Origin: Limnochorda sp. L945t
Lineage (GTDB): Bacteria > Bacillota > Limnochordia > Limnochordales > Geochordaceae
NCBI RefSeq assembly: GCF_035593305.1
Contig: NZ_CP141615.1
Location: forward strand, 1,550,001-1,614,000
Reading direction: 5' to 3'
Length of the DNA: 64,000 nt
This document shows positions 1-64,000 of this stretch, one piece after another. Within the stretch, counting starts at the first letter, position 1; the number at the start of each line of letters is the position of its first letter. The position numbers and the translations under genes are program-made. The notes below the pieces were generated by a model. That model saw only the letters and a list, made by a program, of their open reading frames with translations, made no database searches and was not told the DNA's origin.

Positions 1-1119
1 AGCGCCTTCACCCGGCTCAAGCTGGCCTCGGACATCGGCAAGATCGGGGGCCTCGTGCTCATCGTGCTCCTCACGACGACGGCCGTGGCCGCCTCCATCG
101 GCATCGCCTCGGCGCTGGGCTTCGGGCTGCACCGCTCCGGGCTCGCCACAGCGGCGGCCACGGCGCCTCCTGCCGGAGAGCTGGAGGCCCGCTTCGAGCG
201 GGTCCAGTCGCAGACCCTCCCGCAAAAGCTCCTCGAGCTCGTGCCGGCCAACCCGTTCCTCGATCTGACGGGCGCCCGGCCGACGTCGGTCATCGGGGTG
301 GTGCTCTTCGCGGGGCTGCTGGGGCTCGCCTACCTGGGGCTCAAGGAGAATTCGCCGGAACAGGCCGGAGACTTCGCCCGGCTGGTCGAGGCCCTCTACG
401 GGGTGATCCTGCGCCTGGTGCGGATCATCTTGCGGCTGACGCCGTACGGTATCCTGGCGATCATGGCCCGGGCGGCGGCCACGAGCAACCTGAGGGCCAT
501 CGTGAGCCTGGGCGAGTTCGTGGTGGCGTCGTACGTGGCGCTGGCCGTGATGTTCGGGGTGCACCTCCTGTTGCTGCTCGGGGCGGGGCTCCATCCCCTC
601 ACGTACGCGCGCAAGGCGCTGCCGGTCCTGAGCTTCGCCTTCACCTCACGGAGCAGCGCGGCCACGCTGCCCCTCAACGTGAGCGCCCAGCGGCAGCTGG
701 GGGTGCCGTCGGGCATCGCCGACGTGGCCGCCTCGTTCGCGCTGTCGATCGGGCAAAACGGGTGCGCCGGCGTCTATCCGGCCATGCTGGCGGTGATGAC
801 GGCGCCCGCCGCCGGGATCGACCCGGCCTCGCCGGCCTTCCTGGCGACGCTGCTGGCCGTGGTCGTCCTGAGCTCCTTCGGGGTGGCCGGGCTGGGCGGT
901 GGCGCCACGTTCGCGGCGCTGCTGGTGCTGTCGACCATGAACCTCCCGGTCGGCCTGGTCGGGCTGCTGATCTCCGTGGAGCCGCTCATCGACATGGGGC
1001 GCACGCTCCTCAACGTGAGCGGCAGCATGCTGGCGGGCATCCTGACGAGCCGCCTCACCGGCAGCCTCGACACGGGTGTCTACGCCGACCGCAGCCGCAC
1101 CGTCGAGGTAACGGGCTGA
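1..1119 (+). CDS. Sodium:dicarboxylate-family symporter, L-cystine (TcyP)-like, 5' truncated by window edge
   Basis: The reading frame is open from base 1, so the N-terminus lies outside the window; 372 codons plus stop remain. It is a DAACS-family secondary transporter with many hydrophobic helices. The family signatures are the serine-rich loop with SRSSAATLPLNV (around residue 218) and the IGQNGCAGVYPAMLAVM motif in the last third, which resembles the cystine transporters TcyP/YdjN more than glutamate carriers. The C-terminal DMGRTLLNVSGSM block holds the conserved Asp/Asn expected to bind cation and substrate. Known for the family: Na+- or H+-driven uptake of cystine or dicarboxylates across the cytoplasmic membrane. 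Substrate is inferred, not shown. Confidence 0.88.
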   Translation, partial: SAFTRLKLASDIGKIGGLVLIVLLTTTAVAASIGIASALGFGLHRSGLATAAATAPPAGELEARFERVQSQTLPQKLLELVPANPFLDLTGARPTSVIGVVLFAGLLGLAYLGLKENSPEQAGDFARLVEALYGVILRLVRIILRLTPYGILAIMARAAATSNLRAIVSLGEFVVASYVALAVMFGVHLLLLLGAGLHPLTYARKALPVLSFAFTSRSSAATLPLNVSAQRQLGVPSGIADVAASFALSIGQNGCAGVYPAMLAVMTAPAAGIDPASPAFLATLLAVVVLSSFGVAGLGGGATFAALLVLSTMNLPVGLVGLLISVEPLIDMGRTLLNVSGSMLAGILTSRLTGSLDTGVYADRSRTVEVTG

Positions 1120-1216
1120 GCCGGGCGGTCGAGGCACTGGAGCAGCACGAGAGCGACCGGCTCTGGGGGGAGCGGCACCGCAGGAACCGGAGGGCCGCCG
1201 CCGAACTGGCCTGGCG

Positions 1217-4200
1217 ATGCCGACGCTGGAGGCTGCATGGGACACCCGTTTTCTCAGGATCTGGACGGCCCCGTCTCCGGCCGGATCTGTGCAGGATGGC
1301 GAAGATAGGCGGCGTCACGGGGCGCGTCCCGTCGAGCTTCCGGTGCAGCAGGCCCTGGCATGGCTGGCGAAGTGGCCCGCTGACCGCAGCGGCGTGGCTC
1401 GGATCCCGTGGACGCCGCCCGGCGGGGCAACCGTGCAGGCCGTCGCCGGGCCATCGGTCAGGTACTGGGCCGAGGTGGCTCGCTTCGCCCTGGAACTGGC
1501 GGCCGCGCAGCAGTTCGTCCCGTACTTGACCGCGACCGGGGAGGCCCGCTGGTACCCGGCCCGCTTCTCGCCAGACCAGGTCCGGCGCGTGCGGGCGTTC
1601 GCCGCCGCCATGCCGCCCGAGTGCCGGAGCGCCGCTCCCTCGACGCCGGCCGCCGAGCTGCTCCTCGATTTCCTTTCGGCTGCTCTCGACGCCACGGTAC
1701 GACAGGCGCTCGCGGCCGCCGCCCCGGAGCGAGCGGATCTGGGCGGCTTTCAGCCGGCCCGCAGCCCAAGCAGGCGTTTGGCCCAGAGGGCAGCCGACGA
1801 CGAGGCGGTGCGAGAGTGGGTGGCCGCGCTCACCCGCTCCGCAGAGCCTCCCTCCTCCGAGAACGGCAAGGCCCGCAGCCGACTGAGGCGCGACAGGCAG
1901 GACGGGGCGGCCCGGCAACGCCTTCGTTCGGCGCTGCACGCCTGGTTGCGGCCGCTGTTCGAGGAGCCGGAGGCCGAGTTCCGCACCTGTTTCCGCCTCG
2001 TGCCGCCCGGCACGCCGTCGACACCCGGCGGGCCAGAGACTTCCGGCGATGTGCCGTCGCCCGCCGGCGGCGAGCCGGCATGCGGCGATCAGCCGTGGCT
2101 CGTCCAGTTCGTCTTGCAGGCGAAAGACGACCCGAGCCTGCTGGTCGAGGCTCCCCGGGTGTGGCAGGAACGCTCCTCCACCCTCGCCTATCTCCGACGG
2201 CGCTGGCGCAACCCCCAGGAACGGCTCCTCGCCGACCTCGGCCGCGCGAGCCGTCTCTTCCCGCCGCTGCAGCGCAGCCTGCAGGAGCCGCGGCCCACCG
2301 GGTGTCCCCTTTCGACGGACGAGGCGTACCGCTTCCTGCGGGAATGGGCGCCGGCGCTGGAACAGGCCGGCTTCGGCGTGCTCATCCCCGGGTGGTGGCG
2401 CAAGCCCGAGCGGCCCGCGCTGCGCCTGACGGCCCGCAGCGCCGCCGGTCCGTCGGCCTCCCGCAGCGCCGGCCTGGGGCGCGAGGGGCTCGTGCAGTTC
2501 CACTGGGAGGTCGCGCTGGGGGGCCAGGTGATCCCGGCCGACGAGTTCCGCCGGCTGGCGCGCCTCAAGCTGCCGCTCGTGCAGGTGCGCGGGCAGTGGG
2601 TCGAGCTCGACCCGGCCCAGGTGCAGCAGACGCTGCAGATGCTGGAACGGCACGCCGTCCGGGAGGGCACCGTCGCCGACCTGGCGCGCATCTTCCTCTC
2701 GGGCTCCGTCCCGTCGGGCTCCGTCGAAGGCCCCGCCAGCTACGCTCCCGGCGACGGGGCGGGGGCCATCGAGGTTCGCAGCATCCGGGCCGACCCGGCG
2801 CTCACGAAGGTGCTGGAGCGGCTACGGGCGCTCGCCGGGCACGGGAACGGCGGCACCGCCGGGCAGGGCGGGGTGCAAAGCAACGGCAGGGGGGCCAGGC
2901 AAGGCACGGCCGACGGCGCCGCGCTGCCGGCCGTCCCGCAGCCCGCGGCCTTCGCCGGGCAGCTTCGCCCGTACCAGCTCCAGGGATTGGCATGGCTGTG
3001 GTGGCTCGACAGCGCCGGGTTGGGGGCCTGCCTGGCCGACGACATGGGCCTGGGCAAGACGGTCCAGATCATCGCGCTGCTCCTGCACGAGCGGCAGGAG
3101 CAGGCGGCCGGCGACGGTGCCGGGCCGGCTCGCGTGGGCCCGACCCTCATCGTGTGCCCGATGTCGGTGGTGGGCAACTGGCAGCGGGAGATCGAGCGGT
3201 TCGGCCCGACGCTGCGGGTGCTGGTGCACCACGGCCCCCAGCGCCTCACGGGGCGCCGGTTCGCCAGGGCTGCGGCAGCCTCCGACGTGGTCATCACGAC
3301 ATACGGGCTGGTGCACCGGGACTTAGAGGCGCTGCAGGCCGTGCGCTGGCATCGGGTCGTCCTCGACGAAGCGCAAAACATCAAAAACCCTTCCGCGCGC
3401 CAAAGCCAGGCCGCCCGGGCCCTGCCGGCCGCCCGGCGCATCGCCCTGACGGGCACGCCCATCGAGAACCGCCTCTCCGAGCTGTGGTCCATCATGCACT
3501 TCCTCAACCCCGGCTATCTGGGCTCGGCCCAGGGCTTTCACCGCCGTTTCGCCATCCCCATCGAACGTTACGGCGACGAGCGCCAGGCCGCCGTCCTGCG
3601 CCACCTGGTAAGGCCGTTCGTGCTGCGGCGGCTCAAGACCGACCCCCGGGTCGTGCAGGACCTGCCCGAGAAGATGGAGATGAAGGTGTTCTGCCCCCTG
3701 ACGCCCGAGCAGGCGACCCTGTACCAGGCGGTCGTCGACGACCTGATGCAAGAGCTCGAGAGCATCGAGGGCACACCGGCCCAGCCGCCGGGCGACGACG
3801 GGGCCGGCGAAACGGGCGGCGGGCAGCCTGGGGAGGCCGCCGGCGCGCCGCCCGGGATCCGGCGCCGCGGCGTGGTCCTGGCGGCGCTGACCAAGCTCAA
3901 GCAGATCTGCGATCACCCGGCCCTTTTCCTGCAGGACGACAGCGCGCTGGAGGGGCACAACGGGGAAGCGCGCTCCGGCAAGCTCGCGCGCCTGGCCGAG
4001 ATGCTCGACGAACTGCTGGCGGCAGGCGACCGGGCGCTGGTCTTCACGCAGTTCGCCTCGATGGGCTCCCTGCTGGAGCGCTACCTGCCGGCCCGCCTGG
4101 GACAGCCCGTCCTCTTCCTGCACGGCGGCACCCCCAAGCGCAAGCGCGACGAGCTCGTGGCAGCTTTCCAGGGTGGCGAGGCGCCGGTGCTCGTGGCCTC

Positions 4201-4522
4201 GCTGAAGGCAGGCGGCGTCGGGCTCAATTTGACGGCGGCCAACCACGTCTTTCACTTCGACCGCTGGTGGAACCCCGCCGTCGAGGACCAGGCCACCGAC
4301 CGGGCTTTTCGCATCGGGCAGCGGCGCAACGTGCAGGTGCACAAGTTCATCTGCCAGGGCACTCTCGAAGAACGCATCGACCAGCTCATGGAACGCAAGC
4401 GTGGCCTGGCCGACCGCATCGTCGGCGCCGGCGAGCAATGGCTCACGGAACTCACCAACGCCCAGCTGCGGGAGCTCCTGCGCCTGTCGGCCGACGCCAT
4501 CGGAGGCGACGAACGTGACTGA
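1217..4522 (+). CDS. SNF2/Rad54-family DEAD-like helicase
   Basis: A 1101-residue SWI2/SNF2 ATPase. The first ~570 residues hold the bacterial SNF2-associated region. The motor follows: Walker A in DDMGLGKTVQ (~residue 611), DEAQ box in VVLDEAQNIKN (~714), motif III LTGTPIENR, then lobe 2 with FLHGGTPKRKRDELV and the motif V/VI block ending in DRAFRIGQ (~1030). The start at 1217 gives the usual N-terminus but has no strong ribosome site. The next gene starts inside its last codons, so the two are co-translated. In many Bacillota and actinobacteria a SNF2 protein of this type pairs with a SWIM zinc-finger protein. The exact role is not established; chromatin or DNA-repair remodelling is the usual guess. 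Confidence 0.93.
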   Translation: MPTLEAAWDTRFLRIWTAPSPAGSVQDGEDRRRHGARPVELPVQQALAWLAKWPADRSGVARIPWTPPGGATVQAVAGPSVRYWAEVARFALELAAAQQFVPYLTATGEARWYPARFSPDQVRRVRAFAAAMPPECRSAAPSTPAAELLLDFLSAALDATVRQALAAAAPERADLGGFQPARSPSRRLAQRAADDEAVREWVAALTRSAEPPSSENGKARSRLRRDRQDGAARQRLRSALHAWLRPLFEEPEAEFRTCFRLVPPGTPSTPGGPETSGDVPSPAGGEPACGDQPWLVQFVLQAKDDPSLLVEAPRVWQERSSTLAYLRRRWRNPQERLLADLGRASRLFPPLQRSLQEPRPTGCPLSTDEAYRFLREWAPALEQAGFGVLIPGWWRKPERPALRLTARSAAGPSASRSAGLGREGLVQFHWEVALGGQVIPADEFRRLARLKLPLVQVRGQWVELDPAQVQQTLQMLERHAVREGTVADLARIFLSGSVPSGSVEGPASYAPGDGAGAIEVRSIRADPALTKVLERLRALAGHGNGGTAGQGGVQSNGRGARQGTADGAALPAVPQPAAFAGQLRPYQLQGLAWLWWLDSAGLGACLADDMGLGKTVQIIALLLHERQEQAAGDGAGPARVGPTLIVCPMSVVGNWQREIERFGPTLRVLVHHGPQRLTGRRFARAAAASDVVITTYGLVHRDLEALQAVRWHRVVLDEAQNIKNPSARQSQAARALPAARRIALTGTPIENRLSELWSIMHFLNPGYLGSAQGFHRRFAIPIERYGDERQAAVLRHLVRPFVLRRLKTDPRVVQDLPEKMEMKVFCPLTPEQATLYQAVVDDLMQELESIEGTPAQPPGDDGAGETGGGQPGEAAGAPPGIRRRGVVLAALTKLKQICDHPALFLQDDSALEGHNGEARSGKLARLAEMLDELLAAGDRALVFTQFASMGSLLERYLPARLGQPVLFLHGGTPKRKRDELVAAFQGGEAPVLVASLKAGGVGLNLTAANHVFHFDRWWNPAVEDQATDRAFRIGQRRNVQVHKFICQGTLEERIDQLMERKRGLADRIVGAGEQWLTELTNAQLRELLRLSADAIGGDERD

Positions 4523-5483
4523 CTGGGGACGCTACAGCCCCTGGCCCGAGCGGACGCAACCGATACCGGTCGAGGGCGGCATACGCGCCCGCAGCCGGAA
4601 GGGAGCCATCGGCGAGACGTGGTGGTCGAGGCGATGGGTGGCGGTGCTCGAGTCGTTCGGGTACGGCAACCGGCTCGCCCGGGGGCGGGTCTACGCGAGG
4701 CGGGGACAGGTCCTCGCCATCGACGTGCATCCCGGGCAGGCGAAGGCTCGGGTGCAGGGCTTCCGGGTTACGCCGTACCGGGTCGAGATCCGCTTGCCGG
4801 TGTTAACGGACCCCCAGTGGGAGGCGGCCACCCGGCAGATGGCGAGCCGGGCGGTGTTCGCAGCGCAGCTGCTCGCCGGCGAGATGCCGGAAGACATCGA
4901 GGAGGCCTTCGAGACGGCCGGGCTGAGCCTGTTTCCCAAGAGCAGCCGGGAACTCGTCACGTCGTGTTCGTGCCCGGATTGGGCTAACCCGTGCAAGCAC
5001 GTCGCGGCCGTCTACTACCTGCTGGCGGAGGAGTTCGACCGGGATCCCTTCCTCCTCTTCACACTGCGGGGGCGCACGAAGGAGCAGCTTCTCGAGGCGC
5101 TGCGGGCGTTGCGCGCCGGGGCGCCCGAGAAGGCGATGCAAACATCCTCCGATACCGCCGGTTCATCCGATACCACCGGTTCACCGGCCACGGATGGCGT
5201 CCCGGCCGCGAACGGCGGGCCGGCGGCGGGCGCCATGCCGGAGGCGGAAGACCCTTTGTTCGACGCCTTGTTGCGGCCATTGGCCTCTCCCGCCGCCCAG
5301 AGCGCCCCGAGCGAGCTTCCCCGCCTCGCCCGCATGCCGGCGCCCCCCGCCGTCGATGCGGCCATCCTCCGCCAGCTCGGACCTTCCGGGATCACCCTCT
5401 CCGGCCGTGACCTGGTCGAGGTGCTGGAACCCGTCTATCCCCTCGTGACCCGGTACGTCATGCGCCTGAGCTCGTGCGAGTAG
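4515..5483 (+). CDS. SWIM zinc-finger protein, partner of the SNF2 helicase
   Basis: GTG start at 4515 overlaps the helicase stop by eight bases, which indicates translational coupling. The 322-residue product carries a SWIM finger, CSCPDWANPCKH (CxCx6CxH, ~residues 153-164), which binds zinc and is thought to bind DNA or protein. The N-terminal third (GAIGETWWSRRW and the following strands) is conserved in this family. The C-terminal half contains a Ser/Thr/Gly/Ala-rich linker (about 5145-5235) and a final acidic segment. SWIM proteins regularly sit next to SNF2 ATPases; the pair is probably one functional unit. Longer in-frame starts would lie inside the helicase gene and are less likely. 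Confidence 0.88.
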   Translation: MTDWGRYSPWPERTQPIPVEGGIRARSRKGAIGETWWSRRWVAVLESFGYGNRLARGRVYARRGQVLAIDVHPGQAKARVQGFRVTPYRVEIRLPVLTDPQWEAATRQMASRAVFAAQLLAGEMPEDIEEAFETAGLSLFPKSSRELVTSCSCPDWANPCKHVAAVYYLLAEEFDRDPFLLFTLRGRTKEQLLEALRALRAGAPEKAMQTSSDTAGSSDTTGSPATDGVPAANGGPAAGAMPEAEDPLFDALLRPLASPAAQSAPSELPRLARMPAPPAVDAAILRQLGPSGITLSGRDLVEVLEPVYPLVTRYVMRLSSCE

Positions 5484-5633
5484 CGCCTGCGGCGCGACGC
5501 GGCCCCCTCTTCGAACTGCCTGTCCTCGTCCGGCTCTCCTGCCAGCGGCTCGTGGACGGTAGTCCTCAGTCCACAGCGACGAGTCCACGAGGACGCCCTT
5601 GCCCGCCGCCAGGCCATAGGCGCCGGGCCATGG

Positions 5634-7319
5634 CTACTCTCGCCGCCCCAACTCGTGCAGTTGCCGGTTGAGCCGGCCAACTGCGTCCAGGATCGCCGGA
5701 TCGTCGGTCTTGATGCGCGCGACCAGCTCTGTGGCCTGGTTGAAATCGCCCTCCTGCAGGCTCAGAGCCGCCAGGTTGAACAATACGGCCGGGTCATCCG
5801 GCATCAGCTTCCGGGCCATCTCGAGATAGACTCTGGCTTCTCGCAGCTTTCCTTCCTTGCGCAACAGATTGGCGTACGTGACGGCAGCCGGCGGCCACAC
5901 GCGCTCGCCTTCCAGCAGCAGTCCCTCCAGGATCTTCTTGGCTTCCTCGACCCTGCCGGCGTCCCTGAGTGCCAGGGCCTCCCGGTGCTTCTCGTCCAAT
6001 TCCGGATCGTGGCCCATGACGACCGGCTTCTCGCGAAACGTCACGTACTGGACCCGCCCGTCGACGAGCACCCGCACCTTCTCTCCCAGCGCGAGCACGC
6101 CCGCCCGGACGAGCCCTTGGGCGGCGTCCATCTTCTGCCGCATCGTGGTGCGGTTCGAGAGGAAGATGGATCTCGCCAGTTGCTCGCCCCATTCGCCGGT
6201 GTAGGCCACGAGGGCCGTCAGTGCCGCTCCGCTCTCCTCGGGCCTGGCCACTCCGCTCTCGCGGTCCGCCTCTCGCCCGCCGCCTGCCCACGTCTCCCGC
6301 ACCACCCGGTTCCACCCCGATGCCCCGCTCCCCAGCGTCGAGCTCAGGAGGAGCATCCGGTGCAGCGGATCCCGGGTCACCCGTTGGGCGATCTCCGCCA
6401 CCCCGTCGTCGTCACCTCGGGCCTTCTCGAGCTCGGCAGCGAGATGCTCCGTCTCAGGCGTCTCGTACGGCAGGCGAAAGGGGGGCACCAGTCCGGCCTC
6501 GCAGAGCTGCGCGACCTCGGCGAACGCTTCCACGAACTCCCAGCGGCGCTCGTGGCTCTGCCGCCACGCTCGGCAAGCCGCCTCGAACCGCCGAAGATTG
6601 AACGCCGCAATGCCCCCGAAGTAGTGGCTTTGCGGGAGTACGTGATGAGCGCTCCATCGCCGGTAGAGATCCCACGCCCCCCGGTCGTCGCCCAGCGTCC
6701 CGGCCGCATGCAGGATGACGGCCGTGTATTCGAGCCACGTCCGGCGTGGCCCCGGGAACGTCGCTGCAGGGCCGCGCTCGAAGGCTCGCACCGCGGCGTC
6801 GAGGTGGCGGCGGGCGGCCTGTCGTTCGCCGAGCTCGTGACAGCACCGGGCCGCAATGGCGTGAGCAAACGGGTGGCCTGCGCCCTGTTGCGGCACCGCT
6901 GAATCGGACTGCGGCTGCGGCGCCGGCTCCAGGTTGGGCTGCAGGATCTTCAGAGCCTCTGCCGGGTCCTTGCGGTGCTCCAGCACCACCAGGGCCAGGT
7001 TGTTGAGCGCCGCGGGGATGGGAGATATCGCGGTGGCGCGCTCGAAGCATGCGAGCGCCCGCTGCATGTCCCCGCGCTCGAGGGCCGCCCGCCCCTCGTC
7101 CACCATGCGCTCGGCTTTCACGGCAAGGCCACCGGCGCCTCTACCCACGCCCGGGCCACTCCCTCCCGGAAACACCGCTCGCCGCCGCACCGGAGTCGCT
7201 CCTTCCATGACCACGCCCGGCTGCCCTTCCCCGGCCTTCCATTCCGGCCAGCTGCGCGATTTCCTGCGGCCCCATAGACAGCGGGTGACCTCGATGTCCT
7301 CATGCGAAAGGCCGACCAC
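5634..7319 (-). CDS. Tetratricopeptide-repeat protein
   Basis: 561 residues, no signal peptide or membrane segment. The middle and C-terminus are helical repeats of TPR type, for example the stretches around ERMVDEGRAALERGDMQRA (~75-95), AALNNLALVVLEHRKDPAEA and, near the end, PAVLFNLAALSLQEGDFNQA. Such proteins act as scaffolds; no enzyme motif is visible. A GTG start at 7319 is used because the following LSHEDIEVTR...RSWPEW block looks conserved; an internal ATG nearer 7100 is the alternative. The sequence just upstream (about 7296-7425) reads in another frame as the tail of an unrecognised gene that ends at an IS21 terminus. Confidence 0.75.
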   Translation of the reverse strand: MVGLSHEDIEVTRCLWGRRKSRSWPEWKAGEGQPGVVMEGATPVRRRAVFPGGSGPGVGRGAGGLAVKAERMVDEGRAALERGDMQRALACFERATAISPIPAALNNLALVVLEHRKDPAEALKILQPNLEPAPQPQSDSAVPQQGAGHPFAHAIAARCCHELGERQAARRHLDAAVRAFERGPAATFPGPRRTWLEYTAVILHAAGTLGDDRGAWDLYRRWSAHHVLPQSHYFGGIAAFNLRRFEAACRAWRQSHERRWEFVEAFAEVAQLCEAGLVPPFRLPYETPETEHLAAELEKARGDDDGVAEIAQRVTRDPLHRMLLLSSTLGSGASGWNRVVRETWAGGGREADRESGVARPEESGAALTALVAYTGEWGEQLARSIFLSNRTTMRQKMDAAQGLVRAGVLALGEKVRVLVDGRVQYVTFREKPVVMGHDPELDEKHREALALRDAGRVEEAKKILEGLLLEGERVWPPAAVTYANLLRKEGKLREARVYLEMARKLMPDDPAVLFNLAALSLQEGDFNQATELVARIKTDDPAILDAVGRLNRQLHELGRRE

Positions 7320-7427
7320 TCCCCATCGGGCCCGCGGCCTCCGCTTCTTCCGTGTCGTTGCCGATGAGCAGGCGCAGCGCTCGGTGGTTGGTGGCGTCCC
7401 GGCGAACCACGGCGTTGCGCCTGGTGC

Positions 7428-7483
7428 GGCTTTTTCATGGCCACGTGTGGGGGTCTTAGCCTGGCCACGGACAGACCGTACTG
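7428..7483 (-). mobile_element. Solo IS21-family terminal remnant
   Basis: On the minus strand this begins TGTCCGTGGCCAGG and continues with a second GTGGCCATGAAAAAGCCGCAC block. It closely matches the istA-side end of the IS21 element at 34.8 kb, which starts TGTCCGTGGCCACG and has the same AAAAAAGCCGCAC box. Only about 55 bases survive and no transposase is attached. It marks a former insertion between the TPR gene and the HEPN/MNT module. Confidence 0.7.
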
Positions 7484-7499
7484 GGGTCGCGACCAGAAG

Positions 7500-7717
7500 C
7501 TACCGACTTGCAGTGCCGTGGTTGGAAGAACCCTGGCCATTGCCCTCACCCCTCATCTCGTTCCCCTCTACCAACGGCCGGAGCATGGAAAGCAGTTGCG
7601 GAAGGTCCCGCTGGACGGTCTCCCACACCAGGTCATGCCTGCCGTATAGCGCTGGATTTTACTGATGGCATCCAGGATGTGACGAACGAAAACCAGGTCG
7701 TCACGCTCGGCGGGCAT
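7500..7717 (-). pseudogene. HEPN-domain toxin gene collapsed by internal deletion
   Basis: The ATG at 7717 overlaps the end of the MNT gene by 17 bases, as in working MNT/HEPN operons. It encodes MPAERDDLVFVRHILDAISK followed by IQRYTAGM, the first HEPN helix. The sequence then jumps, at ATGACCTGGTG, to the C-terminal helix LVWETVQRDLPQLLSML, which lies in another frame. The central half of a normal ~110-residue HEPN protein, including the catalytic RxxxxH motif, is missing. The product cannot be an active RNase. It would once have been the toxin neutralised by the neighbouring nucleotidyltransferase. Confidence 0.8.
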
Positions 7718-8006
7718 AGATGACCTCCATCGACGCCAGGATACGGTCCTTCAGGTAAGGGCTCAGGCCGTCCGGTGTGACCAAGTCAACCTTGCGGCCG
7801 AGCAGGGTTTCCAGCTCCTCAAGGATGCGACAGTACTCCAACAGCCCCGTCCGGACGCCCGGGTTAAACTGAACCAGCACGTCTACGTCGCTATCGCTCC
7901 GGAAGTCCTCCCTTAGGACCGATCCGAAAAGCGACAATTCCTGAATATCATGCTTTTGGCAGAATCGCGCGATGGCCTCTGAGTCCAGTTCCAACCTAAC
8001 GCCCAC
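7701..8006 (-). CDS. mntA: Minimal nucleotidyltransferase (MNT) antitoxin
   Basis: 101 residues, the usual length. The polymerase-beta-type active site is intact: LFGSVLREDFRSDSDVDVLV (~residues 26-45) gives the GS motif and DxD pair, and the later VDLVTPDGL block carries the third Asp. In MntA/HepT systems this protein AMPylates the HEPN toxin and so silences it. Here the adjacent HEPN gene is broken, so this is an antitoxin without its own toxin. It could act on the other HEPN protein encoded at 12.3 kb, but that is speculative. Confidence 0.9.
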   Translation of the reverse strand: MGVRLELDSEAIARFCQKHDIQELSLFGSVLREDFRSDSDVDVLVQFNPGVRTGLLEYCRILEELETLLGRKVDLVTPDGLSPYLKDRILASMEVIYARRA

Positions 8007-8424
8007 CGCTTGATTGCGCTCCCCTCACCCCGGGTGATCGTCCGGCGCAGCCACTCGGTGAGCCGCTTGCCGACGACGACCGTCGCCGCCGTCCGTGGCT
8101 CCCGGTACCCACTCCCATCCGCACCACAGGCGCATTGACCCTCGGGATGGTGTCGGCAGGCCCAGTATACCACGCCGCGGCCGTAGCGCTCCCGCTGCCG
8201 CCGACCAGGGTCCAGGCCAGCTCCAACCGCCTGCCCAGCTCCTCCGGGCCCGAGACCCCCATTCCGCTACCCCCGACCATCTGCCCGTCGACGCTTTACC
8301 CGGCCCCGTTAGGATCCGCCCCGCCCGCCCGGGCTCGTGCAGCGCCATGCGCCGCCCGCCTTCCTGTCGCACGGCATTACAGACCCGGTGACGAGGGGCG
8401 GGAGACAGCCGCCAAGGCTCCCCT
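8007..8424. other. No gene recognised; GC-rich degenerate stretch
   Basis: Short open frames exist on the minus strand (for example GKRLTEWLRRTITRGEGS near 8040-8090 and PEELGRRLELAWTLVGG near 8210-8260), but none has an acceptable start, length or known motif. It looks like decayed coding DNA upstream of the MNT gene. The A/T-poor sequence shows no clear promoter. Confidence 0.4.
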
Positions 8425-8763
8425 TCACCGGACCCCGCCGCGCGCCGCTTCCTCCAGCCTGGCCAGTTCACCCAGGGCGCCCCTCACGTCCGCTGCACTG
8501 AAATGGGGCTTGAGCGCCAGGACGTCCCTCACCGTGCGTTCACTGTCGCGTCGCTTGCCGTCGAGCCCCTTGTGCAGGTAGTAGGTCGTCGCCAAGAGCT
8601 CAAGTATTCTCACCGGTCGGTGCCCCAAGTGCTCAACCGCCGCGGCGACCATCTCCTCCGGCTCTCGGGACACCTGCACCTGTTGCCCCAAAGCGGCAGG
8701 CCCGAGACGGTAGTGCACCCCGTAGCCACCCCGATCCGGCTCCGCCCGAAGCCAACCCCGCAC
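8425..8763 (-). CDS. Hypothetical protein, possible YwgA/SocA-like C-terminal fragment
   Basis: 112 residues from GTG 8763; the same frame stays open upstream to about 8830 without a better start, so the N-terminus may be lost. The C-terminal part, VRILELLATTYYLHKGL followed by LKPHFSAADVRGALGEL, has the look of the last helices of YwgA/SocA-type (DUF4065-like) proteins. That similarity is from memory of the pattern only. No catalytic residues are visible. It lies between the peptidase gene and degenerate DNA. It could be a small regulator or an antitoxin-like remnant. Confidence 0.45.
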   Translation of the reverse strand: MRGWLRAEPDRGGYGVHYRLGPAALGQQVQVSREPEEMVAAAVEHLGHRPVRILELLATTYYLHKGLDGKRRDSERTVRDVLALKPHFSAADVRGALGELARLEEAARGGVR

Positions 8764-8847
8764 CGCGGCTTTGCCCGAATTCCATTCAGGCTGCTCATTC
8801 CACGTGACCGGGCCCGCCTGTAACGGCGCCCTGCTCGCCCCCGTCCT

Positions 8848-9780
8848 TCACCTTGCGCCGGCCATGTCGGCGAGGATCGCCTCCATTGCACGCTCGACTT
8901 CCTCGGAACTCAACAAGGCGATCCGCGCCAAAGGGAGCTGGACTTCCAGCCTCTTGATCGCCTCGTGGCCCAGGAAGTAACCGGACTGGCGCCATCCTTC
9001 GATGTCGTACCAGGATCCGAAAAACTCCCTGGTCGACTCTCCTGCCCGGACCCGCCGCAGGAACTCCTGCGCCAGCTTGACCTGGCTGTCGCGGCACCAG
9101 GTAATCCAGTCCCTGGCACCGTCCCGATGCCCGTGCTGCTCATGCCAGCTGTCATAGCCCATGACGATGTGCTCGCACCGCTGAGCAAAGCCCTCCGCAT
9201 AGAGCGTCCAAAACGGCCCGCTCTGCTCCCCCTCGAGCTCGAAGACCCCCCGGCACCAGGCATGGAAAACATGCCCCAGTTCGTGTGCGGTGAGACCGGC
9301 CAGGCTCTCTCGCGTGGTCCAGCCGCATTCGGCGATGTTCTCGAGCCCGAAGAGGCATGCGTGTTTCCCCTGGTAGGTCGTGGCCCAGCCCGCCCCGCAA
9401 CCTAGACCCACGTAGATGACGACCATGACCTCGCAGTCCAGCCCCAGGTGGTGCTGAGCCTGCCGATAAACCGGCCCCACGACCTCGGCCAGGTCGCGCT
9501 GTATCTGGGCCATCACGGGTAACCGGGCCGGCCAGGAGGGCAGCACGCGCTCGAGCGCCACACGCCGCCAATCTTCGCCCCCACGGGCATAATCCTCTTG
9601 CTGCTTACGGAGAAGCTCAGGGTAGGTCGCCATGTATCGGGCGACCCAGGCGTCCAATTGCTCCTCGGGCGACAGCCGCGCAGCCGCTTTCCACATTTCG
9701 AGGAACTCGGGAAACGTGTTGACGATTCTGTACAAGGCCCCATCTCCCACCCCGCGGAACAGGCGCCTCGATGACGCCAC
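8848..9780 (-). CDS. Putative zinc-dependent peptidase (HExxH)
   Basis: 310 residues without signal peptide. The motif AHELGHVFHAW (~residues 164-174) is a zincin HExxH site, and a downstream Glu in LYAEGFAQRCEH (~193-204) could supply the third ligand, as in gluzincins and related DUF families. The rest is helical, with a conserved-looking VVIYVGLGCGAGWATTYQG strand-loop before the active site. The substrate is unknown. The gene is complete and its start at 9780 is the only reasonable one in frame. Confidence 0.7.
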   Translation of the reverse strand: MASSRRLFRGVGDGALYRIVNTFPEFLEMWKAAARLSPEEQLDAWVARYMATYPELLRKQQEDYARGGEDWRRVALERVLPSWPARLPVMAQIQRDLAEVVGPVYRQAQHHLGLDCEVMVVIYVGLGCGAGWATTYQGKHACLFGLENIAECGWTTRESLAGLTAHELGHVFHAWCRGVFELEGEQSGPFWTLYAEGFAQRCEHIVMGYDSWHEQHGHRDGARDWITWCRDSQVKLAQEFLRRVRAGESTREFFGSWYDIEGWRQSGYFLGHEAIKRLEVQLPLARIALLSSEEVERAMEAILADMAGAR

Positions 9781-9977
9781 CGCTAGCTACTTGGACGGTG
9801 CCGGTAAGCCCCCTCAATGGTCAACCCAGCATGCAGTGCAGCAGAGCAGGAGGCACGACCCCATGCATGGCAGGCCCCTCCACGTGTGGCCTCCCCGCCC
9901 GGCATCGGTACCTCCCCCGCCGCCATCCATCCCCGCTCGTACACCGCGTTGAAGCAGCGCCGGTGCTCACCCGCCAC

Positions 9978-10112
9978 CGCCGGACCTGCTCCAGGCTCGC
10001 CAGATACCCCTCGACCGTCCGCCCGAGCCCGGCCTCGAAGGGCGTGTTCGGTTGCCACCTCAGCTCCCGCCGCACCTTCTCGCTCACCACGGCATCCAGC
10101 CAGTCGTGCCCG
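9978..10112 (-). pseudogene. Remnant of an NAD-dependent sugar epimerase/dehydratase C-terminus
   Basis: A short block reads WLDAVVSEKVRRELRW then QPNTPFEAGLGRTVEGYLAS, which is the end of a short-chain NAD-dependent epimerase/dehydratase (the 'LGW-P-TPFEEGL--TVEWY' pattern). No Rossmann domain or active-site YxxxK remains. The flanks (9781-9977 and 10113-10320) contain no recognisable gene. A minus-strand GGTGKTLLLRS string near 10240 may be a scrap of a P-loop ATPase. Confidence 0.6.
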
Positions 10113-10319
10113 TCCTGATACCGTCGGCCGTGAAGTCGCAGTCCACGCGCGTCTGGGTGGGTGGAAGGTTGGGAAGCGTCACGGACAGCATTCGGGAGGC
10201 GACCGTCCCGCCCCGGACCAGGCGCGCCGCACGCTCCGCAAGAGCAGCGTCTTGCCGGTTCCCCCGGGGGCACGCTGGGCGGCGGCCCCGCTACCTCTAC
10301 GTTGCTTGGATTGAATAGA

Positions 10320-10488
10320 TCCTGGCTCGCTCATTCGCCTTGAGGCGTCCAGGATCTCAAGGCCGACCAGATTGCCTCTGGCATCAGAGTCAAGAATGAC
10401 GCCCAGCCTGTCTTCATCGCTTTCCGATACCGGTGCCTCCCGCAACACGATGGTCAGCTGTCCGTTGCGGCCCATACCTGATCTTCAT
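10320..10488 (-). pseudogene. DUF2283 small protein gene with a frameshift
   Basis: Starting at ATG 10488, MKIRYG reads in one frame; one base later the frame changes and continues as RNGQLTIVLREAPVSESDED, then RLGVILDSDARGNLVGLEIL and DASRRM. This is a complete DUF2283 protein (~56 residues) split by a single-base slip near 10470. An ATG in the second frame (10475) could still express most of it. DUF2283 proteins usually follow a DUF4258 gene, and both are often listed as toxin-antitoxin-like. Confidence 0.75.
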
Positions 10489-10544
10489 CAAGGTCGCCTC
10501 CAGTACTTGTCCATCTTGCTGGTTCGGTAGGCTGTCACCACTTG
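10488..10544 (-). pseudogene. C-terminal scrap of a DUF4258 protein
   Basis: QVVTAYRTSKMDKYWRRP ends in a stop that overlaps the DUF2283 ATG as TGATG. This is the classic DUF4258 C-terminus (VVTAYRTSK-DKYW) in its usual place directly ahead of DUF2283. The upstream ~80 residues of DUF4258 are absent, having been replaced by unrelated sequence. Confidence 0.7.
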
Positions 10545-10601
10545 GGGAGGCTGCCTGTCTACGTCCACGAACACACCACGCAAATGAGCGGTAACCCACC
10601 A

Positions 10602-11225
10602 TCAGTCCGCACCACCGATTGCGAGGCCCGCGACCAGTCCGAACGCCGCCAGCAAGACCATCTTGATCAATCTCGCAACCTGAGGCTCCAGGACGATCTT
10701 GGCTACACGAGCCTTGGCGTGGCCTAGCCTTACGGACCGACCAGGCTGCGTGTCCAAAGTGTAGCACCCTCCGCACGTCGGACAGGTTAGTACGTCGCCT
10801 GCAGCGTCAACGAGGTCCGTGTCAGTGACGTCGCGGACCGTGGTACCCGCGCGAAGCTGTAGCCGGTCCCCATGCCGCGGACTTGGGCAGTAAGGCCCGC
10901 GGATTTCAAGCGCTCCGTTTGCATTCCGGGTCGCACCCCAGCGAACACCAAACGCGTAATGTTCGGACCAATCCGGAGGCACGCTCGGGTGGGTAGCGGC
11001 ATAGAAGAGCCAGACGAGCCCCATTATTGCTGCAACCCCCCATACGCGCGGAAACGCCTGCGGAACGCTCAGCCACTGCGCGAACGCGATTGATACCTGA
11101 ATCCGACCAATCCAGTCGAGCACACCGCCGATCGCTACGACGAACACTATGATCCACGGTGCCCAGGTTCCCTGGTGAAACCAGATCCGAGGCATCCTTA
11201 CACCTACTCCCCCTGCCTCCTCCAC
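10602..11225 (-). CDS. Small membrane protein with a CxxC zinc-ribbon-like loop
   Basis: 207 residues from ATG 11225; an internal ATG (MPRIWFHQG, 11192) is an equally good start. Two hydrophobic segments near the N-terminus (WIIVFVVAIGGVLDWI; VWGVAAIMGLVWLFYAA) and one at the C-terminus (MVLLAAFGLVAGLAIGG) flank a soluble domain. That domain contains TCPTCGGCYTLD, a possible metal site. No family recognised. It is followed by the DUF4258/DUF2283 debris and preceded by another membrane-protein gene on the same strand. Confidence 0.6.
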   Translation of the reverse strand: MEEAGGVGVRMPRIWFHQGTWAPWIIVFVVAIGGVLDWIGRIQVSIAFAQWLSVPQAFPRVWGVAAIMGLVWLFYAATHPSVPPDWSEHYAFGVRWGATRNANGALEIRGPYCPSPRHGDRLQLRAGTTVRDVTDTDLVDAAGDVLTCPTCGGCYTLDTQPGRSVRLGHAKARVAKIVLEPQVARLIKMVLLAAFGLVAGLAIGGAD

Positions 11226-11281
11226 CGGCGTCCTGTCCGGGAACGCTGTCGCGCCTGTTTCGACGGCTGCTCCTCGAACCC

Positions 11282-12166
11282 TTACTCGGGCTGGCCAAGC
11301 TGGCCGTTACGTGCTCTCACCCGTTGAAGGCCTCGGATGAGTTCATCTACATCCTCTCGACTGTTAATCCACCTTATCTGAACTCCCCTCCTCCTGAGCT
11401 CGAGGACGCGGTCCAGGCTCACATTGGCATAGATGAGCATCCTTCGTTTAGCGTACCGTATTAAGGACCGATCCTTCGGCTCTCCTACGTATAGGCCAAT
11501 GAAGGCCTCCTCGTAGTTCGTGCACAAGAGCAGCACGTAAATGGCCGGAATGAACATCAGCGTCAGTATAGGCCCCAGCGCAATAATTCTGAGGGTGCCC
11601 GGTGAGACAAGCGTCGCGTAGTCTATAGCTGCCTGGTAAAGTGCACTCCCTACTATGGCCAACCCGACAACGACCTGAATCCAGTGTAAAAACGCGGCGA
11701 TCTCGGAAGATTTCCGGTCCCTACGTGCTACAATATCCATCATACTCACGATAACTACCAACGGTACGAGTATCAGTTCCCAGAACAGCGGAAAAGTATA
11801 CGAACCGACCAAGAACTCGAAGAGCACCACGACTCTAAGGCTATCGCGAACCGCAGTCCTGATTACCCTATGAGGACTGGCCGAGGTGATTGCCTCCGAT
11901 GCCGTCGCGAGCCCGGTAAGGACAAACCAAAGCACCGTCTCCTTGAGGAGTGCGGGATTCCACAAGGAGACGGTCCTCAGGGCCCACACGGCCAAGGCGG
12001 TGTAAGCCGCCAGGCATACGATGGGAAGAACAATCTTGGGGTGTGCACCCGCCCGGAGAACCCCTGCAACCTCGTGCCGGACCTCGGCTTTCCTTAGAAC
12101 CAGCACGAGGAAGACCACCAGCCAGATCGCCGTGGCGATTTCCCTGGTACTGAACAAGCGCGTCAC
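11282..12166 (-). CDS. Polytopic membrane protein of unknown function
   Basis: 294 residues with about seven hydrophobic segments (for example ATAIWLVVFLVLVL at the N-terminus, IVLPIVCLAAYTALAVWAL, VVLFEFLVGSYTFPLFWEL, ILTLMFIPAIYVLLLC) and a charged cytoplasmic tail rich in Arg/Lys from ~residue 225. No transporter or enzyme signature is seen. Its AT-richer sequence differs from the surrounding GC-rich DNA, which suggests transfer. It lies 56 bases upstream of the next membrane-protein gene, so the two may be one operon. Confidence 0.65.
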   Translation of the reverse strand: MTRLFSTREIATAIWLVVFLVLVLRKAEVRHEVAGVLRAGAHPKIVLPIVCLAAYTALAVWALRTVSLWNPALLKETVLWFVLTGLATASEAITSASPHRVIRTAVRDSLRVVVLFEFLVGSYTFPLFWELILVPLVVIVSMMDIVARRDRKSSEIAAFLHWIQVVVGLAIVGSALYQAAIDYATLVSPGTLRIIALGPILTLMFIPAIYVLLLCTNYEEAFIGLYVGEPKDRSLIRYAKRRMLIYANVSLDRVLELRRRGVQIRWINSREDVDELIRGLQRVRARNGQLGQPE

Positions 12167-12346
12167 CCGCGATCAACGGAGATACGGAAGCTACTGTTTT
12201 CAGTCTCTCCTGAGGTCCGAGCGAGGGAGTTGCTGCCGCCGACGATGGCGCTATTCATTCCGATGGCCCACCATGTATGCTCATCTTGCCGGGAAGCCCG
12301 CCACCGGACATCAGCAACGCGCGTTCTCCAAGCCACGCTCGAAAGT

Positions 12347-12742
12347 TCAGGAGCTGCCGTTCGTGCGGGCGAACGCGGACAACCACCTGGCTTCCTGTAC
12401 AGCAGCAGAAGACAAGTAGTCGAGGCCCGGGACTGTATCGTCGTAGTCGCAACGGTTTCGACTGCGCCGAAGGTCGATCAGCCTTCCGGCAACAGCGTTG
12501 AAACCGTGGGCCTGGAGAAAGCGTACGAGCTCCAGATGATCATTCGCATCGCGCTGAGCCTGAAACCCTTGCGTCTCTGCCCAGCGTCTCAGAAGCCCGA
12601 AGGCTCCGAAGTAGGCGCGGCTCACACCCGCGCGGTGCATGGCTTGTTTCGTAAAGCCGGGAGTGCCTCGCGGGTTGAACTGGCCGAGATACTCGGCGAG
12701 GTCGATGAACTCTCCCCAGTCAAACCCCATCGTTACTGCCAA
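12347..12742 (-). CDS. HEPN-domain protein (predicted RNase toxin)
   Basis: 131 residues, all helical. The pattern AGVSRAYFGAFGLLRRWAE, an acidic/His loop NDHLELVRFL, and then LRRSRNRCDYDD (~residues 91-102) is that of UPF0332/Abi-type HEPN domains. In these the R-N-x-x-D-Y motif replaces the canonical RxxxxH. Known for the family: RNA cleavage or tRNA modification in toxin-antitoxin and phage-abortive systems. It is the last gene of a tight three-gene minus-strand operon, 21 bases after the preceding stop. The active-site Arg/Asn/Asp are all present. Confidence 0.75.
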   Translation of the reverse strand: MAVTMGFDWGEFIDLAEYLGQFNPRGTPGFTKQAMHRAGVSRAYFGAFGLLRRWAETQGFQAQRDANDHLELVRFLQAHGFNAVAGRLIDLRRSRNRCDYDDTVPGLDYLSSAAVQEARWLSAFARTNGSS

Positions 12743-12763
12743 CTAACTGCGTACCTGGGCTCG

Positions 12764-13429
12764 TCAGCTTAGAACACGGAAGTCGACTCCGACCCAACCC
12801 ACGGTACCGCCGAGCAACGACGTGATGTGCTCCCGTACCCTTTGAAGTTTCGTAAACTGCTCGGAGCTGACATCCTCAACATGTACATACACGATCGGGT
12901 ACTGATAGCTGTCGATCTCAGGGTCCTTGTAGAACTCTGCTGATAGCGTAGTCGACGGGAACAACTCCTGGCACTGCAAACAAACCTCTCGGAGAGCAAC
13001 GTCCAGCCCCTCGTGTTCAGTCAAGTAAACCCCAAGGTCCACCCAGCCCCGAACCTCAACACCCATGCGCTCGAGTTGTCCCAATGTAGCGGCCGCACGC
13101 TCAGAGACCTTTCGGCCAACGGTTTCGGCCATGGACGCGAGCAAGGCAAGGGGGCTCGACCGACGATGCAAATCAGCCAAAAGGTATGCGCTATCCACGT
13201 TAAGCTCTCGCTCGAAGCGCTCTACCCATCCCGCGTCCAGACGGATAGGGCCGACCGGACCGGCCAACTGTGTTAGTAAACGCGTCGCATCCTGTCTCGA
13301 CACAAACGACTCCCACGTATTGGCAGACACGCTCATTCCGGAATGGCTCAGCAGTAGACCCCTGGCCGGCCGCTCCACAGACACCCAGTCCTTCCTGCGG
13401 CTCCCTGTCATCCGCGAGGGGGCGCTCAT
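12764..13429 (-). CDS. Unknown protein, middle gene of the HEPN operon
   Basis: 221 residues from ATG 13429, which overlaps the upstream stop as ATGA, so it is translationally coupled. Residues ~60-150 are helical (LLADLHRRSSPLALLASMAE). The C-terminal ~70 residues form an alpha/beta unit with TLSAEFYKDPEIDSYQYPI followed by VYVHVEDVSSEQFTKLQ. Proteins with a 'DPEI...YVxVxD' ending are common next to HEPN or nucleotidyltransferase genes. I take it to be the cognate partner or antitoxin of the HEPN protein; this is inference. No catalytic motif is visible. Confidence 0.7.
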   Translation of the reverse strand: MSAPSRMTGSRRKDWVSVERPARGLLLSHSGMSVSANTWESFVSRQDATRLLTQLAGPVGPIRLDAGWVERFERELNVDSAYLLADLHRRSSPLALLASMAETVGRKVSERAAATLGQLERMGVEVRGWVDLGVYLTEHEGLDVALREVCLQCQELFPSTTLSAEFYKDPEIDSYQYPIVYVHVEDVSSEQFTKLQRVREHITSLLGGTVGWVGVDFRVLS

Positions 13430-14082
13430 GCCGGTCCGCCGACCCCCTTCTTGCCAGCACGATCGAGCTCCGCGCTCACCTCTTGCACCCATCCTTCGAA
13501 CTCTTGCTGTCGCTCCGCCGCAAAGCGCTCGAGCGCTGCCGCAGGTAGCTGCTCCACAGACCCGAGTACATACTCGAGGAAGGCCCACGAAGGGTCACTC
13601 AGCAAGGGCTCGATACGGCATTCGCCTCGTGCGCTCGGGGTCCTCAAGAGATACCGATAACCGATACCCCACAACCACTGCTCTAGCCGCCCGGGCAACC
13701 GCCGGTGCACGTCGCTGACCTGCCGGTTCAGTATATCGACGGCTCGTTCGCTTGCCAGGACGTGTGCTACGAAACGGGCGACCGCACCACCCGTCGGCTC
13801 AGCGACAGTAGCGCGGATCACCTGGTTCAGCGCAGCCGCTGCACGCTCGAGTCTGGCCCCCTGGACCCCATGGAATCCGGCCGCGACGGATCCCGGCGTC
13901 AGTTCTACATGCAAACCCGTCGCCGTAATCACTACCCCGGAACCGGGCGAGACCCCCTCCTGGGCCACGACCACTGGGTTTTCCCCAAGGACGTTGGCTA
14001 CCGCTTCAAGCCGGCGCTGGGTTACGGGGCCCAGCGCTGCAGGAACCATGAGCTGCGACAATACCAAACGTATGTCCGCCAC
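13426..14082 (-). CDS. Unknown protein, first gene of the HEPN operon
   Basis: 218 residues. An N-terminal alpha/beta portion (MADIRLVLSQLMVPAALGP; NPVVVAQEGV; VVITATGLHVELTPG) is followed by a helical C-terminal half. Not recognised. Its stop overlaps the start of the next gene by four bases, so all three products (this one, the 221-residue protein and the HEPN protein) should be made together. It may sense a trigger or inhibit the HEPN protein, but the sequence gives no direct sign. Confidence 0.68.
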   Translation of the reverse strand: MADIRLVLSQLMVPAALGPVTQRRLEAVANVLGENPVVVAQEGVSPGSGVVITATGLHVELTPGSVAAGFHGVQGARLERAAAALNQVIRATVAEPTGGAVARFVAHVLASERAVDILNRQVSDVHRRLPGRLEQWLWGIGYRYLLRTPSARGECRIEPLLSDPSWAFLEYVLGSVEQLPAAALERFAAERQQEFEGWVQEVSAELDRAGKKGVGGPA

Positions 14083-14284
14083 TATGGCGTCTCCTTCGCT
14101 CGCAGGAACAGCTTTCCCTGCCTGCGCCTCAGATCCTCCTCGCCGTCGCCGGTGTCATCCTTGGAAATGCCTTGGAGGCGGATAACCTTCTTGTTGCCCA
14201 CCGCCTCTGGGACAGGCCTGCGCCGCGCTCCGGCCTGTCCACACTCGCACAGGCCCTGCGACGAGGGGAAGGAGTGCCCGCTTT

Positions 14285-14575
14285 GAACTGATACCGACCA
14301 CCTTAGGAGAGCACCCGGCCCGGCGCCGGTTCGCTCCGACGAGTGGTCGGTATGGATCGTACCGGGTGGACGGCATGTGTCGTACCCGGTAGTCGGCATG
14401 GATCGGAATCGGTGGTGGATTTCGGAGGAATCCGCAGGATGGCGCGACCCTGCTGAATCCGCGGTCTTACCCAGCGCCGCACTCCGCGCATCAGCCCTTG
14501 ATGACGGCCGAGCTTGAACTTAGCCCCATAACCCGGGTACCGTGGAAGATCTGCCCCCACACTGGGCACCACGTC
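14285..14575. mobile_element. Remnant of an IS21-like element terminus
   Basis: Three imperfect copies of a ~24-base unit (around TGGTCGGTATGGATCGTACC, GACGGCATGTGTCGTACC and AGTCGGCATGGATCGGAAT, 14340-14410) resemble the repeated transposase sites at IS21-family ends. Adjacent minus-strand codons (GYGAKFKLGRHQGLMRGVRR, 14475-14540) resemble an IS-encoded C-terminus. No full gene remains. The rest of 14083-14662 holds no recognised gene, apart from a possible short minus-strand frame ending at 14082 (KKVIRLQGISKDDTGDGEED). Confidence 0.45.
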
Positions 14576-14662
14576 CTACAGCAGACTCGCCAACGGCCAC
14601 GACCAACTTACACTTCACCAGGGTCGACATCTGGTTGCCGAGCCGCTTTCCGGATAACCCGG

Positions 14663-17600
14663 TCATGGGCTTGATCTCTCCAGAGGCTTGACGTGCAGCA
14701 CGCCATGGAGGTCGAGGAGCCTGCCCTTGGCGACGAGGCGGTCGATAGCCTCTGTGACGTGGTCGCGGGCCCGGGCCGAAATCCGGCTATACCCGAGCAC
14801 AGCCGAGGCGATGGCCCGAGCGGCGCGAGACCGTTCGGTGGCTCCGAGCTGACCCAGCACCTCGAGTACCGCCGCCTCCCACTCCTCCGCACAGATGTGC
14901 TCGGGCGGCCGCGCCACATCACCAGGCCCTCGAGGCGGAGCGCCCGAAGACTCCCGGTTCGCCTTCCACAAGAAGTCTCCCTGTTTGCTCACCCACCCCC
15001 GTCTGACCGCCCGGGAGACGGCTCGGGACAGGGCATCCCGGATCCGTTTGCCCGCCCTCGAATGACCGTAAAGGCCGCGCAGCCGCTCGTACAGCTGCTC
15101 TACGTGGACAGGCGCTTCGACCTCCACGACCTGGCGGGTCAGCTCCGCCAGGTCGTCGGGGTGTTCGTCCACGATGGCTGAGGCCCGGACCAGGTCCCGG
15201 CCACCCTGGTACGCCCGGTAAGCTGGCAACCGGACGACGGAATCAGGGGCGCCGCCGGCGCCTCGGCCCGCATCCCCGCTCGATCCGCCAGCCCCATCGC
15301 TGCTCGGCGCGCCACCTGTATCGCCGCTCCGCATAGCGTTTAGCGGCCGCCCGTCCTTGCCTTGCGCTGGCCCATCGTTGCGGTGCGCTGGCCTGTCGTC
15401 GCCCTGCGCCGACCCGTCGGCGCCGTACGCCGGCCTGTCGCCGCTCGCCCGGCCGTCATTGCCGTCGGCCCGCCCCTCGCCCCCGCGCACCCGCTCGATG
15501 GCCTCGACGAGGCGCTCGGTCGCCCTAGCCGGGTCGCGGATCCACCCCGTCGACCAGACCCGCAGGATCTTCCACCCCAGGTTCTCAAGGGCCACCTGCC
15601 GGATGCGGTCACGGTCTCGAGCCGTTCGCGCCGAGTGGTAGGTGGCCCCGTCGCACTCGATGCCGACGATGTAGCGCCCGGGCAAATCGGGGTCCCTCAC
15701 GGCCAGGTCAATGCGATAGCCCGACACCCCGACCTGGCAATCCACCTCATACCCCCGCCCCACCAGCGCGTCCCGCACGGCCTCCTCGAACTCGCTCTCC
15801 GGCTGCCCGGTGCCCCGCGCGTCTGCGTCGACCCCGCCGTCCTTCGCATAGCGCAGATACCCCGCCAGCATCTTCGGCCCGTCCCAGCGCGCCTGGCCGA
15901 CGACGCCCGCCAGCTGCTCTGGAGTCATCGACGAGACCACGATCATCCGATACCGCGCCCGGGTGATGGCGACGTTCAGCCGCCGGTCGCCCCCCATGCG
16001 GTTGAGCGGGCCGAAGTTGAGCGAAGGCGTCCCGCCTGGCTCAGAAGGCCCGTATCCGACGCTCAAGACGATGACGTCGCGCTCGTCCCCCTGAACCGTC
16101 TCCAGGTTCTTCACGAAGAACTCCTCTTTGTCGGGCAACTTCACCTGCGGGTGCGCCCTCAGCAGCCTGCGCAGCGCCTCCTCGACGGCGTCCCGCTGCT
16201 CGATGCTCATGGTGATGATCCCCAGCGACAACCCGCTCGTCGTCCGGCAGTGTTCGAGCACGAGTTGGGCGACCCGCTCGGCCTCGACCCGGTTGGTGCG
16301 AGACCCGCCCTTGCCGAAGACACCGTCCGGCACGTGCACGAAGGAAACCCCGGTCGCGACGCCGTCGGTCCCGGGAGCGGGGAACGTGATGAGCTGGCGG
16401 TCGTAGAAGTACCTGTTGGAGAACGCGATGAGGCGTTCGTCCCGACTGCGGTAGTGCCACTTGAGCATAGGCCCGGGGAAGTAGACGCTCGCGATGTCGA
16501 GAATGCTCTCATAGTCCTGGGCGTCCGGCTCGTCCTCCTCGCCCTCCGCGTGCGCCCGGAAGAAATCCGTCGGCGGCAGTTGCTTGTTGTCGCCGAAGAT
16601 CACCGCCTGCCCGCCTCGCAGCAACACGCCGACCGCATCGCCCGGCGGGAGCTGCGACGCCTCGTCGAAAATCACCAGGTCGAACCGGAAAAGCTCCTTC
16701 GGTAGGTACGTCGCCACGGACAGCGGGCTCATCATCAGACACGGCTTGACGGCCAGCAGGAGATTGGGGATGAGGGGGGAGAGTTTGCGCAGAGGCAGGT
16801 GACGGCGTTTCTTGTGCGCCTCCCGCGCGAGCACCGTCCGCTCGCTGGCCGGCAACGGGTCGGGCAGGCGGGCCGCAACCGCCTCGAACGTGGCGATCAC
16901 GGCCTGCTTTTGCAACTGTTCGTCGAGCTCTTGAAATCTCCGGCGAATCTCCTCCCAGGCATGCCCTGGAAACGAACGCAACACCTCGGACTCGCCGTAC
17001 GCGGCCCTCAACCACCGTGCGAAGTAGGCCCGCCGGAACCCATCGAACAGGCGCCCGGCCGACAGCCCCTTCGCGCGGCAGGCGGCGAAGAACGCCGACA
17101 GCCCCGCCTCCTCGGCCTTCCGCATCAGCCGCCGGTGTTCGATCCACTCCGGGAGGCGGCCGGCCTCCCGTTCCCATGTGGCGGCGTTGTCTCGCAGTTC
17201 GTCCAGGGAGACCTCCCCGAAAGAGCGCCCCCCGAAGCCCTCGGGAAAGCACCGGACGACGGGTTCGGCACCCGCCGCCGACCGCCACTCGTCCAGCGCC
17301 CTCAAGGCCGCTTCGATCAGCGAGGAGGCCGTCCGCCGGATGACCTGCGGCGCCTCGCGAACGAGCCGTTCGCGCAGGCGCTCGCTCAAGTGTCCCCCGC
17401 CTGCCTGCACCGTCGCGGCAGCCCACTCCACGGCGCGCACGGCCGCCTCAGGGTTCCAATCGTCCGTGCCGGGCTCGATGCCGAGCTCGCCGCGGATGCG
17501 CCCCGCGTGGGCGTCGATCCACGCACGACTCTCCTGCACGGCGAAAAGCGCCCGCACCACTCCGACCGCCTCTGAGCGCCGCAGCTTCCGCCCTATCAGG

Positions 17601-19570
17601 CGGGCGAGCCGCCGCTGCACCTTCCATTCGGCCATGACTCGCCGGAGCCAGGGGCGCTTCGAAACCTTCTCGAGGACGCTATGCAGCGCCCTCACCTCGC
17701 CGGCTTCGATGTCCGGCTCCTGGCCCGGCTCCCCGCCAGGATTCACGCCCACCCCCCGAAGGTAGGCCGCACCCTCCCTTCTCCGGCGAGCATGTTCCTC
17801 GACGCTTCGCGCGAACCCCACCATCGCCCGCCGCCCGGCCTCCTCAAGCATGAGCCAGGCCGGCTGAATGGTCGCATCGGGCATCCTGGCGAGCCCCCGC
17901 AGCAGCTCCAGGCGCTCCTCGAGGTGCCGCGCCGTCTCGACCCGCTCTCCCGTGAATTCGAAGACCGCGTTCGCCACCCCGAGCAGGCCCTCGGTCGCCC
18001 GCCTCAGAGCCCCGTACGCGGAGCTCACCGCCTCCGCAATAGGGATGAAGTCCTCCGGCGCCGCCGCCTCGCGCCAGGGGTGCGTGCGTTCCTCGTCCCA
18101 CACGCCGAGCCTCGCGACCTGGCGCACCAGCTCGAAGACCGCGTTCTCCCGGTCCCGCTCGACCTCGAGGGGCCGGTCGAACGGGAGCGGAGCGTCCACG
18201 AAGGGCACCTCGTGCAGCCGGGCCAGCGTCCCGTGCACCTGGAAGGCGCTGCGACCCTGCCGATCCCGAGGCTTGTGGAGTTCTTCGACGTACTGGTTGA
18301 GCTGAGCCCTGACCCGCCGGTATTCCTCGAACTCGTCCTTGTTGGCGCGGGTGCGCCAGGCCTTGAGCCGCGCCAGACTGGCCTGGAGCTCCTCCACCAC
18401 GGCCTTGCGGCTGGCCCGGCTGCTGTGCAGGTCGAGGCACAGGTCCGCCAGCCCGAGGCCTTGCAGGCGGGCGTAGACGACCTCGAGAGCCGCCCGCTTC
18501 TCGCTCACGAACAGCACCTTCCGCCCGTCCCGCAGCGCCTGCGCGATCAGGTTGAGGATGGTCTGGCTCTTGCCTGTGCCCGGCGGCCCCTGTACCACGA
18601 TGGTGCGGCCCTGGCGTGCCTGTTCCATCACCTCGAGCTGGCTCGAGTCGGCGTCCGCCACGGGGAAGACCTCGGGCCGGGCCGACTCCTCCTCGACCTT
18701 GCGGACGTCAACCGGCGCGAGTTCGGAGCGCTCGCGCAGCCCGCACAGCGCCGCCACCACCGGGTGTGCCGCGGCCCGCTCGGCGACGCCGGGCGCTTCC
18801 AGGTCCCGGTACATCGGGAGCTTGTAGAAGGCGAACTGCGCCAGCCACGCCTGCTCCAGCACGGCCCACCCCTTGGGCCGCACCGCCTCGCGTGCCTTGC
18901 CGAGGAACTGATCCATGGCGGCGCCCGGCTCGGCCGGCTCCCCGTTCGTGTCGAGAGCCGGCAGTGCGATGCCGAACTCCCGTTGCAGCCGGTACTCGAG
19001 GGTCGGGTTTACCTCCGGCCCGTCTTCGTGCGGGCGCAGGACGTAACGCTGTTCGGAGCGGTCCAAATGCACCGGAATCAGCAGGAGCGGGCTGTGGACC
19101 CTCTCTTCGGCGCTCTCCGTCTCCCTCCACTCCAGCATGCCGAGCGCGACGAAGAGCGTATGGACGCCCTGCTCTTCGTAGATGGTCCGCGTGTTTCGCC
19201 GCAGCCGCTGGAGCTTGCGGTGGAGATCCCGCACGTCCTTCGGGGTCGCCACGGGTGGAGCGAGCTCCAGGTCGCCAGGTACGGCCCGGACACCCGGCTC
19301 GACGGTCTCCCCGAGGTCGAGGTCCTCGATCGTGATGCCGCGGACGTACGGGAAAGCGAGCTGCCTCTCCTCGACGACGAGAGCTGCATAGAGGGCACTG
19401 AGCCCCGGGCTCGTGATCTGCACCCGGGTCGCAAAGCCCTTGTGGAAATCGATGAGGCGGTTTCGCCTCGACAGGTCGAGAAGAGAGCGCTTCCAATCCG
19501 CGATGTACCGCCCGGCCTGCTGTATCGCCCGCTGGTCGATGGTCGCCCCTTCGGTCACCTGCTGCGTCAT
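14663..19570 (-). CDS. Giant SF1 helicase-nuclease (DUF4011 / Dna2-NAM7-like / Vsr-fold nuclease / DUF3320)
   Basis: 1635 residues from ATG 19570 (MTQQVTEGATIDQRAIQQ); upstream ATG 19609 is less likely. Domains in order: DUF4011 N-terminus (DWKRSLLDLSRRNRLIDF), Walker A QGPPGTGKSQTI (~330), long helical insertion, Walker B DEASQLPPGDA (~970), GDNKQLPP, HYRSRDERL (~1042), motif VI LNVAITRARYRM, then a PD-(D/E)XK/Vsr-type nuclease (YRIDLAV...VGIECDGATYHS, ~1295-1325). A repetitive linker and a DUF3320 winged-helix end follow. All helicase and nuclease residues look intact. Known relatives lie in bacterial defence islands; DNA unwinding and cutting of foreign DNA is the likely role. It is preceded by an HsdR-N-like gene 42 bases upstream. 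Confidence 0.9.
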   Translation of the reverse strand: MTQQVTEGATIDQRAIQQAGRYIADWKRSLLDLSRRNRLIDFHKGFATRVQITSPGLSALYAALVVEERQLAFPYVRGITIEDLDLGETVEPGVRAVPGDLELAPPVATPKDVRDLHRKLQRLRRNTRTIYEEQGVHTLFVALGMLEWRETESAEERVHSPLLLIPVHLDRSEQRYVLRPHEDGPEVNPTLEYRLQREFGIALPALDTNGEPAEPGAAMDQFLGKAREAVRPKGWAVLEQAWLAQFAFYKLPMYRDLEAPGVAERAAAHPVVAALCGLRERSELAPVDVRKVEEESARPEVFPVADADSSQLEVMEQARQGRTIVVQGPPGTGKSQTILNLIAQALRDGRKVLFVSEKRAALEVVYARLQGLGLADLCLDLHSSRASRKAVVEELQASLARLKAWRTRANKDEFEEYRRVRAQLNQYVEELHKPRDRQGRSAFQVHGTLARLHEVPFVDAPLPFDRPLEVERDRENAVFELVRQVARLGVWDEERTHPWREAAAPEDFIPIAEAVSSAYGALRRATEGLLGVANAVFEFTGERVETARHLEERLELLRGLARMPDATIQPAWLMLEEAGRRAMVGFARSVEEHARRRREGAAYLRGVGVNPGGEPGQEPDIEAGEVRALHSVLEKVSKRPWLRRVMAEWKVQRRLARLIGRKLRRSEAVGVVRALFAVQESRAWIDAHAGRIRGELGIEPGTDDWNPEAAVRAVEWAAATVQAGGGHLSERLRERLVREAPQVIRRTASSLIEAALRALDEWRSAAGAEPVVRCFPEGFGGRSFGEVSLDELRDNAATWEREAGRLPEWIEHRRLMRKAEEAGLSAFFAACRAKGLSAGRLFDGFRRAYFARWLRAAYGESEVLRSFPGHAWEEIRRRFQELDEQLQKQAVIATFEAVAARLPDPLPASERTVLAREAHKKRRHLPLRKLSPLIPNLLLAVKPCLMMSPLSVATYLPKELFRFDLVIFDEASQLPPGDAVGVLLRGGQAVIFGDNKQLPPTDFFRAHAEGEEDEPDAQDYESILDIASVYFPGPMLKWHYRSRDERLIAFSNRYFYDRQLITFPAPGTDGVATGVSFVHVPDGVFGKGGSRTNRVEAERVAQLVLEHCRTTSGLSLGIITMSIEQRDAVEEALRRLLRAHPQVKLPDKEEFFVKNLETVQGDERDVIVLSVGYGPSEPGGTPSLNFGPLNRMGGDRRLNVAITRARYRMIVVSSMTPEQLAGVVGQARWDGPKMLAGYLRYAKDGGVDADARGTGQPESEFEEAVRDALVGRGYEVDCQVGVSGYRIDLAVRDPDLPGRYIVGIECDGATYHSARTARDRDRIRQVALENLGWKILRVWSTGWIRDPARATERLVEAIERVRGGEGRADGNDGRASGDRPAYGADGSAQGDDRPAHRNDGPAQGKDGRPLNAMRSGDTGGAPSSDGAGGSSGDAGRGAGGAPDSVVRLPAYRAYQGGRDLVRASAIVDEHPDDLAELTRQVVEVEAPVHVEQLYERLRGLYGHSRAGKRIRDALSRAVSRAVRRGWVSKQGDFLWKANRESSGAPPRGPGDVARPPEHICAEEWEAAVLEVLGQLGATERSRAARAIASAVLGYSRISARARDHVTEAIDRLVAKGRLLDLHGVLHVKPLERSSP
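15345..15475 (-). repeat. Imperfect tandem 21-24 bp repeat encoding a hydrophilic linker
   Basis: About five to six units of the type CTGGCC-GTCGTCGCCCTGCG repeat within the helicase-nuclease gene. They encode degenerate (G/N)DGPA-like peptides (GDRPAYGADGSAQGDDRPAH and following) between the nuclease and DUF3320 domains. The repeat keeps the frame. Unit number could vary between strains and change linker length. It is not a CRISPR: there are no unique spacers. Confidence 0.6.
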
Positions 19571-19612
19571 GCGTACTTCACGGCCCCTCCGCGCCCCCCG
19601 TGTATGCACGGG

Positions 19613-20563
19613 CTACCCCACGACCTTGTCGAGGATGCCCAGTTGCTCAAGAGCGTCCTGCAACTGCCGGTAGACGGTCGCCGGGCTGGCCGTCTGAAAC
19701 GGCATGCGCCCCAGGCTGGCGGCCGCCCGGGCGAGCCGGAGCAGCACCATGGGCGTATCCGCTTCGGGAATCCCGGAGACCTTCGCTCCGCGGTAGTTGC
19801 TGAGGATGGCCTGGATGGCCTTGGGTAGGCGTTTCTCATCGACGCTTCCATCGGCGAGGCGGTAGGGGAGCTTCCAGGTGGCAGGGCAGGCGGCGTGGCC
19901 CACGTAGGCAAAGCACCGGGCAGGCAGGCCGTACTTGGGGTGAAGCAGCGCCGCCTCCTCAACCCCCTCTTCCCGCTCCTCGCGCTCGACGGGCGAGGGT
20001 GGAAGCAGGTGCAGTTCGGCCCCTTGGGTGTCGGGACGCTCGCGGTAGATCCCGTGGACACTCAGCCACCACAGGTCGAGGGGCGGTTCCTGCTGGGCCA
20101 GGGAGACGAACGCGCGATCCCTCAGCCCGCCCGCCACAAGGTCCGCAGCGTACAGCATGAAGCCGTCGCTGACGGCAATGCACCGCACCCTCTGGTCGGC
20201 GGCATACTGCCGCGCCTGGTCGAGAGCCTTCTCGACGGCCCTCCGGTGCCACGCCAGGGCACTGGGCCGCTTTGTTTCGATGAGCAAGTACTTGATGCCG
20301 TGCTTCGTGAGCAGGATGTCCGCTCCCTCGACCTGATGGTTGAGGTCGGCCAGGGACCAGTCCAGCACTTTCGTGAAGAGGTCCTCGACGATGTTCTCGG
20401 CCACCTTCTCCGCCGCCCGGTGCCGCCGAGCCTCCTCCAGCCTCAAAGCTCGGGCTTCCAGGAAGGCACGCCACGACGAACGGATGCGTTCGACGCACCG
20501 CCGGTACGACGCGAGGTGCTCGACCCCTAGCCTGCTGCTCATATACCGGGTCCTCTCGTCCAC
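19613..20563 (-). CDS. HsdR-N-like PD-(D/E)XK nuclease-domain protein
   Basis: 316 residues. The region VEGADILLTKHGIKYLLIET (~residues 78-97), followed by KRP, has the D...ExK arrangement of type I restriction subunit N-terminal nuclease domains (D80 and ETK). It is preceded by the helical EKVAENIVEDLFTKVLDWSL typical of this fold. The C-terminal third (SNYRGAKVSGIPEADTPMVL onward) is helical and unassigned. It is co-directional with the giant helicase-nuclease and only 42 bases upstream, so the two probably form one defence operon. It could instead be a DNA-binding subunit without cleavage. Confidence 0.78.
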   Translation of the reverse strand: MDERTRYMSSRLGVEHLASYRRCVERIRSSWRAFLEARALRLEEARRHRAAEKVAENIVEDLFTKVLDWSLADLNHQVEGADILLTKHGIKYLLIETKRPSALAWHRRAVEKALDQARQYAADQRVRCIAVSDGFMLYAADLVAGGLRDRAFVSLAQQEPPLDLWWLSVHGIYRERPDTQGAELHLLPPSPVEREEREEGVEEAALLHPKYGLPARCFAYVGHAACPATWKLPYRLADGSVDEKRLPKAIQAILSNYRGAKVSGIPEADTPMVLLRLARAAASLGRMPFQTASPATVYRQLQDALEQLGILDKVVG

Positions 20564-20639
20564 CCCATGCCATGCCCCCAGTGGCGGAAGCGGGCCTGGC
20601 CGAAGGCAGTCGGGTCACTGGAACCGGGCAATCCGAAAA

Positions 20640-20870
20640 CGACTGCCGCTTCAGTACCGAGCCTACCAGGACTCTGTCCGGACGGTGGGACTCGAACAGG
20701 TCCCCCACGATTACGACCATGCCGATACGTTTGGCGGGGCGGAGGACAAACTCCACGGCCCGTCGCAGCAAATCGTCCCAGCCACGCCGGCGTTCGGATC
20801 GGCGTCGCTCCTCCATGTAGGCCGGCGCCCGGCCCAGGTGAAGGGCAGCGAGGTGCAGCACCCTTAACAT
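20640..20870 (-). pseudogene. SbcD-like metallophosphoesterase, N-terminal remnant
   Basis: From ATG 20870 the frame reads MLRVLHLAALHLGRAP, then VVIVGDLFESHRPDRVL. This is the start of an SbcD/Mre11-type exonuclease, but the metal-binding Asp of the first motif (DxH, normally HLADLHLG) is now Ala. The protein is cut off after the second motif (GDLF); the GNHD and later His motifs are gone. A full-length SbcD has ~400 residues. The gene is dead by both truncation and active-site loss. Confidence 0.78.
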
Positions 20871-21110
20871 CGCTCGGCTCCCCGCCTGCCTGTGCCGAAC
20901 TCTGGGTCTCCCTGCCAATCAGCCTACGACACGTGTGTTCGCTACCCAAGGCGGACGAGCTTCTCGGGAACCTGGTCCGGCCCATAGTTGTTGGAGCTTC
21001 AGGCGACGATGACCGGCGGTTACTGGCCCTTGAGCACTTTCACTGGGAGGCCTTCGGTACCGCCTCTCGAGTCTCACCTGCAGACTGCGGTAGAGCGCTT
21101 TGCTTTGCCG

Positions 21111-23408
21111 TCACTCCGCTATATCTACAGCTCGGTGGAACTCAAGCGCCCGCGTTGCGAATGAACGAAGCTCTGCATCGGTCGTCTGGACGTTCATGCC
21201 GGCCGATCCGTGGTGGAACCGGCAGGCGTATGCGTCGATATCCTCCAACTCCCCTATCCTGGGTTGAAGTCGTACTAAAGGCGACGGCTCCCGCGCGTTG
21301 CGGATCTTCCTAATCATTTCCCCAAGCGTATCATCCATGGTAAACTCATCCGGGAACCGAAATCGGAGGCTATTCTCAAGCAATGGTCGAATACATGAGG
21401 CGACCGAGTTCAGGTCAACCCCCTCTTCCCCATCTAGATAATCCTTCAAGACGAAGAACTCCCGGAGCGGTGGCCGTTGAGATTCGCTCGCGATGTCCCA
21501 CGGGGCGATAGTCGTACCGTCTCCGTGTCTTGGCAAGCGCAGCGCACGTACATCGCACGACCGTCGTCTAGCTGCTTTCCAAACCTGAGCCAGAAAATAG
21601 CGATCATGGGACAGTAGCACTAGCTGGCGACACCTCTCGGCGATTCTTACAACCTCTTGGACTGTTTGTGTCTGCCGACCATCATCCAAGCTTGACAGAG
21701 GATCGTCCAGTACGATGATCCTGTCTGCTACAGATGGATCGCCGTCCATCCGGGCCAAGAAAAAGGCGAAGGCCAGTGCCGTCCGGTCTCCACTACTCAG
21801 CGTGCTGCGGAAGCAAGGACGAGGTGACCTCCGACCGGTATCCTCCAATCCCACACGGTAACCATTGATGTCAAGTTCATAGTCAAGCCGCGCCGTTCCT
21901 CCATAATGAGTCTCTCTTACTTCTGCAAGCCGAAACGACGCACCGAATCTAGCCAGCACTCGGTTTATGGCATCACCATAATCTCTAAGCAAGCGGGCAC
22001 TGAGTTCTTCAAGCATCTGACGGGTTTTGTTCTTGTCGTGTTCTAGTTCGTTCTTTTCTTCGAGGAGCTTGTTATACGCTTCGCATAGTTCGCGAACGTC
22101 TTGGCTAAACCGCGTCCGAGCATTGCGGAGAAGATTCAACCTGTGCTCCACGTCCGTCGACGAGGTGGCCCGTAGCTCCCGCCTTTTCTCAAGTATCGCC
22201 TCGTTGGCCCTATCGACCGCCTCATTGTAAAGCCTCACCTGGTCCACCAGCGCCCTGTACTCCTTGAGCGGTGACATCTCGTCCGACCCCAGAGTCACTA
22301 CTTCCACCGGTGCTTGCGACTTTCGCCTAATCAAGTCCTGCACGTATTCTCGGAGATCAGCAAGGATGCGGGTGGCCCATTCCGAATCGAACTGCGGCAG
22401 ATCAACTTTCACATGTTGGCGCCAGAAGTGCGAAATCCTCTCGTTCTCAAGTACGGTACTTCGAAGGCCGGAGAGTTGTGGCTCAGCAAGGACGTTACCG
22501 ACCGTTTCCCCCGCGGCTGCCACTTGCCTTTTGAAGTTGGAGTAGGCTGTGGCAAAGTAGGCCTTATACGCTTCAATGAGACTGACTCCTTCCAAGTCTT
22601 GCCCGCAAAACGGGCAGCAGTTCTCTCGAATGTAGTCCATCCCTTGGGCAATCCAGCTTTCACCTCTGTGGTCCATGCACCGCCTTATGTGTTCCTTTAC
22701 CTCCCGCTCAGCCTCTGCCGAAATACCTGTAAGTGTTGTCGCAAGCGTAACAGACAGCTCGTTAAGGTCAAGAGTCGGCAGGACAATGCGGCGAAAAGAA
22801 GAGGCATTCAATACCTGTTGGATGCCTCGCAACGACTCCAACAGTTGCTGTAGACTTGCTATCTGCTGATCGACCTGTTCCACGGGTTGAAGGTTCACGA
22901 ACTCGTCAACGTTCATGTCTCCGTCTATGTAACGCTGGATCGCTTCGCGAAGCTGCCTCAACTCTGTGTTCTTAGCGGTAATCTCCTTAGAAAGCTCATC
23001 CAGTTGCCTTGCCACAATGACGGCCTGATCCCCTACGGCAAAGCGATGCAGATTCAGCCGATGTTCCGGCTCCACTGCCTGGCCAGAGTAAACATTCTCC
23101 GCGACAAATGTTTCGTCAAAGATTTCGAGAGGAACGCCATCCACTGACCATCGACCATTGTCATAGCTGACAGTGTTCCCAGATATTCGAATCCGAACCA
23201 GCGGTGGTAGGCTACTACCTAACCTCCGTCTTTCTTCGATATACCTAGGAGCATTTCGTTGAAGAGAACGGAGAATCGCAGCCAAAGTGCTCTTGCCACT
23301 AGCGTTACTACCATGGATCAAAGTGAGCTTGCGGAATTGCACGTCTCCATACGCTTCGTAGTTTTGGAATCGCCCTACACTTCTAATGTGAACGATCTTC
23401 TCAATCAT
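21111..23408 (-). CDS. RloC/PrrC-like AAA_13 ATPase with zinc-hook CxxC
   Basis: 765 residues. Walker A GSNASGKST (~34-42), long coiled coils interrupted by CCPFCGQ (~268, a Rad50/RloC-type zinc hook), ABC signature LSSGDRTALAFAF (~540), Walker B RIIVLDDPLSSLDD (~565) and H-loop LLSHDRYF (~600). This is the AAA_13 architecture of RloC/PrrC anticodon nucleases and related anti-phage ATPases. The C-terminal ~130 residues end in ELEDIDAYACRFHHGSA. I do not see a clear anticodon-nuclease triad, so the effector activity is unproven. Its AT-richer composition suggests horizontal transfer. It is monocistronic here. Confidence 0.85.
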   Translation of the reverse strand: MIEKIVHIRSVGRFQNYEAYGDVQFRKLTLIHGSNASGKSTLAAILRSLQRNAPRYIEERRRLGSSLPPLVRIRISGNTVSYDNGRWSVDGVPLEIFDETFVAENVYSGQAVEPEHRLNLHRFAVGDQAVIVARQLDELSKEITAKNTELRQLREAIQRYIDGDMNVDEFVNLQPVEQVDQQIASLQQLLESLRGIQQVLNASSFRRIVLPTLDLNELSVTLATTLTGISAEAEREVKEHIRRCMDHRGESWIAQGMDYIRENCCPFCGQDLEGVSLIEAYKAYFATAYSNFKRQVAAAGETVGNVLAEPQLSGLRSTVLENERISHFWRQHVKVDLPQFDSEWATRILADLREYVQDLIRRKSQAPVEVVTLGSDEMSPLKEYRALVDQVRLYNEAVDRANEAILEKRRELRATSSTDVEHRLNLLRNARTRFSQDVRELCEAYNKLLEEKNELEHDKNKTRQMLEELSARLLRDYGDAINRVLARFGASFRLAEVRETHYGGTARLDYELDINGYRVGLEDTGRRSPRPCFRSTLSSGDRTALAFAFFLARMDGDPSVADRIIVLDDPLSSLDDGRQTQTVQEVVRIAERCRQLVLLSHDRYFLAQVWKAARRRSCDVRALRLPRHGDGTTIAPWDIASESQRPPLREFFVLKDYLDGEEGVDLNSVASCIRPLLENSLRFRFPDEFTMDDTLGEMIRKIRNAREPSPLVRLQPRIGELEDIDAYACRFHHGSAGMNVQTTDAELRSFATRALEFHRAVDIAE

Positions 23409-24027
23409 TGTGTCCGAACCCGCGCGATGCTCTGCCTAACGCGGGTTCCGCTTGTCCTCCTTTCCGGTACTGTTGGCCGTGTAGGGCCCTCCCCAGGCGA
23501 AGTTCGGGGACGCTGAGACCACAATCTAGCCAGCGAGTCAACCCGTGGTTTGCACGATGTCTGCAACAGTTAAGCCCGGTCTTCGCCCGTGACATGGGTT
23601 GGGCGTCAGGATAGGACGCTGCAGGCAGGGCTTGTCCTCGTCACTAGGTTGGCGATGTTTTTCTCGACGCGCAAACCCCTTTCCATCGCGTCCTCGGGTA
23701 CACTTCGGTAGACCGCCTGCGTCCCGTGGCGCCCCCCAACGTTCCAAGACGTTCTGATGCCTCTCCGTGTCCATACCTTAGGACCGCCCAGGTTCGCCCC
23801 CGTCTGCTGGATGAAGCGCTGCCTCGAACGCACCTAAGCCCATGACCTTGCCCACCTATTTGAGCGTGGCTGCATAGTCTTGGCCCGTCACCCCGTGCAG
23901 CATCGGGGCCGGCACTGACTCGTTGGGCCGCCTCTCGCTGGACCCCTGCAGCTTTCTAGGGGTTTTTTCCGCCCCTGTGCCACCCGAGAACTCTCTACTG
24001 TTGCATGTGTTCAGCCCATATCTACCT
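23409..24027. other. Gene-free stretch with transposase debris
   Basis: 619 bases with no intact gene. On the minus strand around 23780-23960 the codons PNESVPAPMLHGVTGQDYAA then TLK-stop-VGKVMGLGA resemble the middle of an IS256/Mutator transposase with a nonsense codon and frameshifts. Another scrap, AVYRSVPEDAMERGLRVEKN (~23660-23720), is unassigned. The remainder (23409-23640) shows nothing recognisable. Confidence 0.4.
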
Positions 24028-24693
24028 CTACCGTGCAGGGAGCTCTTGTCTGAGCCTGGAAACTAGAGCGCCGAACGCGCTACCGACCTTATCAGGATTC
24101 AGGTCAAGTTCGGTCTCAGCGAATTCCGCCAGAGTCCTCATCTTCCGCACGTCGAAGTTCACTATGTTAGTGCCACTACCGGGGCCGCCCTCGGTGATCG
24201 GTGTCCTTCTGTACGCCCTGTCAATCCGCTGCACGAAGTCCGCCAGCAGGTGCCTCGGATGATACGCGCAGTAGTACATGACCACTACTCGGATCCCGAT
24301 TCGGGTCAGTCGCGCGTAGTTGTCATAAGCCGCCTCTTCCCAGTCTCCGATGTCGTGACCAGAAAGCAACGGCGCGCCGAGATAAGTCCCCACCGCCCGT
24401 ACCTCGGCCGGGCTCCGAATAGGTACGGTGCTAACCTTGTGCTCGAGTAGAAAGGACAACTCCGGTTTAGCGCGGTCAAAGACAAAGGAGTCCGGGATAT
24501 AGCGCATGAAATCTATCGTCTCCGTATGGACATCGCGCTGCCTGATTGAGGGGTCCAGCTCAGAGAGTGCATCCTCTCGAAGCAGCGACAGGATGCTGAA
24601 GCGCTCCTGCCTTTCATCTACAACGTGCCAGAACAACTCCGCTGCCAGTTGTTGTAATCTCTGGGACTGAGCCAGTCTCTCCTGGAAGCGCAT
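24028..24693 (-). CDS. Unknown protein, possible PD-(D/E)XK nuclease fold
   Basis: 221 residues. The centre reads DSFVFDRAKPELSFLLEHKV (~residues 69-88): a hydrophobic beta strand carrying an ExK pair preceded by Asp, which is the PD-(D/E)XK signature. The C-terminal half is helical. No closer family is recognised. It sits 619 bases upstream of the AAA_13 ATPase on the same strand, between two defence-like loci. A role in the same island is plausible but the distance argues against a shared operon. Moderately AT-rich, as is the ATPase gene. Confidence 0.6.
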   Translation of the reverse strand: MRFQERLAQSQRLQQLAAELFWHVVDERQERFSILSLLREDALSELDPSIRQRDVHTETIDFMRYIPDSFVFDRAKPELSFLLEHKVSTVPIRSPAEVRAVGTYLGAPLLSGHDIGDWEEAAYDNYARLTRIGIRVVVMYYCAYHPRHLLADFVQRIDRAYRRTPITEGGPGSGTNIVNFDVRKMRTLAEFAETELDLNPDKVGSAFGALVSRLRQELPAR

Positions 24694-25300
24694 ACAACCT
24701 CTCTCCTCCCAAGTGATGTTCGCCTCTTCGCATCCGACCGGTAGAGACCGACTCAGCCGAACCTCCTCGCCAGAACGCTGCAGCTAGCTACCGACTCCCC
24801 ATGCCGGACCGGATATGTGGGAAGGTGATCGAACAGACTCATCTTGGTAACCGGTCTCATACCGTCAATCGATAACACTCGGAGAAAACTAAAGAGCCTC
24901 CGCGAGGAGTTCCCGCTCAATGACCACGACCGGCTCCGCCGCGGCTGTCCTTTTAGGTACTGAGGACAGGTCGGCCGAGGTCTGCCCCGCTTCAGCGCGA
25001 ACTCCCGCCACGGCCTGACAAAGGCTCTCGACTGCTTCCAAATGCGCCCTAGCGTGATCCTGGCCGTAGGGTCTCCGCGTCCTTCTGGGGCACCGCGCCT
25101 TCGCCCCACTGTGCCACGAGCCGTCCCGGCGAGCCCTCGCCGCGCGCCACCACCAGCGTTGCTGTTCGTTTCGGGCACTAAGCACAGAGTTGCCTGCCAC
25201 CACCGCTGAACTCCGCTTCTGCCGCGACCGATAGCCTCTCATGCCAGCGACACGGCCGCGCTTTGAGCCAGGACGGCCCGACGCCACCATCGCCCCGGCT
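24694..25300. other. No confident gene
   Basis: 607 bases. One minus-strand frame ending at 24889 has a protein-like tail (HARAHLEAVESLCQAVAGVR, then EPVVVIERELLAEAL), but its upstream half is Arg/Ser-rich and unlike real protein. It may be the end of a lost gene. Nothing else is seen. Confidence 0.35.
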
Positions 25301-25930
25301 TCACCCGCCCCCGCCGGGCCAGTCCAGGTGGAGGCGAGGAAGCCGCGCGAGTTGTTCTAACCTATACTCCCATGCGCGGCGGGCAAAACCCGGAACGACG
25401 TACGTCGTTTCCTTCCCCTCGAAGGCCTTGTAGAGAAGCCCCACCGAGATCAGTTCCTCGAAGGCCTCCGGCAGGAGGTCCTCCGAGAAGAGAATCCGGT
25501 GAGCCACGGCAAAGCCGCCTCCGTCGTATACCTCCCCCTTTCGCACGCTCCCTTCCCGAAGCAGCAGAAACGCCAGTTGCCGGCCCGGCCGGCTCAAGTC
25601 GGCGCATCTGGCCTCCACAGCTTCCTGAAGCCCCGCCAAATGCGCCTCGCAGGCCCACTTCACCACGTCCCGGCAGGGTTCCTGAGTATCGGTGGTCTTG
25701 TCCCAGACGACGGCATTTTGTGCATCCAACGCCCCGATGCGCCCGAGAACCTCGACGGCCTCCTTCAAGCTCTCCGCCGCTTCGACCGGCGGATACCGCA
25801 GACGCAGGTTCGCCTTCGCAATCCGCTCGTCTGCGCAAAGGCTCAGCATATACAGCGCTTCCACTACCGACGGGCGCTGCCCCGAAGCGCAGCTCCGCAC
25901 CGCCTCCTCGAGTTCAGCTCGACTCGGCAT
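25301..25930 (-). CDS. Small partner protein of the sacsin-like ATPase, winged-helix-like
   Basis: 209 residues; its start overlaps the end of the sacsin-like/DUF3883 gene by 17 bases, so they form an operon. It is helical throughout, with a C-terminal part (QLAFLLLREGSVRKGEVYDG, then AHRILFSEDLLPEAFEELIS and VGLLYKAFEGKETTYVVPGF) that looks like a winged helix. No enzyme motif. It may regulate or guide the ATPase. The upstream gene is now broken, so this gene may be expressed without its partner or only from the IS. Confidence 0.7.
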   Translation of the reverse strand: MPSRAELEEAVRSCASGQRPSVVEALYMLSLCADERIAKANLRLRYPPVEAAESLKEAVEVLGRIGALDAQNAVVWDKTTDTQEPCRDVVKWACEAHLAGLQEAVEARCADLSRPGRQLAFLLLREGSVRKGEVYDGGGFAVAHRILFSEDLLPEAFEELISVGLLYKAFEGKETTYVVPGFARRAWEYRLEQLARLPRLHLDWPGGGG

Positions 25931-28246
25931 GGCCTGCGTCCCCCTCTTCCTCCAGCGAGACGTAGCGGTCTTCCACCAGCCCCCGCCACTCGGCGTACCG
26001 GAAGGTCGGTTCGGGCAGCAACCCGAGCAGTTTCGGCCCGCGCAGCACGTACAGGACGGGGTGGCTCAGGGCGTCGGCCACGACGTACACGTAGTGGGCC
26101 TCGTCGGACAGCGCCTGATACTGGGTTCGGGTCAGGTCGATGGGCGGGTCAGGCCGGGAGCGCCCCTTGAGCTCGATGCGCCGCCCGCCCGACTCGAAGT
26201 CGTACCCCCGCTCCTGCGAACGGGGCACCCGCTCCGGCTGCCGCCCCCGGCTACGCTCGTAGCGCACCAGCACCGCCTCCGCGACCCGTTCGGCGAACGC
26301 CTCCCGCAGCCGCTCATCCTCCAGCCGCCGGTTCACCCCCAGGGCCTGGAAGAACCGCCGCCACTCGGACACCTCCCCGCCGCCCCCCGCCGCCAGGTAC
26401 GCCTCCGACAGCAGCGGCATCGCCTCCGGCTCCACCCGCAGCAGCCCCCGGGCCGCCAGCGCCTCCAGCCGGTGTTCCGGCGCATACGCCTCGCCGAAGA
26501 ACACCTCCCGCGGCGATCGCCAGCGGCCGTCCCGGCACCTCACCGTCAGGAACCCCAGCCGCCCCCCATCCAGCACGCCCTCGCGCCACAGCCGGAACAA
26601 CCGCCCCGTCCACTCCACTCGCTCCGACTCCGGCATGGTCGCCCACGCCTGGGCCACCTGGTCCAGGGAGTCCCCGAGCTGCCACTCCCGCACCTGCTGC
26701 GCCGTCAGCACCCGGCACCCCAGAAACTCCAGAAATCCGGCGCACTCCGGGTCGGCCCAAAGGCCGGGGTGCACCCGCCGCCGGCCGCGCAGTGCCGGCG
26801 GCCCGTGCTCAGCCCAGTAGGCCGCCGACGCCGACACCAGCGACCCGTCCTCCGTGAGCACCAGGCGGGCCGAAAACCACGGGGCGCTCCGGATGGTACC
26901 CTCCGAGTACCGCCCCAGCTCCCGGTACAGCGCCCGGAACAACTCCACGTCCTGCTCCTTGGCCCGTGCCTCCACGAGCTGCTCCATCGCCCACGGCCAG
27001 TTGCGGCTGTTGACGAAGGGCCCTTCCATGACGGGTACGGGCGGCAGCAGCGTGAGCCGGTGAAGCGCCCGCTTGCCGGGAAATGCCGCCTCGAGCCTCT
27101 CCACCCCCAGCACCTGCAGCCACCCCGCATCCCAGTTGGGGATGCGCATGGCCTGCGCCGCCGTTACCAAGGAACCATCGGCTGAAACCAGCAGCGGCCG
27201 CTCCTCCACGTACCGCCTGAGGGGCCTGAGAAGTTCGTCGTTGATCACGTGCGGCCCGCCCGCCCCCGGGTACAGCATCGCCGCCGCAGCGTACCGCCAC
27301 CGCTGGTGCTCCAGCAGCGCCGGCGCCACCCGCTCGGCAATGAAGCGGAAAAGCTCGCCCGCCATCCAGCGGTTCCACCGCGCATCGCGCCGCAGGCTCT
27401 CCCGACCGGGGCCGGTCAGGAAGTCCCCGTGCACCAGGAACGAAAGCCCGCTGGGCACCTCCTTGAGCGGAAGAAACGAAAAGACCCCCGTGTGAGCCGT
27501 TCCGTGCACGGGCCGGAGCTGGCCCGTCTCGTCCAGCGCGAACGCCACCGCAATCTCCCGGGCGCTGACCTCGTGACGCTCCCACTGCCGGGTCTCCGGA
27601 TCGGAGCGCACCGCCTCCGGCACCCGCACCGTGGCACGAAAGACCACCCACCGTTCCCGGCTCGCATCCCCGTCGCGCTCCTCCTGGATCTCATATTGCT
27701 CGTAGAGGCCGGGCCCGGCTTCTCCAGGCTCTGCCCGCCGTCTCCGAACCACCCGCCGAGCGCCCCTCAAGCGGTCTTGCAGGACAAGTTCCTCCACGTG
27801 CCGCAAAAAGAGAAGCACCCGGCCCGACAGGCTGTCCGGTTTCATTTCTTCTGCGAGGCGCGCCGCAACGTCGGCCCGATTCCCCTCCCGGAAAGGAAGC
27901 TCGAAAAACGTGGTGTACGAGGAGAGCTCCTTCGTCCACTCCGGCGCCCGCTCCAGCCAGACGGGCGTGATTTGCCAGGGAACCTTCTCCGGCTGCGGCC
28001 AGTACTGGCGGTCGAAGGCAAACCGATAGCACCCCGACACGATGCGAGGGCTGTCGCAGAACAGGAACACCGACTTGCACCCGACGCCGAGATACCCGAT
28101 GTAGTCGGTCGCTTTCTTGCCCGACCGCCCGACCCGGCAGATGCTTTCCACGTCCGCTTCGGAAAACGGTGCGCCGTCGTTGGCGATGCGAACGGCATCG
28201 CGAGCCAGTTCCACCAGCACCGACTTCGACCCGGCGTCGTCGGCGT
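25914..28246 (-). pseudogene. Sacsin-like GHKL ATPase with DUF3883 domain, 3' portion (copy 1, interrupted)
   Basis: Reading from the IS21 junction: DDAGSKSVLVEL, DGAPFSEADVESICRVG and KKATDYIGYLGVGCKSVF form a Hsp90/sacsin-type GHKL ATPase (N-box, G1, G2). A ~500-residue middle region follows, and the end contains GGRRIELKGRSRPDPPIDLT then YQALSDEAHYVYVV, a DUF3883 module. Joining this to the 5' piece at 34884-35051 and removing one GGCGT repeat restores a clean 831-residue frame. Such proteins are found in restriction-like and phage-defence islands. Activity is unknown; the insertion removes the first ~56 residues, including most of the N-box. Confidence 0.85.
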
Positions 28247-28320
28247 TGTCAATGGCCACTTGAAAAACCGCACTTTTGGCCACGAAAATTCCGCAATCGT
28301 GGCCAGGTAGGTAGCGGGAT

Positions 28321-28814
28321 CTACGCGGGGGTCCCTCCCTCCCCTCTGCCCCCCGCCCGTAGGGCGGGGGCCGCCGGCGCCTCTTCCCGTATGTTGCTGG
28401 GTTGGGGCGGCACCAGCCGGCTGCGCATCCGATAGCTCTCGCCCTTGAGGGTGATGACGTGGGCGTGATGCAACAGCCGGTCGAGCACCGCCGCCGCGGT
28501 GGCCGGCTGTCGAACAGCGCTCCCCACTCCTGGAACTCCAGGTTGCTGGTCACGATGAGCGAGCGCCGCTCGTACGCTTTGGCCACCAGTTGAAACAGGT
28601 AGTCCGAGGCGGTGGCGTCCATCTTCAGATAGCCCAACTCGTCCAGGATGATGAGATCGTGGGCCAGGATGGCCTTCAGCTTCTGGGCCGTGCTGCCGTC
28701 GGCCAGCGTCGCATAAAGCTCCTGGACCAGGTCCTGCACCGTTAGGAAGAGCACCCGGTAGCCGCGGTTGACCGCCTCGATGCCCAGGCCGATCGCCAGG
28801 TGGCTCTTGCCGAC
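28321..28814 (-). pseudogene. istB: istB C-terminal portion, frameshifted
   Basis: Continues IstB from VGKSHLAIGLGIEAVNRGYR through the Walker B IILDELGYL to NLEFQEWGALFDS. A one-base loss in a C run near 28505 then shifts the frame; the true tail (TAAAVLDRLLHHAHVITLKG and ESYRMRSRL) continues in the next frame to the stop at 28321. Because of the slip, the shifted frame runs through the IS end straight into the sacsin-like gene, producing a misleading 1029-codon fusion frame (25914-29003). Confidence 0.88.
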
Positions 28815-28855
28815 CACCGGCAAGACAGCGTTATACTGCTCACTCCACCAAGACG

Positions 28856-29121
28856 GTGGTGATCCACTACCCGTGGCATCCGCTGCACGGACGGACTCTG
28901 GAAGTCGTGCAGGAGCGGGGCCGAGGGGAGAGGCGTCACGTCGGCGTGCGCCTTCCCGACGGGACCACCTGCTTGCTTCCCGAGTGGATGACCGACCCGG
29001 CACGATGTGCGGCTTTCCGTCGAGTCGACCACCCGGTCTGTTCGCTGGAGGCGCTCCAGCGGCTGCACACGTTGTTGACGTCGCTTCGGTGGTGGCAGGA
29101 AGTCTGTGTTGCCGCGTCGGA
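28856..29121 (+). pseudogene. DUF5372-like accessory protein, interrupted by IS256
   Basis: From GTG 28856 (or the next GTG) the frame reads VIHYPWHPLHGRTLEVV, then HVGVRLPDGTTCLLPEWMTD. This is the DUF5372 pattern found beside many large serine recombinases (beta-rich ~90 residues). The frame is cut by the IS256 copy after codon ~88; its last codons would continue at 30594. The function is unknown, perhaps binding element ends or regulating excision. Confidence 0.7.
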
Positions 29122-30584
29122 GACGTTGTCCCAGGTTATGTGGAATTTGAATAGCGCCTCCGGGATCCTTTTTTCAACCGGTAGCGAGTACAGGCTCGCT
29201 CATGGCCACTTCGGCTCCGATGGCTCGGCGCAGAGCGGCCTGAAGCATGGGGATCAGGCGGTAGCCGCGAATCCGCCGAAAGCGGGATTCAGCCGCCAGA
29301 AGCCCTATCCCCACCCACCGCTCGGCGTGCTGACCAGAACGCCAGCGCTTCACCCGCCCCGCCTTGGCGCGCACCACCGACAGCGCCGACTCCACCGTGT
29401 TGGTGGAGGCCAGCGACAGCCGCAGCAGGCCCGGGATGCCCAGCCGGTGCAGCGTCAGGGTTTCGTCCAACCCCTCCCGCAGGCTGTCCGCTGCCCCCGG
29501 GTGCTCCACCTCGAGCCGGTCGGCCAGGCGCTCCAGGGCCTCCCTGGCGACGCTGTAGTCCGGCTCCCCGTAGGCCTGGTCCAGCTTGCGGGCCACCCAG
29601 GCCTTCGCCGACTCCGGCAGGTGGTCCAGCACGTTCGCCTTCTTATGGACCTGACACCGCTGGACGAGGGCCTGCTTTCCGAAGACGGCTCGGACGGCGG
29701 CCCGCAAGGCCTTGGCCCCGTCCATCACCACCAACAGCCCCTGATCGGAGGACAGACCCCGCTCAACCAGGTCTTGCAGCAGTCCCTTGACCACCGCTTC
29801 GTTTTCCGTCGCCCCTTCCCGCAAGCCCAACAGCCGCTTGCGCCCGTCGGCATCGATGCCCAAGGCCACCACCACCGAGGAGTCGCCCACCCGCACCCCA
29901 TCGACGACCAAGGCGACGATGGACCCCTGATCGAGCCGCTGGGTCAGGCGCTCCTCCAGCAGCCGACCCATGGTCTGGGTGAAGCGGGCACTGATCCGGC
30001 TTCGGGAGACCCCCTTACCCGGGAGCGCGTCGGTCCCGTCCAGCGTCTCCCGATAGCCCCGGGTCGACACCCCGTGGAGCAGCCGGGCCACCACCGCTTC
30101 GGTCAGGCTGTCCTCCTGCTGGGCCCACAGGTAGGTGTCGAGCACCACCTCCTGGCGGTCTTTGGAGCGGGCCCGAGGACGCTGGACGCTCACCTTGCGG
30201 CCCAGCACCACCACCCAGCCCTTTGCCTGGCCATGGCGGTAGGCGGGACGCTCCCGGCGATGCCGCCCCTTGGGTCCGACCCGCTCGGCCAGCTCGGCTT
30301 CCATCATCTCCCCGAGGGCCGCAACAGCCAGCTGCAGCACCAGCGCCGTCAGGCCCCCCTTCACCTGCTCCCCCAGCCGGCGCAGGGGAAGCTGGATGCT
30401 TTCGGGCAAAAACGGTACCTTTCGAGCCTTCCGGCGGTCGACCTTCTGAACCTTCCCATTCGGGCTGACCACGTGATATGCTGGCATCGGCGGCTCCTCC
30501 CATCCGCTGGGTTTTGCCAGCCCCTCTTCTACCACAGGGGCCCCGGAGCCGCCACTTCATTTTCCACAAACCTCGGGACAATCT
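29122..30584 (-). mobile_element. IS256-family insertion sequence
   Basis: 1463 bases, flanked by the 9-bp direct repeat CGCGTCGGA (29113-29121 and 30585-30593). The terminal inverted repeats run TTGTCCCAGGTTATGTGGAA at the left against TTGTCCCGAGGTTTGTGGAA (reverse complement) at the right. It contains one intact transposase gene. The clean repeats and intact gene make it the youngest insertion of the nest and possibly still mobile. Confidence 0.92.
29174..30487 (-). CDS. IS256-family (Mutator-type) transposase
   Basis: 437 residues from ATG 30487, which has a GGAGGA ribosome site just upstream; the frame is open to 30535. DDE residues: Asp in ALVVDGVRVGDSS (~190), Asp in LLVVMDGAKALRAA (~255), the CxxH box QRCQVHKKANVLDHLPE, and Glu in ASTNTVESALSVVRAKAGR (~368). 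The C-terminal RRIRGYR region binds DNA in this family. It cuts and pastes its own element. No truncation seen. Confidence 0.95.
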   Translation of the reverse strand: MPAYHVVSPNGKVQKVDRRKARKVPFLPESIQLPLRRLGEQVKGGLTALVLQLAVAALGEMMEAELAERVGPKGRHRRERPAYRHGQAKGWVVVLGRKVSVQRPRARSKDRQEVVLDTYLWAQQEDSLTEAVVARLLHGVSTRGYRETLDGTDALPGKGVSRSRISARFTQTMGRLLEERLTQRLDQGSIVALVVDGVRVGDSSVVVALGIDADGRKRLLGLREGATENEAVVKGLLQDLVERGLSSDQGLLVVMDGAKALRAAVRAVFGKQALVQRCQVHKKANVLDHLPESAKAWVARKLDQAYGEPDYSVAREALERLADRLEVEHPGAADSLREGLDETLTLHRLGIPGLLRLSLASTNTVESALSVVRAKAGRVKRWRSGQHAERWVGIGLLAAESRFRRIRGYRLIPMLQAALRRAIGAEVAMSEPVLATG

Positions 30585-30622
30585 CGCGTCGGAAGGTGGC
30601 GCCCGGCAAGGAGGATCGACAG

Positions 30623-30811
30623 ATGTCGGGCCCCGCTCGGCAACAGCCTCTCCCGTTCGAGGACCATCGGGTATGGGATCAACTTCCTCCTCCGGTGCGG
30701 GAACGCGTGGTCGAACTGGTCGCAGAGCTTCTGGTGGCCTTCCCGCTTTGCCCGGCTCCGGGCCTCGAGGAGGTGAGCTCCCATGACGGCCCCGTCCAAG
30801 CTGACCCCTGA
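30623..30811 (+). CDS. Small conserved-context protein upstream of the serine recombinase
   Basis: 62 residues, with AAGGAGG eight bases before the ATG. Sequence pattern MSGPARQQPLPFEDHRVWDQ, then LPPPVRERVVELVAELLVAF. It overlaps the recombinase start by 29 bases, so the two are coupled. Short proteins of this type precede many recombinases of the class; the LPP-RE-VVELVAELL helix may be a recombination directionality factor or helper. Not otherwise recognised. Confidence 0.65.
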   Translation: MSGPARQQPLPFEDHRVWDQLPPPVRERVVELVAELLVAFPLCPAPGLEEVSSHDGPVQADP

Positions 30812-32879
30812 GCACCTCGCCCGGCGCGCGGTGGTCTACGTCCGCCAGTCCACCCTGGAGCAGGTACGCTTCCACCGCGAAAGCCAACGCCGCCAGTACG
30901 AGCTGGCCGAGCGGGCTCGGGCTATGGGGTTTAGGGACGTGGAGGTGATCGACGAGGACCTCGGCCGCTCCGGTACCACCGCAGCAGGGCGTCCCGGTTT
31001 CCAAAGGTTGGTGGCCGCGGTCTGTTTGCGGGAGGTGGGTGCGGTCTTCAGCCTGGAAGCGTCACGGCTGGCCCGTAACAACCGGGACTGGTACCACCTC
31101 GTGGATCTGTGCGGGCTCACCGGAACCCTCCTGGTCGACCTGGACGGGGTCTATGACCCCCGGCTTCTCAACGACCGCCTGCTGCTCGGGTTGAAGGGCA
31201 CCATGAGCGAGTTTGAGCTCGCCCTCTTTCGGCAGCGGGCGTTGGCGGCCTTGCAGGCCATGGCCGAGCGGGGGGAGCTTCTCACCACGGTCCCCGTTGG
31301 CTACGTGCGGACGGCAGACAATCGGTGCGAAAAGGACCCGGACCGGCGGGTCCAGCACGCCATCGCGCTGGTCTTTACGAAGTTCCAGGAGTACGGGAGC
31401 ATCCGCCAGGTCTTGTTGTGGTTCCGGCAGGAGGGGCTGCCGCTCCCAAGGAAACGCTTCGGCCCGGAGGGATGGATCACCGAGTGGGTGTTGCCGATCT
31501 ATCACACGCTGCACCACATCCTGACCAACCCCACGTACGCAGGGGCGTATGCGTTCGGCCGCACGGCGACCCACACTCAAGTAGTCCAAGGGGACGCCGT
31601 GAGACAGCGCAGCCGGCGGTTACGGGCTGAAGAGTGGGCGGTGCTCATTCGGGACCATCATGAGGGGTACATCTCCTGGGAGGCGTTTGAGCGGAACCAG
31701 GCCATGATCGAACAAAACGCCGCCCGTTATGGAGCCCGCGTCCGAGGCCCCGCCCGGGAGGGGTCGAGCCTCCTGGCGGGGTTGTTGCGTTGCGGGCGCT
31801 GCGGGCGCAAGCTGCAGGTCACCTACTCCGGTACGCGTGGCAACGTGCCGCGCTACCACTGCCGGGGTGCTGCTATCAACCATGGTACGGATTGGTGCAT
31901 CTCGTTCGGCGGCCTCGCGGTCGATCGGGGCATGGAGCAGGCGATCCTTCGGGTCCTCGAGCCGGCTGCTCTGGAGGCGGCCGTACGGGCAGAGGCTCAC
32001 CAGGAAGCAGCCCGGAAGGCCCGCCGCCAGGCGCTGGAGCTGGCGTTGCAGCAGGCTGAGTACGAGGCGCAGCGGGTGCAGCGGCAGTACGACGCCGTGG
32101 AGCCGGAAAACCGCCTCGTCGCTGCCGAGCTGGAGCGGCGATGGAACGAGGCACTGGCCAGGGTCGATGCGTTACGCCGCCAAGTCGAGGTGGCCCGATA
32201 CGAGGAAGGGAAGACTGCGGACAACGGGATCGCCGAGAAGCTGGCTTCGCTGGCTCAGGACCTCCCGCGGGTATGGGCCGATCCTCGCTGCGATGCGCGG
32301 TTGAAGAAGCGGATTGTCCGGACCCTCGTCGAGGAAATCGTGGCCGACGTGGACGCGCAGCGCAGTGTGGTCCGCCTCGTCGTTCACTGGGCCGGAGGGG
32401 CCCACAGTGAACTGGAGGTGCGCAAACCCCGAACCGGGCAGCATCGGTACCGAACCGATCAGCATGTCGTCGAACTGGTACGGCAACTGGCGTGGGTGAT
32501 ACCCGACCGGCAGATCGCGCGCGTCCTCAACCTCCTCGGCCACCGAACAGGGCACGGCAATACCTGGACCCAGGCCCGGGTGACGTCCTTGCGGGACAGC
32601 CATGGCATCCCGTGCTTCGATCCCAAGCACCGCGAGGGATGGGTAACGCTGACGCAGGCGGCCCAGGCGCTGGGCGTCAGCCCCATGTCCGTGCGCCGCT
32701 TGCTGGCCAGCGGCGCCTTGAAAGGCCAGCAGGTGGTGTCGTACGCACCCTGGCTGATCCGACGGGACGAGTTGCAACGCGCCGAGGTGAAGGAGGCGAT
32801 CCAGGCCATCCGAAAGCGGAGGCGAGCTCCGCTACCTGAGCATCCGACCCAGCAGACCCTTGATTTGACGCGGAAATAG
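30783..32879 (+). CDS. Large serine recombinase with zinc ribbon and C-terminal HTH
   Basis: 698 residues. The catalytic N-terminal domain has VYVRQSTLEQV (nucleophile Ser ~23) and SLEASRLARNNRDW; a recombinase domain (NPTYAGAYAFGRT) and zinc ribbon LLRCGRCGRKLQV...YHC follow. A coiled coil spans ~400-470. The unusual C-terminal ~100 residues include a MerR-like helix-turn-helix (TLTQAAQALGVSPMSVRRLL). It integrates and excises its element by double-strand exchange, without host ligase or replication. It probably recognises the P-loop codons of istB as attachment site (inference). Confidence 0.93.
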   Translation: MTAPSKLTPEHLARRAVVYVRQSTLEQVRFHRESQRRQYELAERARAMGFRDVEVIDEDLGRSGTTAAGRPGFQRLVAAVCLREVGAVFSLEASRLARNNRDWYHLVDLCGLTGTLLVDLDGVYDPRLLNDRLLLGLKGTMSEFELALFRQRALAALQAMAERGELLTTVPVGYVRTADNRCEKDPDRRVQHAIALVFTKFQEYGSIRQVLLWFRQEGLPLPRKRFGPEGWITEWVLPIYHTLHHILTNPTYAGAYAFGRTATHTQVVQGDAVRQRSRRLRAEEWAVLIRDHHEGYISWEAFERNQAMIEQNAARYGARVRGPAREGSSLLAGLLRCGRCGRKLQVTYSGTRGNVPRYHCRGAAINHGTDWCISFGGLAVDRGMEQAILRVLEPAALEAAVRAEAHQEAARKARRQALELALQQAEYEAQRVQRQYDAVEPENRLVAAELERRWNEALARVDALRRQVEVARYEEGKTADNGIAEKLASLAQDLPRVWADPRCDARLKKRIVRTLVEEIVADVDAQRSVVRLVVHWAGGAHSELEVRKPRTGQHRYRTDQHVVELVRQLAWVIPDRQIARVLNLLGHRTGHGNTWTQARVTSLRDSHGIPCFDPKHREGWVTLTQAAQALGVSPMSVRRLLASGALKGQQVVSYAPWLIRRDELQRAEVKEAIQAIRKRRRAPLPEHPTQQTLDLTRK

Positions 32880-32905
32880 CGAGGTGGGCATTATGTCGCG
32901 GGATC

Positions 32906-33250
32906 GGGGGGTCCGAGAAGGACGAGCGACTCATGCGCCTCCACGAACTGCAGCGTGGCCAGGTCCCGGATGGTCTGGGCGCTCACCGACGTCTGGAAGG
33001 AGAAGTCGAAGCTGTCCAGCGTGCGCAGCATGGGAAAGCGGGCCGCCTTCAGGCGCTTGTCCCGCTGGGTGGCCTCTCGGGCCTCGACCTCGGCGTCGAC
33101 CAGGTAGCCCAGGAAGTCGAGGTACGAGGGCTCTTCCTGCAACGCCAGCTCGCTGACCGCGTCCAGCATCTCCCGGATGCGGCGCAGCTTCAAGCGCTTG
33201 AGGCCCTGCTCGAGGCGGGCCCGGTCGGCGGGCGCGATGGTGCGAATCAT
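32906..33250 (-). pseudogene. istB: istB N-terminal portion, cut at Walker A
   Basis: ATG 33250 overlaps the istA stop as ATGA. 115 codons encode the N-terminal helical domain (LKRLKLRRIREMLDAVSELA) up to LVLLGPP, where the recombinase element begins. Translation would run a few codons into the element and stop. IstB is the AAA+ helper of IS21 transposition; without its ATP site this part is inactive. Confidence 0.9.
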
Positions 33251-34791
33251 CGGGCCACCTCCTGGTAATAGGTCAAGTCCCGGCGCTCCACCTCGACCCG
33301 ATAAGGCAGGACGACGTGGCCCTGGGCCGCTGGCTTGGCCGGCTGCGGCAGGCTCGCGGGCGTCTTCTGCAGCCGCTCGACCAGGCGCTTGAGGATGCCG
33401 TAGCCGTACGCCTCGAAGTGAATGGCCCGCTGCATGGCCTGCTCCAGCACGTCGGAGGGGCAGCTTTCGGCCAGCGTCACGATGCGCTCCATCTGCTCCC
33501 GCAAATGCCCGCTCCAGGAGCGGCTGAGACCCTCCAGGTACGTGCGGGCACTGGGGGCCAAGGCCTCAAAGCGGGCCTGAAGGGGATGGGCCGGTTGACG
33601 ACGGGTTTGGTGCTGCGGGTCATGGTCGTCCCGAATCATGACGCGACCCCGTCCGGGGACGAGATCGATCCGGTCGACCACCTGGCCGTCCTCCAGGATC
33701 TCGATGTGGTCCTCGAATCGCCGGTAGCTCACGGGCCGGCGGGCAAAGCGGGCCGGCACCGAGTACCGGTTTCCCTCGATGGAGATGAGGTTGGTGCGGG
33801 TGGCTTTCCGCTGCTCCAGGATGCCCTGCGGGGCGCTCACCTCCAGCGGCTTGAGGTGGGGCGCCTCCTGCGCCAGCCGATCCCACGGCACCGCTCCGGT
33901 CGTGGCGTGTACGCGGGCGTTGGCCACCTCGTCCATCCAGGCCCGGACCTGGCGGTTGAGGTCGGCCAGATCCGTGAACTCCCGGCCGTAGAAAAAGCCC
34001 CGGCGCACGTACTTGACCATGGACTCGACTTTGCCCTTCGACTCGGGGTCGTGGCCCCAGCAGGCCCTCGGCGCAAAGCCGTACAGGGCCGCCAGCTGCA
34101 AGAGTTCCCGCTGGTAGCGGACGACCCCGCCGACCCGTTCCGCCACCACGGTCTTCGCGTTATCGAAGAGCAGGGTGCGAGGCACCCCGCCGATGTACTG
34201 GAAGGCCCGGTGCAAACACCCCGCCAGCGTGGCCATGGACAGCGACGTGATGAACTCCACGTCGATCACCCGCGACCACGCCAGCGTCAGGATGAAGGCG
34301 TACAGCCGCACCCGAGCCCCCTCGACCACGAGGGTTCCGAAGTGGCCCCAGTCCACCTGGGCCTGCTCGCCGGGCAGCGTCTCGATGGGCTTGTACTCCC
34401 GGACTGGGTGCGGCCGGATCGCAGCCACGAACCGGCGCACCGTACGGCGGGACCCCGTATAGCCCTGCTGGCGGATCTCTTGGTAGAGCCGTTCCGCCGT
34501 CAGCTCGGGCCAACGGGCCAGCCGGGCCGTGATATACTCGGCGTAGCGGTCGATCTTGCGGGCCCGCTGGCGGTAGCGGGGAGGCTCCGCGGGGAGCGCG
34601 GGACCTTGCCAGTACTTGGCCACGCTGTCCCGGTGGATGCCGAGGCGTTCGGCCACCTGAACCTTCTTGAACCCTTCGTCACGCAAGTGCCGCAACGGGA
34701 TCACCAACTCCTGTCCAACCAGGTTTGCTCGCTCCTTCGCCGGATCCGTCTGGGTGGTGCCCCAGCGGAGCCGATACGGGGGAGCGGGCAT
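33247..34791 (-). CDS. istA: IstA, IS21-family DDE transposase
   Basis: 514 residues from ATG 34791, with an AGGTAGGGG ribosome site; the frame is open to 34854. N-terminal HTH (KKVQVAERLGIHRDSVAKYW), then the RNase H-fold core with Asp in AQVDWGHFG (~147), Asp in LLFDNAKTV (~210) and Glu in SKGKVESMVKYV (~255), and the beta-barrel with NRYSVPARFARRPV. All three catalytic acids are present. It would need a working IstB, supplied from elsewhere, to transpose. Confidence 0.94.
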   Translation of the reverse strand: MPAPPYRLRWGTTQTDPAKERANLVGQELVIPLRHLRDEGFKKVQVAERLGIHRDSVAKYWQGPALPAEPPRYRQRARKIDRYAEYITARLARWPELTAERLYQEIRQQGYTGSRRTVRRFVAAIRPHPVREYKPIETLPGEQAQVDWGHFGTLVVEGARVRLYAFILTLAWSRVIDVEFITSLSMATLAGCLHRAFQYIGGVPRTLLFDNAKTVVAERVGGVVRYQRELLQLAALYGFAPRACWGHDPESKGKVESMVKYVRRGFFYGREFTDLADLNRQVRAWMDEVANARVHATTGAVPWDRLAQEAPHLKPLEVSAPQGILEQRKATRTNLISIEGNRYSVPARFARRPVSYRRFEDHIEILEDGQVVDRIDLVPGRGRVMIRDDHDPQHQTRRQPAHPLQARFEALAPSARTYLEGLSRSWSGHLREQMERIVTLAESCPSDVLEQAMQRAIHFEAYGYGILKRLVERLQKTPASLPQPAKPAAQGHVVLPYRVEVERRDLTYYQEVAR

Positions 34792-34883
34792 TTCCCCTAC
34801 CTGGCCGGATGTGCGGCTTTTTTGTGGCCATTCATGCCGGTTTTTCGTGGCCACTTATGCCGATTTTAACGTGGCCACGGACA

Positions 34884-35051
34884 GGCGTTCTGCAGGAACT
34901 CCATCAGGAAGTGCCCGGTCTGAGGAAACATCATGGTCACGCGCTCGATCGCCCCCGCCAGCGCATCCTTCAGATCATCGGACCCTTCCTGCCTGGCGCG
35001 TGCAAGGCGCTCGATGTGCCGTCGGGCCGCCTCTTCCAAGCCATCCGCCAC
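34884..35051 (-). pseudogene. Sacsin-like ATPase, 5' portion (copy 1)
   Basis: GTG 35051 has a GAAGGGGGTG ribosome site. Fifty-six codons (ARRHIERLARARQEGSDDLK, then GAIERVTMMFPQTGHFLMEF and LQNA) reach the IS21 target repeat in the middle of QNADDA, the Asn-containing N-box that holds Mg-ATP in GHKL ATPases. The remaining 775 codons continue at 28241. Upstream (35052-35185) has no gene and probably held the promoter. Confidence 0.85.
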
Positions 35052-35185
35052 GGCGCTTCTACACCCCCTTCCGCGGATGCGGCCCGTGCTCCGGCTGGCG
35101 TTGTACACCCTGTAGTGACACTTCAAACGCACAAAGGGCGACATGACGGGATCCGAAAGGGTTGAGGTGGACAAAGCGGTTGTAT

Positions 35186-35640
35186 CTACGCCGTTTTTCG
35201 GGTGTGCGTCACAATCTTCCGGTAGTGGGGCGGCCGCTCGACTTGCAAGGCCCGCAACAGCGCCTTCTGCTCCTCCGTGAGAGGGCGGACCTGCCAGACC
35301 TCGCCGTGGGCGGTGACGTGGCGACCCACGTCGATGGGGGCGACGAGGTCCCACATCTGGCGCCAGGTCTGGCCCGTCTCGTTTTCGGCCACCCGGATCA
35401 TGAGCAGGGCCAGCCAGCACAATAGCACGTGGGACCGGATGCGGTCGTCCAGGCGGTGGTACATGGGCCGGTCGTCCACCGTGTGCTTCAGGTCCCGGTG
35501 CACCCGCTCCACCTGCCAGAGCTGCTTGTAGCCGTACACCACGTCTTCGGCGGGCAAAACGTCGTCGGAGCTGCTAATCAGGAACTTCCCATCGAGGGAG
35601 GCTTCCCGGCGGACTTTCCCCTCGTCGATGACGAGACGCC
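35186..35640 (-). pseudogene. IS1634-like transposase C-terminal fragment
   Basis: About 150 codons (LDGKFLISSSDDVLPAEDVV, YGYKQLWQVERVHRDLKHTV, DRIRSHVLLCWLALLMIRVA) match the C-terminal part of IS1634/IS4-type transposases, including the YxxLWxVER motif with the catalytic Glu. The N-terminal two thirds are missing. It abuts an IS110 fragment in the other orientation, so two elements have collided here. It differs from the intact IS1634 copy at 57.4 kb. Confidence 0.75.
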
Positions 35641-35747
35641 CGCCGGCCCTGCGCGCGGTTTACGAGCGGCTGCGGGCGAAGAAGGGCCATCAGGTGGCGG
35701 TGGTGGCCCTGGCCGCCAAGCTGGCTCGGATCGCCTCGGCCATATGA
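35637..35747 (+). pseudogene. IS110-family transposase C-terminal scrap
   Basis: PPALRAVYERLRAKKGHQVA then VVALAAKLARIASAI-stop is the end of an IS110/IS116 transposase (Transposase_20 domain). Only 36 codons remain. It is joined directly to the IS1634-like fragment. Confidence 0.65.
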
Positions 35748-35759
35748 CGGACGGGGCGG

Positions 35760-35945
35760 GTGTTTACCGGCATCCGTCCCGAATTCTATACTGCCAAGCT
35801 TTCCCTGCTCGATAGCCACGCAGCCCCCCATGCCACGGCCTATGTGCTCAGGTGGCTGGGCGAACGGGTCGATCAAATCCTTGACCGCAGCCCTTATGCG
35901 ATCAAGCAGGCTCGGAAAGGAGCCCAACTGAAGGCCGCTGCTTGA
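35760..35945 (+). other. Unassigned 61-codon open frame next to transposase debris
   Basis: Reads FYTAKLSLLDSHAAPHATAY then VLRWLGERVDQILDRSPYAI and KQARKGAQLKAAA. It looks protein-like (amphipathic helices) and may be another transposase tail, but I do not recognise it and there is no start with a ribosome site. Confidence 0.35.
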
Positions 35946-35991
35946 GGAAAGCCCTTGACAGGGGATCATGGGTGTACAACGGCAGTCAGGG

Positions 35992-36930
35992 TTAACTGGA
36001 CCTGCCCAACTCCGCATTCTCAGACTCCTTTGTTTGTGATTGCTTCCAATCCGCTATCATGGCTTCCACTGCTTGCTCCATCTCCTCCTGCAAGCCACTA
36101 CGAAACCTGCGATAAATCGCGTCGAACACCGGAGGGCTTCCCTTTCGATGTTCAAAGATCTCGTCTTGTAGCATGCGGGACTTGGACTCAAGTTCTGAGG
36201 ATGCTGCTCCGCGGAGGGCCTCCTCCCATAGGTGGTCGGCCTGCGTCTTGAGCCGACCTATTCGCTCCGCTGCTCCCTTGTGAGCCAAGTACTGCTCCCC
36301 GCCAAGCATCAACGCTGGCAGCAATGGCGCTACAACATGAAGAATTAACTGTTCCACTGTCAACTTGCGTGCGATGCTCACAAGGAGCACGACAACGCCT
36401 CCCGCAAACAATATTCCAAGGATATAATTGGCGTAACGTCGCCTCTGCTCAGAATCCCAACGACAGTTCGCCCGCTGGCACATGAGTCTTGCGATGTGCA
36501 GAGGTACAACCCTTACGGAGGTCGGGTACCACGGTACAAGCTTCTCGTAGGAGGGATCTCGGTATCTCCGCTCGTACCGTGCTGCGTGCCTCGTAATAAC
36601 CTCGGGGTCCACTTTGCGACCCACCTTCACTTCGTTCCACAGCATACGCAGTACCTCGCAGTCGAACATTTCCTCGATTGTGGCTGCTTCGACGGCCAAT
36701 GCCTCTTGCCACCTGGCGAAGATAAACCGATCAAGGAGTGAGAGCAATATGAAACCTCCGACGGCGTAACTGCTGAGCTCCGGAGTGGCGATCGCGTATA
36801 ACGACCCTGCTATCACCAGAGCTGCTCGCAGAGTCAGCACTAGCTTCGCTTCTCCGTAGAGTTCCCTTTGGGCTGCAAGGCACCTTAATTGCCAAGGAGA
36901 GGCTTGGATATTAGGGATATCGTTGTTCAT
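35992..36930 (-). CDS. CBASS effector, S-4TM family
   Basis: 312 residues. Two pairs of hydrophobic helices (TLRAALVIAGSLYAIATPE / YAVGGFILLSLLDRFIF, and YILGILFAGGVVVLLVSIA / LTVEQLILHVVAPLLPALML) lie in a soluble frame. The family signatures are AQRELYGEAKLVL at the N-terminus, FDCEVLRMLWNE, and MCQRANCRWDSEQRRRYANY. This is the CD-NTase-associated S-4TM effector, thought to open a pore or disrupt the membrane when it binds the cyclic oligonucleotide signal. Its ATG overlaps the cyclase stop as ATGA, giving a two-gene type I CBASS. Less GC-rich than its neighbours. Confidence 0.9.
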   Translation of the reverse strand: MNNDIPNIQASPWQLRCLAAQRELYGEAKLVLTLRAALVIAGSLYAIATPELSSYAVGGFILLSLLDRFIFARWQEALAVEAATIEEMFDCEVLRMLWNEVKVGRKVDPEVITRHAARYERRYRDPSYEKLVPWYPTSVRVVPLHIARLMCQRANCRWDSEQRRRYANYILGILFAGGVVVLLVSIARKLTVEQLILHVVAPLLPALMLGGEQYLAHKGAAERIGRLKTQADHLWEEALRGAASSELESKSRMLQDEIFEHRKGSPPVFDAIYRRFRSGLQEEMEQAVEAMIADWKQSQTKESENAELGRSS

Positions 36931-37799
36931 GCCTCATATCTCGGGAATTGACGGTTGAACACCATGTTCCACCAGTAGTATGCCTCTTCCGTATCGCCAC
37001 CCGTTTGAGCGCTCACCGCCTTATTGGCTCGGCTCAGGGCCGTTTTCAGCTTGGACCTAGCCTCCTCCAACTTGGCCTCAGTTGAGCAGGCTCGTATATA
37101 GCCAGAAATCCCTTGGGGGTCCTGCATCTTCGCGAGATCCACCTGATCTAAGAAGGCAAGAAACCCTCTTACGTCGAACGGATAGACGATCGAGGTCTCA
37201 CCATCCGCATACTTCGTAACGCGTAACTCGAGGTAAAACGAGGAGATCGGCACGTCGTTGAAATACTTCCACGCCTTGATGAACCGTACAAGGGGCTTGA
37301 CCTTGTACCCTAACTTGTCGTCGACCGAAGTTACATATCCATGATGGGCCTCAGGACTGGACCTGGTCCATCCCCCATCGCAGTCTGGTATCTCGTAAAC
37401 TCTATATACTCCGGAAGTTCCCACGAACCGCGCTGGAACCACTTCGGTCGTTTCTTCTTCCTGAGTTCCGAAGGGCACCTTGACTGCTGGGCAGTTAACA
37501 CGCACACCTGTTCGCGGAAAACAAGCATCCAACGCGTTTCTAACCTCTGCTAGGCTCGCAGCCGAGTTGTCCTTGAGTCTTTCGGAAGGAATGACGGCAA
37601 AATAGTCAACATCACTATAACGAGAAATGCTCGTGCCGTTACCAAACGAGCCAGTTCGGAAGAAGTGCGTGATCCCAAACGCCCGTTCTAGGCACGACTT
37701 AATCGACCTGCGATGCCGTGCAGCAGCTTCAGTCTCGGTCGCTGATGGAGTTAGCTTTCCAAGCAATTCCCTAAAGCCCTCTTCGACGGTCTTGGGCAC
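36927..37799 (-). CDS. CBASS cyclic-oligonucleotide synthase (CD-NTase)
   Basis: 290 residues, the normal length. The nucleotidyltransferase core is intact: GSFGNGTSISRYSDVDYFAV (~50-69) gives the GS motif and D-x-D pair, and the third acidic residue is probably Glu in ETTEVVPAR (~117). A C-terminal helical domain contains VKPLVRFIKAWKYFN and SFYLELRV. On phage infection such enzymes make a cyclic di- or trinucleotide that activates the linked effector. No Cap2/Cap3 or HORMA/TRIP13 genes are nearby, so this is a minimal system. The product nucleotide cannot be told from the sequence. Confidence 0.92.
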   Translation of the reverse strand: MPKTVEEGFRELLGKLTPSATETEAAARHRRSIKSCLERAFGITHFFRTGSFGNGTSISRYSDVDYFAVIPSERLKDNSAASLAEVRNALDACFPRTGVRVNCPAVKVPFGTQEEETTEVVPARFVGTSGVYRVYEIPDCDGGWTRSSPEAHHGYVTSVDDKLGYKVKPLVRFIKAWKYFNDVPISSFYLELRVTKYADGETSIVYPFDVRGFLAFLDQVDLAKMQDPQGISGYIRACSTEAKLEEARSKLKTALSRANKAVSAQTGGDTEEAYYWWNMVFNRQFPRYEA

Positions 37800-37959
37800 A
37801 GCCAGTCACCCCTTTGGCTAAATGGTTCCCGAGCGCGACGAACACTGTAAAAGACCACACCTTCCCTTCCATACGCCCGGCATCGCCGTCGACCCCAAAG
37901 TGCCTAACGGTTCGGTCATCTTCGCGGTACTTCTAGGCAAGAGTTGCCAGTCGCCCCGC

Positions 37960-38308
37960 TATCCCAGCATGTCCCACGTGTCGTGGAATTTGAATGGCGC
38001 TCCCGCACGTCGTTTTTCACCGCGCAGCGAGGGCGGGCTGCGCCTTGGCTTCCCCAAGGCCCAGCGCTTGTCGCAACGCCTCCTACGGAAAGCGGCTTTC
38101 GGCATGGAGCAGCGCCATGCCCACCCACCGCTCCGCCTGCTGGCCGGACCGCCAGCGCTTCACCCGGCGGGCCTTGGCCTCCAAGATCAACAGCGCCGAC
38201 TCCACCAGGTGGGTGGAGCTGAGGCTGGTGCGTAAATGGCCCGGGATGCCCAGACGGTGCAGCGTCAACGTCTCCTCCAGCCCCTCCCGCAGGCTCGCGG
38301 CCGCGCCC
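37960..38308 (-). pseudogene. IS256-family remnant (one end and transposase C-terminus)
   Basis: The left end (TGTCCCACGTGTCGTGGAA) matches the end of the intact IS256 copy at 29.1 kb. The codons SLREGLEETLTLHRLGIPGH, then ESALLILEAKARRVKRWRSG and QQAERWVGMALLHAESR match the last ~75 residues of its transposase before a stop at 38083. The rest of the element is gone, and its interior edge is fused to the sacsin-like copy 2 at RVLTAQQ. Confidence 0.82.
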
Positions 38309-38893
38309 GGGCTGCTGCGCCGTCAACACCCGGCACCCCAGAAACTCCAGGAACCCTGCGCACTCCGGATCCGCGAACAGCCCGGGGTGCACCCGCCGCC
38401 GTCCGTGCAGCACCGGCGGCCCCTGCTCCGCCCAGTAGGCCCCTGACGCCGGCACCAGCGAGCCGTCCTCCGTGAGCACCAGCGGGCCGAAAGCCATGGA
38501 CCGCTCCGGATGGCACCCTCCGGCTATCGCGCCGGCTCCCGGTACAGCGCCCGGCCATACTGCGATGCCGAGGTATGCAATGTAGTCGCTCGCTTTCTTG
38601 CCCGACCGCCCGACCCGGCAGATGCTTTCCACGTCCGCTTCGGAGGACGGTGTGCCATTGTTGGCGATCCGAACGGCGTCGGGAGTGAGCTCCACCAGGA
38701 CCGACCTCGACCTGGCGTCGTCGCCGTTCTGCAGGAACTCCATCAGAAAGTGGCCGGTCTGCGGGAACATCATGGTCACGCGCTCAATCGCCCCGGCCAG
38801 CAAATCCTTGAGCTCGTCGGACCCCTCCTGGCGGGCGCGCGCAATGCGTTCGGCATGCGGCCGGGCCGACTCTTCCGAGCAAGCTGCGACGGC
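38309..38893 (-). pseudogene. Sacsin-like ATPase copy 2, deleted and truncated
   Basis: N-terminal part: HAERIARARQEGSDELKDLL, TMMFPQTGHFLMEFLQNGDD, NNGTPSSEADVESICRVG and KKASDYIAYLGIA, clearly the same protein as copy 1. After YIAYLG it jumps by an out-of-frame deletion of ~390 codons to the middle region (PLVLTEDGSLVPASGAYWAE, PGLFADPECAGFLEFLGC, RVLTAQQ), where the IS256 remnant begins. The DUF3883 end is missing. It is a diverged duplicate, not a recent copy, since many residues differ. Confidence 0.85.
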
Positions 38894-39444
38894 CCTTCCA
38901 CACCGCCCTTGCGCGGATGGGACCCGCGCTCTTAGCAACCGGTACCCGATCACCTCACCACCTTCGGATAACGCCACCGCCACGGCCTGCTCTCGACAAG
39001 AGAAGCTTTCGGCAGTATGTTTTCGACAACCGGTTGCGAATTCCTCGTCAGCCCGGCGTCCAGGGCCGTCCGCATCCCGCCCTACCCCCCAGGCGGTGCG
39101 GCACGCCGCCGCGTTCATCGCCCTGTACACCACCCACCGCCTGCCTCCGACCGCTCCGCCTCTCGCCGCCGGCGACCATGCCGACGTTACCGCACTCCCG
39201 CGCCGGCTATACGCTGGGCGTCGCCCTACCCAAGGCCGGCCCAACCCACAGCACGGCGGCCCCAACCCGTACCGGGCCCACCATCTGCCACCCCGACCGC
39301 GTCGCCATCACCTTCTTCCCGCCGGCACCCCCGCAATGCGGTCCTCGCCCGGCGTCCCATGCGGGACGACAGCCGTGTATCGCGGCACGACCGCCGTCTA
39401 TCCGAGCCACGCCCGGCCCGCCTTTCGGGGCCCCGTCGGCGGAC
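38894..39444. other. No gene; degenerate GC-rich DNA
   Basis: About 550 bases. A minus-strand frame near 38930-39010 (SFSCREQAVAVALSEGGEVI, then GYRLLRARV) looks like an old coding fragment of unknown family. The rest encodes only Pro/Arg/Ala-rich nonsense on both strands. Confidence 0.35.
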
Positions 39445-40540
39445 TCACTCGCCGGCGCCGAAGTACTCCACCGCTACGAACTCCGGGCACGTCGCCAACT
39501 GATGCACATCGGCGAGGACGAAGACGAACAGGTACTCGCCACGGGGAGCCGGTTCCCATCCAAGCTCGATGCCGCCGTCACCGACCACGAACTCGTCGCA
39601 GTACACCCAGCTCTCCTCGGCCACCCCGCTGCCCCCGACCTCGCCCGGCCACGCGCCGATGAACCGGCCGGCACCAGCCTCACCGGCCGGCTCGGTGCGA
39701 AGAGGTACCGGGCGTATGTCTCCACGAACTCGTGGTACGCCTCCACCAACGGCGTCTCCTCGTGATAGCTGGCGAGGTTCTCCTGCACGTTCTCCTTGTC
39801 CCGAAACGGGAGCCACACGCTGAGCCCCGACGCATCCGGCGTCCCGCGCCCCCGCCACCTCGACGAACCCGTCCAGCGCCTCGACCGGCCGCCCCACCCT
39901 CCCCCCGAGGTCGGCCACCGACGGCGTCATGATGCCGGCGGCATCCTCGCTGTTCCCTCGGGAGTGCCGGGCGCAGGCGTCGACAATGATGCGCCCGAGC
40001 TCCGCCCCCGTCATGGAGGGCCTGGCGACCAGCGCCCCGAGGCTCGAAGCGTACTCCCAGCGCAGCCGCTGCCGGGTTCAACCTCCTACGAGGCGACCAT
40101 GCAGCGGGCGAACGGGCTGACGGCGTACGCGACCTCAGTCGTGCTCATGAGAGAGCCGTTCAACCCGATGAGTTCAAGCGTCGCACCGGCGCGCTCGTGG
40201 GCCCGTTCCAGGTCCCGCCGGATCTCCAGAGCCTGCCGGATCCCCGTCACCGAAAGGGACTGGCCGCCGTAGCCCTCGTCGGCCCCAAACCCCACGACCG
40301 AGCCCGCCCCGTGGTTCCACAGGATGAGGCCGTGCCGCCTGGCAGGGTCGTTTTTCGCGGACCGTGTCATGAACTCCGCCAGCGTGACAGGGTCGCTCGG
40401 CGGGCGCCGTCCCGGGTCGCCGGCGACGAGTACGAGCCCGGCTCTTGTCACGTGGAACCTCTGGTTCCGTTCGGCGTCGATACCTTCTGTGTGCCACACG
40501 GTAGAAGGCGGCTATGGTGCGTGTCCGTTCGTCGGGACGC
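39445..40540 (-). pseudogene. Clostripain-family (C11) peptidase, multiply disrupted
   Basis: The N-terminal half reads WHTEGIDAERNQRFHVTRAG, then GLILWNHGAGSVVGFGADEG, the clostripain catalytic His region. The catalytic Cys block, normally like GFDACLM, is here LIGLNGSLMSTTEVAYAV, so the nucleophile is lost. The frame stops at TAG 40086-40088, just after ARCMVAS. The rest follows in other frames (MTGAELGRIIVDACARHSRG; NLASYHEETPLVEAYHEFVE; GIELGWEPAPRGEYLFVFVL). It is dead by at least one nonsense codon, several frameshifts and loss of the nucleophile. Confidence 0.8.
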
Positions 40541-40865
40541 ACTCCGGGGCGGGGTGGAGCTGGAGCTCGGCGGCCACGGCCGCGAGTTCGTCGACTACGT
40601 CCTCCAGGCTGCAGACCAGACCCGCCCAGAAGGCGGTGCGGGCCGCGGCCTCCGCTGCCTGCTGCTCCTGGCCGATGAGCGCCACCAACTGGCGGCCGAT
40701 AGCGAGGAGTTCACCTGCCACGTCGGCGGCGCCCGCCCGCCCCCCGGCCTCCCGCCGGCCTTTGCCGTTCTGCAGGTTGTCCAGACGCTGCCCGATGGCC
40801 TCCAGCGCCCGCTTGCGCCTCACCGCCGCCGCCCGCTCTCCATTGAGCCGGATCACCTCGCCCAT
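40512..40865 (-). CDS. Small helical protein of unknown function
   Basis: 117 residues, mostly amphipathic helix (NGERAAAVRRKRALEAIGQR; DVAGELLAIGRQLVALIGQE; SLEDVVDELAAVAAEL). It resembles the first half of the protein encoded at 40891-41790 (GRELVAIGRELV; LLDELERLLKEL), so the two may be paralogues. No motif of known function. The C-terminus is Pro-rich. It is upstream of the dead clostripain gene. Confidence 0.5.
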   Translation of the reverse strand: MGEVIRLNGERAAAVRRKRALEAIGQRLDNLQNGKGRREAGGRAGAADVAGELLAIGRQLVALIGQEQQAAEAAARTAFWAGLVCSLEDVVDELAAVAAELQLHPAPECVPTNGHAP

Positions 40866-40890
40866 GTGTGGCCTCCCTCTGCGTCAAGAC

Positions 40891-41790
40891 CTACGCGCCC
40901 GTTGCTGCGTCGATAGCGCCGACGGCCGCTCCGCCCGCCGCCCGCCCCGACCGGCGCCGCCACCGCCCCGCCCCACGATGCGGATGGGGATGTGCACGTC
41001 CGGGTTCCTCCAGCGCCCCCACCCGGAAACCCGTTCGACCGCCCAGAGGATGGTTGAGGCGGCTTGCTGCACCCCGCTCGGGCCTCCTGTGTACCGCCCG
41101 CCTGCCCGCCGCCAGCTTGGTTCGCCCCTGGCTCAGAACCTGGCGTGCCGCACCTGTCCGTAACCTGACGATCCGCGCTGGCCACCCCGTCGAACTCCCG
41201 GGCCGCTGCGGCTTTTGCCAGCGCCCGTCCTGCCACCGCCGCCGCAGCGCGGAGCGGCGCGTGCATGCATGCCGCAACCCCGTGTCACCCGCCGCCCACC
41301 GCCTGTTGGCCTCCCACGGCGACGCCTGGACCTCCGGTGCGCCATCCCACAGCTCCTTCAACAGCCGTTCCAGTTCATCGAGGAGGCACTCGCCGACGCT
41401 TATCAGCGCTTCCCGCCCCTCGTTCTCCGAGCTGCAGACCTCTGGCTTCTCCCCTCTCCGAGGTTGGGCCTCTCGCAGCTCTGAGGGGTCCACTACGGGA
41501 TGCAGATCGGTCTGCGCCGCTGGGCCGTGGCAGTGCCCATGTCGAGAAAGGGCTTTGCCGTGGTCAGGGCTGGCCGTTTTGCCTCCGGAGTCGAAGGCGC
41601 GGGGCAAGAACCACGGCGCGGCTTCTACAAGCTCCCGTCCGATGGCCACCAATTCCCTGCCCACTTCCGCCCTCGAGAGCCGGTACCAATCGCGCCGCAA
41701 GGCTCGTTGGCGCCTCCGGATGCGTTGCAAGACCAGCCGGCTCCCGATCGCTCGGCGGGCTTGCTCACCCATGCGAAAGGTGCCCGCCAT
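40891..41790 (-). CDS. Helical protein of unknown function, C-terminal half probably frameshifted
   Basis: 299 codons from ATG 41790. The first ~175 are convincing: MGEQARRAIGSRLVLQRIRR, RDWYRLSRAEVGRELVAIGR, REALISVGECLLDELERLLK, then ELWDGAPEVQASPWEANRRW. After that the frame becomes Arg/Gly-rich and unlike protein, while another frame (ending 40853) looks somewhat better (GRALAKAAAAREFDGV). A frameshift near 41270 is likely. No family recognised; possible paralogue of the 117-residue protein downstream. Confidence 0.45.
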   Translation of the reverse strand: MAGTFRMGEQARRAIGSRLVLQRIRRRQRALRRDWYRLSRAEVGRELVAIGRELVEAAPWFLPRAFDSGGKTASPDHGKALSRHGHCHGPAAQTDLHPVVDPSELREAQPRRGEKPEVCSSENEGREALISVGECLLDELERLLKELWDGAPEVQASPWEANRRWAAGDTGLRHACTRRSALRRRWQDGRWQKPQRPGSSTGWPARIVRLRTGAARQVLSQGRTKLAAGRRAVHRRPERGAASRLNHPLGGRTGFRVGALEEPGRAHPHPHRGAGRWRRRSGRAAGGAAVGAIDAATGA

Positions 41791-41849
41791 GAAACTTACG
41801 CTCCTTCCCCCGATCCCACTGTGCCTGACAGCCTCTCCCCCACCCCTCG

Positions 41850-42026
41850 TCAGCTTCGTCCAATCTGCGCGTCGTCGCTCGAAACGGGCTCGAAGCACTC
41901 CCGACAAAGCTGCCCCGTACCCTCGACATAGTAGCCCACGCGGTCATCTATGGGAACGGCCAGCTTCACGGGCGTCTTGCGGTCACACAGCACGCAGCGC
42001 TCGTATCCGTCGAGACGAGGTAACAG
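41850..42026 (-). CDS. Small zinc-ribbon-like protein, start unclear
   Basis: A short frame encodes YERCVLCDRKTPVKLAVPID then DRVGYYVEGTGQLCRECFEP: two CxxC pairs about 30 residues apart, a compact zinc-binding fold. There is a stop (42027-42029) just upstream and no ATG/GTG/TTG before the first Cys pair. Either a CTG start is used or the 5' end is mutated. It follows the sugar-transferase gene by 111 bases on the same strand. Function unknown. Confidence 0.5.
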   Translation of the reverse strand: MLPRLDGYERCVLCDRKTPVKLAVPIDDRVGYYVEGTGQLCRECFEPVSSDDAQIGRS

Positions 42027-42136
42027 CTAATGATAGAGCCACCACCGCGCGTCGAGTGCCCAACGATGAAAACGCCTTCGACCGGTCCGTCGGCTCCGGA
42101 TCGCTTTGCCGTCTGCCGGGAGTACGCCCATGACCC

Positions 42137-43468
42137 CTATACCTCCAACCCCGTCGACCCCTGTGCATTTGGGACTCCGGAGGGGACAGAGTTCGCCGTT
42201 CTTGCCGCCGGTGCCGAGGGTGTTTTTCGTGTCACGCCCCTCGCCCGCTCCGGCGTCAGCATGACCTCGATGGTTTGCAGGATGATCTTCAGGTCGAGCA
42301 ACGGTGACCACAAGAAGATGTAGGCCAGATCGAACCGGAGCTTGTCCTCAGCCGCGGTATCATAACGCCCCCGTATTTGCGCAAGTCCTGTGATCCCCGG
42401 CTTGACCAGGTGGCGCAGGTCATAGCCCTCGATCTCTTCCCGGTAGTGCTTCACGAACTCCGGACGCTCGGGGCGAGGGCCGATCAAACTCATGTCGCCC
42501 CGGAGAACGTTAAGTAACTGGGGAAGCTCATCGATGCGAAAAGTCCGCAGCCATCTCCCTACGCGCGTCACACGGGGGTCATCTCGCGACGCCAGCACAG
42601 GTCCAGTGTCGTCCTCCGCGTGGTCGACCATGGTCCTGAACTTGAGAATCTCAAAGATACGTCCACCTTGTCCGACTCTCGCTTGTTGGAACAGAACTGG
42701 GCCCGGTGTGTCCAGCCTGACGGCCAGTGCTGCAAGGATCCACACGGGAGATGTAAGTACGAGTCCAAAAGAGCTGAGGAGCACGTCAATCATCCGCTTC
42801 AGAGCCGGGGCCGGCCACTGGCAGGCGCGAGGGCGGATCTCAAGAAGTAGGTGATCCCCGTCTTCGTAGAACCGGCTGGAGGCTAGGAGTAACTCTCGGG
42901 CGCCAGGAAGTACGACGACGTTGCCGTTAAGCGGTTTATCACCTGACAACAGGTGGGTAAGTTCCGTAACGTGATCGCCAAGCCCCTGCTCGCGTATGTC
43001 CATTGAGGTGCTCACCGCGTCTGCGGACCATGCTGCCTTTATCCGAAGGAGTATCCACTGCCAAAGAACGAGGCATCCCCACAGGAGACCAACCGCCAAG
43101 GCAAAGGTGAGCCGCGGGATGGCTACCACGCGGAGTGCGTAGACCGAAGCCATGGCGAAGAGGATGGAAAAGCTCGATGCTAGGAAAGCTGAGTACGAGA
43201 CGGCTGCCCACGAACGGTGTCGGCCCCATAGATCCACCAGGCTACCGCCTATGACCAAGCCCAGAAGCCCGGCTGACGCGGCGTATCCGACTGGCTGCCA
43301 CAGGTGGGACGGTACGTGCCCGCCCCATCGGATCCAGAGGGCGAGAAAGTAGCTCACACCCCCGAGCACCAGGCTTCCGAGAAGGTCGGCATGCCAGGAG
43401 CTGAGGAGGGTACCGAGCCATCCCTTGGGTTCTCCATTCAGCTTACCGGACCTCTGTAAGCGTCCCAT
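42137..43468 (-). CDS. Polyprenyl-phosphate sugar-1-phosphate transferase (initiating glycosyltransferase)
   Basis: 443 residues from ATG 43468, chosen for the AGGAGGT ribosome site 8-14 bases upstream; ATG 43495 is the alternative. The N-terminus has four to five membrane helices (GSLVLGGVSYFLALWIRWG, AGLLGLVIGG and others). A final membrane helix and the PF02397 sugar-transferase domain follow: KRMIDVLLSSFGLVLTSPVW, LFQQARVGQGGRIFEILKFR, RTFRIDELPQLLNVLRGDMS, LIGPRPERPEF. It loads the first sugar phosphate of the repeat unit onto undecaprenyl phosphate at the inner membrane face. It is the last enzyme gene of the polysaccharide locus. Confidence 0.93.
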   Translation of the reverse strand: MGRLQRSGKLNGEPKGWLGTLLSSWHADLLGSLVLGGVSYFLALWIRWGGHVPSHLWQPVGYAASAGLLGLVIGGSLVDLWGRHRSWAAVSYSAFLASSFSILFAMASVYALRVVAIPRLTFALAVGLLWGCLVLWQWILLRIKAAWSADAVSTSMDIREQGLGDHVTELTHLLSGDKPLNGNVVVLPGARELLLASSRFYEDGDHLLLEIRPRACQWPAPALKRMIDVLLSSFGLVLTSPVWILAALAVRLDTPGPVLFQQARVGQGGRIFEILKFRTMVDHAEDDTGPVLASRDDPRVTRVGRWLRTFRIDELPQLLNVLRGDMSLIGPRPERPEFVKHYREEIEGYDLRHLVKPGITGLAQIRGRYDTAAEDKLRFDLAYIFLWSPLLDLKIILQTIEVMLTPERARGVTRKTPSAPAARTANSVPSGVPNAQGSTGLEV

Positions 43469-43587
43469 AGAGCGCCGTACCTCCTGCTGTGGCATTGCCC
43501 CACACGCGATGGGAAAATGCTTGCGAATCCACGCCGATCCTTCAGAAGAGCCGGTCCGCAACGTAGGGCCCACTTGTGTCGCCGCGA

Positions 43588-44625
43588 CTATGAACCGTCC
43601 TCCGCTCTTAGCCAGTCCGCGAAACGATGGAGGCCTTCCTCTATCGGCACGCTTGGCGAATAGCCGAGCTCCGTTCTCGACCGGCTCAAGTCCGCCCACG
43701 TGCGGCGCATATCACCAGGCTGTTCGGGGAGGTACTCGACGACAGGCTCACACCCGAGTGTCCTGGCCAGGAGAGTGATAAGAGCTCCGAGCCGTACAGG
43801 CCGATCGCTTCCCAGGTTGAACACCCGGTAAGGTACCTGGTTGCCGTTAGCGTCCCGGTATTGGGTGAGCCCCTCCCACTGCATCGCCCGCTCGATGCCG
43901 GTGATGATGTCGTCGATGTAGGTGTAGTCCCGCTCCGTCGTGCCGTCACCGTAGACGGGAATGGGCCGGCCGGCCAGCATGAGCCGTGCGAACTTGTGGA
44001 TGGCCAGATCCGGCCGCTGCCTCGGCCCATAGACCGTGAAAAACCGAAGCGCCACCACCGGCAGCCCGTACGCTGCCGCAAAGCTCTCGCACAGCGCCTC
44101 CCCCGCCGCCTTGGTCGCCCCATACGGCGAAGCCGGCCGCAGAATGGGGTCGTCCTCGGCGAACGGCACCTTCTCGTTGCCCCCGTAGACCGAGCTCGAC
44201 GACCCAAACACGAACCGCCCGACCCCATGCTCCCGGGCGAGCTCGAGCAGGTTGACCGTGCCCATCACGTTCACGTCGGCGTAACCCCGGGGGTCTTCGA
44301 GCGAGGGCCGCACCCCCGCCTTGGCCGCTAGGTGCAGCACGATCTCGGGCCGCACCTCCCAGAAGATCTGCTCCATCGCGGCCCGATTCCGGATATCCGC
44401 TTCGAACAGCACGATAGCCCCGCTCGCCACATGCCGCTCGATATTGGCCCGCTTCACGGCCGGTTCGTAGAACGGGTCGAAGTTGTCCACCACCGCCACC
44501 TCGTCACCCCGCTCCACCAGTCGATCGACCAGGTGGCTCCCGATGAACCCCGCCCCGCCTGTCACCAGCACTCGCCGCCGGCCTCGGTGGCGCGCCACTG
44601 GGCCGCCCACCTGCCCCCCGCTCAT
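43588..44625 (-). CDS. NAD-dependent UDP-sugar epimerase (UDP-glucuronate 4-epimerase-like)
   Basis: 345 residues from ATG 44625, which overlaps the UDP-glucose dehydrogenase stop as ATGA. Extended SDR fold: RVLVTGGAGFIGSHLVDRLV (NAD binding), HLAAKAGVRPSLEDP, SSSSVYGG and the catalytic SPYGATKAAGE (YxxxK). PVVALRFFTVYGPRQRPDLA is the CapI/GalE-type substrate region. Coupling to UDP-glucose dehydrogenase makes UDP-glucuronate to UDP-galacturonate conversion the most likely reaction. Confidence 0.9.
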   Translation of the reverse strand: MSGGQVGGPVARHRGRRRVLVTGGAGFIGSHLVDRLVERGDEVAVVDNFDPFYEPAVKRANIERHVASGAIVLFEADIRNRAAMEQIFWEVRPEIVLHLAAKAGVRPSLEDPRGYADVNVMGTVNLLELAREHGVGRFVFGSSSSVYGGNEKVPFAEDDPILRPASPYGATKAAGEALCESFAAAYGLPVVALRFFTVYGPRQRPDLAIHKFARLMLAGRPIPVYGDGTTERDYTYIDDIITGIERAMQWEGLTQYRDANGNQVPYRVFNLGSDRPVRLGALITLLARTLGCEPVVEYLPEQPGDMRRTWADLSRSRTELGYSPSVPIEEGLHRFADWLRAEDGS

Positions 44626-45980
44626 CGCCCGATACCCCAATACCGGAAGCCCAACCGCTCGAGCGCGGCCCTATCCAGCGCATTGCGCCCGTCGACCACC
44701 ACCCGCCCCCGCATCACCGCCGCTACCGCTTGCCAGTCGACGTGCAGGAACTCATCCCACTCCGTCATGAGGACCACCGCATCAGCGGCCTCAGCCGCCT
44801 CGACCGGCGACGCGGCGTACTCGACGCCAAGATCCGGGTGCTCCCGCCTCGCCCGCTCCATCCCCACCGGGTCGTACGCCCGCACCCTCGCCCCCATCCC
44901 CACCAGCATCTTCGCCACATCCACCGCCGGTGCATCCCGCAAGTCGTCCGTATTGGGCTTGAACGTGAGCCCCCACAGCCCCACCGTGCTGCCCCGGATC
45001 ACCTTCAGCGCCGCCTGGAGCTTGTCCACCACGACCCGCCGCTGCCGCTCGTTCACCCGCAGCGTCCCCGCCGCCAGCGGCATCTCGTAGCCGTACTGCT
45101 CCCCCAGCGCCAGTAGCGCCCGTACGTCCTTCCCGAAGCACGAACCGCCCCACCCGGCGCCCGCCCCCAGGTACCGAGCCCCGATCCGCCGGTCGAGCCC
45201 CACCGCCCGCATCACCTCGGTGACGTCCGCCCCGACCCGCTCCGCAATCCCGGCGATTTCGTTGGCGAAAGACACCTTCATGGCCAAAAACGTGTTGGCG
45301 GCATACTTGCACAGCTCGGCGCTCGTCGGCGTCATCGTGATGAAGACCGGAAGCCCCTGTCCGTCCGTTCTTGCCAGCCCCTTCGGCGGCGGGAAGCTCT
45401 GCTCCAGGATGGGCCGGTACAGCCGCTGCAGTCGCTCCACCGCCCCGCCGTCTTCCGCCCCCACGACGATCCGGTCGGGGTAGAAGGTGTCGTATAGGGC
45501 CGAGCCTTCCCGCAGGAACTCCGGGTTGGACGCCACCGCCACCTTCGCCCGCACGCCCCGCCGGGCCAGCCCCTCCCGGACGATGGCCTCCACGCGCCGC
45601 GCCGAACCCACAGGCACCGTCGACTTGTTGACCACCAGCGTGTCGGCGTCCTCCGGCAACTGTTCGGCCAGCGCCCGAGCCGCCTCCTCGACGTAGCGTA
45701 AATCGGCGTCGCCGTTTTGCTGGGGCGGCGTGCCCACGCAGATTAGGACCACGTCCGCCCCGGCTGTCTCCGGCCCAAGCGCCACGTCGAAGCGCATCCG
45801 CCGGCGCACCTCGGCAAAGAGCTCCGGCAGCCCCGGCTCGTGCAGCGGCGGCCTGCCCGCCAGCAGCGACTCGATGACCGATTCCTTCTTGTCGATGGCC
45901 GTGACCTCGTGGCCGACGTACGCAAGTGCTACTCCTGTCGTCAGTCCAACGTAGCCGGTTCCGATTATAGTCACCCTCAT
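44622..45980 (-). CDS. UDP-glucose 6-dehydrogenase
   Basis: 452 residues from ATG 45980 (GGGTGG ribosome site); the longer frame to 46121 is not needed. Rossmann motif MRVTIIGTGYVGLTTGVALA, NKSTVPVGSARRVE, NPEFLREGSALYD, the catalytic Cys in GWGGSCFGKDVRALL (~260), and LTFKPNTDDLRDAPAVDV (~330). It oxidises UDP-glucose to UDP-glucuronate with two NAD+. Together with the epimerase encoded directly downstream it supplies uronic acid for the polysaccharide made by this locus. Confidence 0.95.
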   Translation of the reverse strand: MRVTIIGTGYVGLTTGVALAYVGHEVTAIDKKESVIESLLAGRPPLHEPGLPELFAEVRRRMRFDVALGPETAGADVVLICVGTPPQQNGDADLRYVEEAARALAEQLPEDADTLVVNKSTVPVGSARRVEAIVREGLARRGVRAKVAVASNPEFLREGSALYDTFYPDRIVVGAEDGGAVERLQRLYRPILEQSFPPPKGLARTDGQGLPVFITMTPTSAELCKYAANTFLAMKVSFANEIAGIAERVGADVTEVMRAVGLDRRIGARYLGAGAGWGGSCFGKDVRALLALGEQYGYEMPLAAGTLRVNERQRRVVVDKLQAALKVIRGSTVGLWGLTFKPNTDDLRDAPAVDVAKMLVGMGARVRAYDPVGMERARREHPDLGVEYAASPVEAAEAADAVVLMTEWDEFLHVDWQAVAAVMRGRVVVDGRNALDRAALERLGFRYWGIGR

Positions 45981-46026
45981 TGTAAACCCACCCATTTGAT
46001 ACCACGGCGCATAGCCCAGGCATCCA

Positions 46027-47163
46027 CTACGGCTTGGACCGTTGACGCCGAGCCGCCAGCACCTCCTGATACACGGCCATCGTTTCATGATACATCCGTT
46101 CAAACGTGAAGTAGTGCTCATATCGAGCTCTGCCGGATCGGCCCATCTGGATACGGAGATCTGGAACCCGGATCAGACGAAGCAACCGCTCCCGAAGAGC
46201 TCCAACCTGCCCCCGAGGTACGAGAAAGCCAGTCTCACCTTCCATTACTGCTTCATGCACCCCACCCACATCAGAAGCAACGACTGGAAGCCCAGCACGC
46301 ATAGCCTCAAGAATGGTTCTAGGGAGTCCTTCCCAATTGGAAATCAACACGAAAACCTGCGCACCTGCTAATCGTTCGGCTACGTCCTTACGCGCGCCCA
46401 AGAACCGTACGCGCTGCTCAAGGCCAAGGCCATTCACTTGCGCCTTCACCGCCTCTAGCAGCGGACCGTCACCGATGAACTCGAGCTCCCACGAAAGGTC
46501 CGCTAGACCCGCTATGGCGCTGAGCAACGCGGAGTGAGCTTTCTGGGGCTCGAAGCGCGCTATCATCACTAGACGGGGCGGCTGACGCTCAGGTCGCGCA
46601 CGGAGAGCGAGAGGGACATCTGGCACCCCGTTATGGATAGTCACAACCTGTTTCGGAGGCGCTACTCGGTATGCGAGGGCAAGCTGGCGGTCGTGTTCGG
46701 AGACGGTGATAATACGATCAGCGAACGGACCAGCCAGCCGTTCGGCAAAAGCATAGAAGCGGCGCTCGCGTTTCGCTACGCCTTCGGTGAAGGCCCAGCC
46801 GTGTGCCGTAAACAGGACTGGAAGCCCCAGGCTCTTCGCGGCAAGTCTCCCAAGCCACCCTGCCTTGGAGGAATGGGTGGAAACGATGTCCGGCATGAGG
46901 GCGGACAACTCTCGACGCAGCTCAAGGATCCCCCTCACGTCCCGACTCGGGCAGATAGAACGGGCTAGGTAACGCAGACTCCGGTGGGGAATGCCTTGAT
47001 CTCTCAGTTCCTGGGTAAAGGGACCCTGACCTCCCGCTAACACCGTAACTTGGTGTCCCTTTCCTAGAAGATGGATAGACAGGTCCCGCACATGGACATG
47101 GGCCCCACCGACGGAATCCGACCGGGTTATGACATAGGCGATATTGACACGACTGACCTTCAC
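46027..47163 (-). CDS. Glycosyltransferase family 4
   Basis: 378 residues, GT-B fold. N-terminal domain with YVITRSDSVGGAHVHVRDLS and FTAHGWAFTEGV; C-terminal domain with RLVMIARFEPQKAHSALLSA, FIGDGPLLEAVKAQ, VRFLGARKDV and the E-x7-E nucleotide-sugar motif SNWEGLPRTILEAMRAGLPV. It adds a sugar from a nucleotide donor to the lipid-linked repeat unit in the cytoplasm. Donor and linkage unknown. Its stop lies 46 bases before the UDP-glucose dehydrogenase start. Confidence 0.92.
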   Translation of the reverse strand: MKVSRVNIAYVITRSDSVGGAHVHVRDLSIHLLGKGHQVTVLAGGQGPFTQELRDQGIPHRSLRYLARSICPSRDVRGILELRRELSALMPDIVSTHSSKAGWLGRLAAKSLGLPVLFTAHGWAFTEGVAKRERRFYAFAERLAGPFADRIITVSEHDRQLALAYRVAPPKQVVTIHNGVPDVPLALRARPERQPPRLVMIARFEPQKAHSALLSAIAGLADLSWELEFIGDGPLLEAVKAQVNGLGLEQRVRFLGARKDVAERLAGAQVFVLISNWEGLPRTILEAMRAGLPVVASDVGGVHEAVMEGETGFLVPRGQVGALRERLLRLIRVPDLRIQMGRSGRARYEHYFTFERMYHETMAVYQEVLAARRQRSKP

Positions 47164-47317
47164 GTGCTCAGTCCCATCCCGAGGGCCGTAGACCCGACCT
47201 CAAAACACCGGAGCATAGCGGGAGCTAGCAGTGCCCAACTATAACCAATATCCCGCTCACGAGAGGCACCTCTAGGCTTCCCAACGCCGGCCTAAGCACA
47301 AGCAACGGTATCTAGTC

Positions 47318-48439
47318 CTACTGGGGCCTCCCATGGCCCAGTGTGTTACATTCAGCTGCCTTCCGGAGTGACTCTAGCACTTGCTCACCAATGCGACCCC
47401 AGTCCCCTTCTCTAGCAGCCATCCGTAGCCCTCGAGCTCCCATCTCGGCTGCAACTTCTGGCCTCAGTAGCAAATAGACACATGCTCGAGCGAGAGCTTC
47501 AGCATCCAGCGGTTCAACCAGCAAGCCAGTCTTGCCGTGAACCACCTGCTCTGGCAACGCTCCGACTTTAGTCGCTACTACAGGCCGACCAAACGCGTAC
47601 GCAATCGGAATGACGCCTGACTGCGATGCGTCCCGATAGGGCAGGACCACTACACTTGCTTCTTGGAAAAACGGTGCGACCTCCTCGTCCGATACCCATC
47701 TGTTGACGATCTCTACACCATCAACTTGCTTTGCAATCTTGTGCAAGCTGCTACTATACCCGCTACCTACAATTAGAAGGCGAGCGTCCGGCACCTCTTG
47801 TTTTACGTTCTTGAACGCACGTAACAGTATATCCACACCCTTATAGGGTGTGATCCGCCCGAAAAACAAAAGCGTCCTGGACGTCGCCGGTTGTTCCGAG
47901 TGTAGGCTGTAGCGCCGGTAGTACATGAAATGCCCATGCGGTATAACGTCAATGCAGTCCTTCGGCTTGCCATAGCGTTCGATCTCCCGTACAAAGGACC
48001 GGGAAACCAAAATCACTCTCGCAGATCGTCTGATTACTGCTTGTTGCATGAGACGAAGCGCGGCATTCCGCTCGCCATAGCGTTGCCTTGGGTCGTGAAC
48101 CGTAGACACGACGGGAATGTCCTTTGTCACGAAGCTAGCAAACAACGACCATGGTGTAAGCATGGGAAAGTATACTACGTCAGGCCGAACAGCCCTCATC
48201 AACTCTCTAAACCGCTTGAGCGGCACGAGGGTCAACGTTCTCAGCCCGAACTCAATCGCGTTGCTATATGTGTCAATCGGGATAAATGGTACCTCTGCTT
48301 GCTCCCATTCCGCAAGGTTGGTAACGCGGGAGGATATCACGGCCGTGACGTCACACAGTCTCGCTAGGGCCCGTACTATCTCTAAGCTATAAACCGTTGC
48401 ACCGCCACGTCTCCCCAAGTAGACAGCCATAACCTTCAT
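47318..48439 (-). CDS. Glycosyltransferase family 4
   Basis: 373 residues, GT-B fold. MKVMAVYLGRRGGATVYSLE at the N-terminus, PVVSTVHDPRQRYG, LLFFGRITPYKGVDILLRAF, RLLIVGSGYSSSLH, and a donor site QSGVIPIAYAFGRPVVATKV, where the usual first Glu of E-x7-E is replaced by Gln/Ser context. Retaining sugar transfer is expected. The gene is AT-richer than the dehydrogenase and epimerase genes and separated by 150-170 base gaps from its neighbours. Confidence 0.9.
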   Translation of the reverse strand: MKVMAVYLGRRGGATVYSLEIVRALARLCDVTAVISSRVTNLAEWEQAEVPFIPIDTYSNAIEFGLRTLTLVPLKRFRELMRAVRPDVVYFPMLTPWSLFASFVTKDIPVVSTVHDPRQRYGERNAALRLMQQAVIRRSARVILVSRSFVREIERYGKPKDCIDVIPHGHFMYYRRYSLHSEQPATSRTLLFFGRITPYKGVDILLRAFKNVKQEVPDARLLIVGSGYSSSLHKIAKQVDGVEIVNRWVSDEEVAPFFQEASVVVLPYRDASQSGVIPIAYAFGRPVVATKVGALPEQVVHGKTGLLVEPLDAEALARACVYLLLRPEVAAEMGARGLRMAAREGDWGRIGEQVLESLRKAAECNTLGHGRPQ

Positions 48440-48613
48440 TTACCGACCCGCCCGTAGCCGAACGTGTTCACGTGTTCAGTAGACCTTCTTCCACCCATTC
48501 CACTGAGGTCGGGAACAGAGAACGCATACGGAGATGCGATGAGCGCTGGCCGCGTCACTACCGAGTTTCGTGCGATGGTAGACATCGCATGGAGCACTTT
48601 ACCTCCCCAGCAA

Positions 48614-49528
48614 TCATCGCCTCAGGACACTTTCCTTGAGCGCGCGCAGACTTCTCCTGACTGTAGGCGGAACCAGTACACTGGTTTGTCTTAACGTGAA
48701 CAAGCACTGTGCCACATACCTGTTATGTAAGGCATAATGTTTACGGAGTACCCCGTCATTGCTCACTAGAAAGGCCCAGTTGTTTGACACACTACTCGCG
48801 TACCAGCGCCACCTACTTACGGACCATTGTCCTCCACGCGTCCTTGGTAGGTGAAAGGAAACGAGTCGTCCATCATACATGATCCTTGCACCAAGTAGGC
48901 CTGCCCTTAGTTGAAGGTCCGTCTCCTCACGATAACCGTTCCCAGGAAACGTTCGGAACCGGAGCCCTTCTTTAAACGGCCAAGCGCACCACACGCTAAT
49001 TGAGGTTACGAAGGGAACTTCACACGTCACATCGCCGACGATATCGAACCGACCCTTCCACGTACGGAAGTCAACTAAGGCTCTGGACAGGCTTCTGTGG
49101 TCAGAAGGAGCCCGTCGAGCTCTCCGCAGGGCCAAGTCTGGCGACTCACCGGGCTGCAGCATGAGCACAGGGCCACCCACGACATCGCACTTTTGCGCGT
49201 GGAGCCCAGCGATAGCCTGGTCAAGGTAACCGGGCATGACGACGACATCATCATCAAGAAAGAAAAGGTATTCCCCAGTCGCTGCTTCGATACCCAGGTT
49301 TCGTGCCGCTCCGGAGCCGAGGCTCTTGGCTAGTTTGTAGTAACGAACGCGCTCACGGGAGAAGAACCGGCGAACCTCCGCGTTCGCGTGGCCATAATCT
49401 TCTTCGCTCCCATCATCGACGATTATGACTTCGTCAATCATCCTTGATTGGGCGACCGCCCGTAAGCTCTCGACCAGAGTCAAGGCTCTGTTCTTCGTGG
49501 GAACTATAACCGAGACACGAGGCTGCAT
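48614..49528 (-). CDS. Glycosyltransferase family 2
   Basis: 304 residues from ATG 49528 (MQPRVSVIVPTKNRALTLVE); the frame is open upstream to 49609 inside the preceding gene. GT-A fold: EVIIVDDGSEEDYG, AARNLGIEAATGEYLFFLDD then DD (DxD metal site), and FPGNGYREETDLQLRAGLLG. An inverting transferase acting on the growing repeat unit. Donor unknown. Nine bases separate it from the upstream gene's stop. Confidence 0.9.
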   Translation of the reverse strand: MQPRVSVIVPTKNRALTLVESLRAVAQSRMIDEVIIVDDGSEEDYGHANAEVRRFFSRERVRYYKLAKSLGSGAARNLGIEAATGEYLFFLDDDVVVMPGYLDQAIAGLHAQKCDVVGGPVLMLQPGESPDLALRRARRAPSDHRSLSRALVDFRTWKGRFDIVGDVTCEVPFVTSISVWCAWPFKEGLRFRTFPGNGYREETDLQLRAGLLGARIMYDGRLVSFHLPRTRGGQWSVSRWRWYASSVSNNWAFLVSNDGVLRKHYALHNRYVAQCLFTLRQTSVLVPPTVRRSLRALKESVLRR

Positions 49529-49536
49529 GACTTGAG

Positions 49537-50421
49537 TCACCGTCCTGACTGAGCGATCCACGTGCTCAGTCTGCGAAACGCCTTTGTAGGGATCAGTAGA
49601 ATGAACCATGTAGCCAGGAACAACAATTCACCTAGTCTTCCATGCGTCTCCCGGTACATCTTCCGCCTGCTCCTGAACAGCCGCGACAACCTTTCAGTTT
49701 CGGGCGTCGACGCTCCACCAAGGTGTACTACCCTGCATTCAGTCACTACCGCCTGTAACCATCCAGCTTTTCTCAACTTGTACCCCAAAATCACATCCTC
49801 GCCGTAGAATGTGTAGTTCTCCGGCCACCCTCCCACACTCTCAAATGCCTCTCTTCTGAGCGCGACACAGAAGCCGGGTAGGTATGGTACTGTAATCCTG
49901 GGTTGTTTGGGCACCTCTACGCGACCCACCCGGAGCCGCAGCAGCCCTCGCCGCATTGGGTCTAAGACCGGGTTTGGCTTCGGCCACCATGTGCGGCGTG
50001 GGTTGCCAACCGCATCAACCTCGAGCGGCCCAACCGCGCCCATTGTCGAGACACTCGCCAGATTCCGAATCATACACTGTAAGGCGTCCGCGGAGAGAAA
50101 AGCGTCTGAGTTAACAAAGAGCAGCACCCTCCCTCGGGCCCGGCGTGCTCCTACGTTGTTGGCCTTAGCGAAGCCCAAATTGGCGCCCAGCGTGATGAGG
50201 TTAACCGGATACCTCGCTAATTGCGCAACTACGTCCGTTGGGGACCCGTTGTCTACCACGATCACTTCGCCGCTTAATCCACACTCCTTCACCGCGCTTA
50301 GCGCGGACTCAATCGCGCGAACAGCCACCTCGACGTTGCGATACGTGATGATGATAACCGATACATCGACGAAAGGCTCACCGGTCGCCGATGCCATATA
50401 TAGCGGTCCTAGCCTTTCCAT
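49537..50421 (-). CDS. Glycosyltransferase family 2, rhamnosyltransferase-like
   Basis: 294 residues. VSVIIITYRNVEVAVRAIES, EVIVVDNGSPTDVVAQL, NLGFAKANNVGARRARGRVL, then LFVNSDAF (the VNSD metal site), YLPGFCVALRREAFESVGGW and FYGEDVILGYKLRKAGW. This pattern is the WbbL/rhamnosyl type. The C-terminus holds a hydrophobic segment (LLFLATWFILLIP) that may anchor it to the membrane. It overlaps the Wzy-like gene by 44 bases. Confidence 0.92.
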   Translation of the reverse strand: MERLGPLYMASATGEPFVDVSVIIITYRNVEVAVRAIESALSAVKECGLSGEVIVVDNGSPTDVVAQLARYPVNLITLGANLGFAKANNVGARRARGRVLLFVNSDAFLSADALQCMIRNLASVSTMGAVGPLEVDAVGNPRRTWWPKPNPVLDPMRRGLLRLRVGRVEVPKQPRITVPYLPGFCVALRREAFESVGGWPENYTFYGEDVILGYKLRKAGWLQAVVTECRVVHLGGASTPETERLSRLFRSRRKMYRETHGRLGELLFLATWFILLIPTKAFRRLSTWIAQSGR

Positions 50422-51664
50422 GGCGGGATTCCGCCGACATTCTCAAGACCATACCTATAAGACCCAGAAAAGCAGTATTCACAATCCAGAAGGTCCAGAG
50501 GTGATCAGCAACCGCTCCTGTAATGACATATGCCAAGAAGAAGCTTAGAAGGGCCCGGGCAGCTTCGCAACGCAGGCTCGATTGCTCGCCCTTTTGTCCA
50601 CTGGCCGATTTCCACAGACCGTGACCAATACCAGCAAGGAACGCAATGAGGGTAATCAGAGCTGGGACCCCTCCAACCATCAAGGCCTCTAGGAGCATAT
50701 TATGTGCCCAAGGGTTTCCTCCTTGAATCGGTGGAGCCTGGCCGTAACCCAGCCCTCTCACTAAGAAGAAAAAAGGGCGCTCCCCCACTGCATCGAAGGC
50801 GCTGCGCCAAACTAGTAGCCGTCCGTTTGTAATGTCGGGCTGCGACGCCACCTCATTCCATAGCCAGGGCCACGCATAAGGAAGTGCAAGTGCCATCAGT
50901 ATCACGTAAAAGGCCTGTCTACGGTTCAGCATACCCATGACCACAAGACCCAGTGAGAGCGTCACTAGCGATTCACGAGAAAACGTCAGAACCAATAAGC
51001 CTCCGTTTATAAGCAGTCCAGCTATCCGAATTCCAAGGGGCACGTCAGATGAGGCAATTAGCAACAACGAAACCAACGCAAGCAGCTCCCCGGTTTCGTT
51101 TGGCGAAACTGGCTCCGCGTGTAACCTAAACCCTTCGCTTCTGTTGAACGCGGTGAACGAGCCACCGGTGGACACCGCATTCCACAGAACGACGAGTCCT
51201 GCGATTGAAGTCGCGAGTGGTAGGAGCCTGCGTAGTCGAACAAACGCTGTGGGACTCGCGACGTTATATCCAAGATAGAGAGGAAGCAAAGACAGCGTCC
51301 ATTTCATAACCGGGGTAATATCAACGCCGCTGAAGCCACCCTGAGATGAAATAGCGAGAAGCGTATTGGCCAGCGCGATCATATACAAGGTAGCTCCGCT
51401 GATCAGAACAGGAGACTTAATACGTATCCTTGGGTAGAGCGCGATGGCCACAAGTGAGAGACCTATAAAGATCTCGTAAACGTCGATCCGCCAAAGGCCC
51501 ACCGCGATTTGGTAGCCGGTCAATGCAAGGGGCGAGGTAAGCATGCCTGCGCTAAGAAGAAGGGAAGCAATCGATCTATGAGCCTGGATTAGTGCCCCTG
51601 GCAGCCGTTCTGGGTTCACGGCAGGTGCGTACGCCGGCACCATTGCGCCACTCCTCTTGGTCAT
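50378..51664 (-). CDS. O-antigen polymerase/ligase-like membrane protein (Wzy)
   Basis: 428 residues with ~10-12 membrane helices (IASLLLSAGMLTSPLALTGY, YEIFIGLSLVAIALYP, ALITLIAFLAGIGHGLW and others). A periplasm-facing loop carries GRLLVWRSAFDAVGERPFFF, then LVRGLGYG and NPWAHNMLLEALMVGG, the Wzy_C pattern of O-antigen ligase/polymerase proteins. It joins repeat units after Wzx has flipped them. Only one such gene is present in the locus, so it is likely the polymerase. Confidence 0.88.
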   Translation of the reverse strand: MTKRSGAMVPAYAPAVNPERLPGALIQAHRSIASLLLSAGMLTSPLALTGYQIAVGLWRIDVYEIFIGLSLVAIALYPRIRIKSPVLISGATLYMIALANTLLAISSQGGFSGVDITPVMKWTLSLLPLYLGYNVASPTAFVRLRRLLPLATSIAGLVVLWNAVSTGGSFTAFNRSEGFRLHAEPVSPNETGELLALVSLLLIASSDVPLGIRIAGLLINGGLLVLTFSRESLVTLSLGLVVMGMLNRRQAFYVILMALALPYAWPWLWNEVASQPDITNGRLLVWRSAFDAVGERPFFFLVRGLGYGQAPPIQGGNPWAHNMLLEALMVGGVPALITLIAFLAGIGHGLWKSASGQKGEQSSLRCEAARALLSFFLAYVITGAVADHLWTFWIVNTAFLGLIGMVLRMSAESRHGKARTAIYGIGDR

Positions 51665-51679
51665 CTCGCCTCGAAAGGT

Positions 51680-52810
51680 TCAACGCGGCTGTCCTATGAT
51701 CCGCGATCCGCACACGCGCCTCAGCCGCTCGCAGTCTACGAGCCACGCCTCCAGCAAATCCGTCGAGCGATCCCACCTGAAACCGGCTATCGCGTCACAA
51801 CCCGCGCGCGCAAGCCGGCATCGTAAAGCATCGTCCTCCAGCACCTGTATCAACTTTGATGCCAGTGCCTCCGGTTCTCGGGGCGGGGCCAGCACGGCCG
51901 TCTCCCCATCCATCGCGTAGTCCCGTATCCCGCCGTTGTCCGTGGACACGACGGCGCAGCCGCAGGCCATCGCCTCGGCCGCAGGGAGGTGCCACCCTTC
52001 GGTCCAGCTCGGGCAGAGATAAACCGAACTCCCGTTGTAGACGTCGCGAATCAGGTCGTCCTGAGGAGGATTGCGCAGGTACTCCATCCACGAAGGGAGC
52101 TCGGTAGGTCTCGGACTCGTCCCAAACAAGACCGCTCGCAAGTCAGGATGGTGCTCCTTCGCCAGCTCCAGCGCCTTGATCCCGTCCGGGGCGCCTTTCC
52201 AGGGAGCCGGGTTGTACAACATCGCCACCCGCTTGGGGCGGCTATCGACCGGTACCATGAGTCGGTAACGGTCGTGGTCGAGACCGTTGGGGATGTGCCG
52301 CATCTCCGACGCAGGCACACCCAGCTCGAGGCCCTTGTCGTACAGCCAGCGTGCGATCACGACCTTGCGCATCGGCAAGCGCCATGTAGCATCCACCCGG
52401 TCCGCCGCGCCGTCCCACGTCTCGTAGTGCTGGATGAGGTAGAACTTCGCACCCTTCGTTCGGGGCAGCGCGTACACGGGCTCTGCGGTGCGCCACGCCG
52501 TCGCGAAGATGGCATCGCCGTCGGGGACGTACCGGGCTTTCAGCGCCGGGACATAGAGCATCTGAACCCGCGGATCAATCGGCTGCCAATTCACGCGCGG
52601 GGGCCCTTGCAGACGGCGCCATGCCATGCCTGCCAGCCTGTGCAACAGACGATAGGGATTCGCAGGAAGCCGGACGGGGCCTACTTGCCTTACGTGCACC
52701 ACGCGGACGGCGTGCCCGCGCCTGACTAGCTGATTCGCATACTCATAGACCACCCGGAAACCCCCCACCGGTGCGTACGGGTATCCGGGCAAGATGAACG
52801 TAACGCGCAT
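51680..52810 (-). CDS. Glycosyltransferase family 4
   Basis: 376 residues, GT-B fold. MRVTFILPGYPYAPVGGFRV at the N-terminus, FYLIQHYETWDG in the middle, then AMLYNPAPWKGAPDGIKAL and YLCPSWTEGWHLPAAEAMAC (E-x7-E donor motif), GCAVVSTDNGGIRDYAMDGE. It resembles capsule or rhamnan transferases. Its stop is 15 bases before the Wzy-like start. Higher in GC than the two GT2 genes. Confidence 0.92.
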   Translation of the reverse strand: MRVTFILPGYPYAPVGGFRVVYEYANQLVRRGHAVRVVHVRQVGPVRLPANPYRLLHRLAGMAWRRLQGPPRVNWQPIDPRVQMLYVPALKARYVPDGDAIFATAWRTAEPVYALPRTKGAKFYLIQHYETWDGAADRVDATWRLPMRKVVIARWLYDKGLELGVPASEMRHIPNGLDHDRYRLMVPVDSRPKRVAMLYNPAPWKGAPDGIKALELAKEHHPDLRAVLFGTSPRPTELPSWMEYLRNPPQDDLIRDVYNGSSVYLCPSWTEGWHLPAAEAMACGCAVVSTDNGGIRDYAMDGETAVLAPPREPEALASKLIQVLEDDALRCRLARAGCDAIAGFRWDRSTDLLEAWLVDCERLRRVCGSRIIGQPR

Positions 52811-52865
52811 TGTTGCCCCGTCTACCTCACCCTTCTCCCAGTATTGAGCGCCCCGTCCTGTGCAC

Positions 52866-54440
52866 TCACGTCATGACCCTGAGCCGGCGCCCCAGCACCA
52901 GACTGGAAAGCACGACCAATACGTACACGGCAACGAAACGGAAAGCCTTCTCGAAAAGCACGGCCACCGGCGAGGTCACTGCCCACGGCACGGGAAGGAG
53001 CCCGGCCCCGTATGCTATCGACGCGGCCAGCGCACAGACTAGGACGGTGGTAGACGGAAGCTGCCAGGGTGTGGAGGTGCGCCGGCTCATGAACCAGACG
53101 AACAACGCGTACACCCCGTAGCTCAACGCCGTCGTGTACGCCGCCGCGGTAATGCCGTAGGTCGGCACGAAGACCAGGTTGAGGAGGAAGTTCAATGCTG
53201 CCGATCCCAATGCGCCCAGCACCATCCACGTCGTGCGCTCGTGAAGCTCCAGGCTCTTGTGCCCTAGCATGGAAGCGCCCCAAAAGGCGAGCCCCACCAC
53301 CACCGGAAGCAGGACAGGATACCCGGACCGGAACTCCGGGCCCAAGATGACCCCTACGAGGTCCTGCGCCACCAGTGCGGTACCTCCAACCATCCCTGCC
53401 CCGAGCACGGCATACCAGCCTGTCATGTCCCGCAGCAGCATCACGAGCCGCTCCTTCTCCCCGTCGGCCCAAAGCTTCATCACAATGGGAAAAGCGGCGA
53501 AGGTAACCGGCCCGGACAACAACCCCGCCGCCGAAGAAATAAGCGAGTAGTTGGCCGAGTAAATCCCAAGTGGGCCCTCCCCAAGGAAAAGGCGGATTAC
53601 ATACCGATCCCCAATGGCGAGCATCTGCGACGCGAAAAACCACCCTGCCATGGGTAGTCCGTAACGGGCGAAACGAGCAAGCTGGACTTGGACGTCTGGG
53701 GAAGGAGCGATCCCATCGCTCTCAGATACACGCGTCAACCGATGGACTGTATGGAACACTACTGGCGCTACCAAGAAACCACTTCCTGCACCCGCCCACA
53801 GCAGCAAGCTTGGTTCTCGGTCTACCCCGTAGACCAAGGCCAATGCCAACCCAAGCCGAAGGAGCGCCCGGCCCACCTGGATGCGACGGTATAGCGAGGA
53901 GTGCAAACTTGCAGGGATGATAGGGATCACCAGGGACAGGCTCGAGTCTATTACCAGGCTTGCTGCGGCTGCTAGCGCCAGGGAGCATCCCCACCTTCGG
54001 ACCGTACCCAAGAGCAACAGAGCGCCGCTGCCGACTGCCAGAAACGCCACGTACCCGAGCAATCTCTCAAGCACGGCGCGGTATAGGGCCCGCTTTTCCC
54101 CGACCCGGTACTCGCTGTAAAACCGCCCCACCGGTTGGGCAGCCCACTCGGTCACTACCGCGACGAGAGGAGCTACCACGGCGATGGCAAGGTTGTACCG
54201 GCCGTATAGGCCGGGGCTAAACAACCTGGTGAAGAAGTAGGAGGAAACCAGGCCGGTCAGAGCCGGCACAGCATTGGCAATGACATACTCAAGTGAATCC
54301 ACACCAAACCGGCGCAACGCGGTACAGGTGACAAGGCTATCTCCAGGAGCCCGCGCCGGCCCGCCCGCGTTGGCAGCCCGAGATGGGGTACTACCACTTA
54401 CAGCGGCCGTGAATCCGTCCCGAGGAGAGTACCGAGCCAT
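52866..54440 (-). CDS. Wzx-type polysaccharide flippase
   Basis: 524 residues from ATG 54440 (MARYSPRDGF); an ATG at 54458 is possible. MOP-superfamily layout with ~12-14 membrane helices; SLEYVIANAVPALTGLVSSY at the start of helix 1, then LYGRYNLAIAVVAPLVAVVT, MAGWFFASQMLAIGDRYVIR and PLGIYSANYSLISSAAGLL. It turns the lipid-linked repeat unit over to the outer face. It is the first gene of the locus in transcription order; the promoter would lie just upstream. Confidence 0.92.
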   Translation of the reverse strand: MARYSPRDGFTAAVSGSTPSRAANAGGPARAPGDSLVTCTALRRFGVDSLEYVIANAVPALTGLVSSYFFTRLFSPGLYGRYNLAIAVVAPLVAVVTEWAAQPVGRFYSEYRVGEKRALYRAVLERLLGYVAFLAVGSGALLLLGTVRRWGCSLALAAAASLVIDSSLSLVIPIIPASLHSSLYRRIQVGRALLRLGLALALVYGVDREPSLLLWAGAGSGFLVAPVVFHTVHRLTRVSESDGIAPSPDVQVQLARFARYGLPMAGWFFASQMLAIGDRYVIRLFLGEGPLGIYSANYSLISSAAGLLSGPVTFAAFPIVMKLWADGEKERLVMLLRDMTGWYAVLGAGMVGGTALVAQDLVGVILGPEFRSGYPVLLPVVVGLAFWGASMLGHKSLELHERTTWMVLGALGSAALNFLLNLVFVPTYGITAAAYTTALSYGVYALFVWFMSRRTSTPWQLPSTTVLVCALAASIAYGAGLLPVPWAVTSPVAVLFEKAFRFVAVYVLVVLSSLVLGRRLRVMT

Positions 54441-55482
54441 TGCGTCATACCGCCACACAGGAACCGTCCGATCCGAACGTGGGTATCATCGATACACCTT
54501 GCTGGAGCATCTCACTTAGCGCTCGGAGAACCGCAGTTCTATTTCTCGACGGCGAAGGGAAGGCCCACGTAGCCGAGACCGACCACGCCGACATGGGCGG
54601 CGTGGTCACCAATCTGTGCAAGGAGTTGTTCTCGTACTCCTATCGTAGTCGGGCTCAGCGGACGAGCTGCCACACAAATACGTCACCTCTCACGGCGTAA
54701 CCGCAGCAGGAAAACAAGAGTGCCTGTCCACGCAGTGACCAGAGCCAGAGATAGTACACAAGCTCATCAACCTGGGATACGTTCGGTGACCCGGCATGTG
54801 ACGGCCGCTTCTCGGCCCACCAAGAACGTGACTGACGGCCCTCTGCGAGACACAAGCTCCAGGATACGAGGCCTTGTAGAAGATTTCCTGCCGCCGGGTG
54901 TCGTTTTGTGGCGGAGTACCCATCGCCTTAATCCTCCGACGACCGACAAGGCCGTCGGAATCTGGGCTTACGCGCCGCCGTCACATGCCGGGCTCCCCGC
55001 CCCGACGACCTACCAGCCTTGCTACCCCTTTGGGGCGGTCGCACACTTTGCAGCGTCGCTGAGCAGATCCGGCCGTCGCGCGTTCACTGCGATCCTCAAC
55101 AATCTGCGCCGTGACACCATTTGTCCGGGATCCCGGTTGGACCGACGGCCGCCGTCGTTCTGGGACGCTTCCTGTCCCGCTTCCCGCCGTCGACCGGTTC
55201 CTTGCTGTCCCACTTGGGCTCCCCACGGCCGTCATCTTCACATGACGGCCGTCGTCACTTTTCCGAGGCAACAAACAACCCCCGGCTTCGCCCTCCCAGA
55301 CCGAAGCCGAACACACGCTCGCCGAACGCTGCCCAACTCCCACCGAACCTGACAGTCTGTGGAGCAAGATACGAGCTTTGGCGAGGAATTCCTGCCAGAT
55401 CGGGTGTACTACGACTCCCATGCTCCTGTCCGTTCCGTGCCCGTTGATGTACGGGCTGGGACCACTCGTCCTGCCGGGGGAA
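54441..55482. other. Long stretch without a recognised gene
   Basis: About 1040 bases. Weak coding-like scraps: plus strand TAVLFLDGEGKAHVAETDHA (54530-54590) and minus strand DELVYYLWLWSLRGQALLFS (54700-54770). Between 55000 and 55260 there are several GACGGCCGTC-like palindromes (for example ACATGACGGCCGTCGTCAC). The Wzx promoter should be at the left edge, but no clear -10/-35 pair stands out. Otherwise nothing. Confidence 0.35.
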
Positions 55483-55830
55483 GTATGCGTGGCCTGCCTT
55501 TGCCTGGAGCGGCAGGAACGGCAGCGCGACGGTCCTGCACAGGATGCGCGGGGCCAGCTTTGCTGCCCATGACGTCACCGAGCGGCACGAACGCGTCCGC
55601 ATCGACGCCGTACGCCGGACGCGCGCTCCGAGGGGGCGAGGTGCCGGTGCTTGAGGTGCCCATCCCGCCGCAGTGCAGCAATGTCGTCCGCAAGGCGCGG
55701 ATGGCGGAGGTCCGGGACGAGCTCAAGGCCTCCGGGATCCGGTCGGTGGCCTTCGGCGACCTCTTCCTGGCGGACGAGCGGACGGGCCGGAAGCACCGCC
55801 GCAAGCCACCACCGTTGGTAAGTCGTCGGA
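55483..55830 (+). pseudogene. PP-loop ATPase (diphthine-ammonia-ligase-like, DUF71) remnant
   Basis: Frame 1 reads AFAWSGRNGSATVLHRMRG, then AAHDVTERHERVRIDAVRR: a PP-loop domain whose SGGKDS motif has become SGRNGS. Frame 2 takes over near 55625 with VPVLEVPIPPQCSNVVRKAR, then MAEVRDELKASGIRSVAFGD and LFLADE, the DUF71 signature. The frameshift, motif loss and missing C-terminus show it is dead. Confidence 0.78.
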
Positions 55831-56019
55831 CTCGCGACGCGGTGGACGACACCCGTGCGTGATGGAGCCAGGCACGGACCCGGGGCAGACGGTCCTGTGC
55901 TCGCCTCGCTCAAGGAAATCGGTTGTTTGCCGTTTCACGGGGTAAGACAAGCCGTAGGCCGGTCTTACGCCTACGCGCGCCGATACGTCCGATGTGGGGG
56001 TGGGAAGGGAGCCACGCCC

Positions 56020-57000
56020 ATGTGGTGGGTGACACTCGGCATCGACTTCGGCACCAGCACCTGCCATATCTACGTGCCGGGGCGCGGCGTGGTCATCCAG
56101 GAACCGTCCGTCGTGGCCCTGGAGGTCGATAGCGGGCGGCCGCTGGCCATCGGGCAAGACGCCCTGGAGATGCTCGGCCGGACTCCCCGGCGGGTCGCTG
56201 CCGTACGTCCTGTGCGTCACGGCGTGGTAGCGGAGGTCGGGCCTGCGACGGCATTTCTGAGCCATGTGGTGCGCCGGTAGCTGAGACGTCCCACCCGGGC
56301 CTTGATCGGTGTCGGCCCGAGCGCCACGGGCATGGAGCACCGGGCCCTGGTTCAGGTCGCCCAGGAGGCCGGAATTCAGCAGGTGGAGCTTCTCCCTGCC
56401 TCCCGCGCAGCGGCCGTGGGAGCAGGACTGCCCATAGGTGAGCCCCGAGCCCATCTGGTGGTGGACGTGGGGGCAGGGATGACGGACGTGGCAGTGTTCA
56501 GTCTGGGCCAGGAAGTGACGGCTACCTCCATCCCCGTCGCCGGCGATGCGATGGACCAAGCTATTGTCCGGTGGCCACGGGAGCACCGCAGCTCGTGGCA
56601 GGAGAACGCACGGCGCAGGGGATCAAGCACCAGATCGGCCGGGTCATAGGGGGTAGGCGGACCGGTCGGCGACACCCAGGACGTGCCCGGCCGCTATCTG
56701 GTCAGCGGGTTGCCCGGGCAGGTTCAGGTTACGGCGGACAAGGTCGCGCAGGTGCTTTACGAGCCGGCCCAGGCCATCGTCGAGGCCATCCAGTCCCTTC
56801 TGGAGAAGACCCGTCCCGAACTGACGGCGGACATCGTGGCTAGGGGGATGGTGCTGGTCGGTGGCAGGGCCCAGCTCAGGGGGCTTGACCGGCTCATCGC
56901 ACACGAGACGGGGCTTTCGGTGAAGGTACCAAGGGATCCCGACGGGTCTGTGATTCGCGGGATGGCCGCCGTCCTCGAGTCGGGGAAAAGCAGGACGGTC
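56020..57000 (+). pseudogene. MreB/Mbl-like actin homologue, broken
   Basis: From ATG 56020: WWVTLGIDFGTSTCHIYVPG then GVVIQEPSVVALEVDSGRPL (phosphate-1 loop). TAG at 56278-56280 follows SHVVRR; the frame goes on with RRPTRALIGVGPSATGMEHR, QQVELLPASRAAAVGAGLPI and HLVVDVGAGMTDVAVFSLGQ (phosphate-2). A frameshift near 56580 leads into ELTADIVARGMVLVGGRAQL and RGLDRLIAHETGLSVKVP. One nonsense and at least one frameshift; some IDG/GGD region lost. It resembles MreB rather than Hsp70. A cell-shape role is lost here. Confidence 0.82.
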
Positions 57001-57136
57001 GGTGGCGCACCTCCGCTCAGTCGGGCCCGAGTAGCTCTCGCGACAAGCAGGGCAGGCCCGACGGCGGCAGCCACGCCGCGAGGCGACCGGCTATGAGAGG
57101 GGGCCGACATCCCACGCACGTTTTGTGGCAGCGCCG

Positions 57137-57379
57137 ATGGCGATCACCGTCACGGTCGATCTCCCCTATCCCCTGCCCCACTTGCTGTGAGCTGTGCTGG
57201 AGAACGCGGTGCTGGTCGGCGACCTGCTCGGGCTCGATGTGATGGTCCTGGTCGAGGGGCTGACACGGCGGCTCGGAAGCCTGCGGGAAGTAAGCCGGGG
57301 ATCGGCCCTGACGGGGGTGGCCGACAACAGCGCTACCGGTCTGGTCACGCGCTCCACGCATGCTTGGTACTACGCGTAA
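57137..57379 (+). other. Unassigned 80-codon frame with an internal stop
   Basis: MAITVTVDLPYPLPHLL-stop-AVLENAVLVGDLLGLDVMVL, then VEGLTRRLGSLREVS and ALTGVADNSATGLVTRSTHA, ending just before the IS1634 left end. It looks like a decayed gene that the IS may have truncated. Not recognised. Confidence 0.3.
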
Positions 57380-57383
57380 TGTT

Positions 57384-59351
57384 TAAGCGGAAGTTGCGAA
57401 CTCCTCAACTCGCACGCTTCCCGAAATGACGGGGCTTCAAACCATCAAGAAACCCCCAGATGTATACAGGAAACATGTGCGGAGCAGCTTGCTAATCGCC
57501 TCGATGTCGTGGTATGCTCTGGCCATGGCGAAACACGAGGGCGGCCTCTACGTGGCCGAGATCAAGCGCCGCTACAAAGACCGGGTCTACGTCACCCACC
57601 TGCTCCGGCGAGTCTACCGGGAAAACGGCAAGGTGAAGCAGCAGACCCTGGGCAACCTCAGCCACCTCCCGCCGGAGGCCATCGAGGCAGTCCGGGCGTC
57701 GCTGCGGGGCCAGCGCCTGGTGCCCGTCGAGCAGGCCGTCGAGGTGGTCAAGACGCGCCCGCATGGCCACGTGGCGGCCGTCCGGGCCATGCTGCGAAAG
57801 CTGGGCCTGCACGAGATCCTGGACCCCCGGCCCTCCTTCCAGCGGGACCTGGTCGAAGCCCTGATCGTCAGCCGCCTCCTCCACCCGCAGCCCAAGCTGC
57901 CGACCGTCAGCTGGTGGGCCACCACCACGTTGGCCGAGGACCTGGGGCTGGAGGGCGCCACCAAGGACGACGTCTACTTCGCCCTGGACTGGCTGTTGGC
58001 CCGGCAGGCACGTATCGAGGCCCGGTTGGCTCGCCGGCACCTGAGCGAGCGCAGCCTGGTGTTGTATGACGTCACCTCCACCTACTACGAGGGCCGCCAC
58101 TGCCCCCTGGCGGCTTTCGGCCACAACCGGGACGGCAAGCGGGGCAAGCGCCAGATCGTCTTCGGGCTGCTCACCGACCGGGAAGGACGCCCCGTGGCCG
58201 TGCAGGTCTACCGGGGTAATACGGCCGACCCCAAGACCGTGGCCGACCAAGTCCACAAGCTGCGGGAGCGCTTCGGGTTGCGCCAGGTGGTGCTGGTGGG
58301 CGACCGGGGAATGCTGACCCAGGCCCGCATCGACGCCTTGAAGGAGATCGAGGGGATGGCCTGGATCAGCGCGCTGCGCGCCCCGGCCCTTCGGCAGCTC
58401 ATGGACCAGGGCCTCATCCAGCCCTCGCTGTTTGACCAGCAGGATCTGGCCGAGATCACCTCGCCGGACTACCCGGGCGAGCGGCTGGTCGTCTGCCGCA
58501 ACCCCTACCTGGCCGAGGAGCGGCGGCGCAAGCGGCAGGAGCTGCTGGACGCCATGGAAGCCGATCTGGCCCGACTGGCTCGGCGGGTGGCCGCCGGACG
58601 GCTGAAGCGCCGGGAGAAGATCGGTGAGGCGCTGGGGCGGATTTTGGAAAAGCACAAGATGGGCAAGCATTTCCGCTGGGAGATCGGGGAGGGACGCTTC
58701 GCCTACCGGCGCGACCTGACCTCCATCGACCAGGAGGCCGCCCTGGACGGCTTTTACGTCATCCGGACCTCCGTGCCCGCCGAGCAGCTCTCGGCGCCCG
58801 AGGTCGTGCTGGCCTACAAGAGCCTCAGCCACGTGGAGCGCCTCATCCGCAGCATCAAGGGCGTCGTGACCAAGGTGCGGCCCATCCACCACTGGACGGA
58901 AGAGCGGGTGCGGGCCCACGTCTTCTTGTGCGTGCTGGCCAGCTACGTCGAGTGGCACCTGCGGGAGGCCTGGGCCCCCTTCTTGTTCGAGGACGAGGAG
59001 CCAGGCGGTCATGAAGACGGCTCCCCCGTGCGCCCGGCCCAACGCTCCGAGGGCGCCCAAGCCAAGGCCCAGACCCGCCGGACGCCGGAGGGGTGGGAGG
59101 TGCACAGCTTCCGTTCGCTCCTCGATAACCTGGCCACGGTCGCCCGCCACACGATCCGCATCCCCGCTCTCCCCGACGTCCTGCCGTACGACCGGGTGAC
59201 CACCCCGGACGCCTTCCAGCGGGAGGTCTTCGCCCGGGTCGGCCTCCACTCGCTGGCGCCGGCTGGTAGACAGAAAGCCTCGGCCTGAAACGAAAGCAAA
59301 TGGCATCATGACGGCAAACCGCGCTACCTCAAGTTGAGCAACTTCCGCTTA
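57384..59351 (+). mobile_element. IS1634-family insertion sequence
   Basis: The 14-base inverted repeat TAAGCGGAAGTTGC at 57384-57397 is matched by its complement at 59338-59351, and weaker matching continues inward (CAACT..). It contains one intact transposase. No target repeat is obvious next to the ends, so the exact tips may be a few bases further out. Confidence 0.85.
57525..59288 (+). CDS. IS1634-family DDE transposase
   Basis: 587 residues from ATG 57525 (MAKHEGGLYVAEIKRRYKDR). The first Asp lies in SLVLYDVTSTYYEGR (~186), the second in VVLVGDRGMLTQARID (~260), and the Glu in YKSLSHVERLIRSIKGVVTK (~471), followed by RPIHHWTEERVRAHVFLCVL. Usual length for the family and no disruption, so it is probably active. 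It lies downstream of the broken mreB-like gene. Confidence 0.94.
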   Translation: MAKHEGGLYVAEIKRRYKDRVYVTHLLRRVYRENGKVKQQTLGNLSHLPPEAIEAVRASLRGQRLVPVEQAVEVVKTRPHGHVAAVRAMLRKLGLHEILDPRPSFQRDLVEALIVSRLLHPQPKLPTVSWWATTTLAEDLGLEGATKDDVYFALDWLLARQARIEARLARRHLSERSLVLYDVTSTYYEGRHCPLAAFGHNRDGKRGKRQIVFGLLTDREGRPVAVQVYRGNTADPKTVADQVHKLRERFGLRQVVLVGDRGMLTQARIDALKEIEGMAWISALRAPALRQLMDQGLIQPSLFDQQDLAEITSPDYPGERLVVCRNPYLAEERRRKRQELLDAMEADLARLARRVAAGRLKRREKIGEALGRILEKHKMGKHFRWEIGEGRFAYRRDLTSIDQEAALDGFYVIRTSVPAEQLSAPEVVLAYKSLSHVERLIRSIKGVVTKVRPIHHWTEERVRAHVFLCVLASYVEWHLREAWAPFLFEDEEPGGHEDGSPVRPAQRSEGAQAKAQTRRTPEGWEVHSFRSLLDNLATVARHTIRIPALPDVLPYDRVTTPDAFQREVFARVGLHSLAPAGRQKASA

Positions 59352-59599
59352 GAAGGCTCAAACGACTGTTTGGATACGTCCGGATATGTACTTCCGAATC
59401 CAGTTATGACGCTGTTTCGGGCCGCTGGCAATTCCGTCCAGTCCTCCTCGGTTCCGGCGAGTCCGGCCTAGCTTTTTGACCCCTTTTTTGACGAATAGGG
59501 CGGCGGATACCCCCCGGCGGCTACCATGCCCCCCACTTGCCACCACCCACCCCGTACACTGGGAACCGGTTTTCGAAGGCATGACAGTCGCCGACTTCG

Positions 59600-59800
59600 T
59601 CAGGACGGAGGGCGTGGGCGATTCCACGGACACTCCCGGCCAGCACGAAAGCCCTGACCAGCGAAATGGGCGTCGAGGCCGAGGACGTCCATGATACCCT
59701 CCTGCCGCATGGCCACAAAGCTAACACCCTCCACCAAGCTCGGCCCCCGACGGCCGGAGCGCACCAATGCTGTTGCGTTGGTCGCTATTTGACCACGGTC
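59600..59800 (-). pseudogene. PIN-domain (VapC-type) toxin, C-terminal remnant
   Basis: The minus strand reads GRRGPSLVEGVSFVAMRQEG then IMDVLGLDAHFAGQGFR, the end of a PIN domain with the last conserved acidic Asp (LGLDAHF). No start or N-terminal Asp is present. The interval 59352-59599 contains nothing recognised. Confidence 0.6.
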
Positions 59801-59869
59801 GTCGCGCGCTCGATGAGCGGGAAAGGGCGTGGCTCGCCGGATGTCCCGGGCGGCCACGCCCTTGGGATG

Positions 59870-60091
59870 TCAGGGTAGCCGATGACGGCTGGCCCTGGCG
59901 TCCGCCTCCTGGGTCTCCGCCCAGAGCAGCGCCAGGCGGACGGCCAGTTCGTAGATGGCGCGGCGGGACGCAAAGGCCAGCACCACCTCCCACGAGCCGT
60001 CGACCAGGCGCGGCCGGGCCAGGGCACCGGCCCGGCGGGCGCAGCGCCACTCGACGGTGATGGGCGCATGCCCCCGCAGCCAGAGCCGCAT
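59870..60091 (-). CDS. Small protein downstream of an ExeA-like ATPase
   Basis: 73 residues from ATG 60091 (MRLWLRGHAPITVEWRCARR, then DGSWEVVLAFASRRAIYELA). It starts five bases after the ATPase stop, so it is probably co-translated. Short proteins in this position are common in transposase/ExeA-type mobile cassettes. Function unknown. Confidence 0.5.
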   Translation of the reverse strand: MRLWLRGHAPITVEWRCARRAGALARPRLVDGSWEVVLAFASRRAIYELAVRLALLWAETQEADARASRHRLP

Positions 60092-60096
60092 CACGC

Positions 60097-60462
60097 TCAC
60101 CTCCCGGTGCCCTGGGGTGCCTGCCACTCGGTGGCCATCACCGCCTCGACCAGTTCGTGGTCGACCACGCGCTCCTGCCGAGCGGCCACCGCCATGAGGC
60201 AGAGGTGGGCGAGCTGGTTGATGGGCCGCGGTAGCCCGTTGCAGGCCCGGTGGATGGGGTCGAGGGCCTTGGCGGTGAACAGCTCCTGGTCGGCCCCGGC
60301 CAGCTTCAGGTGGTGGCGGATGTAGGCGGCCGTCTCTTGGGGCGAAAGGCCGCCCAAGTGGTAGCTCAGGTCGATGCGCTGGGAAAGCGCGTCGGCGGAG
60401 CGAAGGGCCGGGCACTCAGTGAGCGTCCGGGCGCCCGCCGAAAGGGCCGTCCCGTCGCGCAT
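60097..60462 (-). pseudogene. ExeA/TniB-like AAA ATPase of a mobile element, N-terminus missing
   Basis: SADALSQRIDLSYHLGGLSP, ETAAYIRHHLKLAGADQELF, IHRACNGLPRPINQLAHLCL and RVVDHELVEAVMATEWQAP are sensor-2 and lid parts of the ExeA/MuB-like ATPases that serve transposases. The Walker A and B halves (~150 residues) and the partner transposase are absent. The 60463-60663 interval on its 5' side shows nothing. Confidence 0.65.
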
Positions 60463-60663
60463 TGGGGGTACCCCTCAAGGGGTATCTTCCGCGCACCGCT
60501 GACCGTTGCAGGGCGTCACAGTGCACTTCGTGGCGCACGGTGCAGGGCTTCCAGGGGCTTCCGTTTCTAGCTTGGAAGCGACTGGTAGGCAAAGCCCGTG
60601 AACTCCTGTCCCTTGCTGACCACGGGAACGACGCCAAAGTCCACGCCTTGCCGCCGAGCGACA

Positions 60664-60731
60664 CAAAAACGTCACGGCCTCGACCCCGGACCCCGTTCGT
60701 GGGATCCGTTCGTGGGATCGAGGCCGTGACG
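60664..60731 (-). terminator. Rho-independent terminator of the 5S rRNA gene
   Basis: A perfect 14-bp stem, CGTCACGGCCTCGA and its complement, encloses a loop with a direct repeat (CCCACGAACG twice) and is followed on the minus strand by TTTTTGTG. It lies ~20 bases after the 5S 3' end. Confidence 0.85.
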
Positions 60732-60750
60732 TCTTAGGGTTTTACAGCTG

Positions 60751-60869
60751 TCCCGGCGGCGACCCGCTCTCCCGTGCGGTCGCCCGCACAGTACCCTAGG
60801 CGCTGGAGGTTTTCACGGCCGTGTTCGGCATGGGAACGGGTGGGACCCCTCCGCCATGGCTACCAGGTC
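60751..60869 (-). rRNA. rrf: 5S ribosomal RNA (orphan)
   Basis: The minus strand carries the universal core CCACCCGTTCCCATGCCGAA then CACGGCCGTGAAAACCTCCA and GGTACTGTGCGGGCGACCGC. The 5' CCTGGTAGC pairs with 3' GCCGCCGGG as helix I. Length ~117 nt, correct for bacteria. No 23S or 16S precedes it; the upstream DNA is a sugar-dehydrogenase remnant. Ends are approximate to two or three bases. Confidence 0.93.
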
Positions 60870-60898
60870 CACCCGAGCATCTGCAAGAACCCGCAGGC

Positions 60899-61292
60899 CT
60901 ATGTCGAGCCTGGGAGGACGCCGGCTGGGTAACATGAAAAATCGCTTATAGTTTCCAGCTTCTCGGTGAGGGGTTGGCTGGCCATCTCGCCGACGTGGAG
61001 GATGGTCTGCTGGTAGAAGGCCATGGCCACCTCGAGGGAGGCCGGGTCGGAGGCGCCGACGACCTTGTTGGTGTTCTTTGTGGTGTAGCGGCGGTTGCCG
61101 CATCACACAGTCCGTGGTGCCAGGGTAGGTGCTGGATTCGAGGCTGATGAGCTGGCCCGGGCGGAGGTGGCGGGCGATTGCGCGGGTGACGCCCTCGACG
61201 TACTGGAGGTCAGGGGTCAGATTGCGGGTGAGGGGCGTGGGGACACAGATGACCAGGACGTCGAGCTCGGAGACGACGTCGAAGGTGGTCAC
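60899..61292 (-). pseudogene. UDP-N-acetyl-sugar dehydrogenase (WbpA/WecC-like) remnant
   Basis: First part: DVVSELDVLVICVPTPLTRN, LTPDLQYVEGVTRAIARHLR, PGQLISLESSTYPGTTDCVM. After a deletion of ~30 codons and a frame change the second part reads GNRRYTTKNTNKVVGASDPA then VAMAFYQQTILHVGEMASQP and stops at 60899. The nucleotide-binding N-terminus, catalytic Cys and C-terminal domain are gone. It may be a relic of another polysaccharide locus. Confidence 0.78.
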
Positions 61293-61628
61293 CGCCTGAA
61301 GCCACCCGTCCCAAGATCATGCAGCCCCGTCGAGCGTCGCCACCAGGAGCCACCGGTCACCCGGTTCATCGATCGTGCCGATCGGTACGGGGACGGTACC
61401 GTCCGGAGCATGGACGAATGCGCCTGGTGTGACGGCAGGTTGGGCTCAGTGGGTCATCTCTTGGAGAAGTGCCGCGCTCTCCGGAAGTGGACGGGCGGCA
61501 AGCTCGGCCGTGCTGCGATGACGGCGGCCGTCGGGCTTCTCCCCAATCCGGGCAGACAGGACGGCACCGTTCGGCGTCCGGCGGACTTGTCCTGCTGGCC
61601 ACTGACCAAGAGTTCACAGGAGACCCTC
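61293..61628. other. No gene recognised
   Basis: 336 bases between the dehydrogenase remnant and the 169-residue protein gene. Neither strand gives a frame with plausible start and composition; the longest frames are Arg/Ser/Pro-rich. Confidence 0.35.
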
Positions 61629-62138
61629 TCAGCCCCCGAGAGGCCTGACCTCGAAGGATACTTCCCCGGACTCCCACGCCCGTGGATCCGCCGCTTCGGC
61701 GAGGGCCATGGCCGTATCGTGGGAGTCAGCCTCGACGACCAGACTCATCGGGGCATGCCTCACGATGAGCCACTTCCTCGGCGCACCAAGAGCGTGTGCA
61801 GGAGGCTCGTCGGCCGGTCCCAGGAGACCAGATAGGGGCGCCATCGCTCGCTCCTTGAGTTGGCGTTCCACCTGCATGTAATGCTTCGACAGCCGGATCC
61901 CCAGCTCGCGGAGTTGCGTGGCGGCCGTCCGTGCGCCGTCGCAGACCAAGACCATGTGATTGGCCAGCTCTTCTGTGGTCGGATCGAGGGCGGTGACGAC
62001 CACGGCGAATTGCCCCCCACCGGGGAAATAGGTCGCCCATATGAAGCGTACGAACTCGGCCGGTATGCGCTCGCCCGTCATGCTGCGGACGGATACGGCG
62101 TCGCCGTGGGCGTCGAGCTCGATGGCGATGGAAGGCAC
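61629..62138 (-). CDS. Hypothetical protein
   Basis: 169 residues from ATG 62138 (MPSIAIELDAHGDAVSVRSM). Alternating strands and helices, acidic overall: FAVVVTALDPTTEELANHMV, then RTAATQLRELGIRLSKHYMQ and RKWLIVRHAPMSLVVEADSH. No motif or family recognised, but composition and codon pattern look genuine. It is divergent from the DNA glycosylase gene on the other strand, with 165 bases between the two starts that may carry both promoters. Confidence 0.5.
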   Translation of the reverse strand: MPSIAIELDAHGDAVSVRSMTGERIPAEFVRFIWATYFPGGGQFAVVVTALDPTTEELANHMVLVCDGARTAATQLRELGIRLSKHYMQVERQLKERAMAPLSGLLGPADEPPAHALGAPRKWLIVRHAPMSLVVEADSHDTAMALAEAADPRAWESGEVSFEVRPLGG

Positions 62139-62303
62139 GGGCCAATCCCCTCTTCCCGGCAGGCGATGGGCACCCTACTGGGGCAATTCGGCGGGGTGGC
62201 GCGGGGTCCTGCCAGGGGCACGGCCGGGGACCGGGGGCGGGCGGCCGGAGGCGGCGCCTCCCGGAAGCAGACTGGGCCCGGCGAGCTTGGGGGGCCTCTT
62301 CCA

Positions 62304-63296
62304 ATGAGTCTGCTCGTGGATCGCGATCGCGCTGTCGCGCTCGTACGACTCGTGAGTGAGGCCTTCATCCGGCGGGAGGGCCTGCTGATGGACGTAGATG
62401 ACCTTGTGGAAAACCAGCGTCCCCAGGGTGTAGAGCCTCTGTCAAGAGAGCACGCTCTGTTCCTCTTCTACACTCTACCGAACGATCACGGAATGAAGTC
62501 GTCACGGCTGTACGGGCGTGCAAAGCAACTATTCCACGCCAGGCCGGAGGTATTCGACCCTCCAGCGGTCCTTAAGGAGTTCTCGGGCCCCCTCGACCCA
62601 GCCCTTATCGATGCCACGGAGCGCTTCTTGAGCACACGGTACCCGAAGGAAACGGCCAAGAGCTGGTATGTCAACTCTGACCGACTCCACAGCCAGTTCG
62701 GAGATGACCCGCGGAACCTCTTCACCTCGGTCTCGGACGCGAACGAACTCCTGCGGGCCGTTCTCACGTTCCGGGGCTTTGGACCGAAGACCGGCGCCAT
62801 GCTGCTACGTGCGGCAGTCGGCCTCGGCTTCGCACACGTCCGCGGCCTCGAGGACGTACTGCTGCCAGTGGACGTGCATGATACGCGGATCGCGTTCTTC
62901 ACGCGAGTCGTGGCTCCAGACCCCCCGTCAGAAGGCGTCCAGGCGGACCACCACCGTTACGTGAGCGTTGTCCAGAGAGCGCTTCGGGATGCGTGCCGGG
63001 AGGCCGGATTGCCGTGGCCGGAGGTCGACCGTGGCTTGTGGCTCACCGGGTCTCGCGGGTGTGCAAAGCGCGGGTGCTTGGAGTGCCCGATCCGTGACCG
63101 GTGCAGCGTGGCGGATGAACCCCAGGGATTCAGGGCGGCGGTTCGAGACAGCGTCCCCGCCAGTAGTGTGGGATGGGTTCCCACATCACTGTTCCCCGTT
63201 ACGCGTCCACGCCGGGCAATGACGACTTCCCCTCGCTTTCGCTCTCGTCCGACCGCTGTCGGGCGACGTAGAGCCTGGCCATCGACTCCCGGCTGA
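62304..63296 (+). CDS. HhH-GPD DNA glycosylase/endonuclease III-like protein with a [4Fe-4S] motif
   Basis: 330 residues from ATG 62304; the frame extends upstream to 61860 but that part is not protein-like. Helix-hairpin-helix FRGFGPKTGAMLLRAA (~155-170), catalytic-type Asp in LLPVDVHDTRIAFF (~194), and four Cys in CAKRGCLECPIRDRC (~252-266; spacing 4-2-5). This is the endonuclease III fold, for base-excision repair of damaged bases. The spacing of the first Cys pair is shorter than the usual six. The last ~50 residues look like read-through and overlap the opposite-strand helicase remnant, so the original stop may be lost. Confidence 0.78.
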   Translation: MSLLVDRDRAVALVRLVSEAFIRREGLLMDVDDLVENQRPQGVEPLSREHALFLFYTLPNDHGMKSSRLYGRAKQLFHARPEVFDPPAVLKEFSGPLDPALIDATERFLSTRYPKETAKSWYVNSDRLHSQFGDDPRNLFTSVSDANELLRAVLTFRGFGPKTGAMLLRAAVGLGFAHVRGLEDVLLPVDVHDTRIAFFTRVVAPDPPSEGVQADHHRYVSVVQRALRDACREAGLPWPEVDRGLWLTGSRGCAKRGCLECPIRDRCSVADEPQGFRAAVRDSVPASSVGWVPTSLFPVTRPRRAMTTSPRFRSRPTAVGRRRAWPSTPG

Positions 63297-64000
63297 GGTA
63301 CCTGGGCTCGCCTCCCGGCTGCGGGGACACAGGTCTTGGGCGACGACCGGCGAGAAGATCAGCACGTCGCACTCGTCGCCCTGGAAGCGGTGCGCGGCGC
63401 GCAGGAGCAGGCGATGATGCTCCTTGAGGCAGACGGTGTTCTGGCGGCGGGCCGGGAGCGGTTCTTCTTCCGGGAGGAGGATGGCCACGTGCCGCAGTTG
63501 ATGGGGATCCCCGATGATGGCCGCCCGGCGGGCTCGAAAGAGCAACGGAATCGCCGAAGCCGGGTCGCACTGGCTCGCTTCATCCATGACCATGAGGTCG
63601 AACAGGCCGGGTTCCGGGGGGAGCGCGCGGCGCACGGAGGCGTTGGTGATCATCCAGAGGGGTAGGACAGGGGCGAGTTGTGCTACCTCCCGGGCCAGGA
63701 TGGGCGTGGATCGGTGTGCGGGTGCGCCGCTCACGAGCGAGAAGTAGTCGGACAGCGCGCTCAGGATGCGATGGTAGCTTGCCGTCACGGGGGACTCTCG
63801 CCAGAACCGTGGGAGCAGACGATCACGGGCGCACCGGGCGAGGATGCGGAACATGGGCTTGAGAGGGGGGCCCTGAAGCGGCGCCGCGAGCCGTTCGGCC
63901 CTGGGCAGGGTGCCGAGCGTGAGGCGGGGCGGCAAGGGCGCCACATCGTCCGGCGTGGTCTGTTGCCAGGCAGGGGCACGCGTGTGCTGGCGTGAGGCTC
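63186..64000 (-). pseudogene. SF1 (Dna2/NAM7-like) helicase, internally deleted, 5' end outside window
   Basis: The frame is open to the window edge. It shows LWMITNASVRRALPPEPGLF, then the Walker B LMVMDEASQCDPASAIPLLF and RAAIIGDPHQLRHVAILLP (motif III). Directly after CLKEHHRLL it jumps to LRAAHRFQGDECDVLIFSPV, motif V; about 100 codons including motif IV are deleted. Motif VI and the C-terminus are replaced by unlike sequence (RSREASPGTSAGSRWPGS). It is of the same broad class as the 14.6-19.6 kb helicase but not a copy of it. Confidence 0.72.

What the first reader, a model, noticed from the sequence alone, without database searches (positions are those of the whole stretch)
25301..28246. 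Candidate undescribed two-gene system: sacsin-like/DUF3883 ATPase plus 209-residue winged-helix-like partner
The partner gene overlaps the ATPase end by 17 bases, and the locus sits in an island with CBASS, an AAA_13 ATPase and a helicase-nuclease. A second, older copy of the ATPase lies 10 kb away. Repeated acquisition and inactivation is typical of defence or selfish modules. I do not know a named system with this pair.
Basis: inference. Interest (0 to 1): 0.72.

Follow-up and report, generated by a model that had tools for sequence, protein, structure and literature searches.

The report
Broken Tiamat-like nuclease with winged-helix partner
This is a gene pair (an Hsp90/sacsin-type ATPase joined to a predicted DNA-cutting domain, plus a small winged-helix protein) that recurs in bacteria and haloarchaea and looks like a two-gene relative of the Tiamat phage-defence protein, but in this genome the ATPase gene has been split by a transposon and is probably dead.

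Summary
The two genes, the 17-base overlap, the defence island and the degenerate second copy are real. The ATPase is broken. A 6.6-kb IS21-family element (28247-34883, 5-bp target duplication GGCGT), carrying nested elements, splits it; its N-terminus lies at 34884-35091. A full-length ATPase (about 820 residues) with the partner occurs in a relative (G002). The ATPase is a sacsin-type GHKL+transducer module followed by a NOV_C (DUF3883) domain with a conserved D...ExK motif. It is homologous to the N-terminal half of TmtA (Tiamat), so it is not wholly unnamed. The partner matches no library; its C-terminal half is predicted to be a winged helix. It is homologous at profile level (score 40.5 against a shuffle maximum of 21.3) to a haloarchaeal protein encoded directly upstream of the same kind of ATPase in Halorussus, so the pair recurs in two domains of life. 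It is not obligatory: other short ATPases have other neighbours or none, and two haloarchaeal partner homologues have no such ATPase beside them. Best reading: an ATP-gated clamp nuclease acting in defence, with a DNA-binding accessory protein. Nuclease activity, defence and the partner's role are inferred. New variant of a known kind.

The parts
25301..25930 (-). 209-residue partner: helical N-terminal half, predicted winged helix at about residues 100-198
   Evidence: ORF; 91% and 86% identical homologues in G001 and G002; model and fold match; dN/dS 0.16-0.23; no hit in Pfam, PADLOC, NCBIfam or PHROGs
25914..28246 (-). 3' part of the ATPase-nuclease gene (from residue 53-56 to the end): truncated sacsin-type GHKL, transducer, helical middle, NOV_C D...ExK domain
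28247..34883 (.). IS21-family element inserted in the ATPase gene: ends TGTCAATGG / CCACGGACA, target duplication GGCGT at 28242-28246 and 34884-34888; carries nested elements
29174..30535 (-). transposase of an IS256-type element nested in the IS21 element (type named from sequence resemblance; not scanned)
   Evidence: ORF; fragment repeated at 38108-38316
30783..32879 (+). large serine recombinase nested in the IS21 element
   Evidence: Resolvase, Recombinase and Zn-ribbon Pfam hits
33247..34854 (-). istA transposase of the IS21 element; the istB N-terminus follows at 32891-33250 and an istB C-terminal remnant lies inside ORF 25914-29003
34884..35091 (-). 5' part of the same ATPase gene (residues 6-56; 90% identical to G002)
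38312..38931 (-). second, degenerate ATPase copy: residues 1-109 joined to 516-572 by an internal deletion, then an IS256-type fragment; no partner gene
14663..19609 (-). island context: DUF4011/AAA_11-AAA_12/MTES_1575 helicase-nuclease (PDC-S37; ProA-like, below the NCBIfam cutoff)
21111..23408 (-). island context: AAA_13 protein, PDC-S06
35992..37799 (-). island context: CBASS S-4TM effector and cyclase

Best explanation
The pair is an inactivated copy of a two-gene, restriction-like defence module. Its core is a short relative of the Tiamat protein TmtA: a sacsin-type GHKL ATPase with a transducer domain that is thought to close as an ATP-gated dimeric clamp and to license a C-terminal NOV_C (PD-(D/E)XK-like) nuclease on invading DNA. 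The small partner is most likely a winged-helix DNA-binding accessory that helps the clamp recognise or engage DNA; a regulatory role is the main alternative. Shown here: domain homology, active-site motifs, coupled gene arrangement, recurrence of the pair in bacteria and archaea, defence surroundings, and IS21 disruption in this genome. Inferred: nuclease activity, phage restriction, physical interaction, and the partner's role.
For: Sacsin SR1 is the top structural match (Z 14.1, 26% identity, 174 aligned), with topo VI-B, GyrB and Hsp90 matched over residues 24-374. ATP-site motifs ExxxNADD, NDG and GxxGxGFKS, and a C-terminal D...ExK, are conserved in the intact homologues whose motifs were recovered. 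Homology to PADLOC TmtA: E=2e-74 for G002; the Halosimplex and Halorussus relatives align over 5-698 and 21-733. 17-bp overlap in G000 and G001; in-frame fusion in G002; 4-bp overlap in Halorussus. Partner-family homology: hhalign E=1.3e-5, score 40.5 against a maximum of 21.3 in 200 shuffles. Winged helix Z up to 10.7. Defence neighbours in G001, Halosimplex, G682 and G771. Precedent for a GHKL plus PD-(D/E)xK defence protein needing both activities: VcSduA (PMC12137116).
Against: No activity data. The partner family is beside the ATPase in only two independent lineages. Halosimplex/Halobellus/G682 ATPases have an unrelated small gene upstream, P0009-type ATPases lie by DUF1156/DUF499 or other genes, and the Geoglobus ATPase has no partner homologue found. 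Two haloarchaeal partner homologues have no such ATPase beside them. Partner model pLDDT 68.6 and fused model 64.3 are moderate, and the fused model gives no reliable interface. The G002 fusion could be an assembly or frameshift artefact (about 800 contigs).
Confidence: 0.5

Rival explanations
1. The partner is a transcriptional autoregulator (BrxR/CapW-like in role) of a one-gene Tiamat-like defence system; the ATPase alone does the work.
For: Winged helix with MarR/SarA/CodY/TubR-type matches. The ATPase occurs elsewhere without the partner. The partner is intact in G000 and G001, where the ATPase is broken. Partner homologues occur without the ATPase.
Against: Overlapping co-directional genes (17 bp, 4 bp) and a natural in-frame fusion in G002 suggest stoichiometric co-production. 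In L048 and L049 the homologue lies tail-to-tail with its neighbouring operon, unusual for a regulator.
Confidence: 0.3
2. A toxin-antitoxin-like selfish pair: one protein poisons the cell and the other restrains it.
For: Two overlapping genes, patchy distribution, repeated decay, and two copies that do not come from a recent local duplication.
Against: The partner survives with the ATPase broken in two genomes, the ATPase persists without the partner, and neither protein resembles a known toxin family.
Confidence: 0.08
3. The ATPase is a chaperone-like sacsin relative with a housekeeping or stress role; its place in the island is incidental.
For: Sacsin and Hsp90 are the nearest solved structures.
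Against: Sporadic distribution (matches in 18 of 398 phylum genomes, most of them partial), plasmid carriage, defence neighbours, decay by insertion sequences, and a conserved nuclease motif.
Confidence: 0.07

Closest known systems
Tiamat (TmtA), PADLOC-DB
   Same: Sacsin/GHKL N-terminus and middle region homologous: PDLC03972 matched over residues 12-353 (G002), 5-698 (Halosimplex) and 21-733 (Halorussus); one TmtA model also matches the NOV_C end of the Halorussus protein.
   Different: 822 residues against TmtA models of 1063-1782; only about a quarter of the best model is covered by the G002 protein; a separate winged-helix partner is present.
VcSduA / Shedu type I-D (paraMORC3), PMC12137116 and PMC2292703
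   Same: GHKL ATPase plus transducer ahead of a PD-(D/E)xK-type nuclease; works-like model.
   Different: The nuclease is NOV_C, not DUF4263; the ATPase is sacsin-type; it has a partner gene.
Prokaryotic DUF3883/NOV_C proteins (DUF3883 predicted to be a REase domain, PMC3710099)
   Same: C-terminal NOV_C with D...ExK.
   Different: The described example is a DUF3883 fusion to an SNF2 helicase in R-M operons; here it is fused to a GHKL ATPase.
Halosimplex/Halobellus ATPase with upstream P0005-type gene
   Same: Full-length ATPase homologue, 38-39% identical.
   Different: The overlapping small gene is unrelated to the winged-helix partner.

Membership tests
Tiamat (TmtA) | sequence homology to TmtA models | tested here: met
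   PDLC03972 E=2.3e-74 for the G002 protein, 2e-105 for the Halosimplex relative
Tiamat (TmtA) | full-length TmtA architecture (models 1063-1782 aa) covered | tested here: not met
   G002 protein is 822 aa; best model covered at 6-333 of 1302 only
Tiamat (TmtA) | single-gene system (from memory) | tested here: not met
   overlapping partner gene in the window's relatives and in Halorussus; other short ATPases do lack it
Tiamat (TmtA) | anti-phage activity | not testable with these tools
   needs a phage challenge
Shedu type I-D (VcSduA) | GHKL ATPase N-terminus | tested here: met
Shedu type I-D (VcSduA) | DUF4263 nuclease domain | tested here: not met
   Pfam reports NOV_C at the C-terminus and no DUF4263 at E<=1
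Sacsin-type GHKL ATPase | sacsin N-terminal ATP-binding domain above curated cutoff | tested here: met
   Pfam SACS 58.1 bits (cutoff 32.8), NCBIfam P_loop_sacsin 81.6 (cutoff 50) in the G002 protein
Sacsin-type GHKL ATPase | intact ATP-site in the window copy | tested here: not met
   N-box glutamate replaced by IS-derived sequence and GFKS changed to GCKS; gene split
NOV_C (DUF3883) predicted nuclease | NOV_C match and D...ExK motif | tested here: met
   23.8 bits (cutoff 22.1) in the G002 protein; DFESGGRRIELKGR
Winged-helix DNA-binding protein (partner) | winged-helix fold | tested here: met
   residues 100-198 match winged helices, Z 8-10.7, rmsd mostly 2.1-3.4; model confidence moderate
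Winged-helix DNA-binding protein (partner) | binds DNA | not testable with these tools
   needs a binding assay

The most novel reading that the evidence does not exclude
A new class of two-component immune nuclease shared by bacteria and haloarchaea, in which a winged-helix protein finds or licenses foreign DNA for an Hsp90/sacsin-type ATP-driven clamp that carries its own NOV_C nuclease, with exchangeable small partners giving different specificities.
Probability: 0.25. Interest if true: 0.65.

Novelty: new variant of a known kind. Interest (0 to 1): 0.42.

Why it matters
A short (about 820-residue), compact relative that keeps the ATPase, transducer and nuclease, and that repeatedly sits beside small, exchangeable partners, would be a tractable system for asking how sacsin/Hsp90-type ATPases act in immunity and whether the small genes set specificity. 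It also suggests that annotation by the long TmtA models may miss shorter members with partners.

Tried and rejected
Partner as a known family: no hit in Pfam, PADLOC, NCBIfam, PHROGs, or by profile in PDB sequences. Direct BLASTP of the partner against the Halorussus protein is insignificant; homology appeared only at profile level and was checked against 200 column shuffles, reversal and five unrelated controls. The Halosimplex upstream gene as a partner homologue was rejected. A single-protein scan of genome contigs found no partner; an alignment scan found 9 ATPase loci. Viral-contig scans found nothing. Recent local duplication as the source of the second copy was rejected. A tree of ATPases did not resolve whether the window-type and Halorussus ATPases are sisters, so shared ancestry of the pairing cannot be told from independent pairing. 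The fused model (mean pLDDT 64; partner part mostly under 50) gave no usable ATPase-partner interface. The dN/dS contrast between the partner and the ATPase remnant in G001 rests on few sites and is only suggestive.

Full report
Observation. The window lies in a single-contig 3.31-Mb genome; the window is 65% GC. On the minus strand the ATPase ORF (stop at 25914) overlaps a 209-codon ORF (start 25930) by 17 bases. Pfam finds IstB, SACS and NOV_C in the long ORF and nothing in the short one.

The ATPase is broken. The ORF before codon 28246 is an istB remnant. A tblastn with the full-length homologue of relative G002 places residues 53-820 at 28253-25950 and residues 6-56 at 35036-34884. Between them lies an IS21-family element, 28247-34883, with ends TGTCAATGG and CCACGGACA and a 5-bp direct repeat GGCGT on both sides. 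It contains a serine recombinase gene and an apparent IS256-type transposase. The window copy lacks the glutamate of the GHKL N-box (VAIDNADD for MEFLQNADD) and has GCKS for GFKS, so it is almost certainly non-functional.

Second copy. 38312-38931 holds residues 1-109 joined to 516-572, followed by an IS256-type fragment. Copy 1 to copy 2 is 83-87% identical in DNA, and each is 87-92% identical to G002, so the two did not arise by recent local duplication. This agrees with repeated acquisition or old paralogy.

Relatives. In 101 related genomes only three carry the partner: G000, G001 (91%) and G002 (86%). G001 is syntenic with the window: the helicase region is 94% identical and the partner region 91.5%. 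It keeps the partner but only the C-terminus of the ATPase. G002 has a full-length ATPase, and a small length difference near its 3' end puts ATPase and partner in one reading frame; G002 is a draft of about 800 contigs, so this may be an artefact. Partner dN/dS is 0.16-0.23, against 0.63-1.0 for the G001 ATPase remnant (few sites).

What the ATPase is. The G002 protein scores above curated cutoffs for SACS, sacsin P-loop and NOV_C. Its model (pLDDT 64) matches sacsin SR1 best (Z 14.1, rmsd 3.5, 174 aligned) and topo VI-B, GyrB and Hsp90 over residues 24-374, that is, GHKL plus transducer. The NOV_C end has D...ExK, as do the intact short relatives whose motif was recovered; DUF3883 has been proposed as a restriction-endonuclease domain (PMC3710099). 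PADLOC calls it TmtA-like (Tiamat), but only the N-terminal half of TmtA is covered. The works-like precedent is VcSduA, in which a GHKL ATPase and a PD-(D/E)xK nuclease are both required for phage restriction (PMC12137116), itself a paraMORC3-type protein (PMC2292703).

What the partner is. AlphaFold2 (pLDDT 68.6, six sequences) gives a helical N-terminal half and a winged helix at about 100-198. No family library matches it. In Halorussus pelagicus a 214-residue protein lies immediately upstream of a sacsin/NOV_C ATPase with a 4-base overlap. The two small families align over about 150 columns (hhalign E=1.3e-5). The score of 40.5 stands far above 200 column shuffles (mean 12.5, maximum 21.3), the reversed profile and five unrelated families. 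The partner-ATPase pairing is therefore found in two distant lineages, in opposite gene orders.

Limits of the pairing. Halosimplex, Halobellus and G682 carry the ATPase with an unrelated overlapping or adjacent small gene. Haloarcula CBA1115 and G771 carry it beside a DUF1156 methyltransferase gene, with DUF499 also in Haloarcula. Geoglobus carries it with no partner homologue found. Partner homologues in G638 and G746 have no ATPase beside them. A profile search over all loci held found no further adjacent cases. The tree of ATPases cannot place Halorussus. Sampling was limited: about half of GTDB species held, and of these only about 1900 genomes searched; no metagenome scan.

Context. CBASS, PDC-S06 and a PDC-S37/ProA-like helicase surround the window pair. 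G001 has a NERD-helicase and a GmrSD_N protein nearby; Halosimplex an SMC-type ATPase and a metallophosphoesterase nuclease; G682 a type I R subunit. This supports, but does not prove, a defence role.

Verdict. An ordinary fate (insertional inactivation in a decaying defence island) has befallen an interesting module: a short Tiamat-like ATPase-nuclease with a previously unclassified winged-helix partner. Defence function, nuclease activity and the partner's role are inference.

Noticed in passing
L031:8486-11415, L034:6486-9415, L086:7339-10364: In three haloarchaea the short sacsin/NOV_C ATPase is preceded by a conserved 165-residue gene (P0005 type, no Pfam hit); in two it overlaps the ATPase and lies next to an SMC-type ATPase and an Mre11-like exonuclease. 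A second candidate two-gene module.
   Followed up: partly
L048:5336-10630 and L049:4697-9568: Haloarchaeal homologues of the partner lie tail-to-tail with an operon of 370- and 618-residue genes (plus an AAA+ gene in L048); the L048 370- and 618-residue proteins match nothing in Pfam or PADLOC.
   Followed up: partly
window 14663-20563: DUF4011/MTES_1575 helicase-nuclease related to ProA and Hhe but below the NCBIfam cutoff for ProA (1234 against 1500 bits), followed by an unassigned 316-residue gene (19613-20563); the region is conserved at 94% DNA identity in G001.
   Followed up: partly
window 24028-24693: 221-residue ORF between the AAA_13 gene and the partner with no match in Pfam, PADLOC, NCBIfam or PHROGs.
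   Followed up: partly
L008:12062-12211: A second fragment of the partner gene (about residues 1-55, 65% identical) near the intact one in G001: a further decayed copy of the module.
   Followed up: no
window 28247-34883: IS21-family element with its istB gene interrupted by a large serine recombinase gene and an IS256-type transposase: nested insertions.
   Followed up: partly
L009:2673-5744: In-frame fusion of ATPase and partner (1023 codons) in draft genome G002, caused by a small length difference at the junction.
   Followed up: partly
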